This document shows positions 1 through 55,425 of a stretch of DNA of 55,425 nt, piece by piece. The stretch lies in NCBI RefSeq assembly GCF_009865405.1, contig NZ_WWJY01000010.1:1-55425 (forward strand), written 5' to 3'. The translations under genes and the position numbers were made by a program. The notes under the pieces are model-generated. The model saw nothing but the letters and a program-made list of their open reading frames with translations, was not told the DNA's origin and did not search any database. Each line of letters opens with the position of its first letter. Position 1 is the stretch's first letter. The stretch comes from Streptomyces sp. SID3212. GTDB lineage: Bacteria > Actinomycetota > Actinomycetes > Streptomycetales > Streptomycetaceae.

Positions 1-3000
1 ACCTTGCGGTTGTTCTTGAGTCGTTCGGGCTTGACGTCTCTTTCGACGCGGGAAAAAACTTCCGGGTAGCTCCGTGCTCGTTCCTCGCTCCAGTCATGGA
101 AGTTGATCACCCAGCGGCTCGCCGAGCAGTCCGGGCGGGAGTTGAGGTCCTCGCCGTTGAGGTAGGGGAAGAGAACGTCCTTGTTGCGAGGGTCGCGCTG
201 GATGAGGTCGGCTGCATGTTCGGGGGTGAGGACGAACCCCTTCCCCAGTACGTATGAACCGATGAATGCCTGTGGCCTGTCAGTTGTACGACCGTCGGGC
301 CCTCCGGAAGATGACCCCGCTACCAGACGGTATGGCCGTCCGGAAACCCGAGACCGCGGATCAAGTGACGAAGTGATACCCCGGACCACGACATCGTCCA
401 GCACACGAGTGGCCTCGTTACCCAAGCCCAGCTTGGTGGTCCACACGGCGCAGTACTCCAGCGCAGCAGACCTCGAAGGCCAGCGCGCGCTCTTCACGGC
501 TCGGCGTACCTCGATGCCGTCGTCGAGTAGCTGGTCGAGGCCAACCTCCCGAGTATCTCCCTGGGCGAGGGTGTTGGTAGCGATCAGGCCCGTCTGGCCG
601 CGTTCGCTGAGCAACTGGTGGGCCCGGAGTTCGAAGTACGCGACGAGGTCCGCGCTACCCCGCTGCCCGCGTCCCAGCCCAAGCACGAGGTACTCGCGGT
701 ACGCCTGTCCCAGAGTCCCCGTCAGCTTCTGACCGCCGAGGAAAGGCGGGTTGCCGATGATCGCGTCGAAGCCACCCTGCTCGGCTTCGAAGACCTCGGG
801 GAAGACGAGAGGCCAGTGCACTGGCAGGCGAACGAAGCCATCCGTGGGTAGGTCCTTGCTCAGCCACTCCAGAGCCCGCGTCCGAGCTTCGTGGATCACG
901 GGGTCGGAGTCGCGGACCTCATCTGAGGCGACCGTGCTGGCCAATTCCGCGGCCTTGAGGTAGAGCGAGTCACTGCCGCCCCTGGAAGCGAGGCCGGCTC
1001 CCGTCGTGAGGTCGCCGATCAGTCGTAGACGCTGAAGATGTTCGTTGCTGGCTGCGAGCAGGCGCCGTTTCTCGTCCAGGTCAGCGATGGAGTCGCTGTG
1101 GATTCCGGCGATGGCCTGACGGTTGCCCGACGCGCTATGGACACGGGCGCGCGCCTGTTCAGTCCACAGCTCGTCAAGGCGTCCCTCGTGTAGCTTGCGC
1201 CCTGCGACCGGATCCAGGTGAACGTTCTCGATCTGCTCCAGCTTGGCAACCCCCAGCAGCGAGTCCCCCGCCACCAACCGGTCGTCCAGGAACGTGAAGG
1301 GCCGTTCCGGGTCCATGGAGATCAGCCACAGCGACAGCTTGGCCATTTCCACGGCCATGGGGTTGATGTCCACCCCGTACAGGCAGTGCTCGATGATCAG
1401 GCGCCGGGCGCGGACCATCAGTGGGTCGCTCTCCGCGTCCGCCGCCGTCATCGCGCCTGTCTGGTCGCGGTGGCTGCCGCGGAAGGCCAGAGCCTCCTCG
1501 TCCTCTGCCTCGACCCAGGCGTCGACCAGTCGGTCCGCGAGGTAGCGGCAGGCGGCGACCAGGAAGGCGGCCGAACCCATCGCGATGTCGGCGACCTTGA
1601 GCTTCAGGATGTCGACCGCGCTGATGAGCTTCCACTGCTTGTCGTCCGCCGTCTGGAGCGGGCCCGGACGGTAGACGAGAGGTTCCAGGGCTCCCTCGGC
1701 GACCTGCTGGGCCAGGACACGTGGCGTGTAGTGGGTGCCGGTGTTCTTGCGGAGGCGGGACTCCGTGACGTACAGGCCGTCCGCCGGGATCACCACCGGC
1801 AGGCCACGCAGGTCGTCGCGGAGGAGGCCGTGAAAGGGGAGGATGCGCTCGGCCAGGTCGCGGTCGTTCTCGGTGACCGCGAGCAAGCGGTGAACGGCCT
1901 TGCCCCGCGCTTGGTCGTCGCCGGGGGCGAGTAGCTTCTCCATCTTCGACGCCGCAGCCGGCGGCCTGGGGTCTTTCAAGTGCTCGTACAGCTTCTTCGA
2001 CAAGCCCGGGAGGTTGGGCTTCTGGCCGGGCACCGCGCGTGGGCCCACTCCGAACGGGGCAGCCTGTTCCTCTAGTTCGGTCAGGCTCACCTCGTGTTCC
2101 AGGCCGGGCTTGCCGATGAGGCCGAGCACGGTGTCCTGGGCGCGCTTGCCGTCGTACGAGAGGAGGCCCTCGTACACGTAGCCGATCTGCTCGACGTCGA
2201 GGGCCCGGAAGGTCAGTCGGCGCCGCTCCTTGTTGACGACGACGAACTGCACCGAGTCGAGGACGTGCAGGACGGTCCGGTCGTCGATCGGGAGGAGGGA
2301 GGTGTGGCCGTCTGCGGCCCGCGTGGCGTCATTGTCCGTGGCGTCTGCGCCCTCCGGCACCGCCTCCAGCCAGGGGAAGCGCTTCGGGTCGAAGATCGAG
2401 CCGTCGTATGCGGGCAACGTGAGCAGGGGGTGGTCCACTCCGCCGTGGACGGCGTGGAAGAGGGCGATCAGCCGGTGCCAGGCGGCGGTGGTGTGGTCCA
2501 GGGAGTCCTCACCGTCCGCGCGGCGGCGTTTGTCCAGCGTCTCGTACAGCCGCCCGGCCGAATACGCCTCCGCGTAGAGCTCGTTGTCAGCGGGCAGCAG
2601 GCCCCGTTCCTCGGCGAAGAGGAGGAAGACGACGCGCATCATGACCGCGACGGCGCCCCGGTAGACCTCGCTCGCCGACACGCCTGACAGTCCCTTGCCG
2701 CCGCGTTTGACCATCCGGGTCTCGGCGCGGCCGATGGAGTCCACCAGGAGTTCGACGGCCTGGCGGACCTGGATGCCAAGGGCCTCGGTGACGTCTTCCT
2801 GGCCGTCCAGGCTCTCGCGCAGCAGCGCCGGCAGGAGTTCGTCTGCCGGGCGTCCGAAGAACCGACCGCGGCGGAGGAGAGACACCCAGGCGCGGACCGC
2901 CACCAAGTCGGCCGCCTCGTTCCAGGCGATGGTGTCGAAGGTGGCGCTTGTCGTGACGCCGCCGGGCGGTGCCCAGACCAGGGTCCACCAGCGGCCGTCG

Positions 3001-3620
3001 GTGACCAGGCCCAGCTCGACGCCGTGGTGGCGCAGGACGTGGGCGAGCCGGTCGACTCCGCTCGCAGCCCAGGAGTCGTCCCTGATACGGCGGGTTGGCA
3101 CGGTGTCGGGTGGCAGGACCATGCCGAGGATCGGTACGTGCTGGGCCCTGCCGGCAGCGTCCGGTTCGGCAGTGAGGTCGGTTCCGGGGCGGACGAGAGC
3201 GAAGTCGGGGCGCACGGTGGTGTCGGCCCCGGGCGGGCTGACCGCGAAACGATCCAGCAGAGTGTCGTCCTCGGCGAGGCTCTCGCCACTGTCGCACTGC
3301 CCGGCACCCTCCCGCAGATGCAGAGCCTCGTCCCATTCCAGCAGGGTGCGTAGTAGGAAGCCGATCCAGTCGAGCCGACCTGCGCCCTTGCGGTCGTCCT
3401 GCCAGATGCCGTGCTGGAGGCGGATGTCCGCACGACGCCCGCTGGGCACACCCTCCAGCTGTGGCCAGCTGCGCAGCAGGACCGGCAGGGTGAGGAACGG
3501 GCCGGACACCTCGACGAGGTTCAGCCAGTCCAGGTGCTGTTGCTTGCCGTCAGACGCCTTCGCGGCACGGATGGCGGCGGCGGAGGGGCGGCGGCTTCCG
3601 TTACGGGGCGCGTGGCTCAT
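1..3620 (-). CDS. drmMI: DISARM class 1 adenine-specific DNA methyltransferase DrmMI-like (3' end outside window)
   Basis: About 1,206 codons are visible and the frame stays open to the left edge, so the C-terminus is missing. The protein reads as a large Eco57I/PglX-class N6-adenine methylase that would mark host DNA. The SAM-binding motif I reads DIAMGSAAFLV near residues 679-689 (the family usually has SGAF). The catalytic motif IV NPPF is at about residues 957-960 within IIGNPPFLGG, and a target-recognition region follows. The N-terminal 300 residues resemble the endonuclease-like and helical part of such enzymes. The start ATG shares one base with the TGA of the upstream helicase gene (TGATG), so the two are probably translationally coupled. 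Helicase plus giant methylase in this order is the DISARM class 1 arrangement; drmA, drmB and drmC would be expected just beyond the window. A BREX-type PglX is the main alternative, but no other BREX gene is seen. Confidence 0.8.
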   Translation of the reverse strand, partial: MSHAPRNGSRRPSAAAIRAAKASDGKQQHLDWLNLVEVSGPFLTLPVLLRSWPQLEGVPSGRRADIRLQHGIWQDDRKGAGRLDWIGFLLRTLLEWDEALHLREGAGQCDSGESLAEDDTLLDRFAVSPPGADTTVRPDFALVRPGTDLTAEPDAAGRAQHVPILGMVLPPDTVPTRRIRDDSWAASGVDRLAHVLRHHGVELGLVTDGRWWTLVWAPPGGVTTSATFDTIAWNEAADLVAVRAWVSLLRRGRFFGRPADELLPALLRESLDGQEDVTEALGIQVRQAVELLVDSIGRAETRMVKRGGKGLSGVSASEVYRGAVAVMMRVVFLLFAEERGLLPADNELYAEAYSAGRLYETLDKRRRADGEDSLDHTTAAWHRLIALFHAVHGGVDHPLLTLPAYDGSIFDPKRFPWLEAVPEGADATDNDATRAADGHTSLLPIDDRTVLHVLDSVQFVVVNKERRRLTFRALDVEQIGYVYEGLLSYDGKRAQDTVLGLIGKPGLEHEVSLTELEEQAAPFGVGPRAVPGQKPNLPGLSKKLYEHLKDPRPPAAASKMEKLLAPGDDQARGKAVHRLLAVTENDRDLAERILPFHGLLRDDLRGLPVVIPADGLYVTESRLRKNTGTHYTPRVLAQQVAEGALEPLVYRPGPLQTADDKQWKLISAVDILKLKVADIAMGSAAFLVAACRYLADRLVDAWVEAEDEEALAFRGSHRDQTGAMTAADAESDPLMVRARRLIIEHCLYGVDINPMAVEMAKLSLWLISMDPERPFTFLDDRLVAGDSLLGVAKLEQIENVHLDPVAGRKLHEGRLDELWTEQARARVHSASGNRQAIAGIHSDSIADLDEKRRLLAASNEHLQRLRLIGDLTTGAGLASRGGSDSLYLKAAELASTVASDEVRDSDPVIHEARTRALEWLSKDLPTDGFVRLPVHWPLVFPEVFEAEQGGFDAIIGNPPFLGGQKLTGTLGQAYREYLVLGLGRGQRGSADLVAYFELRAHQLLSERGQTGLIATNTLAQGDTREVGLDQLLDDGIEVRRAVKSARWPSRSAALEYCAVWTTKLGLGNEATRVLDDVVVRGITSSLDPRSRVSGRPYRLVAGSSSGGPDGRTTDRPQAFIGSYVLGKGFVLTPEHAADLIQRDPRNKDVLFPYLNGEDLNSRPDCSASRWVINFHDWSEERARSYPEVFSRVERDVKPERLKNNRK

Positions 3621-6600
3621 CAGTAAGCCTCCTTGGCGGGGATGACGAAGACGACGGCGACAGGGAAGAGATGGTCCTGCGGGTCGCGGTAACGGGCAGA
3701 GATTGCCGCGAGTTCGCGCTCCCGCTCGTCCTCCACGCCGTCGAGCCGGGCCCGCCAGCGTTTGCGGTCGTCGGCGAGCTGGCGGCGTTCGTCGGGATCC
3801 TTCAGCTCGTCCAGGCCGAAGAGCGTGTCCGTGCTGGCCGTGCGGGAGGCCGCAGTGGCGGAGGAAGTTTCCCCGAGCCGGTTTCGCAGGGTGCGCTGGA
3901 GACGGTCGAGGGTGGCGTTGATGCGTTGCTCCTCATCGGCCTGCCGCTCGGCCAGCCGGTCCATCAGGGACGTCTTGCGTTCCTTGCCCCGTGCGTCGAC
4001 GGACTGGGTGAGGCCCTCATACGTCTTCGGCCAGCTCTGTTGGAGGCGGTGGAGCAGGCGCTCCTTGGCGGGGCGGCCCTCGGTGAGGGCGTGGTCCAGG
4101 ATCGAGGCGACCGCCTCCACGCCTCGCAACCGACGCTGCCAGCCGTTGTCGCCGAGCCAGCCGCCCGCGTGCAGGACCTCCTCATGGAGGCGCTGCCCGT
4201 CCGTGCCGACCAGCACGAAGCGGGCGTACGCGCCGACGAACGTGGTCTCCAGGGCCGGGTCGTCGCTGACGACGGCCGTGATCCGGCGCAGGTCGACGTT
4301 GTCCGCGTTCCACACGGCGGCGCGCAGCAGCCGCGTCGACATGGCGACCAGCGGATGGTTCAGATGAGCCAGCACGATGTCGGGGCGTCCCGAGGCCGCC
4401 TGCGCGTCGAAGGTAACCGGGCGCAGTACGTCGGGGCGGAGCTTGTCGGGCAGGCCACGGGTGGCGCGCTCCCAGGAGCCGGTCAGTGGCGGCACGGTGT
4501 ACAGGCCCTGCCGGAAGTCGTCCTCGGACGGTGCGTTCTCGTCGAGACACGGCACGAGGGGCTGCTGGCGGGCCAGGTTCAGCGCAGTGTTCACCACGCG
4601 AGCGACCCGGTCCGGGGTGATGCCGAGTTCTACGGTCGTCTGCTTCAGTTGGGCGTTGAGCCGCCGCACCTGCTCAGTGACGTTCTGTTCGGCGTCCACT
4701 TTCCCGCCCGTGGGACGGCCCTTGATCTTCTTCGCGCGGGCGTGCTCGATGTCGAAGTCGCTGAGCTGGCCCGTCATCCGCAGCTGTACCTTCTCAGCGA
4801 GTACGGCGTTAACCTCGCCGAGGTCCTCCTCCATCTGCGCGACTTTCCTCGCGATACGGGCGAGGAACTCCAAGTCGGCCTCGTACACGTCCGTCCTGGC
4901 CCTGTCCCAGGAAGCGCCGACGAAGTGCATGATCTGCGGGTTGTGGCGCTGGCCGTAGCGATCGATACGGCCGATGCGCTGTTCAAGCTTGTTGGGGTTG
5001 AACGGGATGTCGTAGTTGATCAAATACCGGCAGTGGTCCTGTAGGTCGATGCCCTCGCTGGCTGCGTCGGTGGCGATCAGGATGCGGACCATGCCCTCGG
5101 GGATGGTGGGCTGTTCCTGGAACGCGAGCCGGGTCTGCTCGCGCTCCTCGGCGTTCTTCCCGCCGTGGAGCGTGAGGACGCGGCCCTTCTGGGCCAGGCC
5201 CTCCTGCTGGAGCAGGTTCAGCAGCCAGTCCTGAGTGTCGCGGTACTCGGTGAACACGACGACCCGTTCGTTCCCCCACGTCCCACCGGTGAGGCAGATG
5301 GACTTGAGGGTCTTGACGAGCTCCTTCGCCTTGGCGTCGGGGGACGCCTGGTGGGCCTGGCCCCAGTGGGCCATCCGCTGGAGCAGCTCGGCCTCTTCCT
5401 CGGAGGTTCCCGGGGTGACCGTGGCGGCGCGGGTGATCGCGTCGTGCTCGGCCTCGGCCAGTTCCTCGTCGTCGAGCTCGGCGGCGTAGTCCTCGTACTG
5501 GGTGATCCACAGGGGGGTCTCGACCGGGGCCGGAACCTCCTTCTTCCCGCCGGACTTCGCCTTGGCGCGTACTGATTCGAGGTGGACGCCGACGGTGTGC
5601 GCGAAGGCTGCGGGGGAGGAGAACAGGCGCTTCTTCAGCAGCAGGGTGACCAGGTCGACGGCCTTCCGGCCGCCGCGCCGCTCGGGCGCGACGCGCTTCT
5701 TGCGCAGCTCGGCGTAGCGGGTGAGGAGGGCGTGGATCTCGCGCTCGGTGTCGGGGTACTCGACGGGCAGGGCTTTCGATTCGCGGATGTGGAACCGGGG
5801 GGTGCCGTCCTCGTTGGTGACGGAGGTCTTCAGACGTCGTACGACTGTGTCGTCGAGGGCGGCCTTGTCCGGCTCGCCGCCGCGGAAGAAGCGCTGGTTG
5901 TCGATCAGTTCCAGCAGGGCCGTGTATGACTCCTGGTAGCCGTTGTGAGGGGTTGCGGAGAGAAAGAGCCGGTGCTCGAAGTGGGGGGCGAGGCGTCGGA
6001 TCAGCTTGGTCTGCAGGGAGTCGACGGCGTAGATCTGCTTGGGTGCGCTCGGGGCGACATGGTGCGCCTCGTCCAGGATCAACAAATCGAAGGTACGGCG
6101 TCCGGGGCGGCCCGGCAGCTCCGTCGACCCGCCCGCAGGCAGCACCTCGTCGAGGAGCCGCTGGGCCTTGGGCGTGCGCAGCCAGGGAAGGCTCACGATG
6201 GTCAGGGGGAACACGCGGAACGGGTTCGCAGCGCTGCTGTGCGTGCGGCGCAACTCGGCGCAGCAGGCTGAGTCGACCACAGTGAAGTCGAGGCCGAATT
6301 TGTCGGCCATCTCATCGCGCCACTTGAGAGTGAGGCCAGCTGGGCAGACGACCATGACGCGGTGAGCCCGGCCGCGCAGCCGCAGCTCCTCGGCGACCAG
6401 TCCGGCCTCCACGGTCTTGCCGAGACCGACGTCGTCGGCGAGCAGCAGATTGACGCGGGGAGCACCGACGGCACGGGCGACCGGTTCCAGCTGGTACGGC
6501 TCGATGGCCACCCCTGACCGGAAGGGGGCCTGGAGCGTCTTCACGTCGGCGGAAGCGACAGCGGACCAGCGGACGGCGTCGAGGAAGGCCGCTAGTTGCT

Positions 6601-6868
6601 CCGGCGGATCGAACGCTCCGGTAGAGGCGTCGGGAAGGGAGCCGGCGGGAAGGACGCGGCGCCCCGGCTCGACCTCCCATATCACGGAGAGAGTATCGCC
6701 GTAGCGGCCATCGGCGACGGACTGTAGATGCACCACGGTGACATTGCCGACCGGGGCGGCTTCGACTCCGGACACCACCCAGTTCTGGCCGCGTACCTGG
6801 ACGAGCGCGTTCTCCTTCGGCGGCGCGACGATTGCGGAGGCTTCGGAAGTGCAGGTGGTTCCGGGCAT
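3620..6868 (-). CDS. drmD: SNF2-type DEAD/DEAH helicase, DISARM DrmD-like
   Basis: This is a 1,082-residue superfamily 2 ATPase. Walker A (DVGLGKT) lies near residues 146-152 and the DEAH box (LDEAHH) near 265-270. The C-terminal helicase lobe carries the SEGIDLQ and QRIGRIDRYGQ motifs near 605-665. A long charged helical tail follows. DrmD is the helicase that defines class 1 DISARM; it is thought to act with the other Drm proteins on incoming phage DNA. I placed the start at an ATG preceded by GGAGG with an 8-base gap; a GTG five codons upstream contains that ribosome site and is less likely. The stop overlaps the methylase start by one base. About 128 bp separate it from the kinase gene upstream. 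That gap is less GC-rich than the coding sequence but has no promoter I can name firmly. Confidence 0.8.
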   Translation of the reverse strand: MPGTTCTSEASAIVAPPKENALVQVRGQNWVVSGVEAAPVGNVTVVHLQSVADGRYGDTLSVIWEVEPGRRVLPAGSLPDASTGAFDPPEQLAAFLDAVRWSAVASADVKTLQAPFRSGVAIEPYQLEPVARAVGAPRVNLLLADDVGLGKTVEAGLVAEELRLRGRAHRVMVVCPAGLTLKWRDEMADKFGLDFTVVDSACCAELRRTHSSAANPFRVFPLTIVSLPWLRTPKAQRLLDEVLPAGGSTELPGRPGRRTFDLLILDEAHHVAPSAPKQIYAVDSLQTKLIRRLAPHFEHRLFLSATPHNGYQESYTALLELIDNQRFFRGGEPDKAALDDTVVRRLKTSVTNEDGTPRFHIRESKALPVEYPDTEREIHALLTRYAELRKKRVAPERRGGRKAVDLVTLLLKKRLFSSPAAFAHTVGVHLESVRAKAKSGGKKEVPAPVETPLWITQYEDYAAELDDEELAEAEHDAITRAATVTPGTSEEEAELLQRMAHWGQAHQASPDAKAKELVKTLKSICLTGGTWGNERVVVFTEYRDTQDWLLNLLQQEGLAQKGRVLTLHGGKNAEEREQTRLAFQEQPTIPEGMVRILIATDAASEGIDLQDHCRYLINYDIPFNPNKLEQRIGRIDRYGQRHNPQIMHFVGASWDRARTDVYEADLEFLARIARKVAQMEEDLGEVNAVLAEKVQLRMTGQLSDFDIEHARAKKIKGRPTGGKVDAEQNVTEQVRRLNAQLKQTTVELGITPDRVARVVNTALNLARQQPLVPCLDENAPSEDDFRQGLYTVPPLTGSWERATRGLPDKLRPDVLRPVTFDAQAASGRPDIVLAHLNHPLVAMSTRLLRAAVWNADNVDLRRITAVVSDDPALETTFVGAYARFVLVGTDGQRLHEEVLHAGGWLGDNGWQRRLRGVEAVASILDHALTEGRPAKERLLHRLQQSWPKTYEGLTQSVDARGKERKTSLMDRLAERQADEEQRINATLDRLQRTLRNRLGETSSATAASRTASTDTLFGLDELKDPDERRQLADDRKRWRARLDGVEDERERELAAISARYRDPQDHLFPVAVVFVIPAKEAY

Positions 6869-6996
6869 GCGGACATCCTCCACTATTTCTATCGGCGGGA
6901 CGGCGTTGCCTACCGGAGTGCCTCATATTGACGAGCGATTCGTTCATTGACCTAGTCACATAGTTCTGCCCTGCTTGTGGGTGGGTCGTCGGCGGA

Positions 6997-8652
6997 TCAC
7001 TGCGGGAGGCGGAGAGCGCGGGTCAGCCTGCCCAGGCGGCTGACCAGACGCTCGACCTCGGCATGGGCGGGATGGTTGGGAGGCAGCGCGGTCCGTTGGT
7101 CGTCGGCAAGGTGGCGCAGAGCCTCCAGGGCTTCACCGGCCGAGCCTGAGCCCGCCAGGAGGGTGGCGATGTCCCGACGGGTCTCCAACACTTCCGGATG
7201 TAACGGGGGAAACACCCCCTTCTGGAGTTCGAGTGCCTCGCGAAGTTCCAGGAGTGCGGCGGAGTTGTGCCCTAGCCGGCCAAGGCAGCGGGCTGCCATC
7301 ACCCGGCAAGCCGCGAGGTCCGCGTCCGGCGCGGAGCGGGCCGACGCCAGGGCTTCCGCGAGCTCCAGGCAGCCCTCCCGTGCCGCTTGCAGTTCCTGCG
7401 CTTCGAACTGCAACTGGAGGATGGCCAGTCGGCGGGAGACGACCTCTGGGTGGGAGGAGTCGAAACGCGGCAGTACCTTGTTGAGATCCTTGCCCAGTAG
7501 TTCCAGCGCCTGTGACAACCGTCCCTCTGCCGCAAGGCGTTGCGCGCGTTCGCGCAGGTCCGTCGATTCTGCTGACGGTCCGGCCCCGGATGTGGATGGC
7601 GGTTGCGCTGGCCGAACGGGAGGTTGTGCAGTTGCGAGCGGGGACGGGGCGGGCTCCGGAACGCGTGCGTGTGCTCTGTCCGGAGGCGGATCGTTCCGAA
7701 GGTCCGTGCCATCGTGGGGCGGGCGCGCGGTGGCTTTGCCGGGCCTCGGAGTTCCGGCGCGGGCGGACTTCGGCACCGCCTGCTCGGCCCAGGGCGCGAG
7801 GACCTCCCGGACTTCGGCTGCGTCAGCCGGCCGATCCTCCGGGCGCTTGGCGAGTAAGCGGGAGACTAGGTCACGCAGTTCGGCTGGTGCGTCGTCGCGC
7901 AGCTGATCCAGCGGTACCGGAGTATCCGCGATGTGCTGGATCACCAGGGCCAGCGGCTCGTCGGCCGTGAACGGCGGTCGGCCGCCCAGGAGCTCGTACA
8001 GCACGCAGCCCAGTGCGTACAGGTCACTGAGAGGAGTGGCTGCTTGCCCCTTGCCTTGTTCCGGAGAAATGAAGCCCGGAGTTCCGGCCACCATGCCCGC
8101 GTCGGTTAACCGTGGCCCGTCCGGTGGTTGCAGGGCAGTAGCAATACCGAAGTCGAGGACGCGTACCGTGCCGTCTGGCGTGAGCATCACGTTGCGGGGC
8201 GTCAGGTCCCGGTGGACGAAGCCGCGTCCGTGAGCCTGGACCAGCACGGAGCACACCTGGGCGCCCACGGCGGCGGCCCACTCCACGGGAAAGGGTCCGC
8301 GCTGGGCCACCAGCCGGTCCAGCGTGTGTCCGTACACGCGCTGCATGACCAGATAGAGCCGATTCGCTCGATGGGTGCCCGCATCATGGATGACCGGTAC
8401 GTACGGATGCTCCAGCTTGGCCATCAGTCGTGCTTCCCTGGTGAAGCGGACGACGGCGGGGTCCTGCGGATCGAGCCTGCGCGGCATCTTGGAGACAGCC
8501 GTCTGCGGTGTCAGCAGTTTCACGGCCACAGACCGGTCCAGCCGCTGATCGTACGCCGCCCATACCTCGCCCATGCCGCCTCTGCCGAGCAGCTCCGCCA
8601 GCTCGTAGCGGCCGTCGATCAGTTCGCCCCTCGTCAGGTGGTGGTCCCTCAT
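6997..8652 (-). CDS. Serine/threonine protein kinase with proline-rich linker and helical-repeat tail
   Basis: The product has 551 residues. The Hanks-type kinase domain spans about residues 15-285: glycine loop GRGGMGEV, ATP-binding Lys45, catalytic HRD at 147-149 and DFG at 167-169. The catalytic loop reads HRDLTPRN, so the usual lysine after HRDL is a threonine at 151. A Pro/Ala-rich linker (about 300-370) leads to a helical tail that looks TPR-like (repeated LRERAQRLAAEGRLSQAL-type helices), a likely protein-binding module. No membrane segment is seen, so it is probably cytosolic. The chosen ATG follows GGGGAAAG; a long upstream extension in the same frame has no kinase-like sequence. It is co-directional with the DISARM pair and ends about 130 bp before it, so it could regulate or sense for it; that link is inference. 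Confidence 0.85.
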   Translation of the reverse strand: MRDHHLTRGELIDGRYELAELLGRGGMGEVWAAYDQRLDRSVAVKLLTPQTAVSKMPRRLDPQDPAVVRFTREARLMAKLEHPYVPVIHDAGTHRANRLYLVMQRVYGHTLDRLVAQRGPFPVEWAAAVGAQVCSVLVQAHGRGFVHRDLTPRNVMLTPDGTVRVLDFGIATALQPPDGPRLTDAGMVAGTPGFISPEQGKGQAATPLSDLYALGCVLYELLGGRPPFTADEPLALVIQHIADTPVPLDQLRDDAPAELRDLVSRLLAKRPEDRPADAAEVREVLAPWAEQAVPKSARAGTPRPGKATARPPHDGTDLRNDPPPDRAHARVPEPAPSPLATAQPPVRPAQPPSTSGAGPSAESTDLRERAQRLAAEGRLSQALELLGKDLNKVLPRFDSSHPEVVSRRLAILQLQFEAQELQAAREGCLELAEALASARSAPDADLAACRVMAARCLGRLGHNSAALLELREALELQKGVFPPLHPEVLETRRDIATLLAGSGSAGEALEALRHLADDQRTALPPNHPAHAEVERLVSRLGRLTRALRLPQ

Positions 8653-8879
8653 CGCTTTCCCCGCGCCCTGTTGTCGAACCGGGTTGCGGATGGTCGCGGT
8701 GAAGCTGGGAATCGTCGGACGATGCGCTGCCGTTCGATGTTGGAGTCGAGGTGCTCCGAGCGAATGAACTTGAGGGCGACTGGATACAGATCGGTGCATT
8801 CCCGTAGCTGGCCCATCGCTCCGCGGCCGATCGGCGTGCGCATCTCGCAGCGATCGACGATGCGCCGTCCCCGAGCCAT
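8649..8879 (-). pseudogene. Fragment of a second serine/threonine kinase (N-lobe only)
   Basis: A 76-codon frame begins at an ATG with a good GGGGAGG ribosome site. It reads like the start of an actinobacterial kinase: a VDRCEMRTPIGRGAMGQ glycine loop, then VALKFIRSEHL with the ATP lysine, then ERQRIVRRF. About eight residues normally found between the loop and the lysine strand are missing. After RRF the similarity stops and unrelated sequence runs to the TGA. The stop overlaps the ATG of the intact kinase gene as ATGA. I read it as a decayed gene start left by recombination between kinase genes; it could still act as a translated leader for the downstream kinase. Confidence 0.6.
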
Positions 8880-8955
8880 GCGGGGGCCTCCCCAAACTAT
8901 GTACAGAACCGGTCCGTCCCGGACCATCACGGTGCGTTCAAGGTCGCTGACGATC

Positions 8956-8991
8956 CTAGGTCAGTACGAGAGGACCTGGGAGCGGACGAGC
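8956..8991 (+). other. Stretch resembling the 23S rRNA sarcin-ricin loop region
   Basis: The sequence contains AGTACGAGAGGACC followed by TGGGAGCGGACGA. From memory, actinobacterial 23S rRNA reads AGTACGAGAGGACC then GGGACGGACGAAC at the sarcin-ricin loop, so the match is close apart from two one-base insertions and one change. The similarity does not extend far on either side, so this is not an rRNA gene. It lies in the non-coding strip between the kinase fragment and the tRNA remnant. It may be a rearranged rRNA scrap or chance. Confidence 0.35.
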
Positions 8992-9210
8992 AAAACGGAA
9001 ACAGCCCCAAACTACCGACGCCCCACTTCACGCTAGTTAGGTGCCCTCGGAGCGACGCGTCCTGTCCGCCGAATACGTGAGCGATGCGTGAGCGGATGGG
9101 GCGGCACGCGTTGGACCAGGCGTTACGCGAATTGGAGTTGCACGTCTCTGACCAGGTGCAACGGGATGGGACTGCATGGCCTGGCATCCCTCGTCATGAT
9201 CTTGCAGGCC

Positions 9211-9252
9211 CTTGTAATGCGTAGGTCGTCGGTTCGAATCCGACAGGAGGCT
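9211..9252 (+). other. 3' half of tRNA-Thr(TGT): likely attachment site (attR)
   Basis: The stretch has an anticodon-loop sequence CTTGTAA, the 3' anticodon strand TGCGT, a full T-arm (GTCGG-TTCGAAT-CCGAC) and the acceptor strand AGGAGGC, then T as discriminator. The sequence just 5' cannot pair with TGCGT and contains no D-arm or 5' acceptor strand GCCTCCT, so only the 3' half is present. This is the signature left at one border by an integrase that recombines inside a tRNA gene. The complete gene should be at the far border of the island. Confidence 0.75.
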
Positions 9253-9260
9253 CACTTGCA

Positions 9261-9296
9261 AGCCCAGCTCAGACGGTGTCTGAGCTGGGCTTTTTT
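9261..9296 (+). terminator. Intrinsic terminator of the former tRNA-Thr locus
   Basis: A 13-bp perfect stem (AGCCCAGCTCAGA / TCTGAGCTGGGCT) with a five-base loop is followed by TTTTTT. It is 8 bp beyond the tRNA half, which is the usual place for a tRNA terminator, and marks the native chromosomal side. Confidence 0.85.
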
Positions 9297-9426
9297 GTTC
9301 GCATTGATCCCTGCGGCCGGTCGGCGCGTCCGTGCCCGGACTCTGGGCAGGGGCCGGGCAATCCTCCGTCCCAGGCGACCCGGGACGCCTAGACTGACCC
9401 GGCCGCCACGGAAGGAATGATCACAA

Positions 9427-9828
9427 ATGCGACCCGCGCGATTTCAGGATTTCACCCTCGACCTGGCCAAGAACACCCCCGGTGTGACCCGCGTGCAGAC
9501 TCTCGCGGATGCCGGGGACACCACCCACCCGTTCGGAGTGGCGATCACGAACGGCGACGGGGAGGCGCGGTGGCAGATCATCGGTCAGCTCGCGGACGGC
9601 GAGAAGCATGAGCAGCCTGATGTGCCCGTCAGCGGTGACCCGTTCGGGACCTGGACCGAGCCCAAGCCGGGGGATCACGAGGGCTGGCTCGTCGCGGTTC
9701 TCGCGCGGGCGGAGTCCCCTGAGATCGCGAACATCGAGCCCTGGTCGAGCCGTGCCGGCGGGAAGGAGTCGCCGGGGCTCACCGTCTTCTTCCACAACGG
9801 GGCGCGTGCTTTTGTGCGGAAGATCTGA
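9427..9828 (+). CDS. Protein of unknown function, 133 aa
   Basis: I do not recognise a family. The product is acidic, without signal peptide or membrane segment. It has a rather regular pattern of short strands and ends in a hydrophobic/basic segment (GLTVFFHNGARAFVRKI), which suggests a small beta-rich fold. The ATG follows GGAAGGA at a spacing of about 10. A TAGACT hexamer about 30 bp upstream could be the -10 of its promoter. It is the first chromosomal gene after the island border and is followed closely by a GC-rich inverted repeat (CCCGGCC/GGCCGGG) and a 48-aa gene on the same strand. Confidence 0.7.
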   Translation: MRPARFQDFTLDLAKNTPGVTRVQTLADAGDTTHPFGVAITNGDGEARWQIIGQLADGEKHEQPDVPVSGDPFGTWTEPKPGDHEGWLVAVLARAESPEIANIEPWSSRAGGKESPGLTVFFHNGARAFVRKI

Positions 9829-9897
9829 CCTTCCCGGCCGCCGGCCGGGGAGGAGTGCACCACCTGTCAGGCACCACCTTTGCGAGGAGGAGCTGAT

Positions 9898-10044
9898 ATG
9901 GCACTACGGTCCGATCCCGCCCGGGTCGAGGGGACGTGCCCGTCATGCGGGCAGTCGGTCGGCTCGCCGCCCGGCTCGCCGACGACGGGGCATCAGAAAC
10001 CCCACCCGAGCCGTGAGACCTGCCCGGGAGGCACCACCCAGTAA
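9898..10044 (+). CDS. Small cysteine-containing protein, 48 aa
   Basis: A short frame starts at an ATG preceded by GAGGAGGAGCTGAT, a strong ribosome site at good spacing. The peptide has a CPSC pair at residues 14-17 and another Cys at 42, with two His at 32 and 36, so it could bind one metal ion, although the second half is not a standard zinc ribbon. It is rich in Pro, Gly and Ser. It lies 69 bp after the 133-aa gene and before a clear terminator, so the two are probably one transcription unit. The function is unknown. The ribosome site and the terminator are the main evidence that it is real. Confidence 0.55.
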   Translation: MALRSDPARVEGTCPSCGQSVGSPPGSPTTGHQKPHPSRETCPGGTTQ

Positions 10045-10102
10045 GGCACGGGAGTCCTGATCGGCACCCTGCGGGTGTAGTCACGAACCTGAGCGACAAG
10101 AG

Positions 10103-10139
10103 AGCCCCTGCCCACCAGCGCCCGGTGGGCGGGGCTTTT
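10103..10139 (+). terminator. Intrinsic terminator after the small-gene pair
   Basis: A 6 + 7 bp stem (AGCCCC/GGGGCT and GCCCACC/GGTGGGC, one bulged T) has a seven-base loop and ends in TTTT. It closes the unit of the 133-aa and 48-aa genes. Confidence 0.7.
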
Positions 10140-10355
10140 GCGTGGGTTGTGGTCTCGGTCCTGGTCGCAGCAGTGGGCCCGGGGCCGGCGATGGAGGCGG
10201 CTCCCATACGGCGGTGCCGGAACCGCGATCGGTTTCGGCTGCGAAACCCGGGGCACCGGCAGGGATCGGGGGGCGGCAGTCCGTACTGCCTCACTTCCGT
10301 CCAGGGTTCGGTCATCGGCTCGGTCGACGCGACGCGGGATCGGTAGGAGGGTGAC

Positions 10356-10481
10356 ATGGCATTCAGTCAGTTGTTGGCCAAGGGAGCCGGGGAGGGCACC
10401 CCACCCTTCTGGATCGTTGCCATCGCCCTGATCCTTGTCGTCGGGGTGGTGTTCTTGGTGAGCAAGGTGCGTAAGGGGTAG
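10356..10481 (+). CDS. Small single-pass membrane protein, 41 aa
   Basis: The ATG follows GGTAGGAGGGTGAC, a very good ribosome site. The peptide has a polar N-terminus, one membrane segment (FWIVAIALILVVGVVFLV, residues 18-35) and a basic tail SKVRKG, so the tail is probably cytoplasmic. No family is recognised. It stands alone, with over 200 bp of sequence on its left in which I see no gene, and converges on the DUF2090 gene. Small membrane proteins of this kind are common next to mobile regions, but nothing here shows a role. Confidence 0.6.
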   Translation: MAFSQLLAKGAGEGTPPFWIVAIALILVVGVVFLVSKVRKG

Positions 10482-10530
10482 TGCCGCGAGCCATACGTTT
10501 GTGGCCGTGAACGGTCGGATGGGGGTTCTT

Positions 10531-11487
10531 CTACGCCTTGCCGTTTCGCGCTTCGACGTAATATCGCGCGTAGCCCACGTACGCCTCTGTGATGGAAGCG
10601 CGTGTCTCGTCGCGGGTCGATTGTCCGTGGACGTAATTCTCCAGGGCCTCCCACCAGATGCTCCGGCCGATGGCGAAACCCATGAATCCCTCCACGGGTG
10701 CGGCGATCTCCAGCCAGTGGTCCAGCTTCTCCCTGGGGGCGTGACGGCCCAGGACGACGCAGCGTGCGTTCCGGGACCCGCGTCGGGCGGTACGGGCCAC
10801 GGACTCGGCGTCCTCGCGGGTCTCCAGGCCCTCCACCTTCCAGATCGCGGGCTCCACGCCCCGGTCCTGGAGGTACTCCATCACCCGCACCGTCGCCGCG
10901 CCGCGCAGCTCCTTGTCGTACCGGTCGGCTGAGCCGTCGACCGCCGCGAGGTCGGCTTCCGTGGCCGGTACCAGCAGTTCGAGGATGAGGCTGCGGCCCA
11001 CGGAATTCCCCCAGGACACCACCCGTGCCAGCCGCTCGGCCTGTGCGTTCCGGTCGGATTCCCCGTAGCCCGGATTGTCACGTACCAGGACCTTCGAGAA
11101 CGCGGCCGGAAAGTACTCGGCATGCTGCTGCCACTCATCGCCGTATTCGAAATGGAACCAGTCCTGGCCGCTCTCCTCGATCGGCATCGCGAGGTCGATC
11201 TGCCCGCTCTGCACCGCCAGCTCCGCTGCCGTTGCCCCGTAGCGTTCGTCGATGAGCAGGCCGGCCCGGGTCGATTCCGGGAATTGCGGCAGGGCGTCCA
11301 CGACCGCTTCGTACACCAGCAATTTGCCGTCGGCGATCCTCGCCGCCTGTGATGGTGTCGGGGTGGCGGTCAATTGGTAAAGGTCGGTTTCGAGGCTCGC
11401 GCGGTGGTCAACGGCGCAGATCAGGAGATCGTCATGACTCGGTGCGTTCTCAGGATTGGCGGGATTGTTCTGCGCTGTCCAGGACAA
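10531..11487 (-). CDS. DUF2090 (IolC-type aldolase-like) protein
   Basis: The product has 318 residues, close to the length of stand-alone DUF2090 proteins. These resemble class I aldolases and occur fused to IolC sugar kinases. Features of a TIM barrel are visible: the N-terminal LLICAVDHRASL strand, GLLIDERYGA, LAMPIEESG, LILELLVPA with lysine-poor strands, and IWKVEGLETREDAESVA, where the lysine could be the Schiff-base residue. The likely substrate is a keto-sugar phosphate, but no inositol or sugar gene is next to it, so the specificity is open. The start is a TTG seven bases after AAGGAGG, which makes this unusual start codon convincing. It converges with the small membrane protein gene. 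Confidence 0.75.
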   Translation of the reverse strand: MSWTAQNNPANPENAPSHDDLLICAVDHRASLETDLYQLTATPTPSQAARIADGKLLVYEAVVDALPQFPESTRAGLLIDERYGATAAELAVQSGQIDLAMPIEESGQDWFHFEYGDEWQQHAEYFPAAFSKVLVRDNPGYGESDRNAQAERLARVVSWGNSVGRSLILELLVPATEADLAAVDGSADRYDKELRGAATVRVMEYLQDRGVEPAIWKVEGLETREDAESVARTARRGSRNARCVVLGRHAPREKLDHWLEIAAPVEGFMGFAIGRSIWWEALENYVHGQSTRDETRASITEAYVGYARYYVEARNGKA

Positions 11488-11715
11488 ATTAATCCCTCCT
11501 TGCTATTCCCCCTGAATTTTAACCGGGTGTGGGGAGGTGTGCCACGCACGGGGCGCCGCGTACAACGCCTGCCGTACGCCGAAGAGCACATTCCCGGGGG
11601 CCGTCTCCGGCGTCCGCCCGCCGGTCCCGGGCGGGGTGCCGCGCGGGTGCTCCGATCCCGACAGGAGAGCTCTCTTCGTGGCTGCCTTCCTCTACCGAAT
11701 CGGTCATCGCCCCCG

Positions 11716-11948
11716 ATGCCGGGTACGGAGTCGCAGAACGCGTTCGACCTGCTGGACCAGCGCTTCCCCTCCGGCAACTCCGAGGGCGCGGACGCCCGCC
11801 TCGTCTTCGTCGCGCCGGACGGCCGGAAGGTCACCGCGTCGCGCTACAAGGAAGCCTCGGTCGGCCAGGACGCGATGGTCGGGACGGTCACCGAGGGCGC
11901 GGTATCACCGAAGGCGCGGTCGCGGACGCCGCGCCGTGGGCGGCCTAG
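11716..11948 (+). pseudogene. Remnant of an MMPL/RND-type transporter gene
   Basis: The readable part (PGTESQNAFDLLDQRFP, then ADARLVFVAPDGRKVTA) matches the first periplasmic stretch after TM1 of MMPL lipid/drug exporters. No membrane segments remain on either side. The frame is lost at a 17-bp tandem duplication (TCACCGAGGGCGCGGT at 11888-11903 and again at 11905-11920). The shifted frame ends in a TAG a few codons later. A companion phrase SSWLPSSTESV lies just upstream in another frame. It touches the end of the MarR gene, so it may once have been that regulator's partner. Confidence 0.55.
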
Positions 11949-12454
11949 CCGGGGTCAGGGCGGGTGCGCGTGCCCAACTCCGCGGCGGCGTCCGCGTAGT
12001 CGACCAGCAGCCGGGCGAATTCGAGGCGTTTGGCCTGGGGCCAGTCGCGGGTGATGTGCTCGAAGGCCTGGCGGTGCTGGCTGCTGAAGCGGTCGCGCAG
12101 GGCGATGCCCTCGGGGGTGAGGAGGAGCACCGTACGGCGGCCGTCGGTCTGGGAGGCGGCCCGTACGAGAAGGCCGGCCGTGATGCAGTCGCTCACCATC
12201 CGGCTGGCGACGGAGGAGTCGACGGTCAGCTGGTAGGCGATGCCGCCGACCGTCATCTCGCCGTCGGCCTCGTCGACGACGTTGATGACCTGGTTCCGCG
12301 CCATGTCCTTGCGCGTGACCGGCGGGTCGACGTCCACCAGGGCGGTACGGCGCCGCAGCCGGGCGAATGCCGCGCCGACCGCGTCCAGCAGCGCGTCGTC
12401 CTGAGTCTCGTTGCGCCCGGTCTCGTTCCGCCCGGTCTCGTTTCCCCTGGTCAC
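11945..12454 (-). CDS. MarR-family transcriptional regulator
   Basis: This 169-residue protein has the winged-helix layout of MarR: a helical dimerisation end, the helix-turn-helix region MTVGGIAYQLTVDSSVASRM (about 67-86), the wing with ASQTDGRRTVLLLTPEG (about 99-115), and C-terminal helices. The start is GTG after a weak AAGG. The N-terminus carries three GNET/GRNET repeats encoded by 15-bp direct repeats, so a shorter start is possible. It is divergent from the amidohydrolase gene and very likely controls that promoter and its own through sites in the 156-bp gap. Confidence 0.85.
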   Translation of the reverse strand: MTRGNETGRNETGRNETQDDALLDAVGAAFARLRRRTALVDVDPPVTRKDMARNQVINVVDEADGEMTVGGIAYQLTVDSSVASRMVSDCITAGLLVRAASQTDGRRTVLLLTPEGIALRDRFSSQHRQAFEHITRDWPQAKRLEFARLLVDYADAAAELGTRTRPDPG

Positions 12455-12483
12455 TTTGACACCTTAGTCCCAGGTCGCTGTCG

Positions 12484-12519
12484 AACGCAATTACGTGCAA
12501 CAATGCATGCATCTGCGTT
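12484..12519. promoter_or_regulatory. Inverted repeats in the MarR/amidohydrolase divergent promoter region
   Basis: AACGCA and TGCGTT form the outer arms of an inverted repeat around a 10-bp palindrome ATGCATGCAT (12503-12512). TGCA half-sites recur inside it. Its place between a MarR gene and its divergent neighbour makes it the natural operator candidate; the exact site is not proven. Confidence 0.45.
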
Positions 12520-12610
12520 TCGCAGGAGATGGCAGAAGACGGCAGAAGACCGGTGGGTGCCGGGAGACCCGGCTCACCGCGACGGATCGACAACGACGGG
12601 AAACACCCCC

Positions 12611-13849
12611 ATGAGCACAACGGCCATCATCAACGCGCGGGTCTTCGACGGGGACCGGCCGCTGGAGGCGACCACCGTCGTCTTCGACCGCACCGGGATC
12701 CTCGCGGTGGGCGGGGAGGCACCCGCCGGAGCGGAGATCGTGGACGCCGCGGGCGGGACGCTGCTGCCCGGCCTGATCGACGCGCACGTACACACCAACG
12801 AGCAGGCTCTCGCCCTGGATCTGCGGTTCGGTGTGACCACGGCGCTGGAGATGCAGGGCAACCACACCGCCGGCAACCGCGCGCACATCACGGAGAACGA
12901 CGCGGTGGCCGACATCCGCTCCTCCGGGTTCGCCATCACGCCTCCCGGTGGTCACCCGAGCGAGCTGTTCCCGGAGGGATTCCGCCCCGGGCCGCCTCCC
13001 GGCGCGCGCGGCCCCAAGCCGTCGGAACCGGCGCCCCTGATGCCGTTCTCCACCACCCCCGAAGAAGCGGTCGGGTTCATCCCGCAGCTGGTCGAACGCG
13101 GCTCGGACTACATCAAGTTCATGGTGGACGACGGTTCGGTGGAGGGGCACCCGGGCCTGCCGATGCTCGACCGGGCGACGCTGAGCGCGGGGGTCGCCGA
13201 GGCCAAGAAGCACGGCATGCTCACGGTCGCCCACGCGCTGACGATCGAGGCGACCCGGATGGCGATCGAGTCGGGCATCGACGGTCTCGTGCACCTGTTC
13301 ATGGAGGGCCCGCACACCGAGGAGATCATCACCCTGATCCGCGACGCCGGTGCGTTCGTGGTGCCGTGTGTGGTGCTGAACGCCTCGATGATGGGCATCA
13401 CGGGCGACGAGCTGGCCGACGACCCGCGGGTGGCGTCGCGCCTGGACGAGCAGTGGATGAAGACGCTGCGCAGCAGCTTCGGCCACTACCCGCAGGGCAG
13501 GCTCGGTGATGTGTTCGGGTCGGTGCGCGCGCTGCGGGACGCCGGGGTCGACCTCCTGGTCGGTACGGACGCGTCCGCGCCGTTCGAGTTCCTGGGCGGT
13601 CTGGCCCACGGGGCGAGCGTCCACCACGAACTCCAGTATCTCGTCCGGGCCGGTCTGACCCCGGTGGAGGCGCTGCACGCGGCCACTTCCACCACCGCCC
13701 GCCGCTTCGGGCTAACAGACCGGGGCCGTATCGCCGAAGGACTGCGCGCCGACCTCCTTCTGGTCGACGGCGACCCCACCACGACCATCTCCGACACCCT
13801 CAACACCCGCGCCGTCTGGCGCCGGGGCAGCCGCCTCACCCACGCCTGA
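12611..13849 (+). CDS. Amidohydrolase family protein (imidazolonepropionase/prolidase-like), cytosolic
   Basis: The 412-residue enzyme has the metal ligands of binuclear amidohydrolases: HVH at 59-61 (DAHVHTN), a probable carboxylated lysine in SDYIKFMVDDGS, His in TVAHALT, His in DGLVHLF and the catalytic Asp in LVGTDAS. It closes with the small beta-domain motif ADLLLVDGDP. It would cleave a C-N bond in an amide, lactam or dipeptide; the substrate is unknown. I chose the ATG reading MSTTAIINAR because the first beta-strand starts there; the frame is open far upstream but that part is not protein-like. It is divergent from the MarR gene. A close paralogue with a Tat signal lies 2.7 kb downstream. 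Confidence 0.85.
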   Translation: MSTTAIINARVFDGDRPLEATTVVFDRTGILAVGGEAPAGAEIVDAAGGTLLPGLIDAHVHTNEQALALDLRFGVTTALEMQGNHTAGNRAHITENDAVADIRSSGFAITPPGGHPSELFPEGFRPGPPPGARGPKPSEPAPLMPFSTTPEEAVGFIPQLVERGSDYIKFMVDDGSVEGHPGLPMLDRATLSAGVAEAKKHGMLTVAHALTIEATRMAIESGIDGLVHLFMEGPHTEEIITLIRDAGAFVVPCVVLNASMMGITGDELADDPRVASRLDEQWMKTLRSSFGHYPQGRLGDVFGSVRALRDAGVDLLVGTDASAPFEFLGGLAHGASVHHELQYLVRAGLTPVEALHAATSTTARRFGLTDRGRIAEGLRADLLLVDGDPTTTISDTLNTRAVWRRGSRLTHA

Positions 13850-13854
13850 GCACC

Positions 13855-13898
13855 CCCCGCCGGGAGACCGCTGCACGGGCGCGCGGCCCCCGGCGGGG
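13855..13898 (+). terminator. Possible terminator after the amidohydrolase gene
   Basis: CCCCGCCGGG and CCCGGCGGGG form a 10-bp stem around a 24-base loop, with no T-tract. The rest of the 205-bp gap up to the histidine kinase is C-rich low-complexity sequence in which I see no gene. Confidence 0.35.
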
Positions 13899-14054
13899 CT
13901 CGGTCCGGGCCGTCGTCCTTCCCCGTCCCTCGCCGTCCCTCCCCGTCCGCCCCCGGCCGCTCCCGGTCCTCCCGGTCGCCGCCGTCGCCGCGTGGCGGCT
14001 CAAGCGTTCCGACGTGCGAGCGGCGCGCGTACGAATGACAGAGAGCGGAAAGCC

Positions 14055-15521
14055 ATGGTGCCGGTCCACCCCCGGCGGAGGGACCTGATCCCGCCCGAAC
14101 CCGACGTCCTGCGCGGCAGTGCGCTGGTACGGAGGGCCACGGACGCGGCCGGTGCCTTGCGCAGACTGAGCCGCGAGCACCCGGCGGTGCTGTACGCGCT
14201 GCCGGCGCTGCTCGTGCTGGCGGGCGGACTCCTCGATCTGCTCGACCCCGGCCCCGGCCCCGGGCTGATCGCGGACGTGTCCGTGGACGCGCTGGGCCCG
14301 GGGGCCTCCGTCCTGGTCGCGGGGTCGATGGCCGGCCAGGCGCTCGCCCTTCTGTGGCGGCGCCGGGCCCCGTCCGCCACGCTGGCGGCCGTGGTGTTCT
14401 GCTGCCTGGTCCAGTGGTTCCTGTCCTCCGACTTCGGCACCGCCCTCGTCGGTCTCATGATCGCGCTGTACTCGGCGGCCCGTTACGACCGGATCAGGCG
14501 ACTGCCGTGGTCGGGTCTGTACGTCGCGACGGCGCTCACCGCGGTCACCTTCTGGATCAGGCCCTTCACCGAGCAGACGCTCTCGGCGCTGTTCTTCTCG
14601 TACTGCGCCGTCACCGCCGCCCTCGCCGTCGGCCTGGTCCTCCGGGTACGGGAGGGGCAACTCGTCGTCCTGGCGGAGCGGGCCGCGCAACGGGAGGTCG
14701 ACCGCGAGCAGCGCGAGCAGCTCGCCGTCTTCGCCGAACGCTCGCGCGCCTCGCGGGAGATGCACGACATCGTCGGCCACCACCTCGCCGTGATCATCGC
14801 CCTCGCGGACGGCGCGGCGGCGGGCGCGGGAGCAGGAGTCGGCTCCGGTACGGGCTCCGGCGCCGGTACGGGCCCCGCTTCCGACAGGGGCTCCGCCCCT
14901 GGGCCGGACGTCCTGTCCATCATCGCCGGCACCGGCCGCCAGGCCCTGAGCGAACTGCGCCGCGCCCTCGGCGCCCGCTGCGAGGACCCCGGCGCCCGGG
15001 AGACCACCGCCGGCCTCGCCCCCCAGCCGGGAACCGCCGACCTCCCAGGGCTCCTTGAGCGCGCCCGGGCCGCGGGACCGCGCATCTCCCACCGTACGGA
15101 AGGCGATCACCACGCCATGTCCCCCGGCGTCCAACTGGCCGTCCACCGCATCGTCCAGGAAGCCCTGACCAACAGCCTCACACACGCGGGACCCGACACC
15201 ACGGTCCACGTGGCCCTGCGCGTCACCGGCCAGGACGTGGACCTGTGCATTCGCGACAGCGGCCCTCGGGCACCACGACCCGCCCCCGCCCCGGCCGACC
15301 ACACCGCCGGTCACACCAGCGACCACCCCATCGCCCCTACCGCCCTCACCGGACCCACCGCCCCCGCCGCCCCCACCGGCCGAGGGCTCGTCGGCATCGC
15401 CGAACGCGCCGCCCTGTGCGGGGGCCGGGCCGAGGCCGGGCCAACAGGAAGCGGCGGCTGGCTCGTTCACGCCTCCCTGCCCCTGCTGCCCCCACCCGTA
15501 CCCGGAGAGAACCCCCTGTGA
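14055..15521 (+). CDS. Two-component sensor histidine kinase (HisKA_3 type)
   Basis: The 488-residue protein has about five membrane segments in residues 40-200, then a dimerisation helix with the phospho-acceptor His near residue 236 (SREMHDIVGHHLAVII), and an ATPase domain with HRIVQEALTNSLTHA (N box) and GRGLVGIAERAALCGG (G box). This is the NarL-type sensor architecture. Right after the H box is a Gly/Ala/Ser-rich insert of about 30 residues, unusual in this helix. A Pro/Ala/His-rich stretch interrupts the ATPase domain. The ATG follows a weak GAGCGGAAAG. The TGA overlaps the GTG of the response regulator (GTGA), so the pair is coupled. The signal is unknown. Confidence 0.85.
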   Translation: MVPVHPRRRDLIPPEPDVLRGSALVRRATDAAGALRRLSREHPAVLYALPALLVLAGGLLDLLDPGPGPGLIADVSVDALGPGASVLVAGSMAGQALALLWRRRAPSATLAAVVFCCLVQWFLSSDFGTALVGLMIALYSAARYDRIRRLPWSGLYVATALTAVTFWIRPFTEQTLSALFFSYCAVTAALAVGLVLRVREGQLVVLAERAAQREVDREQREQLAVFAERSRASREMHDIVGHHLAVIIALADGAAAGAGAGVGSGTGSGAGTGPASDRGSAPGPDVLSIIAGTGRQALSELRRALGARCEDPGARETTAGLAPQPGTADLPGLLERARAAGPRISHRTEGDHHAMSPGVQLAVHRIVQEALTNSLTHAGPDTTVHVALRVTGQDVDLCIRDSGPRAPRPAPAPADHTAGHTSDHPIAPTALTGPTAPAAPTGRGLVGIAERAALCGGRAEAGPTGSGGWLVHASLPLLPPPVPGENPL

Positions 15522-16189
15522 CCACGGTCCTGATCGTCGACGACCACGCGCTGCAACGCCTCGGTTTCCGCATGCTGCTCGACGCCCACCCCGGCACGGA
15601 CGTCGTCGGAGAGGCCGCGAACGGCGCCGAAGCCGTACGGCAGGCGGCCGAACTGCGCCCCGACGTGGTGCTGATGGACATCCGTATGCCCGGCGTGGAC
15701 GGCATCGAGGCCACCCGCCGCATCGTGGCGTCCGGCGGCCGGTCCCGGGTCCTCATGCTCACGACCTTCGACCTGGACGAGTACGCGTACGGCGCGCTGC
15801 GCGCCGGTGCCAGCGGCTTCCTCCTCAAGGACGCGCTGCCGGGCGAACTCGTCGCCGGTATCAGGGCGGTGGCGGAGGGGGACGCCGTCGCGGCCCCGGC
15901 GCTGACGCGCCGCCTGCTGGACACGTTCGTACGGCAGGGCCCGCCACCGGCCGACCGGGCGGGCGGCGCGGGCAGCGATCCCCGTCTGGCCGGGCTCAGC
16001 GAGCGGGAGGGCGAGGTGCTGCTGGCGATGGCGCAGGGCCTCACGAACACCGAGATCGCCGCGCGGCTGGTGCTGGCCGAATCCACCGTCAAGACCCATG
16101 TCGGCAAGGTGCTTGCCAGGATCGGCGCCCGTGACCGGGTCCAGGCCGTCATCATCGCGTACGAGGCGGGCCTCGTCGGAACCCGCTGA
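15518..16189 (+). CDS. Two-component response regulator, NarL/LuxR type
   Basis: The 223-residue protein starts at a GTG overlapping the kinase stop, with GGAGAGA ten bases upstream. The receiver domain shows DD at 8-9, the phospho-acceptor Asp54 (VVLMDIRMPG), Thr in LMLTTFD and Lys in FLLKDA. The C-terminal LuxR helix-turn-helix reads LSEREGEVLLAMAQGLTN then TEIAARLVLAESTVKTHV. It should be phosphorylated by the kinase encoded just before it. The nearest target is probably the Tat-lipoprotein amidohydrolase gene 320 bp downstream, but no defined binding site can be named. Confidence 0.9.
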   Translation: MTTVLIVDDHALQRLGFRMLLDAHPGTDVVGEAANGAEAVRQAAELRPDVVLMDIRMPGVDGIEATRRIVASGGRSRVLMLTTFDLDEYAYGALRAGASGFLLKDALPGELVAGIRAVAEGDAVAAPALTRRLLDTFVRQGPPPADRAGGAGSDPRLAGLSEREGEVLLAMAQGLTNTEIAARLVLAESTVKTHVGKVLARIGARDRVQAVIIAYEAGLVGTR

Positions 16190-16512
16190 CCCGGAACCCG
16201 TTGACCCGGAACCGCTGACCCCCCACCGGGGTACGGGGAGGACGGGGCCCGGCAGGTCATCCCCAGGTCGCCTCGTACCCGGTACTCCGGTACCGCGCCC
16301 GGCCCTCGATCGGCCCCGTGGTACCGCGTTTCCGACCCCTTCCCCTTCCTAGGGTGAAGGCAGGGCCGCGGGCGGAAACGCGCCCCGACACGCCTCTCCA
16401 CCAGGGCCTGCCATCGCGCCCGCGATGCGCCCCTGCCCCCCACCGGCGGATCCGTCGACACCGTCGACACCGGCCCGATCCGGCCGGGGGGCTCAACCGA
16501 AAGGGCTGTCCC
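16190..16512 (+). other. Non-coding gap before the lipoprotein amidohydrolase gene
   Basis: No gene is supported. The first part has a direct repeat (TGACCCGGAACC twice, about 16187-16220). The middle has GGTACC-containing inverted repeats near 16277-16330, and CCTTCC(N)GGTGAAGG-like symmetry near 16340-16360. These could serve the response regulator or the promoter of the next gene. I cannot place -35/-10 boxes with confidence. Confidence 0.4.
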
Positions 16513-17889
16513 ATGTGCGGGATCCATCGCCGTACACTCCTGAAAAACGCCGGCGCGGGCGCCGCGGTCGCCGGAGCGGCGGTACTGCTGTCCGGCTGCG
16601 CCGACGACACCGGCGCCAAGGCGAGCAGCACCAGGTCGCCGAGCCGTGACATCTCCGGAACGACCGCCGTCCAGAACGTGCGGATCTTCGACGGAGAGCG
16701 GGTCATCAGCGCCCGTACGGTCGTCATCGAGGGCCACAGGATCGTCCAGGTCGGCGGCAGGGCCCCGAGCGGCGCCACCGTCGTCGACGCGTCCGGCGCC
16801 ACTCTGCTGCCCGGACTCATCGACGGTCACACGCACACCTCGGACGACGGGTTGAAGAACGCACTGCTCTTCGGTGTGACCACCGAACTGGAGATGCAGG
16901 GTGGCGGGCACGACCCCGAGAAGACCGACAACAACGACAGCATCGCGGACGTCCGTTCGGCCGGCACCGGGGTCGGGGCGCCCGGCGGCCACCCCGCCGA
17001 ACTGTTCCCCGAGGGCGGTCCGCCCGGTGTCCCGCCGGAGGGCGCGGACACCGGGGACGGGTCGGGGCCGCCGCCGGACGAGGGGGTCTCCAACCCGCAG
17101 GAGGCGGTGAAGCTGATCCGCCGCGTCGTCGCGGACGGAGCCGACTACGTGAAGATCATGATCGAGGACGGCTCGGTCCTCGGCGCCACCGACCTGCCCG
17201 CCCTGAGCAACGACACGATCGTGGCGTCCGTGGCCGAGGCGCACAAGCTCGGCAAGATGGCCGTGGCCCACGCACTGACCGTGCAGGCATTCGAGCAGGC
17301 GATCGACGCGAAGATGGACGGTCTGGTCCACCTCTTCATCGACCGGCCCGCCGACGCGAAGATCGTGCGCAAGGTCGCGGACTCCAAGGCGTTCGTCACC
17401 GCGTGCCTGTGCCTGAACAGGTCGATCATGGGCGAGACCGGCGCCGATTTCGCCGCCGACAAGCGGGTCAGCTCCCGGCTGAGCAAGGAGTGGCTGGACA
17501 CCCTGCGCCACGGCAGCCTCAACCACTACCCGGAGGGCGATTTCGACGACGTCCTCGGGAGCGTCCTCGCCCTCCACGAGGCGGGGGTGGACATCCTGGT
17601 CGGTACGGACGTCTCGGTGGCCGTGCGCTACCTCGGCGGACTCGCCCACGGCGCCAGCGTCCACCACGAGTTGCAGCTTCTCGTCCGGGCGGGGCTCACG
17701 CCCGTCCAGGCCCTGCGTGCGGCCACGTCCGTACCGGCCCGCCGCTTCGGTCTCAAGGACCGGGGCCGTATCGCGGAAGGCATGCGCGCCGACCTCCTCC
17801 TGGTCGACGGCGACCCCACCCGTACGATCTCCGACAGCCTGTCGATCCGCGAGGTGTGGCGCCGGGGAGCCAGGCAGCCTCGGCGCTGA
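16513..17889 (+). CDS. Amidohydrolase family protein exported as a Tat lipoprotein
   Basis: The 458-residue protein begins with a twin-arginine signal (RRTLLKNAG, Arg6-Arg7), a hydrophobic core and a lipobox LLSGC with Cys29, so it should be folded in the cytoplasm, exported by Tat and anchored outside. The catalytic set matches the upstream paralogue: HTH in DGHTHTS, Lys in ADYVKIMIEDGS, His in AVAHALT, His in DGLVHLF, Asp in LVGTDVS, and ADLLLVDGDP at the end. The two align over nearly their whole length, with a Gly/Pro-rich loop (PPGVPPEGADTGDGSGPP) longer here. The ATG follows GAAAGGG. It lies downstream of the two-component genes and converges with a TetR gene. Confidence 0.85.
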   Translation: MCGIHRRTLLKNAGAGAAVAGAAVLLSGCADDTGAKASSTRSPSRDISGTTAVQNVRIFDGERVISARTVVIEGHRIVQVGGRAPSGATVVDASGATLLPGLIDGHTHTSDDGLKNALLFGVTTELEMQGGGHDPEKTDNNDSIADVRSAGTGVGAPGGHPAELFPEGGPPGVPPEGADTGDGSGPPPDEGVSNPQEAVKLIRRVVADGADYVKIMIEDGSVLGATDLPALSNDTIVASVAEAHKLGKMAVAHALTVQAFEQAIDAKMDGLVHLFIDRPADAKIVRKVADSKAFVTACLCLNRSIMGETGADFAADKRVSSRLSKEWLDTLRHGSLNHYPEGDFDDVLGSVLALHEAGVDILVGTDVSVAVRYLGGLAHGASVHHELQLLVRAGLTPVQALRAATSVPARRFGLKDRGRIAEGMRADLLLVDGDPTRTISDSLSIREVWRRGARQPRR

Positions 17890-17906
17890 CGCCACTGCCC
17901 GTCTCT

Positions 17907-18518
17907 TCAGCGGCTGGGGACGAGCGCTCCCCAGCCGCTTTCGAGCAGGTCGAAGGCGCGGACGACGGCTTGGCGGGGGTCTTCGTGGCCACGGGCGGTA
18001 CGGGGGGCCTCAAGGGCGAAGTGGGCCAGGGCCGTACAGGCCGGATCGTCCGCGGGCAGGCCGCTCTCCTCGGCGATGACCCGGGCGAGGGCGCCGGTGT
18101 GGCGCAGCCACATGGCCTGGACGTAGTCGCGCAGCGCCGGGGTGGTGTGGACCAGTTCGAAGAACGCGGTGAAACCGGCGTCGCCGTCCACGGCGGCCAT
18201 GCGATGACGCAGCGCGTGGTCGCGCAGCGCCGCGGGGATCGACCGGCCCGGGGGGCGCTCGCGTACGGCGGCGAGCAGGCGGGCCTCCTGATCGGCGTCC
18301 TCGTCGAAGACGAGGGCTTCCTTGACGGGGAAGTGCTTGAACAGGGTGGTGGTGGACACGTCGGCGGCGTCCGCGATCTCGCGGATGCCGACGTCGTCAT
18401 ATCCGCGCTCCAGGAACAGGCGCATCGCGGCGTCGCTGATGGACCGGCGGGTGGCGGCCTTCTTGCGCTCGCGGCGTCCGATCGGCGCCGGCGGGGCGGG
18501 GGAGTCGGTCGAGGGCAT
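17907..18518 (-). CDS. TetR-family transcriptional regulator
   Basis: The 203-residue protein has the TetR helix-turn-helix at about 15-62: RRSISDAAMRLFLERGYDD, then VGIREIADAADVSTTTLFKH with FPVKEAL following. The ligand-binding half is helical and unassigned. The ATG follows AGGA eight bases upstream; an upstream start would add 12 residues that run towards the operator. It is divergent from the DHA2 efflux gene and a perfect 19-bp palindrome lies between them, so it very probably represses the pump until a ligand binds. Its 3' end is inside the bidirectional terminator shared with the lipoprotein gene. Confidence 0.9.
   Translation of the reverse strand: MPSTDSPAPPAPIGRRERKKAATRRSISDAAMRLFLERGYDDVGIREIADAADVSTTTLFKHFPVKEALVFDEDADQEARLLAAVRERPPGRSIPAALRDHALRHRMAAVDGDAGFTAFFELVHTTPALRDYVQAMWLRHTGALARVIAEESGLPADDPACTALAHFALEAPRTARGHEDPRQAVVRAFDLLESGWGALVPSR
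17909..17939. terminator. Bidirectional terminator between converging genes
   Basis: AGCGGCTGGGGA and TCCCCAGCCGCT form a 12-bp perfect stem with a seven-base loop, followed by TTT on the plus strand. It overlaps the last codons of the TetR gene and lies 20 bp after the lipoprotein gene. Confidence 0.6.
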
Positions 18519-18554
18519 GCGTACGATCCTATCCGCAAGGTGGTGCGACTTCAA

Positions 18555-18573
18555 AAGTGCAACGGTTGCACTT
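18555..18573. promoter_or_regulatory. TetR operator (perfect palindrome)
   Basis: AAGTGCAAC-G-GTTGCACTT is a perfect inverted repeat with 9-bp arms around one base. It lies in the 150-bp divergent region between the TetR gene and the DHA2 pump gene, 37 bp from the TetR start. Confidence 0.75.
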
Positions 18574-18668
18574 ATGGAATCGGTGTGGTGTTCTGGGGTG
18601 GCGGTCGACGGAACACCGTCCCGCTTCCCCGTCTCTTCTTCCCCTCTGTACGAAAGGGGTGATCAGCC

Positions 18669-20237
18669 ATGCCCACCTCCGCAGCCATGCCCACCTCCGC
18701 ATCCCTTCCCTCCGCATCCGCCGGCCCTTCGGCCGTGCCGAAGAACGTGCGCTGGGTGATGCTCGGCATCATGCTCGCGATGCTGCTGTCCATGCTCGAC
18801 AACATGGTCGTGAGCACCGCGATGCCCACGATCGTCGGCCAGCTCGGCGGCCTGGAGTACATCTCCTGGGTGGTGACCGCCTACACCCTGATCACCGCCG
18901 TCACCACTCCGATCTGGGGCAAGTTCGGTGACCTGTTCGGCCGTAAATCCATGTACCTGGCGTCCATCGCCGTGTTCGTCGTCGGGTCCGCCCTCTGCGG
19001 AGCGTCGCAGTCCATGGGCCAGCTGATCGCCTTCCGCGTCCTCCAGGGCGTCGGCGCCGGCGGGATCGGCGCGGGCGCGTTCGCGCTGATCGGCGTGCTC
19101 GTACCGCCCCGTGAGCGGGGCAAGTACCAGGGCATGACCGCCTCGATCATGGCGGTCGGCACCATCGGCGGACCGCTGCTGGGCGGGTTCGTCACCGGCC
19201 ACTTCGACTGGCGGTGGGCCTTCTACATCAACCTGCCGCTCGGCCTGGTCGCCCTGGTGTGGCTGTGGCTGACGCTGCACGTTCCCGCGCCCCGCATCAG
19301 GGCGAGGATCGACTGGGCGGGTATCGGCCTGCTGACCCTCTCCATCACCGCGATCGTCCTGGCCGCCACGTGGGCGGGCAGCACCTACGCGTGGGGCTCG
19401 TGGCAGGTGCTGTCGCTCGGTGCCGTCGCCGCGATCGGGCTCGCCGCGTTCATCTCGGTGGAGAAGCGGGTCGGTGAGCCGCTGGTGCCGCTGACCGTGT
19501 TCACCGGGCACCGCAACTACCCGTTGGCGATGGCGCTGACCCTCGCCGCCGGTGTGGTCATGTTCGGTGCGGGCCTCTATCTGCCGCTGTTCCAGCAGAA
19601 CGTCCAGGGGGCCTCGGCCACCCACTCCGGGCTGCTGATGCTGCCGATGATGATCCCCGTCGTGATCGTCTCGACCGTCGCGGGAAAGGTCATGTCCGCC
19701 ACCGGCCGCTACAAGATCTTCCCCGTCGTCGGCGCCGCGTTCCTCACCGCCGGGCTCGGTCTGCTGTCCACCATGGACACCGGCACCTCATTGCTGCTGA
19801 CCGGCCTGTACATGATCGTCGTCGGGATCGGCCTGGGCTTCACCATGCAGATGGCCGGCACCATCGCGCAGAACAGCGTCTCCCTGCGCGACATGGGTGC
19901 GGCGATGAGCTCGTCCAACCTCTTCCGCACCCTGGGCGGATCCCTCGGCGTCGCGGTCTTCGGCTCGCTGTTCACCCGCGCCGTCCAGTCCCATCCGCCC
20001 ACCGGCGCCCGGGATGCCTACCTCACGGCGGTCGCGAGCGGCACCAGCCACATCTTCCTGACCGGCGCGATCCTCTGCGCGCTCGCCTTCGTCGCGTCGC
20101 TCCTCGTCATCGAGGTCCCGCTCCAGAAGGCCGGCCCGCCCGCGCCCGCGGCTGGGGCGCCCGTCTCACCCGCGCCAGGCGGTCAGAGGCCGGCGATGAC
20201 GTCCGCCGAGGTCATGGGCAGGGAGAACATGGGGTAG
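18669..20237 (+). CDS. DHA2-family (14-TM) major facilitator drug exporter
   Basis: The 522-residue protein has about 14 membrane segments. It carries the DHA2 motifs LSMLDNMVVSTAMPTI in TM1, GKFGDLFGRKSMYLAS in the 2-3 loop and GGPLLGGFVTGHFDWRWAFY around TM5 (motif C region). This is a proton-driven multidrug pump of the EmrB/QacA type in the cytoplasmic membrane. The N-terminus has a repeated MPTSA phrase; the first ATG has a GAAAGGGG ribosome site nine bases upstream, so the second Met is less likely. It is regulated by the divergent TetR. Its last 55 bp overlap the end of the converging isochorismatase gene. Confidence 0.9.
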   Translation: MPTSAAMPTSASLPSASAGPSAVPKNVRWVMLGIMLAMLLSMLDNMVVSTAMPTIVGQLGGLEYISWVVTAYTLITAVTTPIWGKFGDLFGRKSMYLASIAVFVVGSALCGASQSMGQLIAFRVLQGVGAGGIGAGAFALIGVLVPPRERGKYQGMTASIMAVGTIGGPLLGGFVTGHFDWRWAFYINLPLGLVALVWLWLTLHVPAPRIRARIDWAGIGLLTLSITAIVLAATWAGSTYAWGSWQVLSLGAVAAIGLAAFISVEKRVGEPLVPLTVFTGHRNYPLAMALTLAAGVVMFGAGLYLPLFQQNVQGASATHSGLLMLPMMIPVVIVSTVAGKVMSATGRYKIFPVVGAAFLTAGLGLLSTMDTGTSLLLTGLYMIVVGIGLGFTMQMAGTIAQNSVSLRDMGAAMSSSNLFRTLGGSLGVAVFGSLFTRAVQSHPPTGARDAYLTAVASGTSHIFLTGAILCALAFVASLLVIEVPLQKAGPPAPAAGAPVSPAPGGQRPAMTSAEVMGRENMG

Positions 20238-20797
20238 TCGTACGTGATCGCGTTGTCGTGCTCCTCCTGGGACGTGGCGGCCACGCAGTCCGGGACCGTG
20301 ATGACCCGGTAGCCGTTCTCGTACCCGCTGCGCATTGTCGACTCGACACAGCAGTTGGTGAGGAAGCCGCCGAGGATGATCGTGTCGATCCCCTTGTTCC
20401 GCAGGATGAAGTCGAGGTTCGTACTCGCGAAGGTGTCGAGGCCGCGCTTGCCCTCGATCACGATGTCCCCGTCGGCCGGGGCGAGGTCGTCCACGATCGC
20501 CGCGCCCCAACTGCCCTTGACGAACGCCGACCCGTCCACGACCCCCTTGAGGATGCCGTACGGGTGCCGGGACAGCTCGCCGTAGCCGGGGGCGAAGGTG
20601 ATGGGCGCGTGCATGACGGTGACCCCCGCGGCCCGCGCGGCCCCGGCCAGCGCCACGGTGTTCGCGAGCATCCCGGTCTTCGCCATCACCCCGGCCACGG
20701 CCCCGTTGAGCACCCCGCCCTCGCTGGTGAAGTCGTTCTGGTACTCGATCAGGACGAGCGCGGTCTTCGCCGGGTCAAGGCGGAAAGTCTCGGACAT
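20183..20797 (-). CDS. Isochorismatase-family cysteine hydrolase
   Basis: The 204-residue protein has the alpha/beta fold and motifs of this family: an N-terminal strand ALVLIEYQNDF, the lysine in IEGKRGLDTF and the nucleophile Cys in LGGFLTNCCVESTMR. The usual first acid, Asp in IDxQ, is Glu18 here (LIEYQ), a variant seen in one branch of the family. Candidate reactions are hydrolysis of isochorismate, nicotinamide or carbamoyl compounds; the sequence does not decide. The ATG follows GAGGAG. It converges on the DHA2 pump gene and overlaps its tail. Confidence 0.85.
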   Translation of the reverse strand: MSETFRLDPAKTALVLIEYQNDFTSEGGVLNGAVAGVMAKTGMLANTVALAGAARAAGVTVMHAPITFAPGYGELSRHPYGILKGVVDGSAFVKGSWGAAIVDDLAPADGDIVIEGKRGLDTFASTNLDFILRNKGIDTIILGGFLTNCCVESTMRSGYENGYRVITVPDCVAATSQEEHDNAITYDYPMFSLPMTSADVIAGL

Positions 20798-20942
20798 GAC
20801 GGCTCCTCGGTGAGCTGGGACACATCAGCGGCAGGAACAGCCTGCCCGACAAGGGGACCAATCAGTCCGAGGCGGGCAGGCTCAGCCACCCCACGCCGTG
20901 GGAACGCTGTTCGGCGCCGCCCTCCCCTCCCTCTTCCCGCAG

Positions 20943-22559
20943 TCAGGCTCGGCAGGAGTCGGTGTGGGTGACTTCGCGGTAGTCCACAACGGTGGGGCTG
21001 GCCATGGATTCGCGATAGACGATGACGACCCGTCCGTACGGCCAGGTGATGTCGTCACGGAAGCGCTGCTGGGCTTCGCTGCAACTGCCGAACATGAGTG
21101 AGCGCATGGTGTCGATCCAGTCCGGGTCGTCCTCGTAGGTCTGTCCCTCCGGATAGCTGTTGGGGCCGAAGGTGACGAACATGGTCTGTGCCTGGGGGTT
21201 GAAGGTGAGGGTCACACTTTCGGCCGCGAAAGCGCTGCCCTCGAAGGGCTGGACCGAGTCGCGGCGGAACCGCTGAGAGGCAGCCTTCTCCGCAGGCGTG
21301 ACGGGGACTCGGGCGGACACCCATTCCGCGACGGTCGGCTCCGCGTAGTCGCTGCGGGTGTACGCGGGCGAGGGTGCGGCCTGAGGCGAGGGTGCGGCGG
21401 TCTCGGGTGCCGACGGCTTTGGGCCTTGCTGTCGGTCGCTGTTCGCCTTGTCGGCCGCAGCTGTCTTCTGGGTCGGTCGGGGCTGGGGCTGACCGGCCGG
21501 TTTTGTGGCGTTCGGCGTTCGGGACGAGTTGGGCTTGTAGGTCGCGGCCACGGCTCCGCCGATTCCTCCCACCGCCAGTGCCACGGCGATGACGGCACCG
21601 TAGAGCTTGGTGCGTCGGCGGTGCGGCGCGGGAGTCTGCCAGGTCGGATCGTTCTCCGGCGGCAGGTCCCAGTGGGCCGTCACCAGGTCGGATATCAGAG
21701 TCTGCTGCCCGCTCTCACGAGGACGGGCGGCCGTGATCTGGGTGCTGAGCAATTCAGTGCAGGAGTCAGCTAGTTCAGCCGCCGTTGGTCGGTTCGTCGG
21801 ATCCTTCGCCAGTGCCATCTCGATGAGCGGCAACAGACCGTCCGGGACCCCGTCGAGATCGGGCGCGCCGGACATGACGCGGAAAGCGACAGCCTCGGGC
21901 GCGCCGGTGCCGAACGGGAGGCGACCGGTCGCGGCGTTCGCGACGAGCGCTCCCCAGGCGAAGATGTCGCCTGCCGGTCCGACCGCGCCGGTCCGGTAGT
22001 GCTCGGGGCTGATCCAGCCAGGAGTACCGGTCATCACGCCGGTGCGGGTCACGGCTGTGCCGTCCAAAGCGTGGGCAATACCGAAATCCAGCATGCGCGG
22101 ACCGTCAGGCGCGAGGATGACGTTCTGCGGCTTCACGTCCCTGTGTACGACCCCGGCGGCGTGGATCGCGGCGAGAGCGGCGGCGGTGCCTGCGGCCAGC
22201 GCGTGCAGTCGGCCGCCGGTCAGCGAACCACTCTCGGCCAGGTACCGGCTGAGGGTCGGACCCGGTACGAATGGTGTGGCCAGCCAAGGCGTGGCGCTCT
22301 CGGTGTCGGCGTCGTACAGGGGAACCAGGCTCGGGCCGCTGACACGCCGGGACAACTGGACCTCACGCCGGAAGCGGGCGCGGAATTCCTCGTCGCCGGC
22401 CAGCGGGGAGTGAACGACTTTCACGGCCAGCCGCGAGCCAGCCGCGTCCAGCGCGGCGTAGACCGTACCCATGCCACCGGTCCCGAGTCGGCCGACGACA
22501 CGGTAGGGCCCGATGCGGCGCGGATCGCCGAGCTGTGCCGACTGTAAGCGGCTGGACAC
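20943..22559 (-). CDS. Membrane-anchored serine/threonine protein kinase
   Basis: The 538-residue protein has a complete Hanks kinase domain at about 17-275: glycine loop GTGGMGTVY, Lys47, HRD at 139-141 in HRDVKPQN, DFG at 158-160, and SPEH in the activation segment. A membrane segment (AVIAVALAVGGIGGAVAA) follows at about 322-340. A Pro/Thr/Ala-rich stretch leads to an extracellular domain of about 130 residues with two Cys (GSCSEAQ and DSCRA) that could pair. It is probably a sensor kinase for an outside signal; no PASTA repeats are seen. The GTG start follows AAGGAG; frames upstream are not kinase-like. It is divergent from the TetR gene of the TetX-like operon. Confidence 0.85.
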   Translation of the reverse strand: MSSRLQSAQLGDPRRIGPYRVVGRLGTGGMGTVYAALDAAGSRLAVKVVHSPLAGDEEFRARFRREVQLSRRVSGPSLVPLYDADTESATPWLATPFVPGPTLSRYLAESGSLTGGRLHALAAGTAAALAAIHAAGVVHRDVKPQNVILAPDGPRMLDFGIAHALDGTAVTRTGVMTGTPGWISPEHYRTGAVGPAGDIFAWGALVANAATGRLPFGTGAPEAVAFRVMSGAPDLDGVPDGLLPLIEMALAKDPTNRPTAAELADSCTELLSTQITAARPRESGQQTLISDLVTAHWDLPPENDPTWQTPAPHRRRTKLYGAVIAVALAVGGIGGAVAATYKPNSSRTPNATKPAGQPQPRPTQKTAAADKANSDRQQGPKPSAPETAAPSPQAAPSPAYTRSDYAEPTVAEWVSARVPVTPAEKAASQRFRRDSVQPFEGSAFAAESVTLTFNPQAQTMFVTFGPNSYPEGQTYEDDPDWIDTMRSLMFGSCSEAQQRFRDDITWPYGRVVIVYRESMASPTVVDYREVTHTDSCRA

Positions 22560-22673
22560 ACATGCTCCTTGAACGTCATCAGCGAACGTCGTCAGCGGCG
22601 TCCCGGTGAGCCTGACGCATCGTATCGACCGCGCTCTACATAGGGGGTGTTTCGTCCGATGTGGCGAGCGAAC

Positions 22674-22708
22674 TTGTTCGTGACGAACATGTTCGTTACG
22701 GTCTGGGG
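22674..22708 (+). promoter_or_regulatory. Promoter with nested TetR operator, leaderless start
   Basis: TTGTTC (22674-22679) and TACGGT (22697-22702) are 17 bp apart and fit -35 and -10 boxes. The -10 ends six bases before the GTG start, so the message would be leaderless. Two perfect palindromes fill the spacer: TGTTCGT-G-ACGAACA (22675-22689) and ACGAACATGTTCGT (22683-22696), sharing a half-site. Repressor binding there would block RNA polymerase. Confidence 0.75.
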
Positions 22709-23410
22709 GTGACTTCACGTGAATCCGTACCCCGTAGCCGTCGTGAGCGGCCCGCCAAGGCGGCTCTCACCTATGACGGGATCGTCGCCACCGCCGTCGG
22801 GCTCATGCGGGCCGAGGGGCTTCAGCGCGTCACCATGCGGCGGCTGGCTCAGGAGCTCGATACCGGGGCCGCCTCGCTGTACGTGTACGTGGCCAACACC
22901 GCCGAGCTTCATGCGGCGATCTTGGAGGAGTTGCTGGGGGGTGTGGACCTGCGGCCCGGCGGGGGGAAGAGGGGTGGGGACTGGTGTGATCGGCTGGTGT
23001 CCGTGCTCGGGTCGTACACCCGTGTTCTGTTCGAGCACCCCAGCCTTGCCCACGCCGCCCTGGTGGCCCGGCCCTCAGGGCCCCACTACCTCGCCCTCGT
23101 CGAGGCGATCCTCGATCTCCTGCACGAGGGTGAGGTGCCCGACGCCCAGGCGGCCTGGGGGGTGGACGTGCTGTTGCAGGTCGCCACCGCCACCGCCGCC
23201 GAGCAGTCCGTCCGCGGCCGGGCCGTCGACGCGGAGGCCGAGCACGACAAGCTCGTCGCCGCGCTGCGTGACGTCAGTGCCGTCACCCATCCACGGATCG
23301 CCGCCCTCGGCACCGCGCTGCTCTCCGGCTCCCACGAGCAGCGCCTGGCGTGGATCTTTCGCATGGTCATCAACGGGGCCAGGAGCACCCCGGTCACCAC
23401 GGAGGCATGA
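22709..23410 (+). CDS. TetR-family transcriptional regulator
   Basis: The 233-residue protein has the DNA-binding region near residues 17-65: YDGIVATAVGLMRAEGLQRVT, MRRLAQELDTGAASLYVYVA and ELHAAILEELL, close to the TetR(A/B)-type class with a C-terminal TetR_C-like helical domain. I chose the GTG that coincides with the expected transcription start; a GTG 16 codons upstream would place the -10 box and the operator inside the gene. The stop overlaps the beginning of the flavin monooxygenase gene, so the two form an operon controlled by the palindromes upstream. The inducer is likely to be a substrate of that enzyme. Confidence 0.88.
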   Translation: MTSRESVPRSRRERPAKAALTYDGIVATAVGLMRAEGLQRVTMRRLAQELDTGAASLYVYVANTAELHAAILEELLGGVDLRPGGGKRGGDWCDRLVSVLGSYTRVLFEHPSLAHAALVARPSGPHYLALVEAILDLLHEGEVPDAQAAWGVDVLLQVATATAAEQSVRGRAVDAEAEHDKLVAALRDVSAVTHPRIAALGTALLSGSHEQRLAWIFRMVINGARSTPVTTEA

Positions 23411-23412
23411 GC

Positions 23413-24624
23413 ATGAGCTTGAGCAGGAGTACGAGTACGAGTACGAGTACGCATTACGCCGTCGCGATCGTCGGCGCCGGCCTCGGCGGTCTCACCCTCG
23501 CCCGCGTCCTGCACGTGAACGGCGTCGACGCGGCCGTCTTCGACCTGGAGCCCGGCCGGCACGCCCGTACCCAGGGCGGCATGCTCGACATCCACGTCGA
23601 GTCCGGGCAGGCCGCCCTGCGCGCCGCCGGGTTGTACGAGGGGTTCCTGGCCCGGATCCACCCCGGTGGCGAGACCCTGCGCGTCTACGACCGGCACGCC
23701 CGGCTCGTACTGGAGGAGAAGGACGACGGCGAGGGCAGCCGTCCCGAGGTCGACCGGGGTGACCTGCGCGACCTCCTGCTCGACTCGCTCCCCGAGGGGA
23801 CCGTGCGGTGGGGTGCCAAGGTCACCGGCGCCCGGCCGCTCGGCTCCGGGCCGCGAGGAGACGGGCAGCACTCCGGGCGCCACGAGGTCACCCTCGCCGA
23901 CGGCACCACCTTCACCACCGATCTCCTCGTCGGGGCGGGCGGTGCCTGGTCCCGTATCCGCCCGCTGCTCTCCGACGCCCGCCCCGCCTACACCGGCGTC
24001 TCCTTCGTCGAGCTGGACCTCCTCGACGCCGACACCCGCCACCCCGAGAGCGCGCAACTCGTGGGCGGCGGCATGTGTTTCGCCCTCGGCGACAACCGGG
24101 GCTTCCTCGCCCACCGCGAAACCGACGGCAGCCTGCACATCTACGTCGCCCTGCGCGCCGCCGAGGACGTGCTGTCCGGGATCGACTTCACCGACGCGGA
24201 CGCGGCCAAGGCCGCCGTACTGGAGCACTTCGAGGGCTGGGACCCGGCCCTGCGGCGGCTGGTCACCGACGCCGACACCCCGCTGGTGCCCCGGCTCATC
24301 CACGCGCTGCCCGTCGCACACCACTGGCGGCGCACCCCGGGCGTCACCCTCCTCGGCGACGCCGCCCACCTGATGTCCCCCTTCGCGGGGGAAGGCGCCA
24401 ACCTCGCGATGATCGACGGCGCTGATCTGGGGCGGGCGCTCGCCGCGCACCCGGGAGACGTGGAAGCCGCGCTGACCGCCTACGAGGCCTCCCTCTTCCC
24501 GCGCGGCGAAAGCACCGCCCGCCAATCCGCGACGAGCCTGGACACGATGTTCGACGACCGGGCGCCGCAGCCGATCGTCGACATGTTCGCCGCCTTCGCG
24601 TCGTCGCAGCAAGACACCCCCTAG
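23413..24624 (+). CDS. FAD-dependent monooxygenase, TetX-like
   Basis: The 403-residue protein is a class A flavoprotein monooxygenase. The dinucleotide motif VGAGLGGLTLA starts near residue 18. A TetX-like segment ARTQGGMLDIHVESGQ follows, and the second FAD motif LLGDAAHLMSPFAGEGAN lies near 312-330. TetX enzymes hydroxylate and inactivate tetracyclines; relatives act on other aromatics, so resistance is a hypothesis. The chosen ATG is seven bases after GGAGG; another ATG two codons earlier overlaps the TetR stop but is only one base from that site. Codons 8-13 are a pure 6-bp repeat (ACGAGT) encoding Ser-Thr pairs. Confidence 0.85.
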   Translation: MSLSRSTSTSTSTHYAVAIVGAGLGGLTLARVLHVNGVDAAVFDLEPGRHARTQGGMLDIHVESGQAALRAAGLYEGFLARIHPGGETLRVYDRHARLVLEEKDDGEGSRPEVDRGDLRDLLLDSLPEGTVRWGAKVTGARPLGSGPRGDGQHSGRHEVTLADGTTFTTDLLVGAGGAWSRIRPLLSDARPAYTGVSFVELDLLDADTRHPESAQLVGGGMCFALGDNRGFLAHRETDGSLHIYVALRAAEDVLSGIDFTDADAAKAAVLEHFEGWDPALRRLVTDADTPLVPRLIHALPVAHHWRRTPGVTLLGDAAHLMSPFAGEGANLAMIDGADLGRALAAHPGDVEAALTAYEASLFPRGESTARQSATSLDTMFDDRAPQPIVDMFAAFASSQQDTP

Positions 24625-24809
24625 GGGGTGTCCGCGCCGCCCCCTGTGCGTTCCTTCGGGTGGTCATCGGTGGCTTCGGCCGGGTGACCGGGGTGCCGGG
24701 ACCCACGGCGGTGCCACGATGGGCGACCGCGCCGCCCCTCGTCGGCCGTGAGGCCGGGGCCGGGGCCGGGCGGCTCTTCCGGGCTGGACCGACCAGAGGA
24801 CTGATCCCC

Positions 24810-25682
24810 ATGCGTGTCTTGGTCGCGGGTGCCACCGGTGCGGTGGGCCGACTCCTCGTACCCCTGCTGCTGGAGGCCGGACACCAGGTCACCGGCGTCT
24901 CCCGCACCCTCGCGGGCACCGAGCGGGTACGCCGCCAGGGCGCCTCGGCGGTCCAGGCCGACGCGCTCGACCCCGACGGTCTGCGGCAGGCGGTGACCGC
25001 CGCCGCGCCCGACGCGGTGATCAACCAGCTCACCGACCTGACGGACGCCGACGCCGGGGCGACCGACCGGCTGCGCCGGGAGGGCACGCGCAATCTGGTG
25101 GACGCGGCCCACGACGCCGACGTGCACCGGATCGTCGTCCAGTCGCTCGCCTGGGTGTACGCGCCCGGGGACAAGCCGGCCGACGAGACCGTACCGCTCG
25201 ACCTCGGGGCGGCGGAGCCGCGCGGCGCGATGGTGGAGGGGGTACGGGTGCTGGAGGAGACGGCGGCCGAGATCGACACGGCGGTGCTGCTGCGGTACGG
25301 CGTCCTGTACGGCCCCGGCACCTGGTACGAGCCGGGCGGCGCCGTGTCCGCGGCCCTCGGGGGTGACCGGGAGGCGCGTTTCCTCGGGAACATCGAGGCG
25401 GATCTCTCGGTGAGTTCGTTCGTCCACGTCGCGGACGCCGCGCGGGCCGCCGTCGCCGCCCTCACCTGGCCCTCCGGTCCGGTGAACATCGTGGACGACG
25501 AACCGGCGCGGGGCCGCGCGTGGCTGCCGGTCCTGGCCGCCGCGCTCGGGCGGCCGGCGCCAGGACCCGTATCGGGACAGCAGAGTTGGGCGCGGGGTGC
25601 GTCCAACGAACTGGCCCGCTCGCGGGGTTGGGAACCTGAGTACGCGTCCTGGCGGACGGGGTTCGCGGCGCAGGACGCGTGA
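24810..25682 (+). CDS. NAD-dependent epimerase/dehydratase family protein
   Basis: The 290-residue protein is an extended short-chain dehydrogenase. The NAD(P)-binding motif GATGAVG is at residues 7-13, and RRQGASAVQADALDPDGL is the typical adenine-binding edge. The active-site strand reads VVQSLAWVYAPG, where the YxxxK pattern of classical enzymes is not clear, as in atypical SDRs. The C-terminal half resembles sugar-nucleotide epimerases. It could act on a carbonyl or nucleotide-sugar substrate. The ATG follows GAGGA ten bases upstream. It is preceded by a 185-bp gap with no gene, and ends at a strong terminator facing the LAETG gene. Confidence 0.85.
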   Translation: MRVLVAGATGAVGRLLVPLLLEAGHQVTGVSRTLAGTERVRRQGASAVQADALDPDGLRQAVTAAAPDAVINQLTDLTDADAGATDRLRREGTRNLVDAAHDADVHRIVVQSLAWVYAPGDKPADETVPLDLGAAEPRGAMVEGVRVLEETAAEIDTAVLLRYGVLYGPGTWYEPGGAVSAALGGDREARFLGNIEADLSVSSFVHVADAARAAVAALTWPSGPVNIVDDEPARGRAWLPVLAAALGRPAPGPVSGQQSWARGASNELARSRGWEPEYASWRTGFAAQDA

Positions 25683-25707
25683 CGGTTCGTCAGGCGGTAC
25701 GAAACAC

Positions 25708-25742
25708 CGAGGGGTGCGGCGGATGATCCGCCGCACCCCTCG
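25708..25742. terminator. Strong bidirectional terminator hairpin
   Basis: A perfect 17-bp inverted repeat (from CGAGGGGTGCGGCGGAT) is centred on a single base between two converging genes. In RNA it would form a long GC-rich hairpin in both directions. No T-tract follows. Confidence 0.7.
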
Positions 25743-25781
25743 TCACACCGTGGTGTCACGTGTTCTTCCGTGACGCCGCCG

Positions 25782-26780
25782 TCAGTGCGAGCGGACCGCT
25801 CCGCGGCGCCGCATGAAGAAGAGGACTCCGCCGCCGACGGCGAGCAGGGCCGCTGCACCCGTCGCGGTCGCCACGACGTCGCCGCTGCCCGTCTCGGCGA
25901 GCCCGCCCTGCGCGCTGCTGGACGTCGAGACCACCGGCGACGCCGACTCGGCCGCGGAGGCGGACGCGGAGGTCGAGGTGGACGCGTTCGGGGACGCCGA
26001 CCCGGCCTCCGTGGGCGAGACCGTCGCGGGCGCCGTGGTCGACGGCGTCGTGTCCGGGGTCGTCCCGGCCGGAGTCTTCGTGGGAGTCGGGGTCGAGTCC
26101 GGGGTCGTCACGGGCGGGGTCTTCGTGGGGGTCGAGTCCGGGCCGGGCGCCGGGACGGTCTGCGCGGTGCAGTCCTTCGTACCGCCGTTCCAGGACGCGA
26201 TCAGCTTGTCCTTGATGACCGGACGGTCCGGGCCGATCGGCAGGTCGCCGTGTTCGAAGCCGTCGTTCGCGTCCTTCTTCCCGTCGAACTTGACACTGCC
26301 GCGGTAGAGGTCGACCTGCGCGAAGCAGCCGACGTCCGGGACGGCTATGTCGAGGGTGTCCGTCACGCTCTGCTTCACGTTCACGGTGTCGAAGTCGTGG
26401 AAGACCTGCGCGCCGGAGGTCGCCCAGGTCGGCCCGAACGTACGGTACGAGGCCAGCGAGGCGGTGCACGCCTCCGCGTCGCCGGCGGCGCGGACCTTCA
26501 CGTGCACCTTGCCGTCCTCCGACGGCTTGAGGTTGAGGTCGTCGACCTGGACGGAGGCCTTCCAGGCCACGCCGTCGAGGGAGAACTCACAACGGTCCGT
26601 CGCGGTCTTCACACCGGCGCCCGTCCCCGGCTTGTAGTCCGAGGGGTGACCCTTGTCCCAGCCGTTGCCGCCCGGGCAGTCGCCCGCGTACGCGGACGTG
26701 GCGGCCACGGCGGACAGGACGACGGCCGCGGCGCTGACCCCCAGCAGACGCCACACGGGGACATGACTCGCTTTGGGCAT
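25782..26780 (-). CDS. Secreted, sortase-anchored surface protein (LAETG motif)
   Basis: The 332-residue protein has an N-terminal signal peptide (basic start, hydrophobic core LLGVSAAAVVLSAVAAT, cleavage after SAYA). A folded domain of about 200 residues with paired cysteines follows (CPGG, CEF, CTA, CFAQ, DCTA). Then comes a Thr/Pro/Ser/Ala-rich wall-spanning stretch. The end is a sorting signal: LAETG, a membrane segment and RRRGAVRSH. Streptomyces class E sortases recognise LAxTG, so it should be cell-wall linked. I chose the ATG reading MPKASHVPV, after GGA; the frame upstream lacks signal-peptide character. The function of the folded part is not recognised. Confidence 0.85.
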   Translation of the reverse strand: MPKASHVPVWRLLGVSAAAVVLSAVAATSAYAGDCPGGNGWDKGHPSDYKPGTGAGVKTATDRCEFSLDGVAWKASVQVDDLNLKPSEDGKVHVKVRAAGDAEACTASLASYRTFGPTWATSGAQVFHDFDTVNVKQSVTDTLDIAVPDVGCFAQVDLYRGSVKFDGKKDANDGFEHGDLPIGPDRPVIKDKLIASWNGGTKDCTAQTVPAPGPDSTPTKTPPVTTPDSTPTPTKTPAGTTPDTTPSTTAPATVSPTEAGSASPNASTSTSASASAAESASPVVSTSSSAQGGLAETGSGDVVATATGAAALLAVGGGVLFFMRRRGAVRSH

Positions 26781-27024
26781 GAAGAAATCCAATCCTGGCT
26801 TCGCAAAGCCCGGCGCGGGCACGCGGAAAGGCGACGCCTCCCAGAAGGGCACAGCCTCTCGGGAGGGCACACTGATGCCGCGCAGGGCTGGATGGTCGAG
26901 GGCGCTCGGGGACCACCGTCGGGTCCCCGGAGCACACCAGGCATCGTGGGTCCTGCGGTGCGGGCGTGTCAACTTCCGTCACACCGGCCACAATTCGCTG
27001 ACCAGGGGAGAGCCCTTGGGCGAG

Positions 27025-27852
27025 TCAGTGGTGGTGACCGTGCCGGCCGAGGGTTTCCACCGGAGTGGCGCCGGGCCGGGTCCACTGGGGTACGGGGCGG
27101 CTCGTCGGACCCCAGGTGGCGACGCCGTCGGCGTCCGACCGCCAGTACCAGCACGCCTCGTGGTCCACGGCCGGGCCCGCCGCCGGGTGCCCCTCGTGGG
27201 TGCCACCGGCCGTGCGCCGCCCCCCGGGGTGGTCCTCCCACGCCTCGCCGCGGCCGTAGGGCGTCATGTCCAGCAGGCTGAGGGACCCGTTGACCGGCTC
27301 GTTGCCCCGGCCGGTCGTGGAGTAGGTGAGGAACACGCGGTCGCCCTCGCGCAGGAAAGCGGTGAGGTGTCCCATCTCCCCGCCGACCGGCCCGTCCACG
27401 TCACGCACCGAGTACCAGGGCTGGGTGTAGCCCATGAACCCGACGAAGGACGCCACCTCGTCCCAACGCCCCGTCGTCAGCACGGCGTACGAGACCCCGC
27501 GCGCGTTGAGGTAGACGGCGTCCTTCACGTGCCAGGCCGTGGTGGTGCAGCCCTCGCACTGGCCCTGGTGGGGTGTGTCGTCGTACCACATGTGCTTGTA
27601 GACGACGAGCTCGTCGCGCCCCTGGAACAGGTCCAGGAACGGCACCGGCCCGTCGGGCCCGACGACCTCCACCGACCCGTCGAACTCCACCATCGGCAGC
27701 CGCCGCCGGGCCGCGGCGATCGCGTCGCCCTCATGGGTGTGCGCCTTCTCGCGGACCAGCAGCTCGTCGCGGGCCGCCTGCCAGGTGACGAGGTCAACGA
27801 CGGGCGGCTTGCCGGGGAGGTCGTTGCCGGGGTCGCGGGGGGTGGTGGTCAT
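27025..27852 (-). CDS. DUF899 (thioredoxin-like) family protein
   Basis: The 275-residue protein matches the DUF899 family in length and motifs: WQAARDELLVREKAHTH near the N-terminus, RRRLPMVEFD, YKHMWYDDT, QCEGCTTTAWH with a CxxC pair, and SLLDMTPYGRGE. These proteins have a thioredoxin/AhpC-like fold; a disulphide or peroxide role is usual to suggest but unproven. The ATG is preceded by GGAGG at five to six bases. A palindromic operator candidate is about 40 bp upstream. No regulator gene is adjacent. Confidence 0.85.
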   Translation of the reverse strand: MTTTPRDPGNDLPGKPPVVDLVTWQAARDELLVREKAHTHEGDAIAAARRRLPMVEFDGSVEVVGPDGPVPFLDLFQGRDELVVYKHMWYDDTPHQGQCEGCTTTAWHVKDAVYLNARGVSYAVLTTGRWDEVASFVGFMGYTQPWYSVRDVDGPVGGEMGHLTAFLREGDRVFLTYSTTGRGNEPVNGSLSLLDMTPYGRGEAWEDHPGGRRTAGGTHEGHPAAGPAVDHEACWYWRSDADGVATWGPTSRPVPQWTRPGATPVETLGRHGHHH

Positions 27853-28209
27853 GGGATCCTCCGGGGTGGGTGGTGTCTGTCCGGGTGCGGTACGACACGC
27901 GTCACGACAGGTGTCGTACAACCCTCACCGGAACAGACTGGCCATCCGGCCGGAACTCATCGAGACCGCCACGCCCACGCCCCCGCTCACGCCACCGTTC
28001 ACACCCACCGTCACGCCCAGGCCCGGCCCACGCCCATGAGGTCGACCGGCGCGCTGGAGGCCAGGCGCCGCAGCAGTGGCGGGGCCGGTCCCGTACCAAC
28101 CCGGATGTCGGGTGGGTACGGGAACAGCTTTCCGGCGCCTCGGCGTGAAGGTGTGAGGGGCTGAGGGGCTGAGGGTGCGAGGGTGCAAGGGGGAGTGACG
28201 CCGGGCCGC
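27853..28209. other. Gap of about 357 bp between DUF899 and CPCC genes
   Basis: The first 70 bp hold the DUF899 promoter region and its palindromes. The middle is rich in CACGCCC-type repeats. The last part has short GAGGGGCTGAGGG repeats (28150-28190). I see no gene with a convincing start or codon pattern. Confidence 0.4.
27890..27919. promoter_or_regulatory. Palindromic operator candidate upstream of DUF899
   Basis: GTACGACAC and GTGTCGTAC are perfect 9-bp arms separated by 12 bases. A second palindrome ACGACA-GG-TGTCGT (27904-27917) shares the right half-site. Overlapping ACGACA half-sites are typical of TetR-type sites. Confidence 0.5.
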
Positions 28210-28620
28210 TCAGTGTGCTCCGGGCCGGAGGTCGCGGCGCCAGAAGGTCGGTAACCACCAGCACAGCACGGAGCGGTCCTCGGGCCAGGGCGTACGGTTC
28301 TCCGCGTCCGCCTCGTCCAGGCCCTCCCAGTGCTCGAAGGAGTCCCGCGACGGGTCGATGGGACGCCAGGACGGGTCCAGCGTCTCGTTCTCCGCCGGGG
28401 GGCGTACGTACCGCTTGCCGTGCTCGTCGCACGCGCCGAAGTCCTGGAAGTTCCGCTGGGCGTCCAGCAGCGATATGCGGTTGGCGCCGCCGGCCATCGA
28501 GGGCCAGCGGAATTGGACGCCGTCGTCCTCCCAGAAGCAGATGGGACAGATCTCGTGGGAACCGGGCATCTCGTCGAGGACGCGATGGCCGCAGCAGGGG
28601 CAGGGGTATGGATTTCTCAC
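28210..28620 (-). CDS. CPCC-family cysteine-rich protein
   Basis: The 136-residue protein begins with the family's defining zinc-binding block: YPCPCCGHRVLDEMPG then EICPICFWEDD, giving four to five Cys in two CxxC-like pairs within 30 residues. The rest is short and acidic with several Trp. Proteins of this family are small, often next to toxin-immunity or unknown genes, and have no proven function. The GTG start has only a weak ribosome site, but the family begins at this point. It is divergent from the next gene with only 29 bp between starts. Confidence 0.8.
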   Translation of the reverse strand: MRNPYPCPCCGHRVLDEMPGSHEICPICFWEDDGVQFRWPSMAGGANRISLLDAQRNFQDFGACDEHGKRYVRPPAENETLDPSWRPIDPSRDSFEHWEGLDEADAENRTPWPEDRSVLCWWLPTFWRRDLRPGAH

Positions 28621-28649
28621 CAGCGCAGTCTGAACCCGGTGGGAGCCCC

Positions 28650-29384
28650 ATGGAGCGCCTTCACGTCATCGAGAAGTCGTTGATCGAGGAGACCGTGATC
28701 GAGGAGACCGTCATCGAGCAGGCAGGGACCGCCGGTCGCCTCGGTCGCTCCTCCCCGCCCTCTCCGCGCCAGGTCTGGTACCTGTCGTACGGCTCCAACA
28801 TGGACCTCGGCCGGCTCGCGTACTACCTCACGGGAGGCCGCCCGCCCGGCGCGGCCAGGGCGTACCGGGGCTGCCGCGACCCACGCCCGCCGGAACGGTC
28901 CGTGCCGGTGGAGGTCCCGGGCGCGGTGTATTTCGCCACCGAGTCGCCGGTGTGGGGCGGGGGACGGGCGTTCTACGATCCGGACGCCCCGGGACGTGTG
29001 CTGGGCAGGGCCCATCTGGTCACGGCGGGGCAGTTCTCTGACATCGCCGCGCAGGAGATGTACGGGGAGCCGGGCACCGACCTCGACCTGGCCGGGCTGG
29101 TGAGCGGCGGCGGCGGGCGGGTGGTGCGGGGTGAGGGGCGGTACGAGACGCTGGTGTGTCCGGGCGCGCTCGACGGGGCGCCGGTGGTGACGTTCACGGC
29201 GCCCTGGGGGGTGGGGGACGTCGAGCCGAACGCCCCGTCCGCCGCGTATCTGGCCTTCCTGGGGAAGGGCCTGCTCGCCACGGGTGCGTGGGATGTGGGG
29301 ACGGTGGTGGCGTACCTGGCGGCGTGTTCCGGTGTGTCCGGGCGGTGGACGGAGCGCGAGATCAGGGGGTTGGTGGGCGGGTAG
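28650..29384 (+). CDS. Gamma-glutamylcyclotransferase-fold-like protein
   Basis: The 244-residue protein has the motif VWYLSYGSNMDLGRLAYYL near residues 42-60, which is the YGSNM phosphate/substrate loop of the GGCT fold. A strand-rich body follows with GRVLGRAHLVTAGQFSDIAAQ. Similar Streptomyces proteins are often labelled histone deacetylase, which I think is a transferred name without support. The first 35 residues are low complexity, with IEETVIEETVIE encoded by a 15-bp tandem repeat, so the true start may be later. The ATG has a GGGAG just upstream. The enzyme's substrate is unknown. Confidence 0.65.
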   Translation: MERLHVIEKSLIEETVIEETVIEQAGTAGRLGRSSPPSPRQVWYLSYGSNMDLGRLAYYLTGGRPPGAARAYRGCRDPRPPERSVPVEVPGAVYFATESPVWGGGRAFYDPDAPGRVLGRAHLVTAGQFSDIAAQEMYGEPGTDLDLAGLVSGGGGRVVRGEGRYETLVCPGALDGAPVVTFTAPWGVGDVEPNAPSAAYLAFLGKGLLATGAWDVGTVVAYLAACSGVSGRWTEREIRGLVGG

Positions 29385-29766
29385 CGGGGGGCGACGGCTG
29401 CCGCCCGGCGTCCCCGAACCGGCCGTGGGGCACCGGTACTCCTGGTCGCCGCAGGCGCCGCAGGCGCCGCAGGCACCGGGGGCACCGGGGGCGCCGGACC
29501 GCGCGTGCCGGACGGTGATCCGGTGCTGGACGACACCGCCCGTACGGCTCAACGGCACTGGCTGGACGCGTCGAGACGGCGGCCCCGCTCGCAGGGCCCA
29601 CCTGCGCCTTTCCCCGCACACCGGCCGCCACTTCCGGTACCGGCCGGGCCCGGCACGCCCCGCCGGCTGGCGGGTGCGACCCGCGTCGCGTACGGATGGT
29701 ACGTATCGGAGTCGCGCCTCCCAGGTGGAGCCTCGAACTCCGAGCGACCGGAAACGGGAGACGGAC
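29385..29766. other. Non-coding gap of 382 bp with a 9-bp tandem repeat
   Basis: I see no gene. At 29451-29495 there are five 9-bp units of the form GCAGGCGCC/GGGGGCACC. Near 29685-29710 the sequence GTACGGATGGTACGTATCGG has a repeated GTACG and could belong to the promoter of the hydrolase gene. Confidence 0.45.
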
Positions 29767-30573
29767 ATGTCCGACGAAACGCGCCCACAGCGCTTCGGGG
29801 CCCTCGCCGCCGACAGCTACGGCGCCCCCGACCAGGCCCCCGACCACCGCCCGCCCCTCGTCCTCCTCCACGGCCTCGGCTACGACCGGCACCAGTGGGA
29901 CCCCACCGTCCGCGCGCTCGCCGCCACCGACCCCGGCCGCCGGGTGCTCTCCTTCGACCTGCCCGGCCACGGCGACTCCCCCCGCCGCGACTCCTACCGC
30001 TCCGACGAGATCGCCGCCGTCGTGCATGAGGCGGTCACCGACGCCGGACTCGACGCGCCCGTCGTCGTGGGGCACTCGCTCGGCGGAGTCCTGGCGACGG
30101 TCTACGCCGCGACGTACCCGGCCCGCGGCGCCGTCAACGTCGACCAGCCCCTCCTCCCCGGCAATTTCGCGGAGGTGCTCCGCCGCGCCGAACCGGTCCT
30201 CAGGAGCCCCGCGTACGGCGAGGTCTGGGACACCATGCTCGCCGGCATGCACATCGAGCTGCTCCCCCCGGCCGCCCAGGAACTCGCCCGGTCGGCCACC
30301 CCCGCGCAGGACCTGATGCTCGGGTATTGGAACGAACTCCTGGTCACCCCGGCGAAGGACCTCGACGACGGCATCACCCGCGCCCTGGGCGCCATCCGCG
30401 ATGCGGGCATCCCGTACCACTACGTGAGCGGGGAGCCGCCGCCCCCGGCGTACCGCCACTGGCTGGAGTCGGTCCTCCCCGACGTCACCGTCACCGTCCT
30501 GGCGGGCAGCGGCCACTTCCCCCACCTGTCCCGCCCCGCCGAACTCGCCGCGATCCTGGCCGCCTTCCGCTGA
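29767..30573 (+). CDS. Alpha/beta-hydrolase
   Basis: The 268-residue protein has the alpha/beta-hydrolase layout: oxyanion strand LVLLHGLGYD near residue 32, the DLPGHGDS turn, the nucleophile elbow VVVGHSLGGVLA (Ser near 101), and the catalytic His in LAGSGHFPHLSRP near the end. The class includes esterases, lactonases and haloperoxidase-like proteins; no substrate can be read. The ATG is preceded by GGGAGA. It ends 27 bp before a strong bidirectional terminator that faces the secreted propeller gene. Confidence 0.88.
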   Translation: MSDETRPQRFGALAADSYGAPDQAPDHRPPLVLLHGLGYDRHQWDPTVRALAATDPGRRVLSFDLPGHGDSPRRDSYRSDEIAAVVHEAVTDAGLDAPVVVGHSLGGVLATVYAATYPARGAVNVDQPLLPGNFAEVLRRAEPVLRSPAYGEVWDTMLAGMHIELLPPAAQELARSATPAQDLMLGYWNELLVTPAKDLDDGITRALGAIRDAGIPYHYVSGEPPPPAYRHWLESVLPDVTVTVLAGSGHFPHLSRPAELAAILAAFR

Positions 30574-30599
30574 CAGGAAGGAACAAGGAAAGAAAACAA

Positions 30600-30640
30600 C
30601 GGTGTCCCGGACCTCGTTCGTTCCGAGGTCCGGGACACCG
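30600..30640. terminator. Strong bidirectional terminator hairpin
   Basis: A perfect 17-bp stem (CGGTGTCCCGGACCTCG and its complement) with a seven-base loop TTCGTTC lies between two converging genes. An A-rich run precedes it on the plus strand, giving a T-tract on the minus strand. Confidence 0.85.
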
Positions 30641-30661
30641 CCATTCATCAGTGCTGAGCGC

Positions 30662-32662
30662 CTACTTGGTGAAGTACAGGTACTGCCACGCCCCGTACGT
30701 CGACGAGTTCACACTGTCCCCCGACGAACCGTTGATGTACGCCGACCGCACCCGGGCGCGGATCCCCGCACCGCCCTTGCCGGGGCCGCCCAGCTTCACC
30801 GCCGACTTCCCGTTGCCGCCCAGCGCGAAGTACTCCGGGTCGCCCGCCGAGTACCACGTGCCCCCGGAGTAGACCTGGAGCTCGAACCGCTGGTGGCGGC
30901 CCTGGTAGTAGCTCATGGTCGTGGTCAGGAGCGGGTCGCTGGTCTCACGGAACCAGTAGTACTTCGTGGAGCCGATCGTGCCCGTCCTGTAGTGCTTGGA
31001 GACGGCCGTGGAGATCTTGACCTTGGCGAACCCGGTCGACTTCACCGACTTCGACGCCGAGCGCGCGTCGCCCGCGAAGACGGCCGTGAGGGTGGTGTCA
31101 CGGGTCATGTCCACGGTGACCGAAAGGTTGCCCTTGGAGTTGACCTTGCCGGTCTTGACCAGCCGCTTCGGCTTGTCCGCGCCGAACGGGTCCGCGTAGA
31201 TCTCGACCGTACGGCTCTTGTAGGTCTTGCCGAGGTGCGCGGTGAAGGAGACGTCCGCGCCGTACGAGTAGAGCTTGCCGTTGTTGTTCAGCGTGAGGCT
31301 CGTCGCGGTACGGGAGACCTCCACGGTGTCGGACGCCGAGACCTTCGCGTGCGTCGCGTCACCCGCGTACCCCACCGTGTACTTCACCTTGCCGCCGGCC
31401 GGCGGGGTGTCCGCGAAGGCGAAGGAACCGTTCGCCGTCGTCTTCACACCGGGCAGCACCTTGCCCTTGGGCGAATCGATGTCCGTACGCGTCACGGTCA
31501 GGGCCGTACCCGCCGGAAGGGCCTTCGCCGAGGTCAGCTTGCCGGTGACGGTGAGCTTCTTGGCGCGGGTCGCCTTGGCGGGGGCGGCCACGGTGAGCTT
31601 GGGCACGTACTTGGTGGGGTCGGTGTACGACCGCAGGGAGAACACACCGTTGCTGTTCTCCGAGACGGCGAAGACGCGGCTGCCGTCCGGGGTCCAGGCC
31701 AGCGCCCCGTCGACCTGGGTGTCGCCGCCGCTGCTGTTGCCCGTGTTGCCGTACTCGTACTCACGGATCGGAGTGGTGGAGCCCTGCTCGTAGAGGTGCA
31801 GGTCCGGGCCGTACCAGGAGCTGGTGCCCGACGCGACCGCGCCCTTCGGGCCGATCGCGACCGAACTGCCGTAGTCACCCGACGGGTAGCGGCGCAGTTC
31901 GTGCAGATCGGTGGTGGAGTAGGCCGGGTTGTAGTACGGATAGCCGGCGGCCGTGACCACCTCCGTGCCGTCGGGCGAGATGTCGAGGTCGCGGAGGTTG
32001 CTGCCCTCGTTGCCCGGGTTGCCGTCGAGGACCCGCAGCACCGCGCTGCCGGACGTCACGTCGTACAGCGCGATCGTGCTCTGCCCGCGTTCGCCCACGG
32101 CCAGCAGGCCGGGCGCGGCCGGGTCGGAGCCGAGGAGCGGCGGCAGGTACGACGACATGTCGCCGTCCTGGTCGAGTGCCACGACCGGCCCGTCCCCGGA
32201 CAGGTCGAGCGAGCCGAGGTTGCCGGAGGAGTCCGGTCCGTAACCGAACCAGAGCTTGCCGCCGGCGACGGCGAGGCTCCGCGGGTTCTTGGCGTCGCCG
32301 AGGGTGTACTCGGCGGCCTTCGTGTACGTGGCCGTGTCCACCGACACGATCCGGTTCGAGGCCGCGACAGCCGCGTACACCTGACCCGAGTCGGCCGACA
32401 GGGCCAGGCCGTCGACGCCCGGCAGACCGGTGACGGTCTTCTGGACCGTACCCGCGTAGTCGGTGACGACGAGCTTGCCGCCGGTCGGGTCGGAGACGTA
32501 GACGCGCTGGTGGAGACCGTCGACCAGGACGTCGCCCGCGGACTTCAGGGAGAGGGTCTTGGTGGAGTCGGCGGCGGCAGGGGCCGCCGTGGCGGCGACG
32601 AGCGCGGCCGAGCTGAAGAGGACCGCGAGCGAGGTCGCGGCCGCGAGGGTGCGCGTGCGCAC
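30662..32662 (-). CDS. Secreted beta-propeller protein with Ig-like repeats
   Basis: The 666-residue protein has a signal peptide (MRTRTLAAATSLAVLF, cleavage near AAPAAA-DS). Residues 35-330 form a propeller-like series of blades, each with a strand such as DGLALSADSGQVYA, RDLDISPDGTEVV or GALAWTPDGSRVFA, as in YVTN-type repeats. Two Ig-like domains follow (about 335-520), opening with PKLTVAAPAKATRAKKLTVT. A C-terminal domain of about 120 residues is rich in Tyr, Ser and Gly. It is probably an extracellular binding or adhesion protein. The GTG start has a GGGGGG eleven bases upstream. It is monocistronic, closed by the terminator on its left. Confidence 0.85.
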   Translation of the reverse strand: MRTRTLAAATSLAVLFSSAALVAATAAPAAADSTKTLSLKSAGDVLVDGLHQRVYVSDPTGGKLVVTDYAGTVQKTVTGLPGVDGLALSADSGQVYAAVAASNRIVSVDTATYTKAAEYTLGDAKNPRSLAVAGGKLWFGYGPDSSGNLGSLDLSGDGPVVALDQDGDMSSYLPPLLGSDPAAPGLLAVGERGQSTIALYDVTSGSAVLRVLDGNPGNEGSNLRDLDISPDGTEVVTAAGYPYYNPAYSTTDLHELRRYPSGDYGSSVAIGPKGAVASGTSSWYGPDLHLYEQGSTTPIREYEYGNTGNSSGGDTQVDGALAWTPDGSRVFAVSENSNGVFSLRSYTDPTKYVPKLTVAAPAKATRAKKLTVTGKLTSAKALPAGTALTVTRTDIDSPKGKVLPGVKTTANGSFAFADTPPAGGKVKYTVGYAGDATHAKVSASDTVEVSRTATSLTLNNNGKLYSYGADVSFTAHLGKTYKSRTVEIYADPFGADKPKRLVKTGKVNSKGNLSVTVDMTRDTTLTAVFAGDARSASKSVKSTGFAKVKISTAVSKHYRTGTIGSTKYYWFRETSDPLLTTTMSYYQGRHQRFELQVYSGGTWYSAGDPEYFALGGNGKSAVKLGGPGKGGAGIRARVRSAYINGSSGDSVNSSTYGAWQYLYFTK

Positions 32663-32669
32663 AGTGGTG

Positions 32670-32686
32670 ATTACCCCCCAGGTAAT
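32670..32686. promoter_or_regulatory. Inverted repeat just upstream of the propeller gene
   Basis: ATTACC and GGTAAT flank five bases. It lies 8 bp before the GTG start, so it overlaps the ribosome site region and could hide it in a small hairpin or bind a repressor. The remaining gap to the MOSC gene has a GGGTTTCCGGAGA repeat and no gene. Confidence 0.4.
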
Positions 32687-32821
32687 GACCGCATCAAGTC
32701 ACCCGCGGATCGCGGGGAGCGGTTGGTGGCAGCCTAAGGCACGGGTCTGACAGGACGGCAGTGGGTTTCCGGAGAGGGGGTTTCCGGAGAGTGGTTTTCC
32801 GGGGAGGGGGGTCTGCGCTGG

Positions 32822-34663
32822 TCACAGGTCCAGCACGATGCCGTCCCTCGGGCGCGAGCAGCAGATCAGTACGTCGCCCTCGGCCGGCGGCTCGACCGGG
32901 TCCGGGTCGTACGCGACGCTCCCGGACAGCAGCGCGCTCTCGCAGTTGTGGCAGACACCCGTACGGCAGGACCAACGGGTGGGTACGTCGCACGCCTCGG
33001 CCAGTTCGAGCAGGCTCGCGTACCGGGGGTCCCAGGGCACGGTGAGGCCGCTGCGGCTGAACGACACGTCGGGACCGGGGGTCGCGGGCGGTTCGGCGGG
33101 CGGGTGCGGGTCGTGCTGCTCCGACGGGTTCACCCCGGGGTTCAGCGCGGCCCCCGCGCCGAACGTCTCCATGTGGATCCGGTCGGGCGCCATCCCGTAC
33201 CGGGTGAGACCGGCGGTGAGGTCGTCCATGAACCCCACCGGGCCGCACAGGTACGCGTCGGCGTCGGTCGGCAGTCCGACGCCGCGGAGTGTGTCGGCGG
33301 AGAGGCGGCCGGGCGTGGTGTAGTCGACGCCCTGACGGTCGTCGTCGGCCGGGCGGCTGTAGCAGATGTACGAGTGGCTCGCGGGGAGCCGGTCCAGCAG
33401 CGCGCGGCTCTCGGCGGCGAAGGCGTGTTCGGCGCGCTCGCGGGCGCCGTGGAGCCACCAGACCTCGCGGGGGGAGCCCGTACCCGTACCCGTATTTGTA
33501 CTCGTGTCCCCTGCGCCGCCCGCCAGCGCGTGCAGCATCGCGAGAACCGGTGTGGCACCGACCCCGGCGGACGCCAGTACCACCGGGCGTTCGCTGTCGG
33601 CCAGGAAGAACGTGCCGCGCGGCGCGGCCACGTCCAGCGTGTCGCCCACCCGTACCGTCGTGTGGATGAGCGTGCTGGCGGCGCCGTGCGGCTCCTGTTT
33701 CACACTGATGCGGTACCGGCCGTCGCCGGGGTCGTTGGAGAGCGAATAGCTGCGGATCAGCGGAGAACCCACACCCCCGGGGCTCCCGGGATCCTCCGGA
33801 CGCAGCCGCAGCGTCACGGACTGGCCCGGCAGCCACGCCGGCAGCCGGGAGCCGTCGGTGGCCGACAGGGTCAGGGAGAACACACTGTGGCTCTCCTCCC
33901 TGATGGCGTCGACCCGCAGCGGCCGGAAGCCCGTCCAGGCGGGCGGCGGGCTGCTCGCGGCCGTGGTCAGCCCGGTGTTGCCGGACGAGCCCGCCGGGGC
34001 GCCGCCGGCCTGTTCCTTGGCGGACTGCTCCTTGAGGCTCCGCAGCGAGGCCTGCCAGCCCGGGCTGAGGGAGGAGATGCGCAGGGCGCGGTCGAGGTCG
34101 TCCCTCGGGTGCCCCGGCAGGTAGAGCAGGGAGTCGATGTCCGCGACCGTCATCCCCTCCGGCCCGTCGGCGACCTTCACGATCTCCTGCCCCGCCTCGA
34201 TCTCGCCCTCCACGACCACGCGCATGTAGAAGCCGGGCCGCCGGTGCGACACGAGCAGGGCCGCCATGCGCGGCTCCTCCATCCGCAGGCCCACCCGGTA
34301 ACAGGTCACGCGCGGCTGGCTGACCTCGAACACTGCGTCGCCGATCCGGTACCGGTCACCGATGCACACCTCGTCGTCCGGCAGCCCGTCGACGGTGAGG
34401 TTCTCGCCGAACTGCCCGGTCTCGATCCGGTCGCGGCCCAGGTGCTTCTCCCAGTGGCGGTACGAGTCGGTCTGGTACACCAGCACCGCGCGGTGCTCGC
34501 CGCCGTGGCCCCCCAGGTCGCCCTGGCCGTCGCCGTCGATGTTCAGGCGGCGGGCCATGCGGGGGCCGTCGACGGGGTACTTCCAGATTCCGGTGTGCAC
34601 GGTACGGCCGTGCCACGGGACGTCCTGGGGCATGCCGACGTTCATGGAAGTCAGCGTGGCCAC
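32822..34663 (-). CDS. MOSC domain / ferredoxin reductase / 2Fe-2S ferredoxin fusion protein
   Basis: The 613-residue protein joins four parts. Residues 1-170 are a YiiM-like MOSC domain with the conserved Cys in QPRVTCYRVGLRM. Residues 170-215 form a three-helix linker domain. Residues 245-500 are a ferredoxin-NADP reductase module with the FAD motif RSYSLSND and the nucleotide motif SAGVGATPVLAML. Residues 530-613 are a plant-type 2Fe-2S domain with CRTGVCHNC and a final Cys in LICCSRP. MOSC proteins handle molybdenum cofactor and reduce N-hydroxylated compounds, and this chain would supply electrons from NAD(P)H. The GTG start is eight bases after GGGAGG. It may share a transcript with the CBS gene upstream (54-bp gap). 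Confidence 0.88.
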   Translation of the reverse strand: MATLTSMNVGMPQDVPWHGRTVHTGIWKYPVDGPRMARRLNIDGDGQGDLGGHGGEHRAVLVYQTDSYRHWEKHLGRDRIETGQFGENLTVDGLPDDEVCIGDRYRIGDAVFEVSQPRVTCYRVGLRMEEPRMAALLVSHRRPGFYMRVVVEGEIEAGQEIVKVADGPEGMTVADIDSLLYLPGHPRDDLDRALRISSLSPGWQASLRSLKEQSAKEQAGGAPAGSSGNTGLTTAASSPPPAWTGFRPLRVDAIREESHSVFSLTLSATDGSRLPAWLPGQSVTLRLRPEDPGSPGGVGSPLIRSYSLSNDPGDGRYRISVKQEPHGAASTLIHTTVRVGDTLDVAAPRGTFFLADSERPVVLASAGVGATPVLAMLHALAGGAGDTSTNTGTGTGSPREVWWLHGARERAEHAFAAESRALLDRLPASHSYICYSRPADDDRQGVDYTTPGRLSADTLRGVGLPTDADAYLCGPVGFMDDLTAGLTRYGMAPDRIHMETFGAGAALNPGVNPSEQHDPHPPAEPPATPGPDVSFSRSGLTVPWDPRYASLLELAEACDVPTRWSCRTGVCHNCESALLSGSVAYDPDPVEPPAEGDVLICCSRPRDGIVLDL

Positions 34664-34717
34664 GTCTCTCGCCTCCCTCGCTCCCGCTTGCTCGGTGGTC
34701 GGCCTCGGTCATCGGCC

Positions 34718-35158
34718 TCAGTGATTGGCCTCGGTGCGGCTGAGGGCGATCAGCACCTCCTGGGCGTGCGGTGTGTCCGCGATGTCCCCCAGCGTGAGCA
34801 CCCCCACCAGCCGCCGTTCCTCCACGACGGGGATCCGGCGGACCGAGTGGGCGCTCATGAGGTCCGCCGCCTGGCAGACCGACGTCTCGGGGGTCACCGT
34901 CACCAGGTCCCCCGAGCAGGCTTCGAGCGCCGTGGCGATGCCCGCGAGGGTGCCTTCGGCAGTGATCCGTACCGCGATGTCACGGTCCGTGACGAGTCCG
35001 TGCAGTTCGTCGCCGGAGGTGACGAAGACGCAGCCGACATCGGAGTCCCGCATGCAGGAGGCCACCGAGGTGAGCGACATGTACGGCGGGACGGTAACGG
35101 GTTCGCGGCTCATCCGATCGCGTACGAGGTGGGTCGCGACTGCTCGATCGTGGTGCAT
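34718..35158 (-). CDS. CBS-domain pair protein
   Basis: The 146-residue protein is essentially two CBS motifs: MSREPVTVPPYMSLTSVASCM with GCVFVTSGDELHGLVTDRDI, then CSGDLVTVTPETSVCQAADLM with RRIPVVEERRLVGVLTLGDI. Such stand-alone pairs bind adenosyl ligands and act as energy or redox sensors; Streptomyces has many. The ATG chosen follows GGAG; an upstream start would add 19 residues without CBS character. It precedes the MOSC fusion on the same strand and is divergent from the Mrr-TerD gene. Confidence 0.88.
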   Translation of the reverse strand: MHHDRAVATHLVRDRMSREPVTVPPYMSLTSVASCMRDSDVGCVFVTSGDELHGLVTDRDIAVRITAEGTLAGIATALEACSGDLVTVTPETSVCQAADLMSAHSVRRIPVVEERRLVGVLTLGDIADTPHAQEVLIALSRTEANH

Positions 35159-35355
35159 CGAGGGCTCCGCTCGGACTCGACGGACGGGGACGCTGTCCTG
35201 TCCGGGAGGGGACACCCGTCCTTACCAGCATGGAACAGTCGCGGCGGGTCCGCATCCGCGGCGGGATCCCCCTCCTCGTCCGCCCCGTCCGCATCCCGTC
35301 AGGGGAAATTTCACGGGTGCGGGTCCCGGAGCCGCCAGGTCCGGGAGACTGGTGG

Positions 35356-35379
35356 TTTCTGGGTGTGTTTTCTGGGTGT
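35356..35379. promoter_or_regulatory. 13-bp-spaced direct repeat in the CBS / Mrr-TerD divergent region
   Basis: TTTCTGGGTGT occurs twice, starting at 35356 and 35369, in a T-rich patch unlike its surroundings. It is 52 bp before the Mrr-TerD start and may be part of its promoter or a regulator site. The rest of the 272-bp gap shows no gene. Confidence 0.4.
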
Positions 35380-35430
35380 TTGTGGGCGGGGTCCGGGGAC
35401 GGGCGGCCCCGTGGGGAGGGGTGTGACCGT

Positions 35431-37533
35431 ATGAGTCGTCGTTCCAGCGGACTGATCGGGGTCTGGGCCGAGGCGCAGCGGCAGCAACAGCGGCAGCGGG
35501 AGGCGCAGGAGCGGGCGGCCTTCCGGCAGCAGCGGGACGCGGAGCGGCAACAGCGGGCGTACGCGCGCGAGGTGGCGCGGTACGGCCGGGAGCAGCAGGC
35601 GGAGTACCGGCGGCAGCGGGAGGCCGAGGCGCGGCGCCGTACGGAGGAACTCGACGCGCGCGTCGTGGTGTTGGAGGGCCTGCTGGCGTCCGGGTGCCGG
35701 GCGCCCGCCTTCCGTACGTCCGCGCTGGCCCGGGTGGAGGAGATCGAGCCGTTCGCGCCGGGGCAGTTGGCGTATCCGGTGCCGCTGCCGGATCCGGCGC
35801 GCTACCAGCCCCAGGCGGGTGGCTGGACGGCCGGGCGGCGCGCGGCGGCACAGCAGGAGGCGCAGGCCAGGTACGCGCACGATCTGCGCGCGGCGCAGCA
35901 GGCGGAGGGGCACCGGCAGGAGCAACTGGCCGCGTACCGAAGGCAGTACGACGCATGGGCGAATGGCCGGCTGGCGGAGGTGCGGGCGCACAACGCGGGG
36001 GTCGCGGCGACGGTGGAGGCGTTGCGGGCGGGGGATCCGGAGACGGTGGTGGAGTACTTCTCGGCGGCGCTCTACGCGTCCACCGGCTGGCCGGAGGACT
36101 TCCCGCGCCAGGTGTCGGCCGCTTTCGACCGTGGGGCGGGGCAGTTGGTGCTCGACTGGGAGCTGCCGGGGTACGCGGTGGTGCCGGAGGTGAAGGCCGT
36201 ACGGTTCGCGCCGAGCCTGGACCAGGACAAGGAGTCGCCCAGGCCGGTGACGCAGCGACGGGCGCTGTACCGGGCGGTGTTGGCGCAGTGTGTGTTGCTG
36301 GTGCTGCGCGACCTGTTCGCGGCGGACGAGTTCCGTACGGTGCGTTCGGTCGCGCTGAACGGGTTCGTGGACGACTTCGATCCGGCGACGGGGCGGCGGG
36401 CGCAGGTGTGTCTGGCGTCGGTGCTGGCCGAACGGGGCGCGTTCGACGGCCTGAACCTGGAGCTGGTCAGCGCGGTGGACTGCCTGACGGAGGGGCTGCG
36501 GGGGCAGTTGTCGGCGCGGCCCGACCAGCGGGCGGCGGTACGGCCGGTGCGGCGGCCGGACGAGGTGGGCTCGGGGGTGGTGTCGCACGGAGGCGGTGAG
36601 GAGCCCGACCTGCTGGCGATGGATCCGGTGGAGTTCGAGAGCCTGGTCGCGGAGTTGTTCCGGGCGCGGGGGATGCGGGCGGTGATGACACAGCGCTCGA
36701 ACGACGGCGGGGTGGACGTGGACGCCCTGGACCCGGACCCGATCAGCGGCGGCAAGATCATCGTGCAGGTGAAGCGGTATCGCGGGACGGTGTCGCCGAG
36801 CGCGGTACGTGACCTGTACGGCACGGTGCAGGGCGCCGGGGCGAACAAAGGCGTGCTGGTGACGACCTCGGGCTTCGGGCCGGGCTCGTACACCTTCGCC
36901 AACGGCAAGCCGCTGACGCTGATTTCGGGTACGGAACTGGTGGACCTGCTCCACCAACACGGTCTGCGGGGGAGGTTGGGGGACGGCGCCGCCGTACCGA
37001 CGTCCGCCCCCACCCCCGGCGCCCCCGGCGACACTCCACCCGACCAGGACGACTTCAACACGCTGGGCATGACATGGGCGGGGACGGTGGCCCTGGACGT
37101 GTGCGCGCTGGTGTGCCACGGAAGCCGCGTTCTGAGCGACGACCATTTTGTCTTCTTCAACAACGAACGGACACCGGACGGTTCGGTCCGGATGGTCCCC
37201 GCGGCGGCGGGCGACCGGGCCGCGATACGGGTGGCGTTCGACGACCTGCCGACGGCCGCCGACCGGCTGGTGATGGTCGCGGCGGTCGACCCGGTGGTCA
37301 ACCCGGAGGCGGACCTGTCGGGCTTCACCGAGGCCGGCATCCGCCTGCGGGACCGCGCGGGGACGGAGTTGGACCGCCTGGACGTCTCGGACGGCCGCCC
37401 CGGGGAGACGGCCCTGGTCCTGGGCTCGTTCCGCCGCCGCGCGGGCGGCGACTGGGACTTCGTACCGGGCGGGAAGGGCTACCGGAGCGGACTGGGCGGC
37501 CTGGTGGGGGACTTCGGGATCGACACGGAATAG
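35431..37533 (+). CDS. Coiled-coil / Mrr-type restriction endonuclease / TerD fusion protein
   Basis: The 700-residue protein has three parts. Residues 1-75 and 130-185 are Gln/Arg/Glu-rich helices likely to form coiled coils, and a helical domain of unknown type follows to about 360. Residues 397-510 are an Mrr-like PD-(D/E)xK nuclease: DPVEFESLVAELFRARGM, then SNDGGVDVD with the acidic residue, then IIVQVKRY as the QxK motif. Residues 540-700 are a TerD domain with SDDHFVFFNNERTPDGSV and the C-terminal GKGYRSGLGGLVGDFGI, matching the separate TerD protein near 49.3 kb. TerD proteins bind calcium and serve stress or phage-defence pathways. The ATG follows GGGGAGGGG; longer frames upstream are not protein-like. 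It ends at a strong terminator. Confidence 0.88.
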   Translation: MSRRSSGLIGVWAEAQRQQQRQREAQERAAFRQQRDAERQQRAYAREVARYGREQQAEYRRQREAEARRRTEELDARVVVLEGLLASGCRAPAFRTSALARVEEIEPFAPGQLAYPVPLPDPARYQPQAGGWTAGRRAAAQQEAQARYAHDLRAAQQAEGHRQEQLAAYRRQYDAWANGRLAEVRAHNAGVAATVEALRAGDPETVVEYFSAALYASTGWPEDFPRQVSAAFDRGAGQLVLDWELPGYAVVPEVKAVRFAPSLDQDKESPRPVTQRRALYRAVLAQCVLLVLRDLFAADEFRTVRSVALNGFVDDFDPATGRRAQVCLASVLAERGAFDGLNLELVSAVDCLTEGLRGQLSARPDQRAAVRPVRRPDEVGSGVVSHGGGEEPDLLAMDPVEFESLVAELFRARGMRAVMTQRSNDGGVDVDALDPDPISGGKIIVQVKRYRGTVSPSAVRDLYGTVQGAGANKGVLVTTSGFGPGSYTFANGKPLTLISGTELVDLLHQHGLRGRLGDGAAVPTSAPTPGAPGDTPPDQDDFNTLGMTWAGTVALDVCALVCHGSRVLSDDHFVFFNNERTPDGSVRMVPAAAGDRAAIRVAFDDLPTAADRLVMVAAVDPVVNPEADLSGFTEAGIRLRDRAGTELDRLDVSDGRPGETALVLGSFRRRAGGDWDFVPGGKGYRSGLGGLVGDFGIDTE

Positions 37534-37549
37534 CGAAGGCGGAGGGGTA

Positions 37550-37592
37550 CGGTTTCCGGCGGCGGGGCACATGCTCCCGCCGCCGGAAACCG
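37550..37592. terminator. Bidirectional terminator between Mrr-TerD and the FAD oxidoreductase gene
   Basis: CGGTTTCCGGCGGCGGG and its complement form a perfect 17-bp stem with a nine-base loop between the two converging genes. Confidence 0.8.
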
Positions 37593-37600
37593 CCCGCCCC

Positions 37601-39019
37601 TCACCGCCCCGACAACCGGTCCGCCACCCGGGCGATCGGGTCCGTCGCCGTGCTGCGGGCCGCCGACTCGCGGCGGTCCGCCGTGCGGTAGGCCGCGTAC
37701 ATGCCGTGGACGCCCAGCCACCGGAACGGCTCCGGTTCCCACGCCCGGACCTTGTGGTTCACCCACGGGAGCGTGGTCAGTTCGGTCGCGCCCGACTGGC
37801 CGGAGTCCTGCCGCACCAGGTCCCGCAGGGTCCGCGCGGCGAGATTGGCGGTCGCCACGCCCGAGCCGACGTACCCGCCCGCCCAGCCCAGGCCCGTGGT
37901 GCGGTCCAGGGTGACGGTCGCGCACCAGTCGCGCGGCACGCCGAGGACGCCCGACCACGCGTGGTCGATGTGGACACCGGCCGTGGTCGGGAAGAAGCGG
38001 ACCAGGATCTCGCGCAGCGCCTCGACCGTGGCGGGCTGCGTGCGGCCGTCGTTGTCCGTCCTGGAGCCGAAACGGTACGGATGCCCCCGCCCGCCGAGCG
38101 CGATCCGGCCGTCCGCCGTGCGCTGCGCGTACATGTACGCGTGCGCCATGTCGCCCAGGGGCTCCCGCCCCTCCCAGCCGATGGTGTCCCAGACCTCGTC
38201 GGACAGCGGCTCGGTGGCGATCATGGAGGAGTTCATGGGGAGCCAGGTGCGCCGGGAGCCCTTGATCGCGGCGGTGAAGCCCTCGGTGCAGCGCAGGATG
38301 TACGGGGCGCGGACCGTGCCGTACGGCGTGACCGCGTGCTTCGGCCGGATCTCCGTCACCGGTGTCGACTCGTGGATCGTGACACCGAGCGCCTCGACGG
38401 CCGCCGCGAGCCCCGTGACCAGCTTCACGGGGTGCAGCCGGGCGCCGTGCGGGGTCCAGGTGGAGCCGACGGCTCCGGTGACGCGGATCCGTTCCGCCGT
38501 CTCGCGGGCCCCGCGCAGGACCCGGTCGGTCTCGCCGAACGCGACCTCCGCGGCGTGGAACGCCTGGAGACGGGCCAGCTGGGCGGGCGTGTGGGCGACT
38601 TCGAGGACGCCGCCCCGGTGGATGTCGGCGTCGATCTTCTCCTCGGCGGCGGCGCGGACGACCTCGTCCACGGTGTCGTTCATCGCCCGCTGGAGCCGTA
38701 CGGCCTGGTCGTGGCCGTGCAGGCGCGCGTAGCGGTCGCGGCCGGCGATGCCGTTGTACAGCCAGCCGCCGTTGCGCCCGGAGGCGCCGTACCCGCAGAA
38801 CTTCGCCTCCAGCACGGTGATGTTGAGGAAGGGGGCGGCCTTCTTGAGGTAGTACGCCGTCCAGAGCCCGGTGTAGCCGCCGCCCACAATGCAGACGTCG
38901 GCGGTCGCGTCGCCCGGCAGGGGCTCGCGGGGCGCGGGGACGCCGCTCTCCGCATACCAGAAGGAGATGCCGCCGTTGACGGTCGGGCTGCGCTTCGTCG
39001 TGCTCATGGGGCTGTTCAT
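37601..39019 (-). CDS. FAD-dependent amino-acid oxidase family (DAO) oxidoreductase
   Basis: The 472-residue protein has the dinucleotide-binding motif CIVGGGYTGLWTAYYL near residues 43-58, then VLEAKFCGYGASGRNGGW, a DAO signature seen in gamma-glutamylputrescine and related amine oxidases. LGWAGGYVGSGVATANLAART near 400-420 is the C-terminal FAD contact. It should oxidise an amine or amino acid and reduce oxygen to peroxide; the exact substrate is not clear. Two start ATGs lie four codons apart and neither has a strong ribosome site. It is divergent from the phosphotransferase gene with an 83-bp gap. Confidence 0.85.
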   Translation of the reverse strand: MNSPMSTTKRSPTVNGGISFWYAESGVPAPREPLPGDATADVCIVGGGYTGLWTAYYLKKAAPFLNITVLEAKFCGYGASGRNGGWLYNGIAGRDRYARLHGHDQAVRLQRAMNDTVDEVVRAAAEEKIDADIHRGGVLEVAHTPAQLARLQAFHAAEVAFGETDRVLRGARETAERIRVTGAVGSTWTPHGARLHPVKLVTGLAAAVEALGVTIHESTPVTEIRPKHAVTPYGTVRAPYILRCTEGFTAAIKGSRRTWLPMNSSMIATEPLSDEVWDTIGWEGREPLGDMAHAYMYAQRTADGRIALGGRGHPYRFGSRTDNDGRTQPATVEALREILVRFFPTTAGVHIDHAWSGVLGVPRDWCATVTLDRTTGLGWAGGYVGSGVATANLAARTLRDLVRQDSGQSGATELTTLPWVNHKVRAWEPEPFRWLGVHGMYAAYRTADRRESAARSTATDPIARVADRLSGR

Positions 39020-39089
39020 ACGCCTGAGCCGTCGCCCTTGTCCATGCTTGTCGCTTGTCCGCGCTCACCCGGGCTTCTCGGCGTGATCG

Positions 39090-39095
39090 TAGGCT
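39090..39095 (+). promoter_or_regulatory. -10 box implying a leaderless phosphotransferase mRNA
   Basis: TAGGCT ends seven bases before the GTG start, and no ribosome site precedes that GTG. A good -35 is not visible. Confidence 0.4.
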
Positions 39096-39102
39096 TCTCC
39101 CC

Positions 39103-39996
39103 GTGATCGAGATCCCGGAGGAGCTGGCCCGTACCCAGTCGAAGGCCAACGGGGAAGCGGGCCGCGCGTTTGTCGCGGGGCTGCCGGACCTGGCGGCGGA
39201 GTTCGTGGAGCGGTGGGAGCTGCGGGTGAACGGCCCCGCGATGTATGGCATGTCCGCGCTGGTGCTGCCGGTGGAGCGGGTGGACGGCACGGCCGCGATG
39301 CTCAAGCTCCAGCTGCTGGACGACGAGTCCGTGGGCGAGCCGGTGGCCCTGCGGCTGTGGGAGGGCGCCGGTGCGGTACGTCTGCTGCGCCACGACCCCG
39401 TGACCGGCGCGCTGCTCCTGGAGGCGCTGGACTCCACGCGGGACCTGTCGGGGGTGGAGTCGCGGGAGGCGGTACGGGTCATCGCGGAGCTGCTCGCCCG
39501 GCTGACGGCGGTCCCGGCGCCGCCGGAGGTACGGAGCCTCGGTGACGTGGCCGCGCGGATGCTGGACGACGTACCGGCCCTGTCGGCACGGCTGCCCGAC
39601 GCGGCGGAGCGGGCGTTGCTGCGGGACTGCGCGGCGGCGGTGCGCGAGGTGGCGGGGGAGCCGGGGGACCGGCTGCTGCACTGGGACCTGCACTACGAGA
39701 ACGTACTGGCGACCTTTCCGGGCGACCCGCGCGGCCCGTGGCTGGCGATCGACCCCAAGCCGCTGTCCGGTGACCCGGGCTTCGACCTGATGCCCGCGCT
39801 GGACAACCGCTTCGACGCGGCGGAGACGCTGTGGCGCTTCGACCTGATGACGGAGGTCCTGGACCTGGACCGGCAGCGGGCCGGTGCGTGGACGCTGGGC
39901 CGGGTGCTCCAGAACAGCCTGTGGGACGTGGCGGACGGCGAACGGGCCCTGCACCCGGACCAGGCGTCGGTGGCGCGAGCCCTGCTGACCCGCTGA
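39103..39996 (+). CDS. Aminoglycoside/hydroxyurea phosphotransferase family protein (APH(6)-like)
   Basis: The 297-residue protein matches the APH(6)/hydroxyurea-resistance kinase family: an N-terminal FVERWELRVNGPAMYGMSALVLPV, AMLKLQLLDDES with the ATP lysine, the catalytic loop LLHWDLHYENVLA and WLAIDPKPLSGDPGFDLMP with the magnesium-binding Asp. Members phosphorylate streptomycin or hydroxyurea, but many are uncharacterised and resistance cannot be assumed. The GTG start reads VIEIPEELART and is the likely transcription start as well; a longer reading upstream would cross the promoter. A GNAT gene follows after 89 bp. Confidence 0.85.
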   Translation: MIEIPEELARTQSKANGEAGRAFVAGLPDLAAEFVERWELRVNGPAMYGMSALVLPVERVDGTAAMLKLQLLDDESVGEPVALRLWEGAGAVRLLRHDPVTGALLLEALDSTRDLSGVESREAVRVIAELLARLTAVPAPPEVRSLGDVAARMLDDVPALSARLPDAAERALLRDCAAAVREVAGEPGDRLLHWDLHYENVLATFPGDPRGPWLAIDPKPLSGDPGFDLMPALDNRFDAAETLWRFDLMTEVLDLDRQRAGAWTLGRVLQNSLWDVADGERALHPDQASVARALLTR

Positions 39997-40085
39997 GCCC
40001 TGCTGACCCGCCGATACGTGTGACCCGCGGAGACGTGTCCGGGCCCGGGTGCCACCCGCCCACCCCCACCGGGCAAGCTGTCCCC

Positions 40086-40619
40086 ATGATTCGTACCGCC
40101 ACAGCCGCCGACGTCCCGGTGATCCACACGATGATCCGCGAACTCGCCCTCTACGAGAAGGCCCCCGACGAGGCCCGCGCCACCGAGACCCAGCTCCACG
40201 AGGCCCTCTTCGGCGAGCACCCGGCGGCGTTCGCCCACCTCGCGGACACCCCCGACGGCGAACCGGCCGGCTTCGCGCTGTGGTACCTGAGCTTCTCCAC
40301 GTGGCGCGGCGTCCACGGCATCCACCTGGAAGACCTGTACGTACGCCCCACCCACCGAGGCACCGGCCACGGCAAGGCCCTCCTGGCCGAACTGGCCCAC
40401 CTCTGCGTGACCCGCGGCTACGAACGCCTCGAATGGTCGGTCCTGGACTGGAACACGCCCGCCGTGGACTTCTACCGATCACTCGGAGCGGTGCCGATGT
40501 CGGGGTGGACCATGAACCGGCTGACGGACGACGCGCTGGTCAGGCTCTCAGGTGCGCCGGGGCGGGGTGAGCTTCCCCAGGTCGAGGGTGATCTCGAAGG
40601 GCACCGCGAGGCGGAGTGA
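40086..40619 (+). CDS. GNAT-family N-acetyltransferase
   Basis: The 177-residue protein starts MIRTATAADVPVIHTMIRELA as in many GNATs. The acetyl-CoA motif A reads LYVRPTHRGTGHGKALLAELA (about 90-110), followed by WSVLDWNTPAVDFYRSLGA (motif B). This is close to the diamine/polyamine acetyltransferase (SSAT-like) branch. The last 25 residues run into the opposite-strand Uma2 gene (72-bp tail overlap) and look like an extension rather than part of the fold. The ATG lacks a strong ribosome site. Confidence 0.85.
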   Translation: MIRTATAADVPVIHTMIRELALYEKAPDEARATETQLHEALFGEHPAAFAHLADTPDGEPAGFALWYLSFSTWRGVHGIHLEDLYVRPTHRGTGHGKALLAELAHLCVTRGYERLEWSVLDWNTPAVDFYRSLGAVPMSGWTMNRLTDDALVRLSGAPGRGELPQVEGDLEGHREAE

Positions 40620-41129
40620 GTCTCTGAAGATGCCCATGGGCACGTAGGTCGCGGTCGGCTCGTCGAGTTCGTAGACGTGGACCACCGGAGATCCGTCCTC
40701 GTCCTCGATGCGCCAGTAATGCGGAATCCCGGCATTCGCGTACTTGAGGAGTTTGACCGTGCGGTCCCGGTGGGCGGATTCGGGGGAGACGACTTCGACA
40801 ACGAGTCGGACATCCTCTGGAGCGTACGAGGTGCGATTTGCGTCATACGGGAGGGTAGTAACGAGCAGATCCGGCTCGGGACGGTTGCGGGCGTCGAGGC
40901 GGATCGTCATTTCCCGCTCGATCTCGACACCTTCGGTGGCCTGGTCCGTGAGCGCCACCGTGAGCGCCGTGACCACGCGGCCGTGCCACGACCGCTGCGG
41001 GAACATCATGAAAACGAGTGCTCCGTCGATCAGCTCGGTGTGGCGGGGGGCCTCGGGGAGGCGGTCCAGGTCCTCCGCGAACCAGCCTTCCGCGCGTGGC
41101 GGGCGCATCCAGTCGGGCAGTGCGGTCAT
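40548..41129 (-). CDS. Uma2-family (DUF820) endonuclease-fold protein
   Basis: The 193-residue protein has the PD-(D/E)xK-like Uma2 layout: HTELIDGALVFMMFP, EPDLLVTTLPYD with the acidic residue, VRLVVEVVSPES with ExV, and RTVKLLKYANAGIPHYW with the conserved lysine. The family is abundant in Streptomyces and has a nuclease-like fold, but its job is not established. There is no ribosome site; TAAACT six bases before the ATG suggests a leaderless message. It converges with and overlaps the GNAT gene. Confidence 0.88.
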   Translation of the reverse strand: MTALPDWMRPPRAEGWFAEDLDRLPEAPRHTELIDGALVFMMFPQRSWHGRVVTALTVALTDQATEGVEIEREMTIRLDARNRPEPDLLVTTLPYDANRTSYAPEDVRLVVEVVSPESAHRDRTVKLLKYANAGIPHYWRIEDEDGSPVVHVYELDEPTATYVPMGIFRDSLRLAVPFEITLDLGKLTPPRRT

Positions 41130-41135
41130 GGGACA

Positions 41136-41141
41136 AGTTTA
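41136..41141 (-). promoter_or_regulatory. -10 box implying a leaderless Uma2-family mRNA
   Basis: TAAACT on the minus strand ends six bases before the ATG. No -35 match stands out. Confidence 0.45.
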
Positions 41142-41206
41142 GCGATTTCGCGGCCGGGAGGAGGTGGTCGTTCAGGGAGTCCTCCTAAGGGGTGACCGGC
41201 CCGCTC

Positions 41207-42751
41207 CTAGACCGCCGCCCCCGGAGCGTCCGCCGGGCCGTTCGAGGCCATGGAGCGGGGCGACTTGGCGTTGATCAGGACCGCGCCGATGATCGCTGCC
41301 GCCAGGAGGATGATCGCCGCCCAGGCGATGGCCACCGTGAAGCCGTGGACCGTGCCCTGGTCCACGATGTGGGACCTCTCCGCCGGGGTCAGGCCGCCCT
41401 TCCGGGCCGCCGCGGCGAGGTGGGCCGTCAGGTACGTCGTCGTGCTGGTCGCCGCGATCGTGTTCAGCAGGGACGTACCGATGGAACCACCCACCTGCTG
41501 CGCCGTGTTGACCGTCGCCGACGTGACGCCGGAGTCCCTCTGGGCGACCCCTGACGTGGCCGTCGAGATGACGGGCAGGAACGTCAGGCCCAGGCCGAAG
41601 CCCAGCAGGATCGTGCCCGGCAGGATGTGCGCCGGGTAGCTGGAGTGGGTGTCGATGAAGGTCAGGGAGTACATCCCGCCCGCGCTCAGCAGCAGCCCGG
41701 GGACCAGGAGCCAGCGCGGCGGCACCAGGGGGAGCAGCCGGGCGGAGATCTGGGTCGAGCCGATGATGATGCCCGCCGACAGCGGCAGGAAGGCCAAGCC
41801 GGCCTTGATGGGCGAGTACCCGAGGATGTTCTGGAGGAAGAACGTCAGGAACAGGAACGCGCCGAACAGCCCGATCGTCGTGAGCGCCATCACGAGGACC
41901 GAGCCGCCCCGGTTGCGCTCCTTGATGATGTGCAGCGGCAGCAGCGGGCCCGGGGACCTGGTCTGCCACCACGTGAACGCGGCGAGCAGCGCGACGCCGA
42001 TGCTCAGCACCGTCAGGACCTCCGTGGACGTCCACCCGTCCGACTCCGCCTGGCTGAACCCGTACACGATCGCCACGAGCCCGCCGCAGCCGAGGATGAC
42101 CCCGGGGATGTCCAGATGCGCGTCCTTGGTGCCCGCCCGGTCCTTGAGCAGCATGAAGGCGCCGATGACGGCGAGGAGCGCGATGGGGACGTTCACGTAC
42201 AGGCACCAGCGCCAGCTCAGCCACTCGGTCAGGATCCCGCCGAGCAGCAGCCCGATCGCGGAGCCGCCGCCCGCGATGGCGCTGAAGATGCCGAAGGCCT
42301 GGGCGCGTTCCTTGCCCGCCGGGAAGGTCGTGGTGAGCAGGGACAGCGCGGACGGTGCCAGGACGGCGGCGAAGACACCCTGGAGCGCGCGGGAGAGGAA
42401 GAGCATCTCCTGACCGGTGGACGCGCCGCCGATCGCGGAGGAGCCGGCGAAGCCGATGAGCCCGATGATGAACGTGCGCTTACGGCCGACGAGGTCCGCG
42501 ATCCGGCCGCCCAGGAGCAGGAGACCGCCGAAGGCCAGGGTGTACGCGGTGATCACCCACTGGCGGTTCCCGTTGCTGATGTGCAGGGCCCGCTGGGCGG
42601 AGGGGAGGGCGATGTTCACGATCGTCGCGTCGAGCACCACCATGAGCTGCGCGGTCGCGATGACGGCCAGCGCCCACCAGCGGTGCGGATCCGGTTCGTC
42701 CGCGGGGACGCCCGGGGCGCCGACGGGGCCGGGGGTCGACGGATCGCTCAT
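41207..42751 (-). CDS. DHA2-family (14-TM) major facilitator drug exporter
   Basis: The 514-residue protein has 14 predicted membrane segments. DHA2 motifs are LMVVLDATIVNIALPSAQ in TM1, GGRIADLVGRKRTFIIG in the 2-3 loop and LLLGGILTEWLSWRWCLYVN near TM5. It is an EmrB/QacA-type proton antiporter for drugs or cell metabolites. The ATG follows GAAGGAAG. A perfect palindrome, CGAAACG-TAC-CGTTTCG, lies 55 bp upstream, so it is probably under a TetR-type repressor, although no regulator gene is next to it. The end reaches to within 77 bp of the Uma2 gene start. Confidence 0.9.
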   Translation of the reverse strand: MSDPSTPGPVGAPGVPADEPDPHRWWALAVIATAQLMVVLDATIVNIALPSAQRALHISNGNRQWVITAYTLAFGGLLLLGGRIADLVGRKRTFIIGLIGFAGSSAIGGASTGQEMLFLSRALQGVFAAVLAPSALSLLTTTFPAGKERAQAFGIFSAIAGGGSAIGLLLGGILTEWLSWRWCLYVNVPIALLAVIGAFMLLKDRAGTKDAHLDIPGVILGCGGLVAIVYGFSQAESDGWTSTEVLTVLSIGVALLAAFTWWQTRSPGPLLPLHIIKERNRGGSVLVMALTTIGLFGAFLFLTFFLQNILGYSPIKAGLAFLPLSAGIIIGSTQISARLLPLVPPRWLLVPGLLLSAGGMYSLTFIDTHSSYPAHILPGTILLGFGLGLTFLPVISTATSGVAQRDSGVTSATVNTAQQVGGSIGTSLLNTIAATSTTTYLTAHLAAAARKGGLTPAERSHIVDQGTVHGFTVAIAWAAIILLAAAIIGAVLINAKSPRSMASNGPADAPGAAV

Positions 42752-42805
42752 CGAGATCTTCCTTCGCAGTGGACCTCTGCTGGCATGGCTCAGCTCAGAA
42801 CACCA

Positions 42806-42822
42806 CGAAACGTACCGTTTCG
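42806..42822. promoter_or_regulatory. TetR-type operator for the DHA2 pump
   Basis: CGAAACG-TAC-CGTTTCG is a perfect inverted repeat with 7-bp arms in the 145-bp gap upstream of the pump gene. Confidence 0.6.
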
Positions 42823-42845
42823 CCCCTCGGTGGAGGAGGGGGTAC

Positions 42846-42880
42846 GTACCGGCGCCGGACCCCTGTACCGGCGCCGGTAC
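42846..42880. repeat. Two copies of a GTACCGGCGCCGG(T)AC palindrome
   Basis: A near-palindrome (42846-42860) and a perfect 16-bp palindrome (42865-42880) repeat 19 bp apart, just after the dehydrogenase gene. They could act as protein-binding sites or as small hairpins ending that gene's transcript. Confidence 0.55.
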
Positions 42881-42896
42881 GGGCTTCGCGGGCCCC

Positions 42897-43895
42897 CTAC
42901 GGCTCCAGCACCACCTTGCCCATCGTCGCCCTGGTCTCCAGCGCCCGGTGGGCCGCCGCCGCCTCGGCGAGCGGGAAGCGCTGTACGGCGGGCCGCAGTC
43001 GGCCGGCCGCCGCTTCCGCCAGGGAGCGTTCCTCCAGGACCCGTACGTCCCCGCCCACCTTGCTCAGCATCACGGGGCCGAGGACGGACTCGGAGGTGAT
43101 GGACCTGGCGGCCAGCTCCTCGTCCGTGAAGGTCAGCGGGGAGCCGCTGTGCGGACCCTCACCCGACCAGCCGAAGACCACGTGCCGGCCGCCCTCGGCG
43201 AGGAGGTCGACGGCGGCGAGGGCGGTGGCGCCGCCCACGGAGTCGAACACGACGGTGGCGCCGCGTTCGCCCAGACGGCCGCGCACCCGGTCGGGCCAGT
43301 CGGGGCGCGTGTAGTCCACCGCGAGATCGGCGCCGTTGCCGGTGACGGCCGCGACCTTGGCGGGGCCGCCCGCGAGGCCGACGACGGTGGCGCCCAGGTT
43401 CTTCGCGTACTGGACGAGGAGCGTGCCGATGCCCCCGGCCGCCGCCGTCACCACGGCGACGTCACCTGGGCCCAGGTCGGTGAACTGGAGGATGCCCATG
43501 GTCGTACGGCCCGTCCCGATCATCGCGACCGCCTGCGCCGCGTCGAGGTTCGACGGGATCTCGTGCAGCCGGGCGGCGTCCGTGACGGCCAGTTCGGCGT
43601 AGCCGCCGGGGACCATGCCGAGGTGCGCGACGACCTGCCTGCCGAGCCAGCCGGGGTCGACGCCCGCGCCGAGCGACTCGACCGTGCCCGCGACCTCACG
43701 GCCGGGGATCGTGGGCAGCTCGGCCGGGGCGGCGAAGGGGCCCGGCATGCCCTCGCGCAGGGCCGTGTCCAGCAGGTGCACCCCGGCGGCGGCGACGGCG
43801 ACACGGACCTGGCCGGGGCCGGGGACGGGATCGTCGGTCGTCTCGTACGTGAGGTTCTCGGCGGGGCCGAAGGCGTGGAGGCGGACGGCATGCAT
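42897..43895 (-). CDS. Zinc-binding-type alcohol dehydrogenase / quinone oxidoreductase (MDR family)
   Basis: The 332-residue protein is a medium-chain reductase of the quinone oxidoreductase type: MHAVRLHAFGPAENLTYE, the motif IPGREVAGTVESLGAGVD, and the NADPH-binding stretch VVTAAAGGIGTLLVQYAKN near 145-163. The zinc ligands of true alcohol dehydrogenases are not seen, so it should reduce quinones or enones with NADPH. The ATG follows GGAG; the frame continues 40 codons upstream into the tandem repeats and that part is not protein-like. Tandem 16/17-bp repeats fill the space between its start and the neighbouring oxidoreductase gene. Confidence 0.87.
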   Translation of the reverse strand: MHAVRLHAFGPAENLTYETTDDPVPGPGQVRVAVAAAGVHLLDTALREGMPGPFAAPAELPTIPGREVAGTVESLGAGVDPGWLGRQVVAHLGMVPGGYAELAVTDAARLHEIPSNLDAAQAVAMIGTGRTTMGILQFTDLGPGDVAVVTAAAGGIGTLLVQYAKNLGATVVGLAGGPAKVAAVTGNGADLAVDYTRPDWPDRVRGRLGERGATVVFDSVGGATALAAVDLLAEGGRHVVFGWSGEGPHSGSPLTFTDEELAARSITSESVLGPVMLSKVGGDVRVLEERSLAEAAAGRLRPAVQRFPLAEAAAAHRALETRATMGKVVLEP

Positions 43896-43924
43896 GGTGG
43901 GCTCCCTGGGGCCGGGGGTGGCCC

Positions 43925-43992
43925 GGTACGACCGGTGGTCGGGTACGACCGGAGGTCCGGTACGACCGGTGATCTGGTACGGCCAGCCTCCG
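43925..43992. repeat. Tandem array of 17-bp units (4 copies)
   Basis: Units starting at 43925, 43942, 43959 and 43976 begin GGTACGACCGG (the last is diverged: GGTACGGCCAG). The period is exactly 17 bp. It lies 30 bp upstream of the dehydrogenase start, where a promoter or operator is expected. Confidence 0.8.
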
Positions 43993-43994
43993 AC

Positions 43995-44076
43995 GTCAAG
44001 CGCGCTTGAGGTCAAGGGTGCTCAAGGTCAAGCGCGCCTGAGGTGGACGCTTGACGTCAAGGACGCTTGACGTCGA
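43995..44076. repeat. Tandem array of 16-bp units with palindromic cores
   Basis: Three units (43995, 44011, 44027) read GTCAAGCGCGCTTGAG or close variants; the first contains the perfect palindrome TCAAGCGCGCTTGA. Two more (44045, 44061) read GGACGCTTGACGTCAA/GA and contain TTGACGTCAA. The array includes the last codons of the neighbouring oxidoreductase gene. Confidence 0.8.
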
Positions 44077-45253
44077 GGGCCGCAGGGCCCTGCGCGGACG
44101 CGCGCCGTACGGACAGTTGGCTGACCGCCAGGGCCGCCGCCGTGATCCCGCTGTTGAACGACACCTCCGACAGCACCCCCGGCGCCGCCACCTGATCGCC
44201 CGCCAGATACACCCCGTCGCCCCGGTCGATGCGCGGCCGGTCCCGCCACGTCGTGCCCGGCAGGTCCACCGCTCCCGTACGCCCGGTCGCGAGGGAGTCG
44301 CGCCGCCAGGTGACCCGCTCGCGCCAGCCCGGGAACCCCAGGTCGAGCAGGTGCTCGGCGCGCGCCGTCCCCTCGTCCTTGGACGCGCCGGGCCCGACCG
44401 GGAACTGCCCTTGGAGCAGCTGCTCACCGGCCGGCGCCAGGGACGGGTCCTGGGCCGTGAACCGTTCGAGCCAGGCGGGGGCGTCCAGCCCGGACACGAT
44501 GTACGGGTCGCCCCGGCGCGTACGCAGCGCCAGGTCCAGCAGGACCGTACGGCCGCCGGTCCAGCGCAGTTTCCCGTCACCGAGCAGGCGGCGCGCGGCG
44601 TCCAGGGAGGTGGCGACGATGACGGGCCCGTCCTCGGGCAGGGACTCGACCCGGGCGGCGGTCTCGATCCGTACCCCCAGGTTCCAGGCGCGCGCCGCCA
44701 TCCGGTCGACGACCTGCCCCCAGCCGCCGACCGGGAAGCGGGCCTCCGGCGGAAGGGCGGTGGCCCGGCGCAGCCGCTCCTGGACGAACGCGGCGGAGAG
44801 CGAACCGGGATCGTGGTGGAAGAGGGCGACGGCGACGTAGTGCGCGGCGGCACCGGCCGCCTCCGGGCCCACGACGGACGTCGCCCAGGTCAGGAAGTCG
44901 GCGTCCACCGGAGCGTGTGCCGTCCTACAGAGGGCGAGTTTGAACAGCCCGAGGGGCGGGGTCCTGCGCAGGACCCCGCCCCGGTGGAAGAGGAAACGGG
45001 AACCTTCGCGCAGAGGCGGCAGACCGGCGGCCGGGCCGAGCAGGCCGCGCTGCTCCAGCCAGGCCCGGTGCGGCCCGCGCCGGTAGAGCGCGTGCGGCCC
45101 GTCGTTGGTGAGGTACGGACCCTCAGCGGTACGGGCGCGTCCGCCGAGGGTGTGGTGGGCCTCGTGGAGGGTCACGCGGGCGCCTGATTCGGCGGCGGTG
45201 ATGGCGGCGGTCAGTCCGGCCAGCCCGCCTCCGACGACAGTGATGCGATCCAT
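44057..45253 (-). CDS. FAD-dependent oxidoreductase (phytoene-desaturase/amine-oxidase-like)
   Basis: The 398-residue protein has the FAD motif ITVVGGGLAGLTAAITAAE at residues 4-22, followed by LHEAHHTLGGRARTAEG, as in carotenoid desaturases and monoamine oxidases. The C-terminal contact reads GVYLAGDQVAAPGVLSEVSFNSG (about 355-377). No carotenoid or amine genes flank it, so its substrate is open. The ATG follows GGGGAG. The last residues ALDVKRP are encoded inside the 16-bp repeat array, so the C-terminus may have been altered by repeat expansion. It is divergent from the pentapeptide-repeat gene. Confidence 0.85.
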   Translation of the reverse strand: MDRITVVGGGLAGLTAAITAAESGARVTLHEAHHTLGGRARTAEGPYLTNDGPHALYRRGPHRAWLEQRGLLGPAAGLPPLREGSRFLFHRGGVLRRTPPLGLFKLALCRTAHAPVDADFLTWATSVVGPEAAGAAAHYVAVALFHHDPGSLSAAFVQERLRRATALPPEARFPVGGWGQVVDRMAARAWNLGVRIETAARVESLPEDGPVIVATSLDAARRLLGDGKLRWTGGRTVLLDLALRTRRGDPYIVSGLDAPAWLERFTAQDPSLAPAGEQLLQGQFPVGPGASKDEGTARAEHLLDLGFPGWRERVTWRRDSLATGRTGAVDLPGTTWRDRPRIDRGDGVYLAGDQVAAPGVLSEVSFNSGITAAALAVSQLSVRRASAQGPAALDVKRP

Positions 45254-45377
45254 GGCTGCTGCTCCCCGTTCTCGGTCGTGGTTCTTCGCGTCCTCCTACG
45301 GATGTGACGGTCGCCGGCCCCCGAGATGTGACATCGGGGATCAGAGCGTTGTCAGTGGGGTGCGTCACCCTGGGGGC

Positions 45378-46103
45378 ATGGTGCGGAAGACGACGAAGGC
45401 GACGAGCGGGACGAGGACGACGAAGGCCGCGAGGAGCGGACCGGTGGCGAGGCGGCCGGAGGTACGGCTGCCGCCACTGGTGCCGTACGACGCCGAGGGC
45501 GGCGGTCTTGAACCGGACGGGGACTACGACGGGCTGGAGTTCAAGGAGGTCGACCTGGCGGGGCAGGAGGGGCCGGGCTCGCGGTTCATGGACTGCGCGC
45601 TGCGGGAGTGCGGCCTGGACGGGACGGAGCTGGCCCGCGCGCGGTTCATCGACTCCGTGCTGAGTGGCGTACGGGGGGTGGGGACGGACCTGTCGGGGGC
45701 GTCCCTGCGGGACGTGGAGGTGCTGGACGCGCGCCTGGGCGGGACGCAGCTGCACGGCGCGGTGCTGGAGCGGGTGCTCTTCCGGGGCGGGAAGATCGAC
45801 TACCTGAACCTGCGCAACGCCCGCCTCAAGGACGTCGTGTTCGAGGGCTGCTTCCTGTCGGAGCCGGACTTCGGGAGCGCGGTGCTGGAACGGGTCGAGT
45901 TCCGTGACTGCGTGCTGCGGCAGGCGGACCTGAGCGGGGTGCGGATGACGGACGTCGACCTGCGGACGGTCGCGGAGCTGGACATCGCGCGGGGGCTGGA
46001 CCGGCTGGCGGGGGCCGTGATCAGCTCGGCGCAACTGCTCCAGCTGGCCCCGGCGTTCGCGGCGCAGATCGGGGTGCGGGTGGAGGACACGCCGGAGTCG
46101 TAG
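45378..46103 (+). CDS. Pentapeptide-repeat protein
   Basis: The 241-residue protein has a basic N-terminus (KTTKATSGTRTTKAARSG) and then about 25 consecutive pentapeptide-like units with central Leu/Phe, such as GTDLS-GASLR-DVEVL, DARLG-GTQLH-GAVLE and DFGSA-VLERV-EFRDC. These fold as a right-handed square helix. Some relatives mimic DNA and protect gyrase (Qnr, MfpA), but most are uncharacterised. The C-terminal 50 residues are helical, like a dimerisation cap. The ATG has only a G-run upstream. It is divergent from the oxidoreductase gene and ends at a hairpin. Confidence 0.85.
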   Translation: MVRKTTKATSGTRTTKAARSGPVARRPEVRLPPLVPYDAEGGGLEPDGDYDGLEFKEVDLAGQEGPGSRFMDCALRECGLDGTELARARFIDSVLSGVRGVGTDLSGASLRDVEVLDARLGGTQLHGAVLERVLFRGGKIDYLNLRNARLKDVVFEGCFLSEPDFGSAVLERVEFRDCVLRQADLSGVRMTDVDLRTVAELDIARGLDRLAGAVISSAQLLQLAPAFAAQIGVRVEDTPES

Positions 46104-46113
46104 CGCGACATTG

Positions 46114-46151
46114 CGAAGGCCCCGACCCGGGGGGAGGAGTCGGAGCCTTCG
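46114..46151 (+). terminator. Terminator hairpin after the pentapeptide-repeat gene
   Basis: CGAAGGC-CCCGAC pairs with GTCGG(A)GCCTTCG, a 12-13 bp stem with one mismatch and a 12-base loop. The next 190 bp, up to the end of the unknown minus-strand gene, hold no gene I can support. Confidence 0.6.
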
Positions 46152-46344
46152 GTGTGCGCCCGGAGCACGGCCTTGAGGTGGGGGGAGGAAGCGGTTGCCT
46201 GCTTCCCGGCCAGTGCCCCGGCAATCTTCATGTGCCCGACGCGCGGGGATGTACGCCTGCGGATCCGCGAATCGATGGGTGGGCTGTGTGGTCACTGTGT
46301 TGGGAAGGTGTGACGCCCCAGGTCAGCGCCGGACGGCCGCCGGA

Positions 46345-46869
46345 TCAGATGCGCGGGAACCGCGACTGGAGGTCCCACACGACCGGATTGTCGGCGAGAC
46401 CCTCGTGCAGGTCGGAGAGATCGGCGATCAGATCGTGCAGGAAGTCCCGCGCCTCGCGGCGCAGCAGCCGGTGCCCGAAGGTCAGCGGGGGCTCGTCGCC
46501 GGGCATCCAGTCGGCCTCCACGTCGACCCACCCGAACCGCCGGGCGAACAGCATCCGGTCCGCCGACTCGGTGAAGTCCAGCTCGGCGTACTGCGGCTTC
46601 GCCGCCCGCGCGCCCCGCGGATCGAGGTCGAGCTGCTCGACGATGTCGCACAACGCCCAGGCGAAGTCGAGCACCGGCACCCATCCCCAGGCTGTGGACA
46701 CTTCCCGGTCCGCCTTGGTGTCGGCGAGATAGACGTCCCCGCAGAACAGGTCGTGCCGCAGCGACCGTACGTCCGCCATGCGGTAGTCGGTCTGCGGAGG
46801 ATCGGGAAAGCGCCGGGAGAGGGAGTAACCGATGTCGAGCACGCGCCCGATGGTGTCACGCCGATTCAC
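46345..46869 (-). CDS. Protein of unknown function, about 174 aa
   Basis: I recognise no named family. The protein is acidic, rich in Asp, Leu and Trp, and reads as a compact helical/strand mix: VRSLRHDLFCGDVYLADTKA, WGWVPVLDFAWALCDIVEQL, DFTESADRMLFARRFGWVDV and REARDFLHDLIADLSDL. Such proteins are often immunity-like or small structural partners in Streptomyces. The frame is open far upstream, but that part overlaps the M1 peptidase gene and is not protein-like. I chose a GTG near the limit of the conserved part; GTG at 46842 or ATG at 46779 are alternatives. It is divergent from the peptidase gene. Confidence 0.7.
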   Translation of the reverse strand: MNRRDTIGRVLDIGYSLSRRFPDPPQTDYRMADVRSLRHDLFCGDVYLADTKADREVSTAWGWVPVLDFAWALCDIVEQLDLDPRGARAAKPQYAELDFTESADRMLFARRFGWVDVEADWMPGDEPPLTFGHRLLRREARDFLHDLIADLSDLHEGLADNPVVWDLQSRFPRI

Positions 46870-46950
46870 CCACCCGGCCCCGGGATGCGAGGGGCGGTCC
46901 GCCACCGGCCCGCGAGCGTGCCTGAACGCCTGACTCGGGGGGTCGGCGCC

Positions 46951-46956
46951 TAGCAT
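46951..46956 (+). promoter_or_regulatory. -10 box implying a leaderless M1 peptidase mRNA
   Basis: TAGCAT ends six bases before the ATG, with a CTGACT-like -35 about 16 bp upstream. No ribosome site precedes the ATG. Confidence 0.5.
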
Positions 46957-46962
46957 CGGCGG

Positions 46963-48357
46963 ATGCGTCGGTACGTGGTCTCGTCTGTCTCTGCGGTCGC
47001 CCTGTTCGGGCTGGTCGGGCCCGTCGCCGGTTGTGGTGGGGCGGGCGGGGGGAACGGAAGCGCGGTGCCGGACGTGTCCGGGGGGCGTGGGGTGGGGGAT
47101 CCGTATTTTCCCGGGCTCGGGAACGGGGGGTACGACGTCTCGCACTACGGGCTCACGCTCGACTACGCCCCCGCCACCCGCCACCTCGACGGCACCGCTG
47201 TCATCACCGCGCGGGCCACCCGGGATCTCACCGGCTTCCACCTCGACCTCGCCGGGATGGACGTCGCGTCCGTGACCGTGGACGGGCGGTCGGCCGTCGT
47301 CGGCCGTGACGGTACGGAGCTGGTCGTGCGGCCGACCGAGGAGCTGGGGCGCGGGGAGACCTTCCGTACCGTCGTCAGGTACTCCGGCGTCCCGCGCCGC
47401 ATCACCGACCCCGACGGGTCCGCCGAGGGCTGGCTCGCCTCCGGGCGGCGGGTGGTCGCGCTGGGGGAGCCGACCGGGTCGATGGCGTGGTTCCCCGGCA
47501 ACCACCACCCCGGCGACAAGGCGGCCTACGACCTCACCGTCACCGTGCCCGCCGGCACCGAGGCCGTCTCCAACGGGGAGCTGGTCGGCCGGCGGACCAG
47601 CGGCGGCCGGACCGCGTTCCGCTGGCGCAGCACCGAGCCGATGGCCAGTTACCTCGCCACCCTCGCCATCGGCCCGTACCGCGTGCACGAGGTGAAGGGC
47701 CCCCTCCCGCTCTACTCCGCCGTCGATCCCGGCGCGGGCAAGGCGGGGTCCCGCCTGGTCGCCGCGCTGCCCGGGATCCTGACCTGGGAGGAGAAGCTCT
47801 TCGGCCCTTATCCCTTCTCCTCCGCCGGTGTGATCATCGGGCGCAAGGCCGACGCCGGATACGCCCTGGAGACCCAGACCCGCCCCTTCCTCCCCGGCCC
47901 GACCGACGTCAGCACGCTGGTCCACGAGCTGGCCCACCAGTGGTTCGGCGACTCCGTGACGCCCGGGTCCTGGCGGGACATGTGGCTCAACGAGGGCTTC
48001 GCGACGTACGCGGAGTGGCTCTGGGCGGCGGACCACGGGGGTACGCCGGTGGCGGAGAGTTTCACCGAGGCGTACGACGACGAGGAGAACTGGGCCTTCC
48101 CACCCGCCGATCCGCCCACCGCCGCCGACCTCTCCGAGCCCCCGGTGTACGGGCGCGGCGCGATGGTCCTCCAGCGGGTACGGGACGCGGTGGGCGACGC
48201 CACGTTCTTCCGGATCGTACGGGGCTGGGCGCGGACGCACCGTCATGGCAACGCCTCCACCGCCGACTTCACGGCGTACGTGGAGAAGGAGTCAGGGCGG
48301 GATCTCTCAGAGGTCTGGGACAGCTGGCTGTACGGGGACGACAAGCCCGACCTGTAG
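46963..48357 (+). CDS. M1-family (aminopeptidase N-like) metallopeptidase lipoprotein
   Basis: The 464-residue protein has a short signal peptide with lipobox PVAGC (Cys24). The N-terminal beta-saddle domain (about 50-240) is followed by the zinc site HELAHQ at 321-326 with the third ligand Glu344 in WLNEGFATYAEW. GEPTGSMAWFPGN takes the place of the usual GAMEN loop, so exopeptidase N-terminus recognition may differ. It is shorter than full aminopeptidase N (about 850 aa), as it lacks the helical C-terminal domain. It would act outside the membrane on peptides. It appears to be transcribed from a leaderless start. Confidence 0.88.
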   Translation: MRRYVVSSVSAVALFGLVGPVAGCGGAGGGNGSAVPDVSGGRGVGDPYFPGLGNGGYDVSHYGLTLDYAPATRHLDGTAVITARATRDLTGFHLDLAGMDVASVTVDGRSAVVGRDGTELVVRPTEELGRGETFRTVVRYSGVPRRITDPDGSAEGWLASGRRVVALGEPTGSMAWFPGNHHPGDKAAYDLTVTVPAGTEAVSNGELVGRRTSGGRTAFRWRSTEPMASYLATLAIGPYRVHEVKGPLPLYSAVDPGAGKAGSRLVAALPGILTWEEKLFGPYPFSSAGVIIGRKADAGYALETQTRPFLPGPTDVSTLVHELAHQWFGDSVTPGSWRDMWLNEGFATYAEWLWAADHGGTPVAESFTEAYDDEENWAFPPADPPTAADLSEPPVYGRGAMVLQRVRDAVGDATFFRIVRGWARTHRHGNASTADFTAYVEKESGRDLSEVWDSWLYGDDKPDL

Positions 48358-48368
48358 CGGGCGGACGC

Positions 48369-48920
48369 TCACCACGCCTTGCGCAGGAGCCGGCACCGGT
48401 GGCCCCTCCGGTCCGGGCGGCTGCCCGTCTCCTCGTACCCGAGCGCCGTCCAGAAGGCGACGGCCCCGGTGTTCGCCTCCGCGACCGAGAGCCGGACGCC
48501 CCGGTGCCCCGCCGCGCGGAACCGGTCCTCGACGCGCCCGGCCAGCTCCCGCCCGTACCCGGAGCGCCGCTCGCGGCCGTGCACCATCAGCAGGGCGATC
48601 CAGGGGTCGGGGTCCGGTACGGGTTCCGGTACGGGGTCGGTCCCCGAGGGGGCCGACACCTGGTCCGGGTCGGCGGCCAGGACCACCGCGACCGCCACGA
48701 GCCGGCCCGCCGAACGCGCCAGCAGCACCTCCGCGTCCGGGTGCGCCAGATCGTCGGCGAGCGAGACCGCGACGTCCTCGGGGCGGATGCGCGCCGGGTC
48801 CGGGAAGTCCCCGCCGAGCTGCTGGAACGCGCGGTCCGAGGCGTAGAAGCCCGCCAGCTCCGTCAGCAGCTCCCCGGGCAGGGCACGGGCCTCACCGGCC
48901 GTCACCACATCGACGATCAT
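48369..48920 (-). CDS. GNAT-family N-acetyltransferase
   Basis: The 183-residue protein has a helical N-terminus, the strand VLLARSAGRLVAVAVVLAA, and the acetyl-CoA site LLMVHGRERRSGYGRELAGR (about 117-136), where RRSGYG takes the place of the usual RGxG. VRLSVAEANTGAVAFWTALG follows. A Pro/Asp repeat (PVPEPVPDPDP) interrupts the fold at about 100. The substrate is unknown. The ATG has no ribosome site but is six bases after TAGCCT, so a leaderless message is likely. It converges with the M1 peptidase gene, with 11 bp between stops. Confidence 0.85.
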   Translation of the reverse strand: MIVDVVTAGEARALPGELLTELAGFYASDRAFQQLGGDFPDPARIRPEDVAVSLADDLAHPDAEVLLARSAGRLVAVAVVLAADPDQVSAPSGTDPVPEPVPDPDPWIALLMVHGRERRSGYGRELAGRVEDRFRAAGHRGVRLSVAEANTGAVAFWTALGYEETGSRPDRRGHRCRLLRKAW

Positions 48921-48926
48921 GCGGGC

Positions 48927-48932
48927 AGGCTA
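48927..48932 (-). promoter_or_regulatory. -10 box implying a leaderless GNAT mRNA
   Basis: TAGCCT on the minus strand ends six bases before the ATG. Confidence 0.45.
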
Positions 48933-49015
48933 CCGGCGGCCACCGCCACGGGGCCGTACGGACGCACGCGCGGCGGACACGGGGAGCCGGGCCCCACCGG
49001 GTGGGCCCGGAAACG

Positions 49016-49051
49016 CCGGTGGGCCCCCGGCCGAAGCCGGGGGCCCACCGG
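49016..49051. terminator. Strong hairpin terminator after the TerD gene
   Basis: CCGGTGGGCCCCCGGC and its complement form a perfect 16-bp stem closed by a four-base CGAA loop, 20 bp after the TerD stop. Confidence 0.85.
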
Positions 49052-49070
49052 GGCGTGACGGAAGTACGGG

Positions 49071-49646
49071 TCAGAGGTTGACGCCGAAGTCCGTGGCGAT
49101 ACCGACCAGGCCCGAGGCGTACCCCTGGCCCACCGCGCGGAACTTCCACTCCGCGCCGTTGCGGTACAGCTCGCCGAAGACCATCGCGGTCTCGGTGGCG
49201 GCGTCCTCGCTCAGGTCGTAGCGCGCCAGCTCCGCGCCGCCGGCCTGGTTGACGATGCGGATGTACGCGTTCCGCACCTGGCCGAAGTTCTGGCTGCGGG
49301 TCTCGGCGTCGTAGATGGAGACCGGGAAGACGATCTTGTCGACCTCGGCGGGCAGGCCCGCCAGGTTGACGTTGATCGCCTCGTCGTCGCCGTCGCCCTC
49401 GCCCGTGCGGTTGTCACCCGTGTGGACGATCGTCTGGTCCGGCGTCGACTTGTTGTTGAAGAAGACGAAGTGGCCGTCGGAGACGACCTTCCCGGCCGCG
49501 GTGACGGCGATCGCCGAGGCGTCGAGGTCGAAGTCGGTGCCGGTGGTGGTACGGACGTCCCAGCCGAGGCCGACGGTGACAGCGGTCAGGCCCGGTGCCT
49601 CCTTGGTGAGCGAGACGTTGCCGCCCTTGGACAGGCTTACAGCCAT
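49071..49646 (-). CDS. TerD-family calcium-binding stress protein
   Basis: The 191-residue protein is a canonical Ter[21 protein letters not shown] at the start, [55 protein letters not shown] with acidic calcium ligands, and [18 protein letters not shown] at the end. TerD proteins bind calcium and contribute to tellurite and general stress resistance; Streptomyces TerD proteins affect development. The ATG follows AAAGGGAC. The last block is shared with the TerD domain of the Mrr fusion at 35.4-37.5 kb. It is divergent from arfB. Confidence 0.93.
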
Positions 49647-49865
49647 GGGATGTCCCTTTCGTTGTCGTGTGCGGGCTTCGAGCTGTCCCGAAGTTACCGT
49701 CACCCCGCATAACGCAGGCAGAGGACCGGGAGGTTCCACACCTCTTTACTTTCTTTACCCGAAAGGTCCCCAGGAGGGTCCCCGGGAGCGTCCCAAGGGG
49801 GCCGCCACCCGTTCCCGCGCCGAAAAGAGGGTGACGGAACCCCGCCGGCACGGGACCATGGAGGC

Positions 49866-50297
49866 ATGTCCGGGCCCTCGTACGTCATCCGCGGTTCGGT
49901 CTCCCTGCCGGAGGCCGAGCTCATGTGGCGTTTCTCGCGTTCCTCGGGCCCCGGCGGCCAGCACGTGAACACCAGCGACTCGCAGGTGGAGCTGCGCTTC
50001 GACCTCGCGAAGACGGAGGCCCTGCCGCCGGTCTGGAAGGAGCGGGCGCTGGAGCGGCTGGAGAGCCGGCTGGTCGGAGGCGTGATCACCGTACGCTCGT
50101 CGGAGCACCGCTCACAGTGGCGCAACCGCGAGACGGCGGCCGTACGGCTCACGGCGCTGCTGGCCGAGGCCACGGCCCCGCCGCCCCGGGCGCGCCGCAA
50201 GGGCAAGATCCCGCGCGGGCTCAACGAGCGCAGGCTCCGGGAGAAGAAGCAGCGGGCGGAGACGAAGCGCGGCCGCACGGGCCGCGACTGGACCTGA
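49866..50297 (+). CDS. arfB: Alternative ribosome-rescue peptidyl-tRNA hydrolase ArfB
   Basis: The 143-residue protein has a catalytic GGQ loop at residues 30-32 (SSGPGGQHVNTSDS) in a class I release-factor fold, and a basic C-terminal tail (KGKIPRGLNERRLREKKQ, then KRGRTGR) that enters the mRNA channel of stalled ribosomes. There is no stop-codon-recognition domain, as expected for ArfB/YaeJ. It frees ribosomes stalled on truncated messages. The ATG has GGAGG only one base away, so this site is poorly spaced; another start is not better. It is divergent from the TerD gene. Confidence 0.9.
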   Translation: MSGPSYVIRGSVSLPEAELMWRFSRSSGPGGQHVNTSDSQVELRFDLAKTEALPPVWKERALERLESRLVGGVITVRSSEHRSQWRNRETAAVRLTALLAEATAPPPRARRKGKIPRGLNERRLREKKQRAETKRGRTGRDWT

Positions 50298-50318
50298 CGG
50301 TCCAGGCCGAACGCCCCC

Positions 50319-50924
50319 TCAGCCCCGCCCCAGCGTCCGGTACTTCCCCTGGAAGTACGTCAGCGGCCCGCCCTCCGCGCTCGGCAGCTCCGCCGTCAGC
50401 ACCCGCCCGATCACCAGCGTGTGGTCCCCCGCGACCACCCGTTGTTCCGTACGGCACTCCAGCACCGCCAGCGCCCCGCCGACCAGCGGCGCCCCGCTCA
50501 CCTCGCCCCGCCGGTACGGGATGTCCTCGAACAGCAGCCGGTCGCTGATCCGCCCCTTCATCGCGAAGCGCCCCGCGATGTGCCGCTGGCTCTCCGCGAG
50601 GAGGGACACGCCCCACAGCGGCTGCTCGTCCAGCAGATCGTCCATCCGGGAGCCGTTCCGTACGCTCACCAGCACCAGCGGCGGATCCAGGGACACGGAC
50701 AGGAACGCGGTCGCCGTCATCCCCGCGTCCTGGCCGCCGGGGCCGTCCGCGCTCAGTGCTTCCTCGTGGGCCGTCACCAGCACCACCCCCGCCGCGAGCC
50801 GGGACAGGGCGGCGCGGAACTCGTCGTTGCTCACCCCCTCAGGATGGGGGACGGGAGCGGCCCGGGGGGCCCGGGAATCGGGCCTCGCCGCGGGAGGCGT
50901 CGTAGGAGGGGTCGTCTGGGACAC
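50319..50924 (-). CDS. Flavin reductase family (FMN-binding) protein
   Basis: The 201-residue protein has the split-barrel flavin-reductase core: FRAALSRLAAGVVLVTAHE, GMTATAFLSVSLDPPLVLVS, GVSLLAESQRHIAGRFA, and GDHTLVIGRVL near the C-terminus. Such proteins reduce FMN/FAD with NAD(P)H, often for a partner monooxygenase. The first 30 residues are Pro/Ala-rich and may not be translated; a GTG at about 50834 (VSNDEF) is an alternative start. It converges on arfB, with 21 bp between stops. Confidence 0.87.
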   Translation of the reverse strand: MSQTTPPTTPPAARPDSRAPRAAPVPHPEGVSNDEFRAALSRLAAGVVLVTAHEEALSADGPGGQDAGMTATAFLSVSLDPPLVLVSVRNGSRMDDLLDEQPLWGVSLLAESQRHIAGRFAMKGRISDRLLFEDIPYRRGEVSGAPLVGGALAVLECRTEQRVVAGDHTLVIGRVLTAELPSAEGGPLTYFQGKYRTLGRG

Positions 50925-51074
50925 GCGGAAGACGCTAATCTCGGCTCTCCCCCCGCCGCATCGGGCCAGGGGACCAGCCAGGTCCTAGGACCAGGCGTCG
51001 CGGTCGCCGAGATACCCTCGCGATTTGCTATCAGAAAAGAGTGGGGCGCCGGTACCAGGCACTCCGCCCGGTTC

Positions 51075-51099
51075 GTCACATGATGTGACTTGGGTCACA
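51075..51099. promoter_or_regulatory. Overlapping palindromes, one with a Crp-type consensus, upstream of the diguanylate cyclase gene
   Basis: GTCACAT-G-ATGTGAC (51075-51089) overlaps TGTGA-CTTGGG-TCACA (51084-51099). The second is exactly TGTGA-N6-TCACA, the classical CRP site. A TTGACC -35-like element (51114-51119) follows. A further CTGTG/CACAG inverted repeat lies around 51120-51137. Confidence 0.55.
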
Positions 51100-51227
51100 G
51101 TGGTGAGTATTTGTTGACCCTGTGTACCGGGTGCACAGCTCGCTGTGATTCAGTGACTGGGGACCGTGCAACACGAGAGCCGATGAGAATCCTGGAGTTG
51201 CTGTCGAGGTCTCGGGGAGAGCGAACG

Positions 51228-53009
51228 ATGGAGACCGAGTCGGAGCCGTATGTCCGCCTTGCGACCCTGCGTCAGCTGCATCAGGCTGTCGCCGAACTCA
51301 ACACGGCCCGAAGCCTGGCGGACACCTTGCAGACCGTCGCCGACGGCATCGTCAAGGGGCTCGGCTACGAACTCGCCTGCGTCAACGTGGTCCAGGCCGA
51401 CGGTGACCTCGTCGTCGCCGCCTTCGCCGGGAGCGCCGCCGCCGAGGCGCTGATCACCGGCCGCGTCGGCTCCCGCGCGTCCTGGGAGCGCCGGCTCGTG
51501 ATGGGCGAGTCCTGGGGCTCCCTGCGGTACATCCCGCACACCGAGGGCTGGGTCCTGCTGGAGGACGACGTCCCCCAGTGGCACACCGAGGGCCCCGACC
51601 CCCGCTTCGAGGACGAGTGGCACCCCGCCGACCGGCTCTACGCGCCGATGTACGCGTCGGGCAGCGGCAACGACCTCCTCGGCGTCATATCCGTCGACCG
51701 GCCGCGCGGCGGACGCCGTCCGGGCGCCTGGGGCCGCGAGGCGCTCCAGATGTACGCGTCCCAGGCCGCCATTGCGATCAGCAACGCTCGCCTGCGAGCA
51801 AACATGCAGCGCGCCCTGGTCCGCCTGGAGCGCGAACAGGCCGCCCTGCGGGCCAGCGAGGAGTCCTTCCGCCAGGCCTTCGAGTACGCGCCCAGCGGCA
51901 TGGCCATCGCCGAGATGGGCGGCGACCAGCACGGCCGGCTCCTGCGCACCAACGACGCGCTGTGCCGGCTGCTCGGCCGCCCCGCCTCCGCGATGCGCCG
52001 CTACTCCTTCTCCGACATGGTCCATCCCGAGGACATCGGCACCCTCCTCCGTACCTCCGCCGAGGGCGGCCGCGCCGAGCTGCGCCTGGCCCGCCGCGAC
52101 GGCTCGTACGTCTGGGTCTCGCTGCGCAACTCCGTCGTCGCCGACACCACCGACGGCCCCCGCTTCCTCCTCACCCACGTCGAGGACATAGAGGAGCGCA
52201 AGAGCCGCGAGCTCCAGCTCGCCCACCGCGCCTCGCACGACTCCCTGACCGGCCTGCCCAACAGCGCGGAGCTGCGCGCGCGCCTCAGCGCCCGGCTCTG
52301 TTCGCGGCCCCACGCGATGCGCGAGACCGCGGTGGAGGCGCTGGACAAGGCGTACGGCGGGTACGACGGCATGGTCCGCTACGAGCCCAGTTACGAGGCG
52401 AGTGACGGGTACGACGGCCGGGACACCCGGGACACGTACGAGCCGTACGAGACGTACGAGAGCTACGAGGGGTACGACGGCTACAGCGAGACGGCCGGCG
52501 AGCGCGGCGGTCTGCGCGCCGGCGGCTTCGCGCCGCCGGGATCGCCTCTCGACCACCACGTGCACATGATCGCGCCGGGCGACGTGGCGGGAGACGGCAC
52601 CGACGACGGTACGAAGGGCCTCGCCGTCCTCTTCTGCGACCTCGACGGCTTCAAGTCGATCAACGACCGGTTCGGCCACAACACCGGGGACGCCGTGCTG
52701 ATCGAGGTCGCGCGCCGGCTGACCACGGGCGTACGGGACGGGGACACGGTCGCCCGCCTCGGCGGTGACGAGTTCGTCGTCCTCGCCGACGGCCTGGGCG
52801 CGGCCGACGCCGCCGACCTCGCCGTCCGGCTGCGCAACGCGATCATCCCGCCGATCCGGGTCGACGGCAGGGCGGTCCGGGTGGGCGCCAGCTTCGGCAT
52901 CAGCTGGGCGAGTTGCGGGATGTCGGTCGAGGAGGTCCTCCAGTCGGCGGACCAGCGCATGTACATCGAGAAGCGGTCGCGGAACAAGGTGCACCGCAGG
53001 GCGGGCTGA
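51228..53009 (+). CDS. cdgB: GAF-PAS-GGDEF diguanylate cyclase, CdgB-like
   Basis: The 593-residue protein begins METESEPYVRLATLRQL, which I recall as the start of Streptomyces CdgB. A GAF domain spans about 25-195, a PAS/PAC pair about 205-335, and a GGDEF domain from about 345 to the end. GGDEF itself is at 512-516 (RLGGDEFVV). The product-inhibition I-site RDGD is five residues before it, so the enzyme should make c-di-GMP and be feedback-inhibited. An insert of about 70 residues rich in Tyr, Glu, Asp and Gly splits the domain near 375-445. The ATG follows GGGGAGAG. In Streptomyces, c-di-GMP controls development through BldD. The promoter region is rich in palindromes. Confidence 0.9.
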   Translation: METESEPYVRLATLRQLHQAVAELNTARSLADTLQTVADGIVKGLGYELACVNVVQADGDLVVAAFAGSAAAEALITGRVGSRASWERRLVMGESWGSLRYIPHTEGWVLLEDDVPQWHTEGPDPRFEDEWHPADRLYAPMYASGSGNDLLGVISVDRPRGGRRPGAWGREALQMYASQAAIAISNARLRANMQRALVRLEREQAALRASEESFRQAFEYAPSGMAIAEMGGDQHGRLLRTNDALCRLLGRPASAMRRYSFSDMVHPEDIGTLLRTSAEGGRAELRLARRDGSYVWVSLRNSVVADTTDGPRFLLTHVEDIEERKSRELQLAHRASHDSLTGLPNSAELRARLSARLCSRPHAMRETAVEALDKAYGGYDGMVRYEPSYEASDGYDGRDTRDTYEPYETYESYEGYDGYSETAGERGGLRAGGFAPPGSPLDHHVHMIAPGDVAGDGTDDGTKGLAVLFCDLDGFKSINDRFGHNTGDAVLIEVARRLTTGVRDGDTVARLGGDEFVVLADGLGAADAADLAVRLRNAIIPPIRVDGRAVRVGASFGISWASCGMSVEEVLQSADQRMYIEKRSRNKVHRRAG

Positions 53010-53197
53010 GGAGCGCGGCCCCTGGTCCGCCCAGGGCGGGACGCCGTTCGGGACAAGGCCGGGACATCTTCGCGATGCTTTGTTCACCCGGGCCCGGAAG
53101 GCTTGGCGCCGGGCCGAGCGCCGTCGGGGGGCCTGTTCATTCGAGGTAGGCTCGGTCGGTCGGCGACGCTGGCGAGATGGTGAGGAGTGACCCAGGG

Positions 53198-54211
53198 ATG
53201 ACGGCCGGGAACAACGGCGCGAGCACACCCGAGGACGACGATCCGTTCGGCTATCTGTACGAGGACGGACAGGCGGCGGCCGCCAATCAGCGACGGCAGG
53301 GGGGGTACGGATACCCCGGTCCCGCGGCCCAGCCAGGTGTACCGCGGACGTCGTACAACCAGGTCAGAGCGGTGGGCGAGCGCCAGTACGGCCAGCAGTC
53401 GCAGGTCCCTCAGCAGCAGGGGTACGGCCAGCAGCAGCAGTACGGCCAGGCCCCCTACGCCGGTTACGGCCAGCAGCCGAACGGCCCCGCGCCGACCGGC
53501 CCGTACGGCGCCCCGGCGGCTCCGCACGCCTCCGAATCCACCAGCCGCGTACCGCTCCAGCGCGGCGGCGGCCGGGGTCGCGGCCCCAACGGCCCGAACA
53601 CCAAGGGCCTGCTCATAGGCGCGGTCGCGGTTGTCGCGGTGGTCGTGATCGGAATCACAGCGGCCCTCGTGTCGAGCGGCGGCGACGAGGACAAGAACAA
53701 CGACGCGGCCCCGACGGTCGCCCCGAGCGTCGGCGAGTCGGAGCAGCCCAGCGAGCAGCCCAGCCAGGAGGCGGGGAAGAAGCCGGCGGAGCTGCCCAAG
53801 CAGGACGCCGCGACCCTCCAGCTCACCCCTCCGGCGGCGGTGGCGTCCGACATCCCCGGCGCGAAGGGCACGAACGGCGCGTACGTGTCGCTGAACGGCG
53901 CCGGCGCGGCGGCGACGTGGAAGGTGGAGGTGCCCAAGGCCGGGGCGTACACCCTTTTCGTGACGTACGGCGTGCCGGGCAAGGACGCCAAGACCTCGCT
54001 GTTCGTCAACAGTGACGAGCGCCGCGACATAAACATGAAGAACTTCGCGAAGGCGCCCGAGGGCGCCTGGGACAAGGGGTGGACGGTCACCTACGCGTAC
54101 GTCGACCTCGACAAGGGATCGAACACGTTCAAGATCTCCTGTGAGCAGGGCGACCAGTGCGAGACCGTCCTCGACCAGCTCGAACTGAAGGCGGGTCAGG
54201 TCGACCGCTGA
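53198..54211 (+). CDS. Single-pass membrane protein with Q/G/Y-rich N-terminus and extracellular beta-rich domain
   Basis: The 337-residue protein begins MTAGNNGASTPEDDDPFGYLY. The cytoplasmic part (about 1-130) is Gln/Gly/Tyr/Pro-rich with repeats such as QQQGYGQQQQYGQ. A membrane segment (LLIGAVAVVAVVVIGITAAL) is at about 136-156. Outside, an acidic linker is followed by a beta-rich domain (about 205-330) like a carbohydrate-binding module: GAYVSLNGAGAAATWKVEVP, YTLFVTYGVP, and a Cys pair in SCEQGDQC. It may bind cell-wall sugar. The ATG is about ten bases after AGGAG; an earlier in-frame ATG seven codons upstream is possible. It follows the cyclase gene by 188 bp; a TAGGCT at 53147 may be its -10. 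Confidence 0.8.
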   Translation: MTAGNNGASTPEDDDPFGYLYEDGQAAAANQRRQGGYGYPGPAAQPGVPRTSYNQVRAVGERQYGQQSQVPQQQGYGQQQQYGQAPYAGYGQQPNGPAPTGPYGAPAAPHASESTSRVPLQRGGGRGRGPNGPNTKGLLIGAVAVVAVVVIGITAALVSSGGDEDKNNDAAPTVAPSVGESEQPSEQPSQEAGKKPAELPKQDAATLQLTPPAAVASDIPGAKGTNGAYVSLNGAGAAATWKVEVPKAGAYTLFVTYGVPGKDAKTSLFVNSDERRDINMKNFAKAPEGAWDKGWTVTYAYVDLDKGSNTFKISCEQGDQCETVLDQLELKAGQVDR

Positions 54212-54256
54212 CGCGCTGTCACACGCCGGCCCGGTCTCACGCCCCGATGCGGGCCG

Positions 54257-55108
54257 TCAGGCGCCGATCACCCGCAGGAACCCCGCCACCGTCCCGGTCA
54301 TCGCCTCGCGAGCCGGGGCGAGGTATTTCCGGGGGTCCACGGTCGCCGGACGCGCCGTCAGGTGCTCCCGTACGGCGGCGGTGAACGCCGAGTTGAGCGC
54401 CGTACCGACATTGATCTTGACCATCCCGGCGGCGATCGCCCGGCGGATCTCGTCGTCGGGGACACCGGAAGAGCCGTGCAGGACGAGCGGTACGGACACG
54501 GCTTCGCGCAGGGTGGCGATCAGCGTGTGGTCGAGGGCGGCGGTGCGTGCCGTCATCGCGTGCGACGAACCGACCGCGACCGCCAGCGCGTCCACGCCCG
54601 TCTCGGCGACGAAGACGACCGCCTCCGCCGGGTCCGTACGGACACCCGGGGCGTGCGCCCCGCGCGGCGGTTCACCGTCCTTGCCGCCCACCGCGCCCAG
54701 CTCGGCCTCCACCCAGACGCCGTGGTCGTGACCCCACCGCACGGCCTCGGCGGTGGCCTTGAGGTTCTCCGCGTACGGCAGCTTCGAGGCGTCGAACATC
54801 ACCGAGCTGAACCCCTCGGCCGGCGCGGACCGCAGCAGGTCCGCCGACTCGACGTGGTCGAGGTGCAGCGACAGCGGTACGGAGGCGGCGCGGGCGACGG
54901 CGCTCGCGGCGGCGGCGACGGCGCCGAGACGGCCGCCGTGGAACGCCACCGCGTTCTCCGAGATCTGGAGGATCGCGGGGACGCCGGCCCGCTCGGCCCC
55001 GGCGGCGATCGCCTCCGCGTGCTCCAGGGTGATGACGTTGAAGGCGGCGACGCCGTGTCCGGCGGTCGCGGCGGCGGTGATCAGCTCACCGGTGCTGACG
55101 AGTGGCAC
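54257..55108 (-). CDS. Class II ketose-bisphosphate aldolase (tagatose/fructose type)
   Basis: The 283-residue protein is a zinc-dependent class II aldolase: HGVAAFNVITLEHAEAIAAG, the metal and catalytic motif LSLHLDHVES (Asp-His), FDASKLPYAENLKAT, EAELGAVGGKDGEP with the second metal Glu, VAVGSSHAM and LVLHGSSGVPD. It would split a ketohexose bisphosphate into dihydroxyacetone phosphate and glyceraldehyde 3-phosphate. The GTG start follows GAGG eight bases upstream. It lies downstream of the PfkB kinase gene on the same strand, a layout seen in tagatose/galactosamine pathways, so sugar kinase and aldolase probably act in series. A GAGG-rich gap of 113 bp separates them. Confidence 0.87.
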   Translation of the reverse strand: MPLVSTGELITAAATAGHGVAAFNVITLEHAEAIAAGAERAGVPAILQISENAVAFHGGRLGAVAAAASAVARAASVPLSLHLDHVESADLLRSAPAEGFSSVMFDASKLPYAENLKATAEAVRWGHDHGVWVEAELGAVGGKDGEPPRGAHAPGVRTDPAEAVVFVAETGVDALAVAVGSSHAMTARTAALDHTLIATLREAVSVPLVLHGSSGVPDDEIRRAIAAGMVKINVGTALNSAFTAAVREHLTARPATVDPRKYLAPAREAMTGTVAGFLRVIGA

Positions 55109-55221
55109 AGGGCCTCGGTTTCCCGGGCCGGGGGCCCGTCGTACGTGGTGCTGTCCGGCTGTCCGGTCGTGGGTGGGGGACGAGAGGGCGGGGGCTCACC
55201 GCGCGGCAGGAGAGGGCGGGC

Positions 55222-55425
55222 TCACTGCGCGGGCTGTTCCGTCACGCGTACCCGCGAGAGCAGCTCGCCGTACGCCACCGCGTCGAACTCGCCCGCCACC
55301 GGGGACAGGACCGTCGCCGTGGACAGGGCCACCGCGCGCGTGAGGCGGGCCGGCCACGGGAGGCGCTCCACCAGCGCGGAGAGCAGGCCCGCCACGGCCG
55401 AGTCGCCCGCGCCCGTCGGGTTGCC
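55222..55425 (-). CDS. PfkB-family carbohydrate kinase (C-terminal part only; gene continues past the window)
   Basis: Sixty-seven codons and the stop are present. They begin GNPTGAGDSAVAGLLSAL, the anion-hole and catalytic motif (GAGD) of the PfkB/ribokinase family. The rest is a helical C-terminus ending TEQPAQ. The NPTGAGD form with this spacing is common in 1-phosphofructokinase and tagatose-6-phosphate kinase. It lies upstream of the class II aldolase on the same strand and would feed it a bisphosphate sugar. The substrate cannot be decided from this part. Confidence 0.8.
   Translation of the reverse strand, partial: GNPTGAGDSAVAGLLSALVERLPWPARLTRAVALSTATVLSPVAGEFDAVAYGELLSRVRVTEQPAQ

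What the first reader, a model, noticed from the sequence alone, without database searches (positions are those of the whole stretch)
1..8652. DISARM class 1 genes with an adjacent Ser/Thr kinase on an integrated island
Seen: SNF2 helicase and giant adenine methylase joined by a TGATG overlap, with a Hanks kinase on the same strand about 130 bp upstream. Known: drmD-drmMI is the start of class 1 DISARM, and a kinase (PglW) belongs to the related Pgl defence of Streptomyces; kinases are not part of the described core DISARM set. Inference: the kinase may sense infection or control the nuclease side.
Basis: partly seen in the sequence, partly recalled or inferred. Interest (0 to 1): 0.75.

Follow-up and report, generated by a model that had tools for sequence, protein, structure and literature searches.

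The report
Kinase-linked, specificity-switching DISARM defence island
A Streptomyces genome carries a complete set of genes for the DISARM virus defence together with its own signalling kinase and a DNA segment that looks able to flip and change which DNA sites the defence recognises, so both its control and its targeting can now be tested.

Summary
The window is the left edge of a contig. Its first 253 bp recur perfectly at one end of contig C620 of the same genome, which carries drmA, drmB and drmC; drmD, drmA, drmB and drmC all pass NCBI's curated cut-offs. Together the contigs form a roughly 39.9 kb island at tRNA-Thr, with integrase and relaxase genes. The kinase is not a random neighbour: 24 of 74 surveyed drmD loci carry a kinase just upstream, and in a 72-row drmD tree they form one clade (23 of 23; 0 of 49 outside). 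Most of these loci (21 of 24) have two tandem kinases; in this window the first is a deletion remnant and only the second is intact. The contig break coincides with a perfect inverted repeat inside drmMI. A second, inverted copy of its C-terminal, probably specificity-determining part and a tyrosine recombinase lie beyond it. At E <= 1e-60 that recombinase occurs in 3 of 392 Streptomyces genomes, all with the inverted copy. Best reading: a new variant of class 1 DISARM with an accessory kinase and a switchable methylase specificity. Kinase control and inversion are inferred, not shown.

The parts
1..253 (-). One arm of a perfect 253-bp inverted repeat inside drmMI; also the overlap that joins this contig to C620
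   Evidence: 100% identical to C620 (operon orientation) 1-253 and, inverted, to 1671-1923
3..3620 (-). drmMI, adenine methylase (first 1206 aa; 1443 aa when read on into C620)
   Evidence: PADLOC DrmMI 1434 bits; Pfam Eco57I and MmeI_Mtase; NPPF motif and joined length
3620..6868 (-). drmD, SNF2-like helicase (likely ATG 6868; the longer ORF starts at GTG 6883)
   Evidence: NCBIfam DrmD 1342.8 bits, cut-off 610
6884..6996 (-). K2-drmD gap with a conserved promoter-like stretch (GTCAAY, about 15 bp, then a hexamer ending in TAT)
   Evidence: Nine gap sequences compared by eye; not tested as a promoter
6997..8652 (-). K2, Hanks Ser/Thr kinase (551 aa) with a C-terminal helical-repeat domain
   Evidence: Pfam Pkinase 140.5 bits (scanned as the longer ORF to 8895); VAVK, HRD and DFG motifs present; AlphaFold mean pLDDT 77.8: kinase fold to about residue 289, disordered linker, helices 366-547
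8649..8879 (-). Remnant of K1, a first kinase lost by an about 727-bp internal deletion relative to L036
   Evidence: DNA alignment breaks at nearly the same place against L036, L037, L038 and L041; weak kinase match of 48 bits
9211..9253 (+). 43-bp copy of the tRNA-Thr(TGT) 3' end: right end of the island (att site)
   Evidence: The same 43 bp end the intact tRNA-Thr on C67; C620 starts with its last 32 bp

Best explanation
It is the right-hand part of a complete class 1 DISARM gene set on a tRNA-Thr island. Shown by sequence: K1 remnant-K2-drmD-drmMI on this contig, and a second inverted C-terminal drmMI copy, a tyrosine recombinase, drmA, drmB and drmC on C620. Inferred: K2 is an accessory regulator that switches or licenses DISARM by phosphorylating one of its proteins when infection is sensed, as PglW is proposed to do in Pgl. 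Inferred: the recombinase inverts the segment between the repeats inside drmMI, exchanging the C-terminal specificity part and so the methylation motif that marks self DNA.
For: DISARM membership. Contig join. Kinase clade: 23 of 23 rows inside, 0 of 49 outside, SH-aLRT 99, 0 of 500 shuffles as low. K2 distances follow DrmD distances over 23 loci (r 0.96, 0 of 2000 permutations; 0.97 and 0.78 within the two sub-clades) and K2 is under purifying selection (dN/dS 0.12-0.25 in 13 pairs). Catalytic motifs present in 24 of 24 K2. 17 of 17 kinase genomes given to one search have a DrmA, in 14 on the same contig and strand 6-42 kb beyond drmD. Inversion: repeats 98.6-100% identical within own, G110, L036 and L040 against 83-90% between these four; two different C-terminal parts per genome, both open, in own, G110, L036 and G225; recombinase in 3 of 392 genomes, all with the inverted copy.
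Against: No phosphorylation target is known and nothing here tests control. Two loci keep both kinases while DISARM genes decay: G289, where both kinase frames are open, and G085, whose drmD is truncated. Three loci, this one included, have K2 but no full K1. A conserved promoter-like stretch suggests that drmD can be transcribed without the kinases. No isolate was seen with both orientations, and no pair of genomes with swapped C-terminal parts was found. Most kinase loci lack the cassette. In G225 only 41 bp are perfect, with a further 359 bp at 93.9%. The AlphaFold model of the methylase half was poor (mean pLDDT 58.9), so a domain border at the repeat is not confirmed. The C2-C620 join rests on a repeat.
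Confidence: 0.5

Rival explanations
1. The kinases are a separate anti-phage unit (an abortive-infection kinase such as PD-T4-6 or Stk2) that shares the island and is inherited with DISARM but works alone.
For: PADLOC's best kinase matches are PD-T4-6 models (314 bits). Two loci with decayed DISARM genes keep both kinases. A promoter-like stretch separates K2 from drmD. Stk2 of Staphylococcus epidermidis is a described abortive-infection kinase (PMC12926258, passage seen).
Against: Same order and strand, and K2 ends 109-218 bp before the located start of the drmD match, in 24 of 24 loci. Of the 11 genomes that score best with K2's own C-terminal part, 10 have it beside drmD and the other is the decayed G289 locus. 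No K2 match on plasmids at 1e-60. PADLOC gives no curated cut-off, and many PD-T4-6 models match this PknB-like kinase.
Confidence: 0.3
2. The kinase is a chance chromosomal neighbour with a housekeeping role.
For: Streptomyces genomes hold many Ser/Thr kinases (recalled); the K2 C-terminal part finds matches in 342 of 392 genomes at 1e-5, most of the listed ones at about 26-40% identity.
Against: Fixed association over a clade whose DrmD go down to about 63% identity with this one.
Confidence: 0.04
3. drmD-drmMI is a free-standing type IIG-like restriction pair, not DISARM.
For: Several DrmD-DrmMI pairs of 40-45% identity (for example L068-L071, L075) show no drmA-sized gene directly behind drmMI; drmA was not sought elsewhere in those genomes.
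Against: drmA, drmB and drmC found for this locus; the N-terminal part of DrmMI shows no ExK by eye in the 13 sequences compared.
Confidence: 0.06
4. The inverted drmMI part is a dead duplication or an assembly product, not a switch.
For: The own assembly is fragmented (1270 contigs) and L040 has an N gap there. 37 of 42 informative loci lack the repeat.
Against: The same layout lies on one contig in G110, G225 and L036; the inverted copies keep an open frame of 263-340 aa in the four genomes that could be read; repeats are more alike within than between genomes; the recombinase was found only there.
Confidence: 0.15

Closest known systems
DISARM class 1 (drmD, drmMI, drmA, drmB, drmC; gene list recalled, names by NCBIfam and PADLOC)
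   Same: All five genes present; four pass NCBI cut-offs, DrmMI by PADLOC
   Different: Kinase(s) upstream of drmD; in the 10 kinase loci put together, drmMI and drmA are 2.2-37.7 kb apart, in G110 by an inverted-copy and recombinase cassette, whereas in L067, L072 and L045 drmA follows drmMI directly
Pgl / BREX type 2 (PglW kinase, PglX methylase)
   Same: Hanks kinase in a system with an adenine methylase in Streptomyces; PglW kinase activity is needed for protection and Pgl is phase-variable (PMC4365076, passages seen)
   Different: K2 far below the PglW cut-off; Pgl phase variation is attributed to a G tract in pglX, not to inversion
MADS (kinase MAD6)
   Same: Kinase in a methylation-linked defence system
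   Different: K2 scores 140.8 bits against a MAD6 cut-off of 460
Shufflon-like phase-variable type I R-M specificity genes (recalled)
   Same: Inverted repeats and a site-specific recombinase exchange target-recognition parts
   Different: Here inside a DISARM methylase gene

Membership tests
DISARM class 1 | DrmD helicase | tested here: met
   NF038317 1342.8 bits, cut-off 610
DISARM class 1 | DrmMI adenine methylase | tested here: met
   PADLOC DrmMI 1434 bits, no curated cut-off; no NCBIfam DrmMI match
DISARM class 1 | DrmA helicase | tested here: met
   C620:23815-27708, NF038325 1387.6 bits, cut-off 950
DISARM class 1 | DrmB (DUF1998/MZB) | tested here: met
   C620:21884-24046, NF038324 685.8 bits, cut-off 240
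DISARM class 1 | DrmC phospholipase D-like protein | tested here: met
   C620:21100-21870, NF038319 240.8 bits, cut-off 133
DISARM class 1 | Genes in one locus | tested here: inconclusive
   Two contigs joined through a 253-bp repeat; the same layout lies on one contig in G110
DISARM class 1 | Protects against phage and methylates host DNA | not testable with these tools
   Needs plating and methylome data
Pgl / BREX type 2 | PglW kinase | tested here: not met
   K2 70.7 bits, cut-off 990
Pgl / BREX type 2 | PglZ and PglY | not tested
   No targeted search was made
MADS | MAD6 kinase | tested here: not met
   140.8 bits, cut-off 460
PD-T4-6 kinase | Kinase protein itself gives phage defence | tested here: inconclusive
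   314 bits in PADLOC, no curated cut-off given; function not testable here

The most novel reading that the evidence does not exclude
A kinase-gated, specificity-switching DISARM: K2 (originally a K1-K2 pair) turns the system on by phosphorylation, while a dedicated recombinase flips drmMI between two target-recognition parts, so that members of one clone carry different self-marks and escape phage that acquired one mark.
Probability: 0.35. Interest if true: 0.82.

Novelty: new variant of a known kind. Interest (0 to 1): 0.62.

Why it matters
How DISARM avoids attacking its own cell and how it is controlled are open questions. A lineage in which a kinase has stayed with the operon gives a direct genetic handle on control, and an invertible specificity part would put DISARM among defences that vary their self-mark inside one population. 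Open-access searches listed no paper that, by title or start of abstract, reports DISARM with a kinase or with an invertible methylase; the lists were capped, and the original DISARM paper is not held, so this is not proof of novelty.

Tried and rejected
A first MZB search of the own genome hit C473 and C620. C473 lies beside what read as topA and tmk (by eye) and was set aside as housekeeping; at first I took the C620 hit, too, to be unlikely as a DISARM gene, which overturned. A chance kinase was rejected.

The K2 C-terminal reverse search is only partly specific: from about E 1e-13 on, the drmD-linked K2 copies mix with other TPR kinases. G289, the one unlinked match among the 11 best genomes, proved to be a decayed DISARM locus.

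A search for the island's right flank in 41 genomes including the own gave, outside the own genome, one sizeable partial match, in G019, beside tRNA-His and not tRNA-Thr; no empty site is shown. AlphaFold of the DrmMI C-terminal half was too poor to use. A PDB fold search of the K2 model gave PknA/PknB-like and other kinase chains among the 50 rows shown. The class-wide search gave about 1.5 kb upstream per locus, enough for K2 only, and shares genomes. L046 and L081 were left out of the tree (distant; partial). The tree used the quick method, which itself warns of long branches meeting among the non-kinase rows. The collections may overlap, though all 72 tree rows differ. In one search the own locus failed the 85% filter because BLAST extended the repeat into diverged sequence; its 253-bp perfect repeat is. 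G122 has a near-full second DrmMI in inverted orientation at 48% identity, without such a repeat.
Full report
What the window shows. The first 8.9 kb of the window hold, all on the minus strand, a kinase, a SNF2 helicase and a large adenine methylase open at the contig edge. Their best PADLOC matches are PD-T4-6 (314 bits), DrmD (1377 bits) and DrmMI (1434 bits; best type IIG model 667.5). The helicase stop and methylase start overlap as TGATG. The kinase ends at 6997; the likelier drmD start, ATG 6868 behind GGAGGA (read by eye), gives a 128-bp gap.

The missing genes. The window is contig C2 of a 7.98 Mb, 1270-contig genome and starts at its first base. Contig C733 repeats C2 over the 19,999 bases compared, an assembly redundancy. 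Searching the genome with a full-length DrmMI found two more C-terminal copies on contig C620, in opposite orientations, and a DrmA search found drmA on the same contig. Scans gave DrmA, DrmB and DrmC on C620, each above NCBI's curated cut-off (1387.6 against 950; 685.8 against 240; 240.8 against 133), as is DrmD (1342.8 against 610) (PADLOC).

How the contigs join. The window's bases 1-253 are 100% identical to the end of C620 and also, inverted, to a second place about 1.7 kb further in. Thus C2 stops at the end of a perfect 253-bp inverted repeat inside drmMI, where an assembler working from short reads would break. Read on through the overlap, drmMI is 1443 aa. C620's other end starts with the last 32 bp of tRNA-Thr; the intact tRNA-Thr(TGT) ends contig C67, and its 43-bp 3' end recurs at window 9211-9253. 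The island would be 30,875 + 9,253 - 253 = 39,875 bp. A phage-type integrase, a MobA-like relaxase and an AAA ATPase lie towards its left end. C123 carries another, nearly identical copy of the tRNA-Thr 3' end, so a second element at the same tRNA, and another order of contigs, cannot be excluded. No empty site was found.

The kinase survey. DrmD relatives came from 392 Streptomyces genomes (35 with a match at 1e-100), 394 genomes of the class, partly the same ones (30 with a match), and the named genome collection (12 loci). Of 74 loci with a located DrmD, window included, 24 carry a kinase directly upstream on the same strand and 50 carry none; 21 of the 24 carry two kinases in tandem (K1, K2), while the window, L035 and L048 carry K2 as the only full kinase. 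Upstream sequence looked at was up to 3.4 kb, but about 1.5 kb in the 26 loci. In a tree of 72 DrmD (L046 and L081 left out) the 23 kinase rows form one group, SH-aLRT 99, one change, 0 of 500 shuffles as low; all 23 are Streptomyces. The tree method was the quick one. Distances of K2 follow those of DrmD over 23 loci (r 0.96; 0 of 2000 permutations).

Kinase condition. K2 keeps its VAVK-like, HRD and DFG motifs in 24 of 24 loci; of 21 K1 scanned, L036 shows none of them and L041 lacks the HRD match. dN/dS by a simple method is 0.12-0.25 for K2 (13 pairs), 0.05-0.21 for DrmD (13 pairs) and 0.13-0.64 for K1 (9 pairs). In the window K1 is a remnant: against L036 about 727 bp are gone. The K2 model has a canonical kinase fold, a disordered linker and a helical-repeat tail (mean pLDDT 77.8); its best solved matches are PknB and PknA. 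Against a tight functional link, G289 keeps open frames of both kinases beside fragments of drmD, drmA and drmC, and G085 keeps both beside a truncated drmD.

Where the rest of DISARM lies in relatives. The 17 kinase genomes among the 23 given to all have a DrmA match at 1e-240 or better; in 14 it lies on the same contig and strand, 6-42 kb beyond drmD (distances worked out by hand). In the 10 of these put together, drmMI and drmA are 2.2-37.7 kb apart. In G110 that space holds only the cassette described next; in six others it holds, among other genes, GmrSD, a UvrD-like helicase, a protein of about 2,000 aa and a 279-308 aa neighbour.

The invertible cassette. In the own genome, G110, L036, L040 and G225 an inverted copy of the drmMI 3' part faces the gene, followed by a tyrosine recombinase (Pfam Phage_integrase for the own copy; relatives). 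The repeats are 253 bp at 100%, 266 bp at 99.6%, 347 bp at 98.6%, 321 bp at 100% and, in G225, 41 bp at 100% plus 359 bp at 93.9%. Between own, G110, L036 and L040 the same stretch is 83-90% identical in the six pairs. The two C-terminal parts in one genome are 48-51% identical in own, G110 and L036 (64% in G225), and both are open to a stop; L040's segment is an N gap and says nothing. Among the genomes compared no C-terminal part equals the silent part of another. Of 47 loci checked, 5 have too little sequence downstream, 5 have the repeat (own) and 37 have none apart from short hairpins. The recombinase at 1e-60 occurs in 3 of 392 genomes, G000, G110 and G225, all with the inverted copy, and in 4 of 32 locus sequences searched, again those with it. 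The contig of L035 also breaks off within this stretch.

Interpretation. Shown: identity of the genes, the clade-wide kinase association, the inverted-copy layout and the company the recombinase keeps. Inferred: that K2 controls DISARM (by analogy with PglW, whose kinase activity is needed for Pgl; PMC4365076, passages seen) and that the segment inverts in the living cell. PglW and MAD6 membership was tested and not met. DrmC is described as dispensable, and DrmD as one of the less conserved components whose interplay with DrmAB awaits study (PMC9142583, passages seen).

Novelty. Seven library searches listed nothing that by title or start of abstract reports DISARM with a kinase or an invertible DrmMI; some searches showed 25 of 70, 20 of 91 and 20 of 117 papers. 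Six papers were searched for terms and seen as passages only: PMC9142583, PMC12458937 (no 'kinase', no 'drmD'), PMC12707154, PMC9716671, PMC12926258 and PMC7205518; in the passages shown, kinases appear as PglW of BREX or as Stk2, not with DISARM. The original DISARM paper is not held. I file the finding as a new variant of class 1 DISARM.

Noticed in passing
L063:4053-5273, L065:4157-5308, and the same place in L064 and L066: In the sister clade without kinases a conserved protein of about 383-418 aa, with no Pfam or NCBIfam match for the L063 copy, sits directly upstream of drmD; in L063 DUF4365 and GmrSD genes precede it.
   Followed up: partly
L146 (G289:C24) 7983-23783: Decayed kinase-DISARM locus: K1 and K2 frames are open, drmD is an 83-aa stretch, and drmA and drmC are fragments.
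   Followed up: partly
L081 (G085:C128): drmD truncated to about its first third, with both kinases and drmMI still in place.
   Followed up: no
L004:9629-10981 (C620:19628-20980): 450-aa protein behind drmC with no Pfam, NCBIfam or PADLOC match; 97% identical copy in G110, none in the other 31 locus sequences searched.
   Followed up: partly
G157, G230, G179, G065, G340, G009 between drmMI and drmA: Conserved protein of about 1,930-2,032 aa with a neighbour of 279-308 aa, GmrSD and a UvrD-like gene inside the DISARM locus.
   Followed up: no
G000:C733: Contig identical to C2 over the 19,999 bases compared; redundant assembly.
   Followed up: partly
G000:C123:6639-6661: Another copy of the tRNA-Thr 3' end, possibly the edge of a second element at the same tRNA.
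   Followed up: partly
L038:4213-5933: drmB- and drmC-like matches lie upstream of the kinases in opposite orientation, a rearranged locus.
   Followed up: no
G122 (L063/L110): A near-full second DrmMI in inverted orientation at 48% identity between drmMI and drmA, without the near-perfect repeat.
   Followed up: no
window 6884-6996: Promoter-like stretch conserved between K2 and drmD in nine close loci (by eye).
   Followed up: partly
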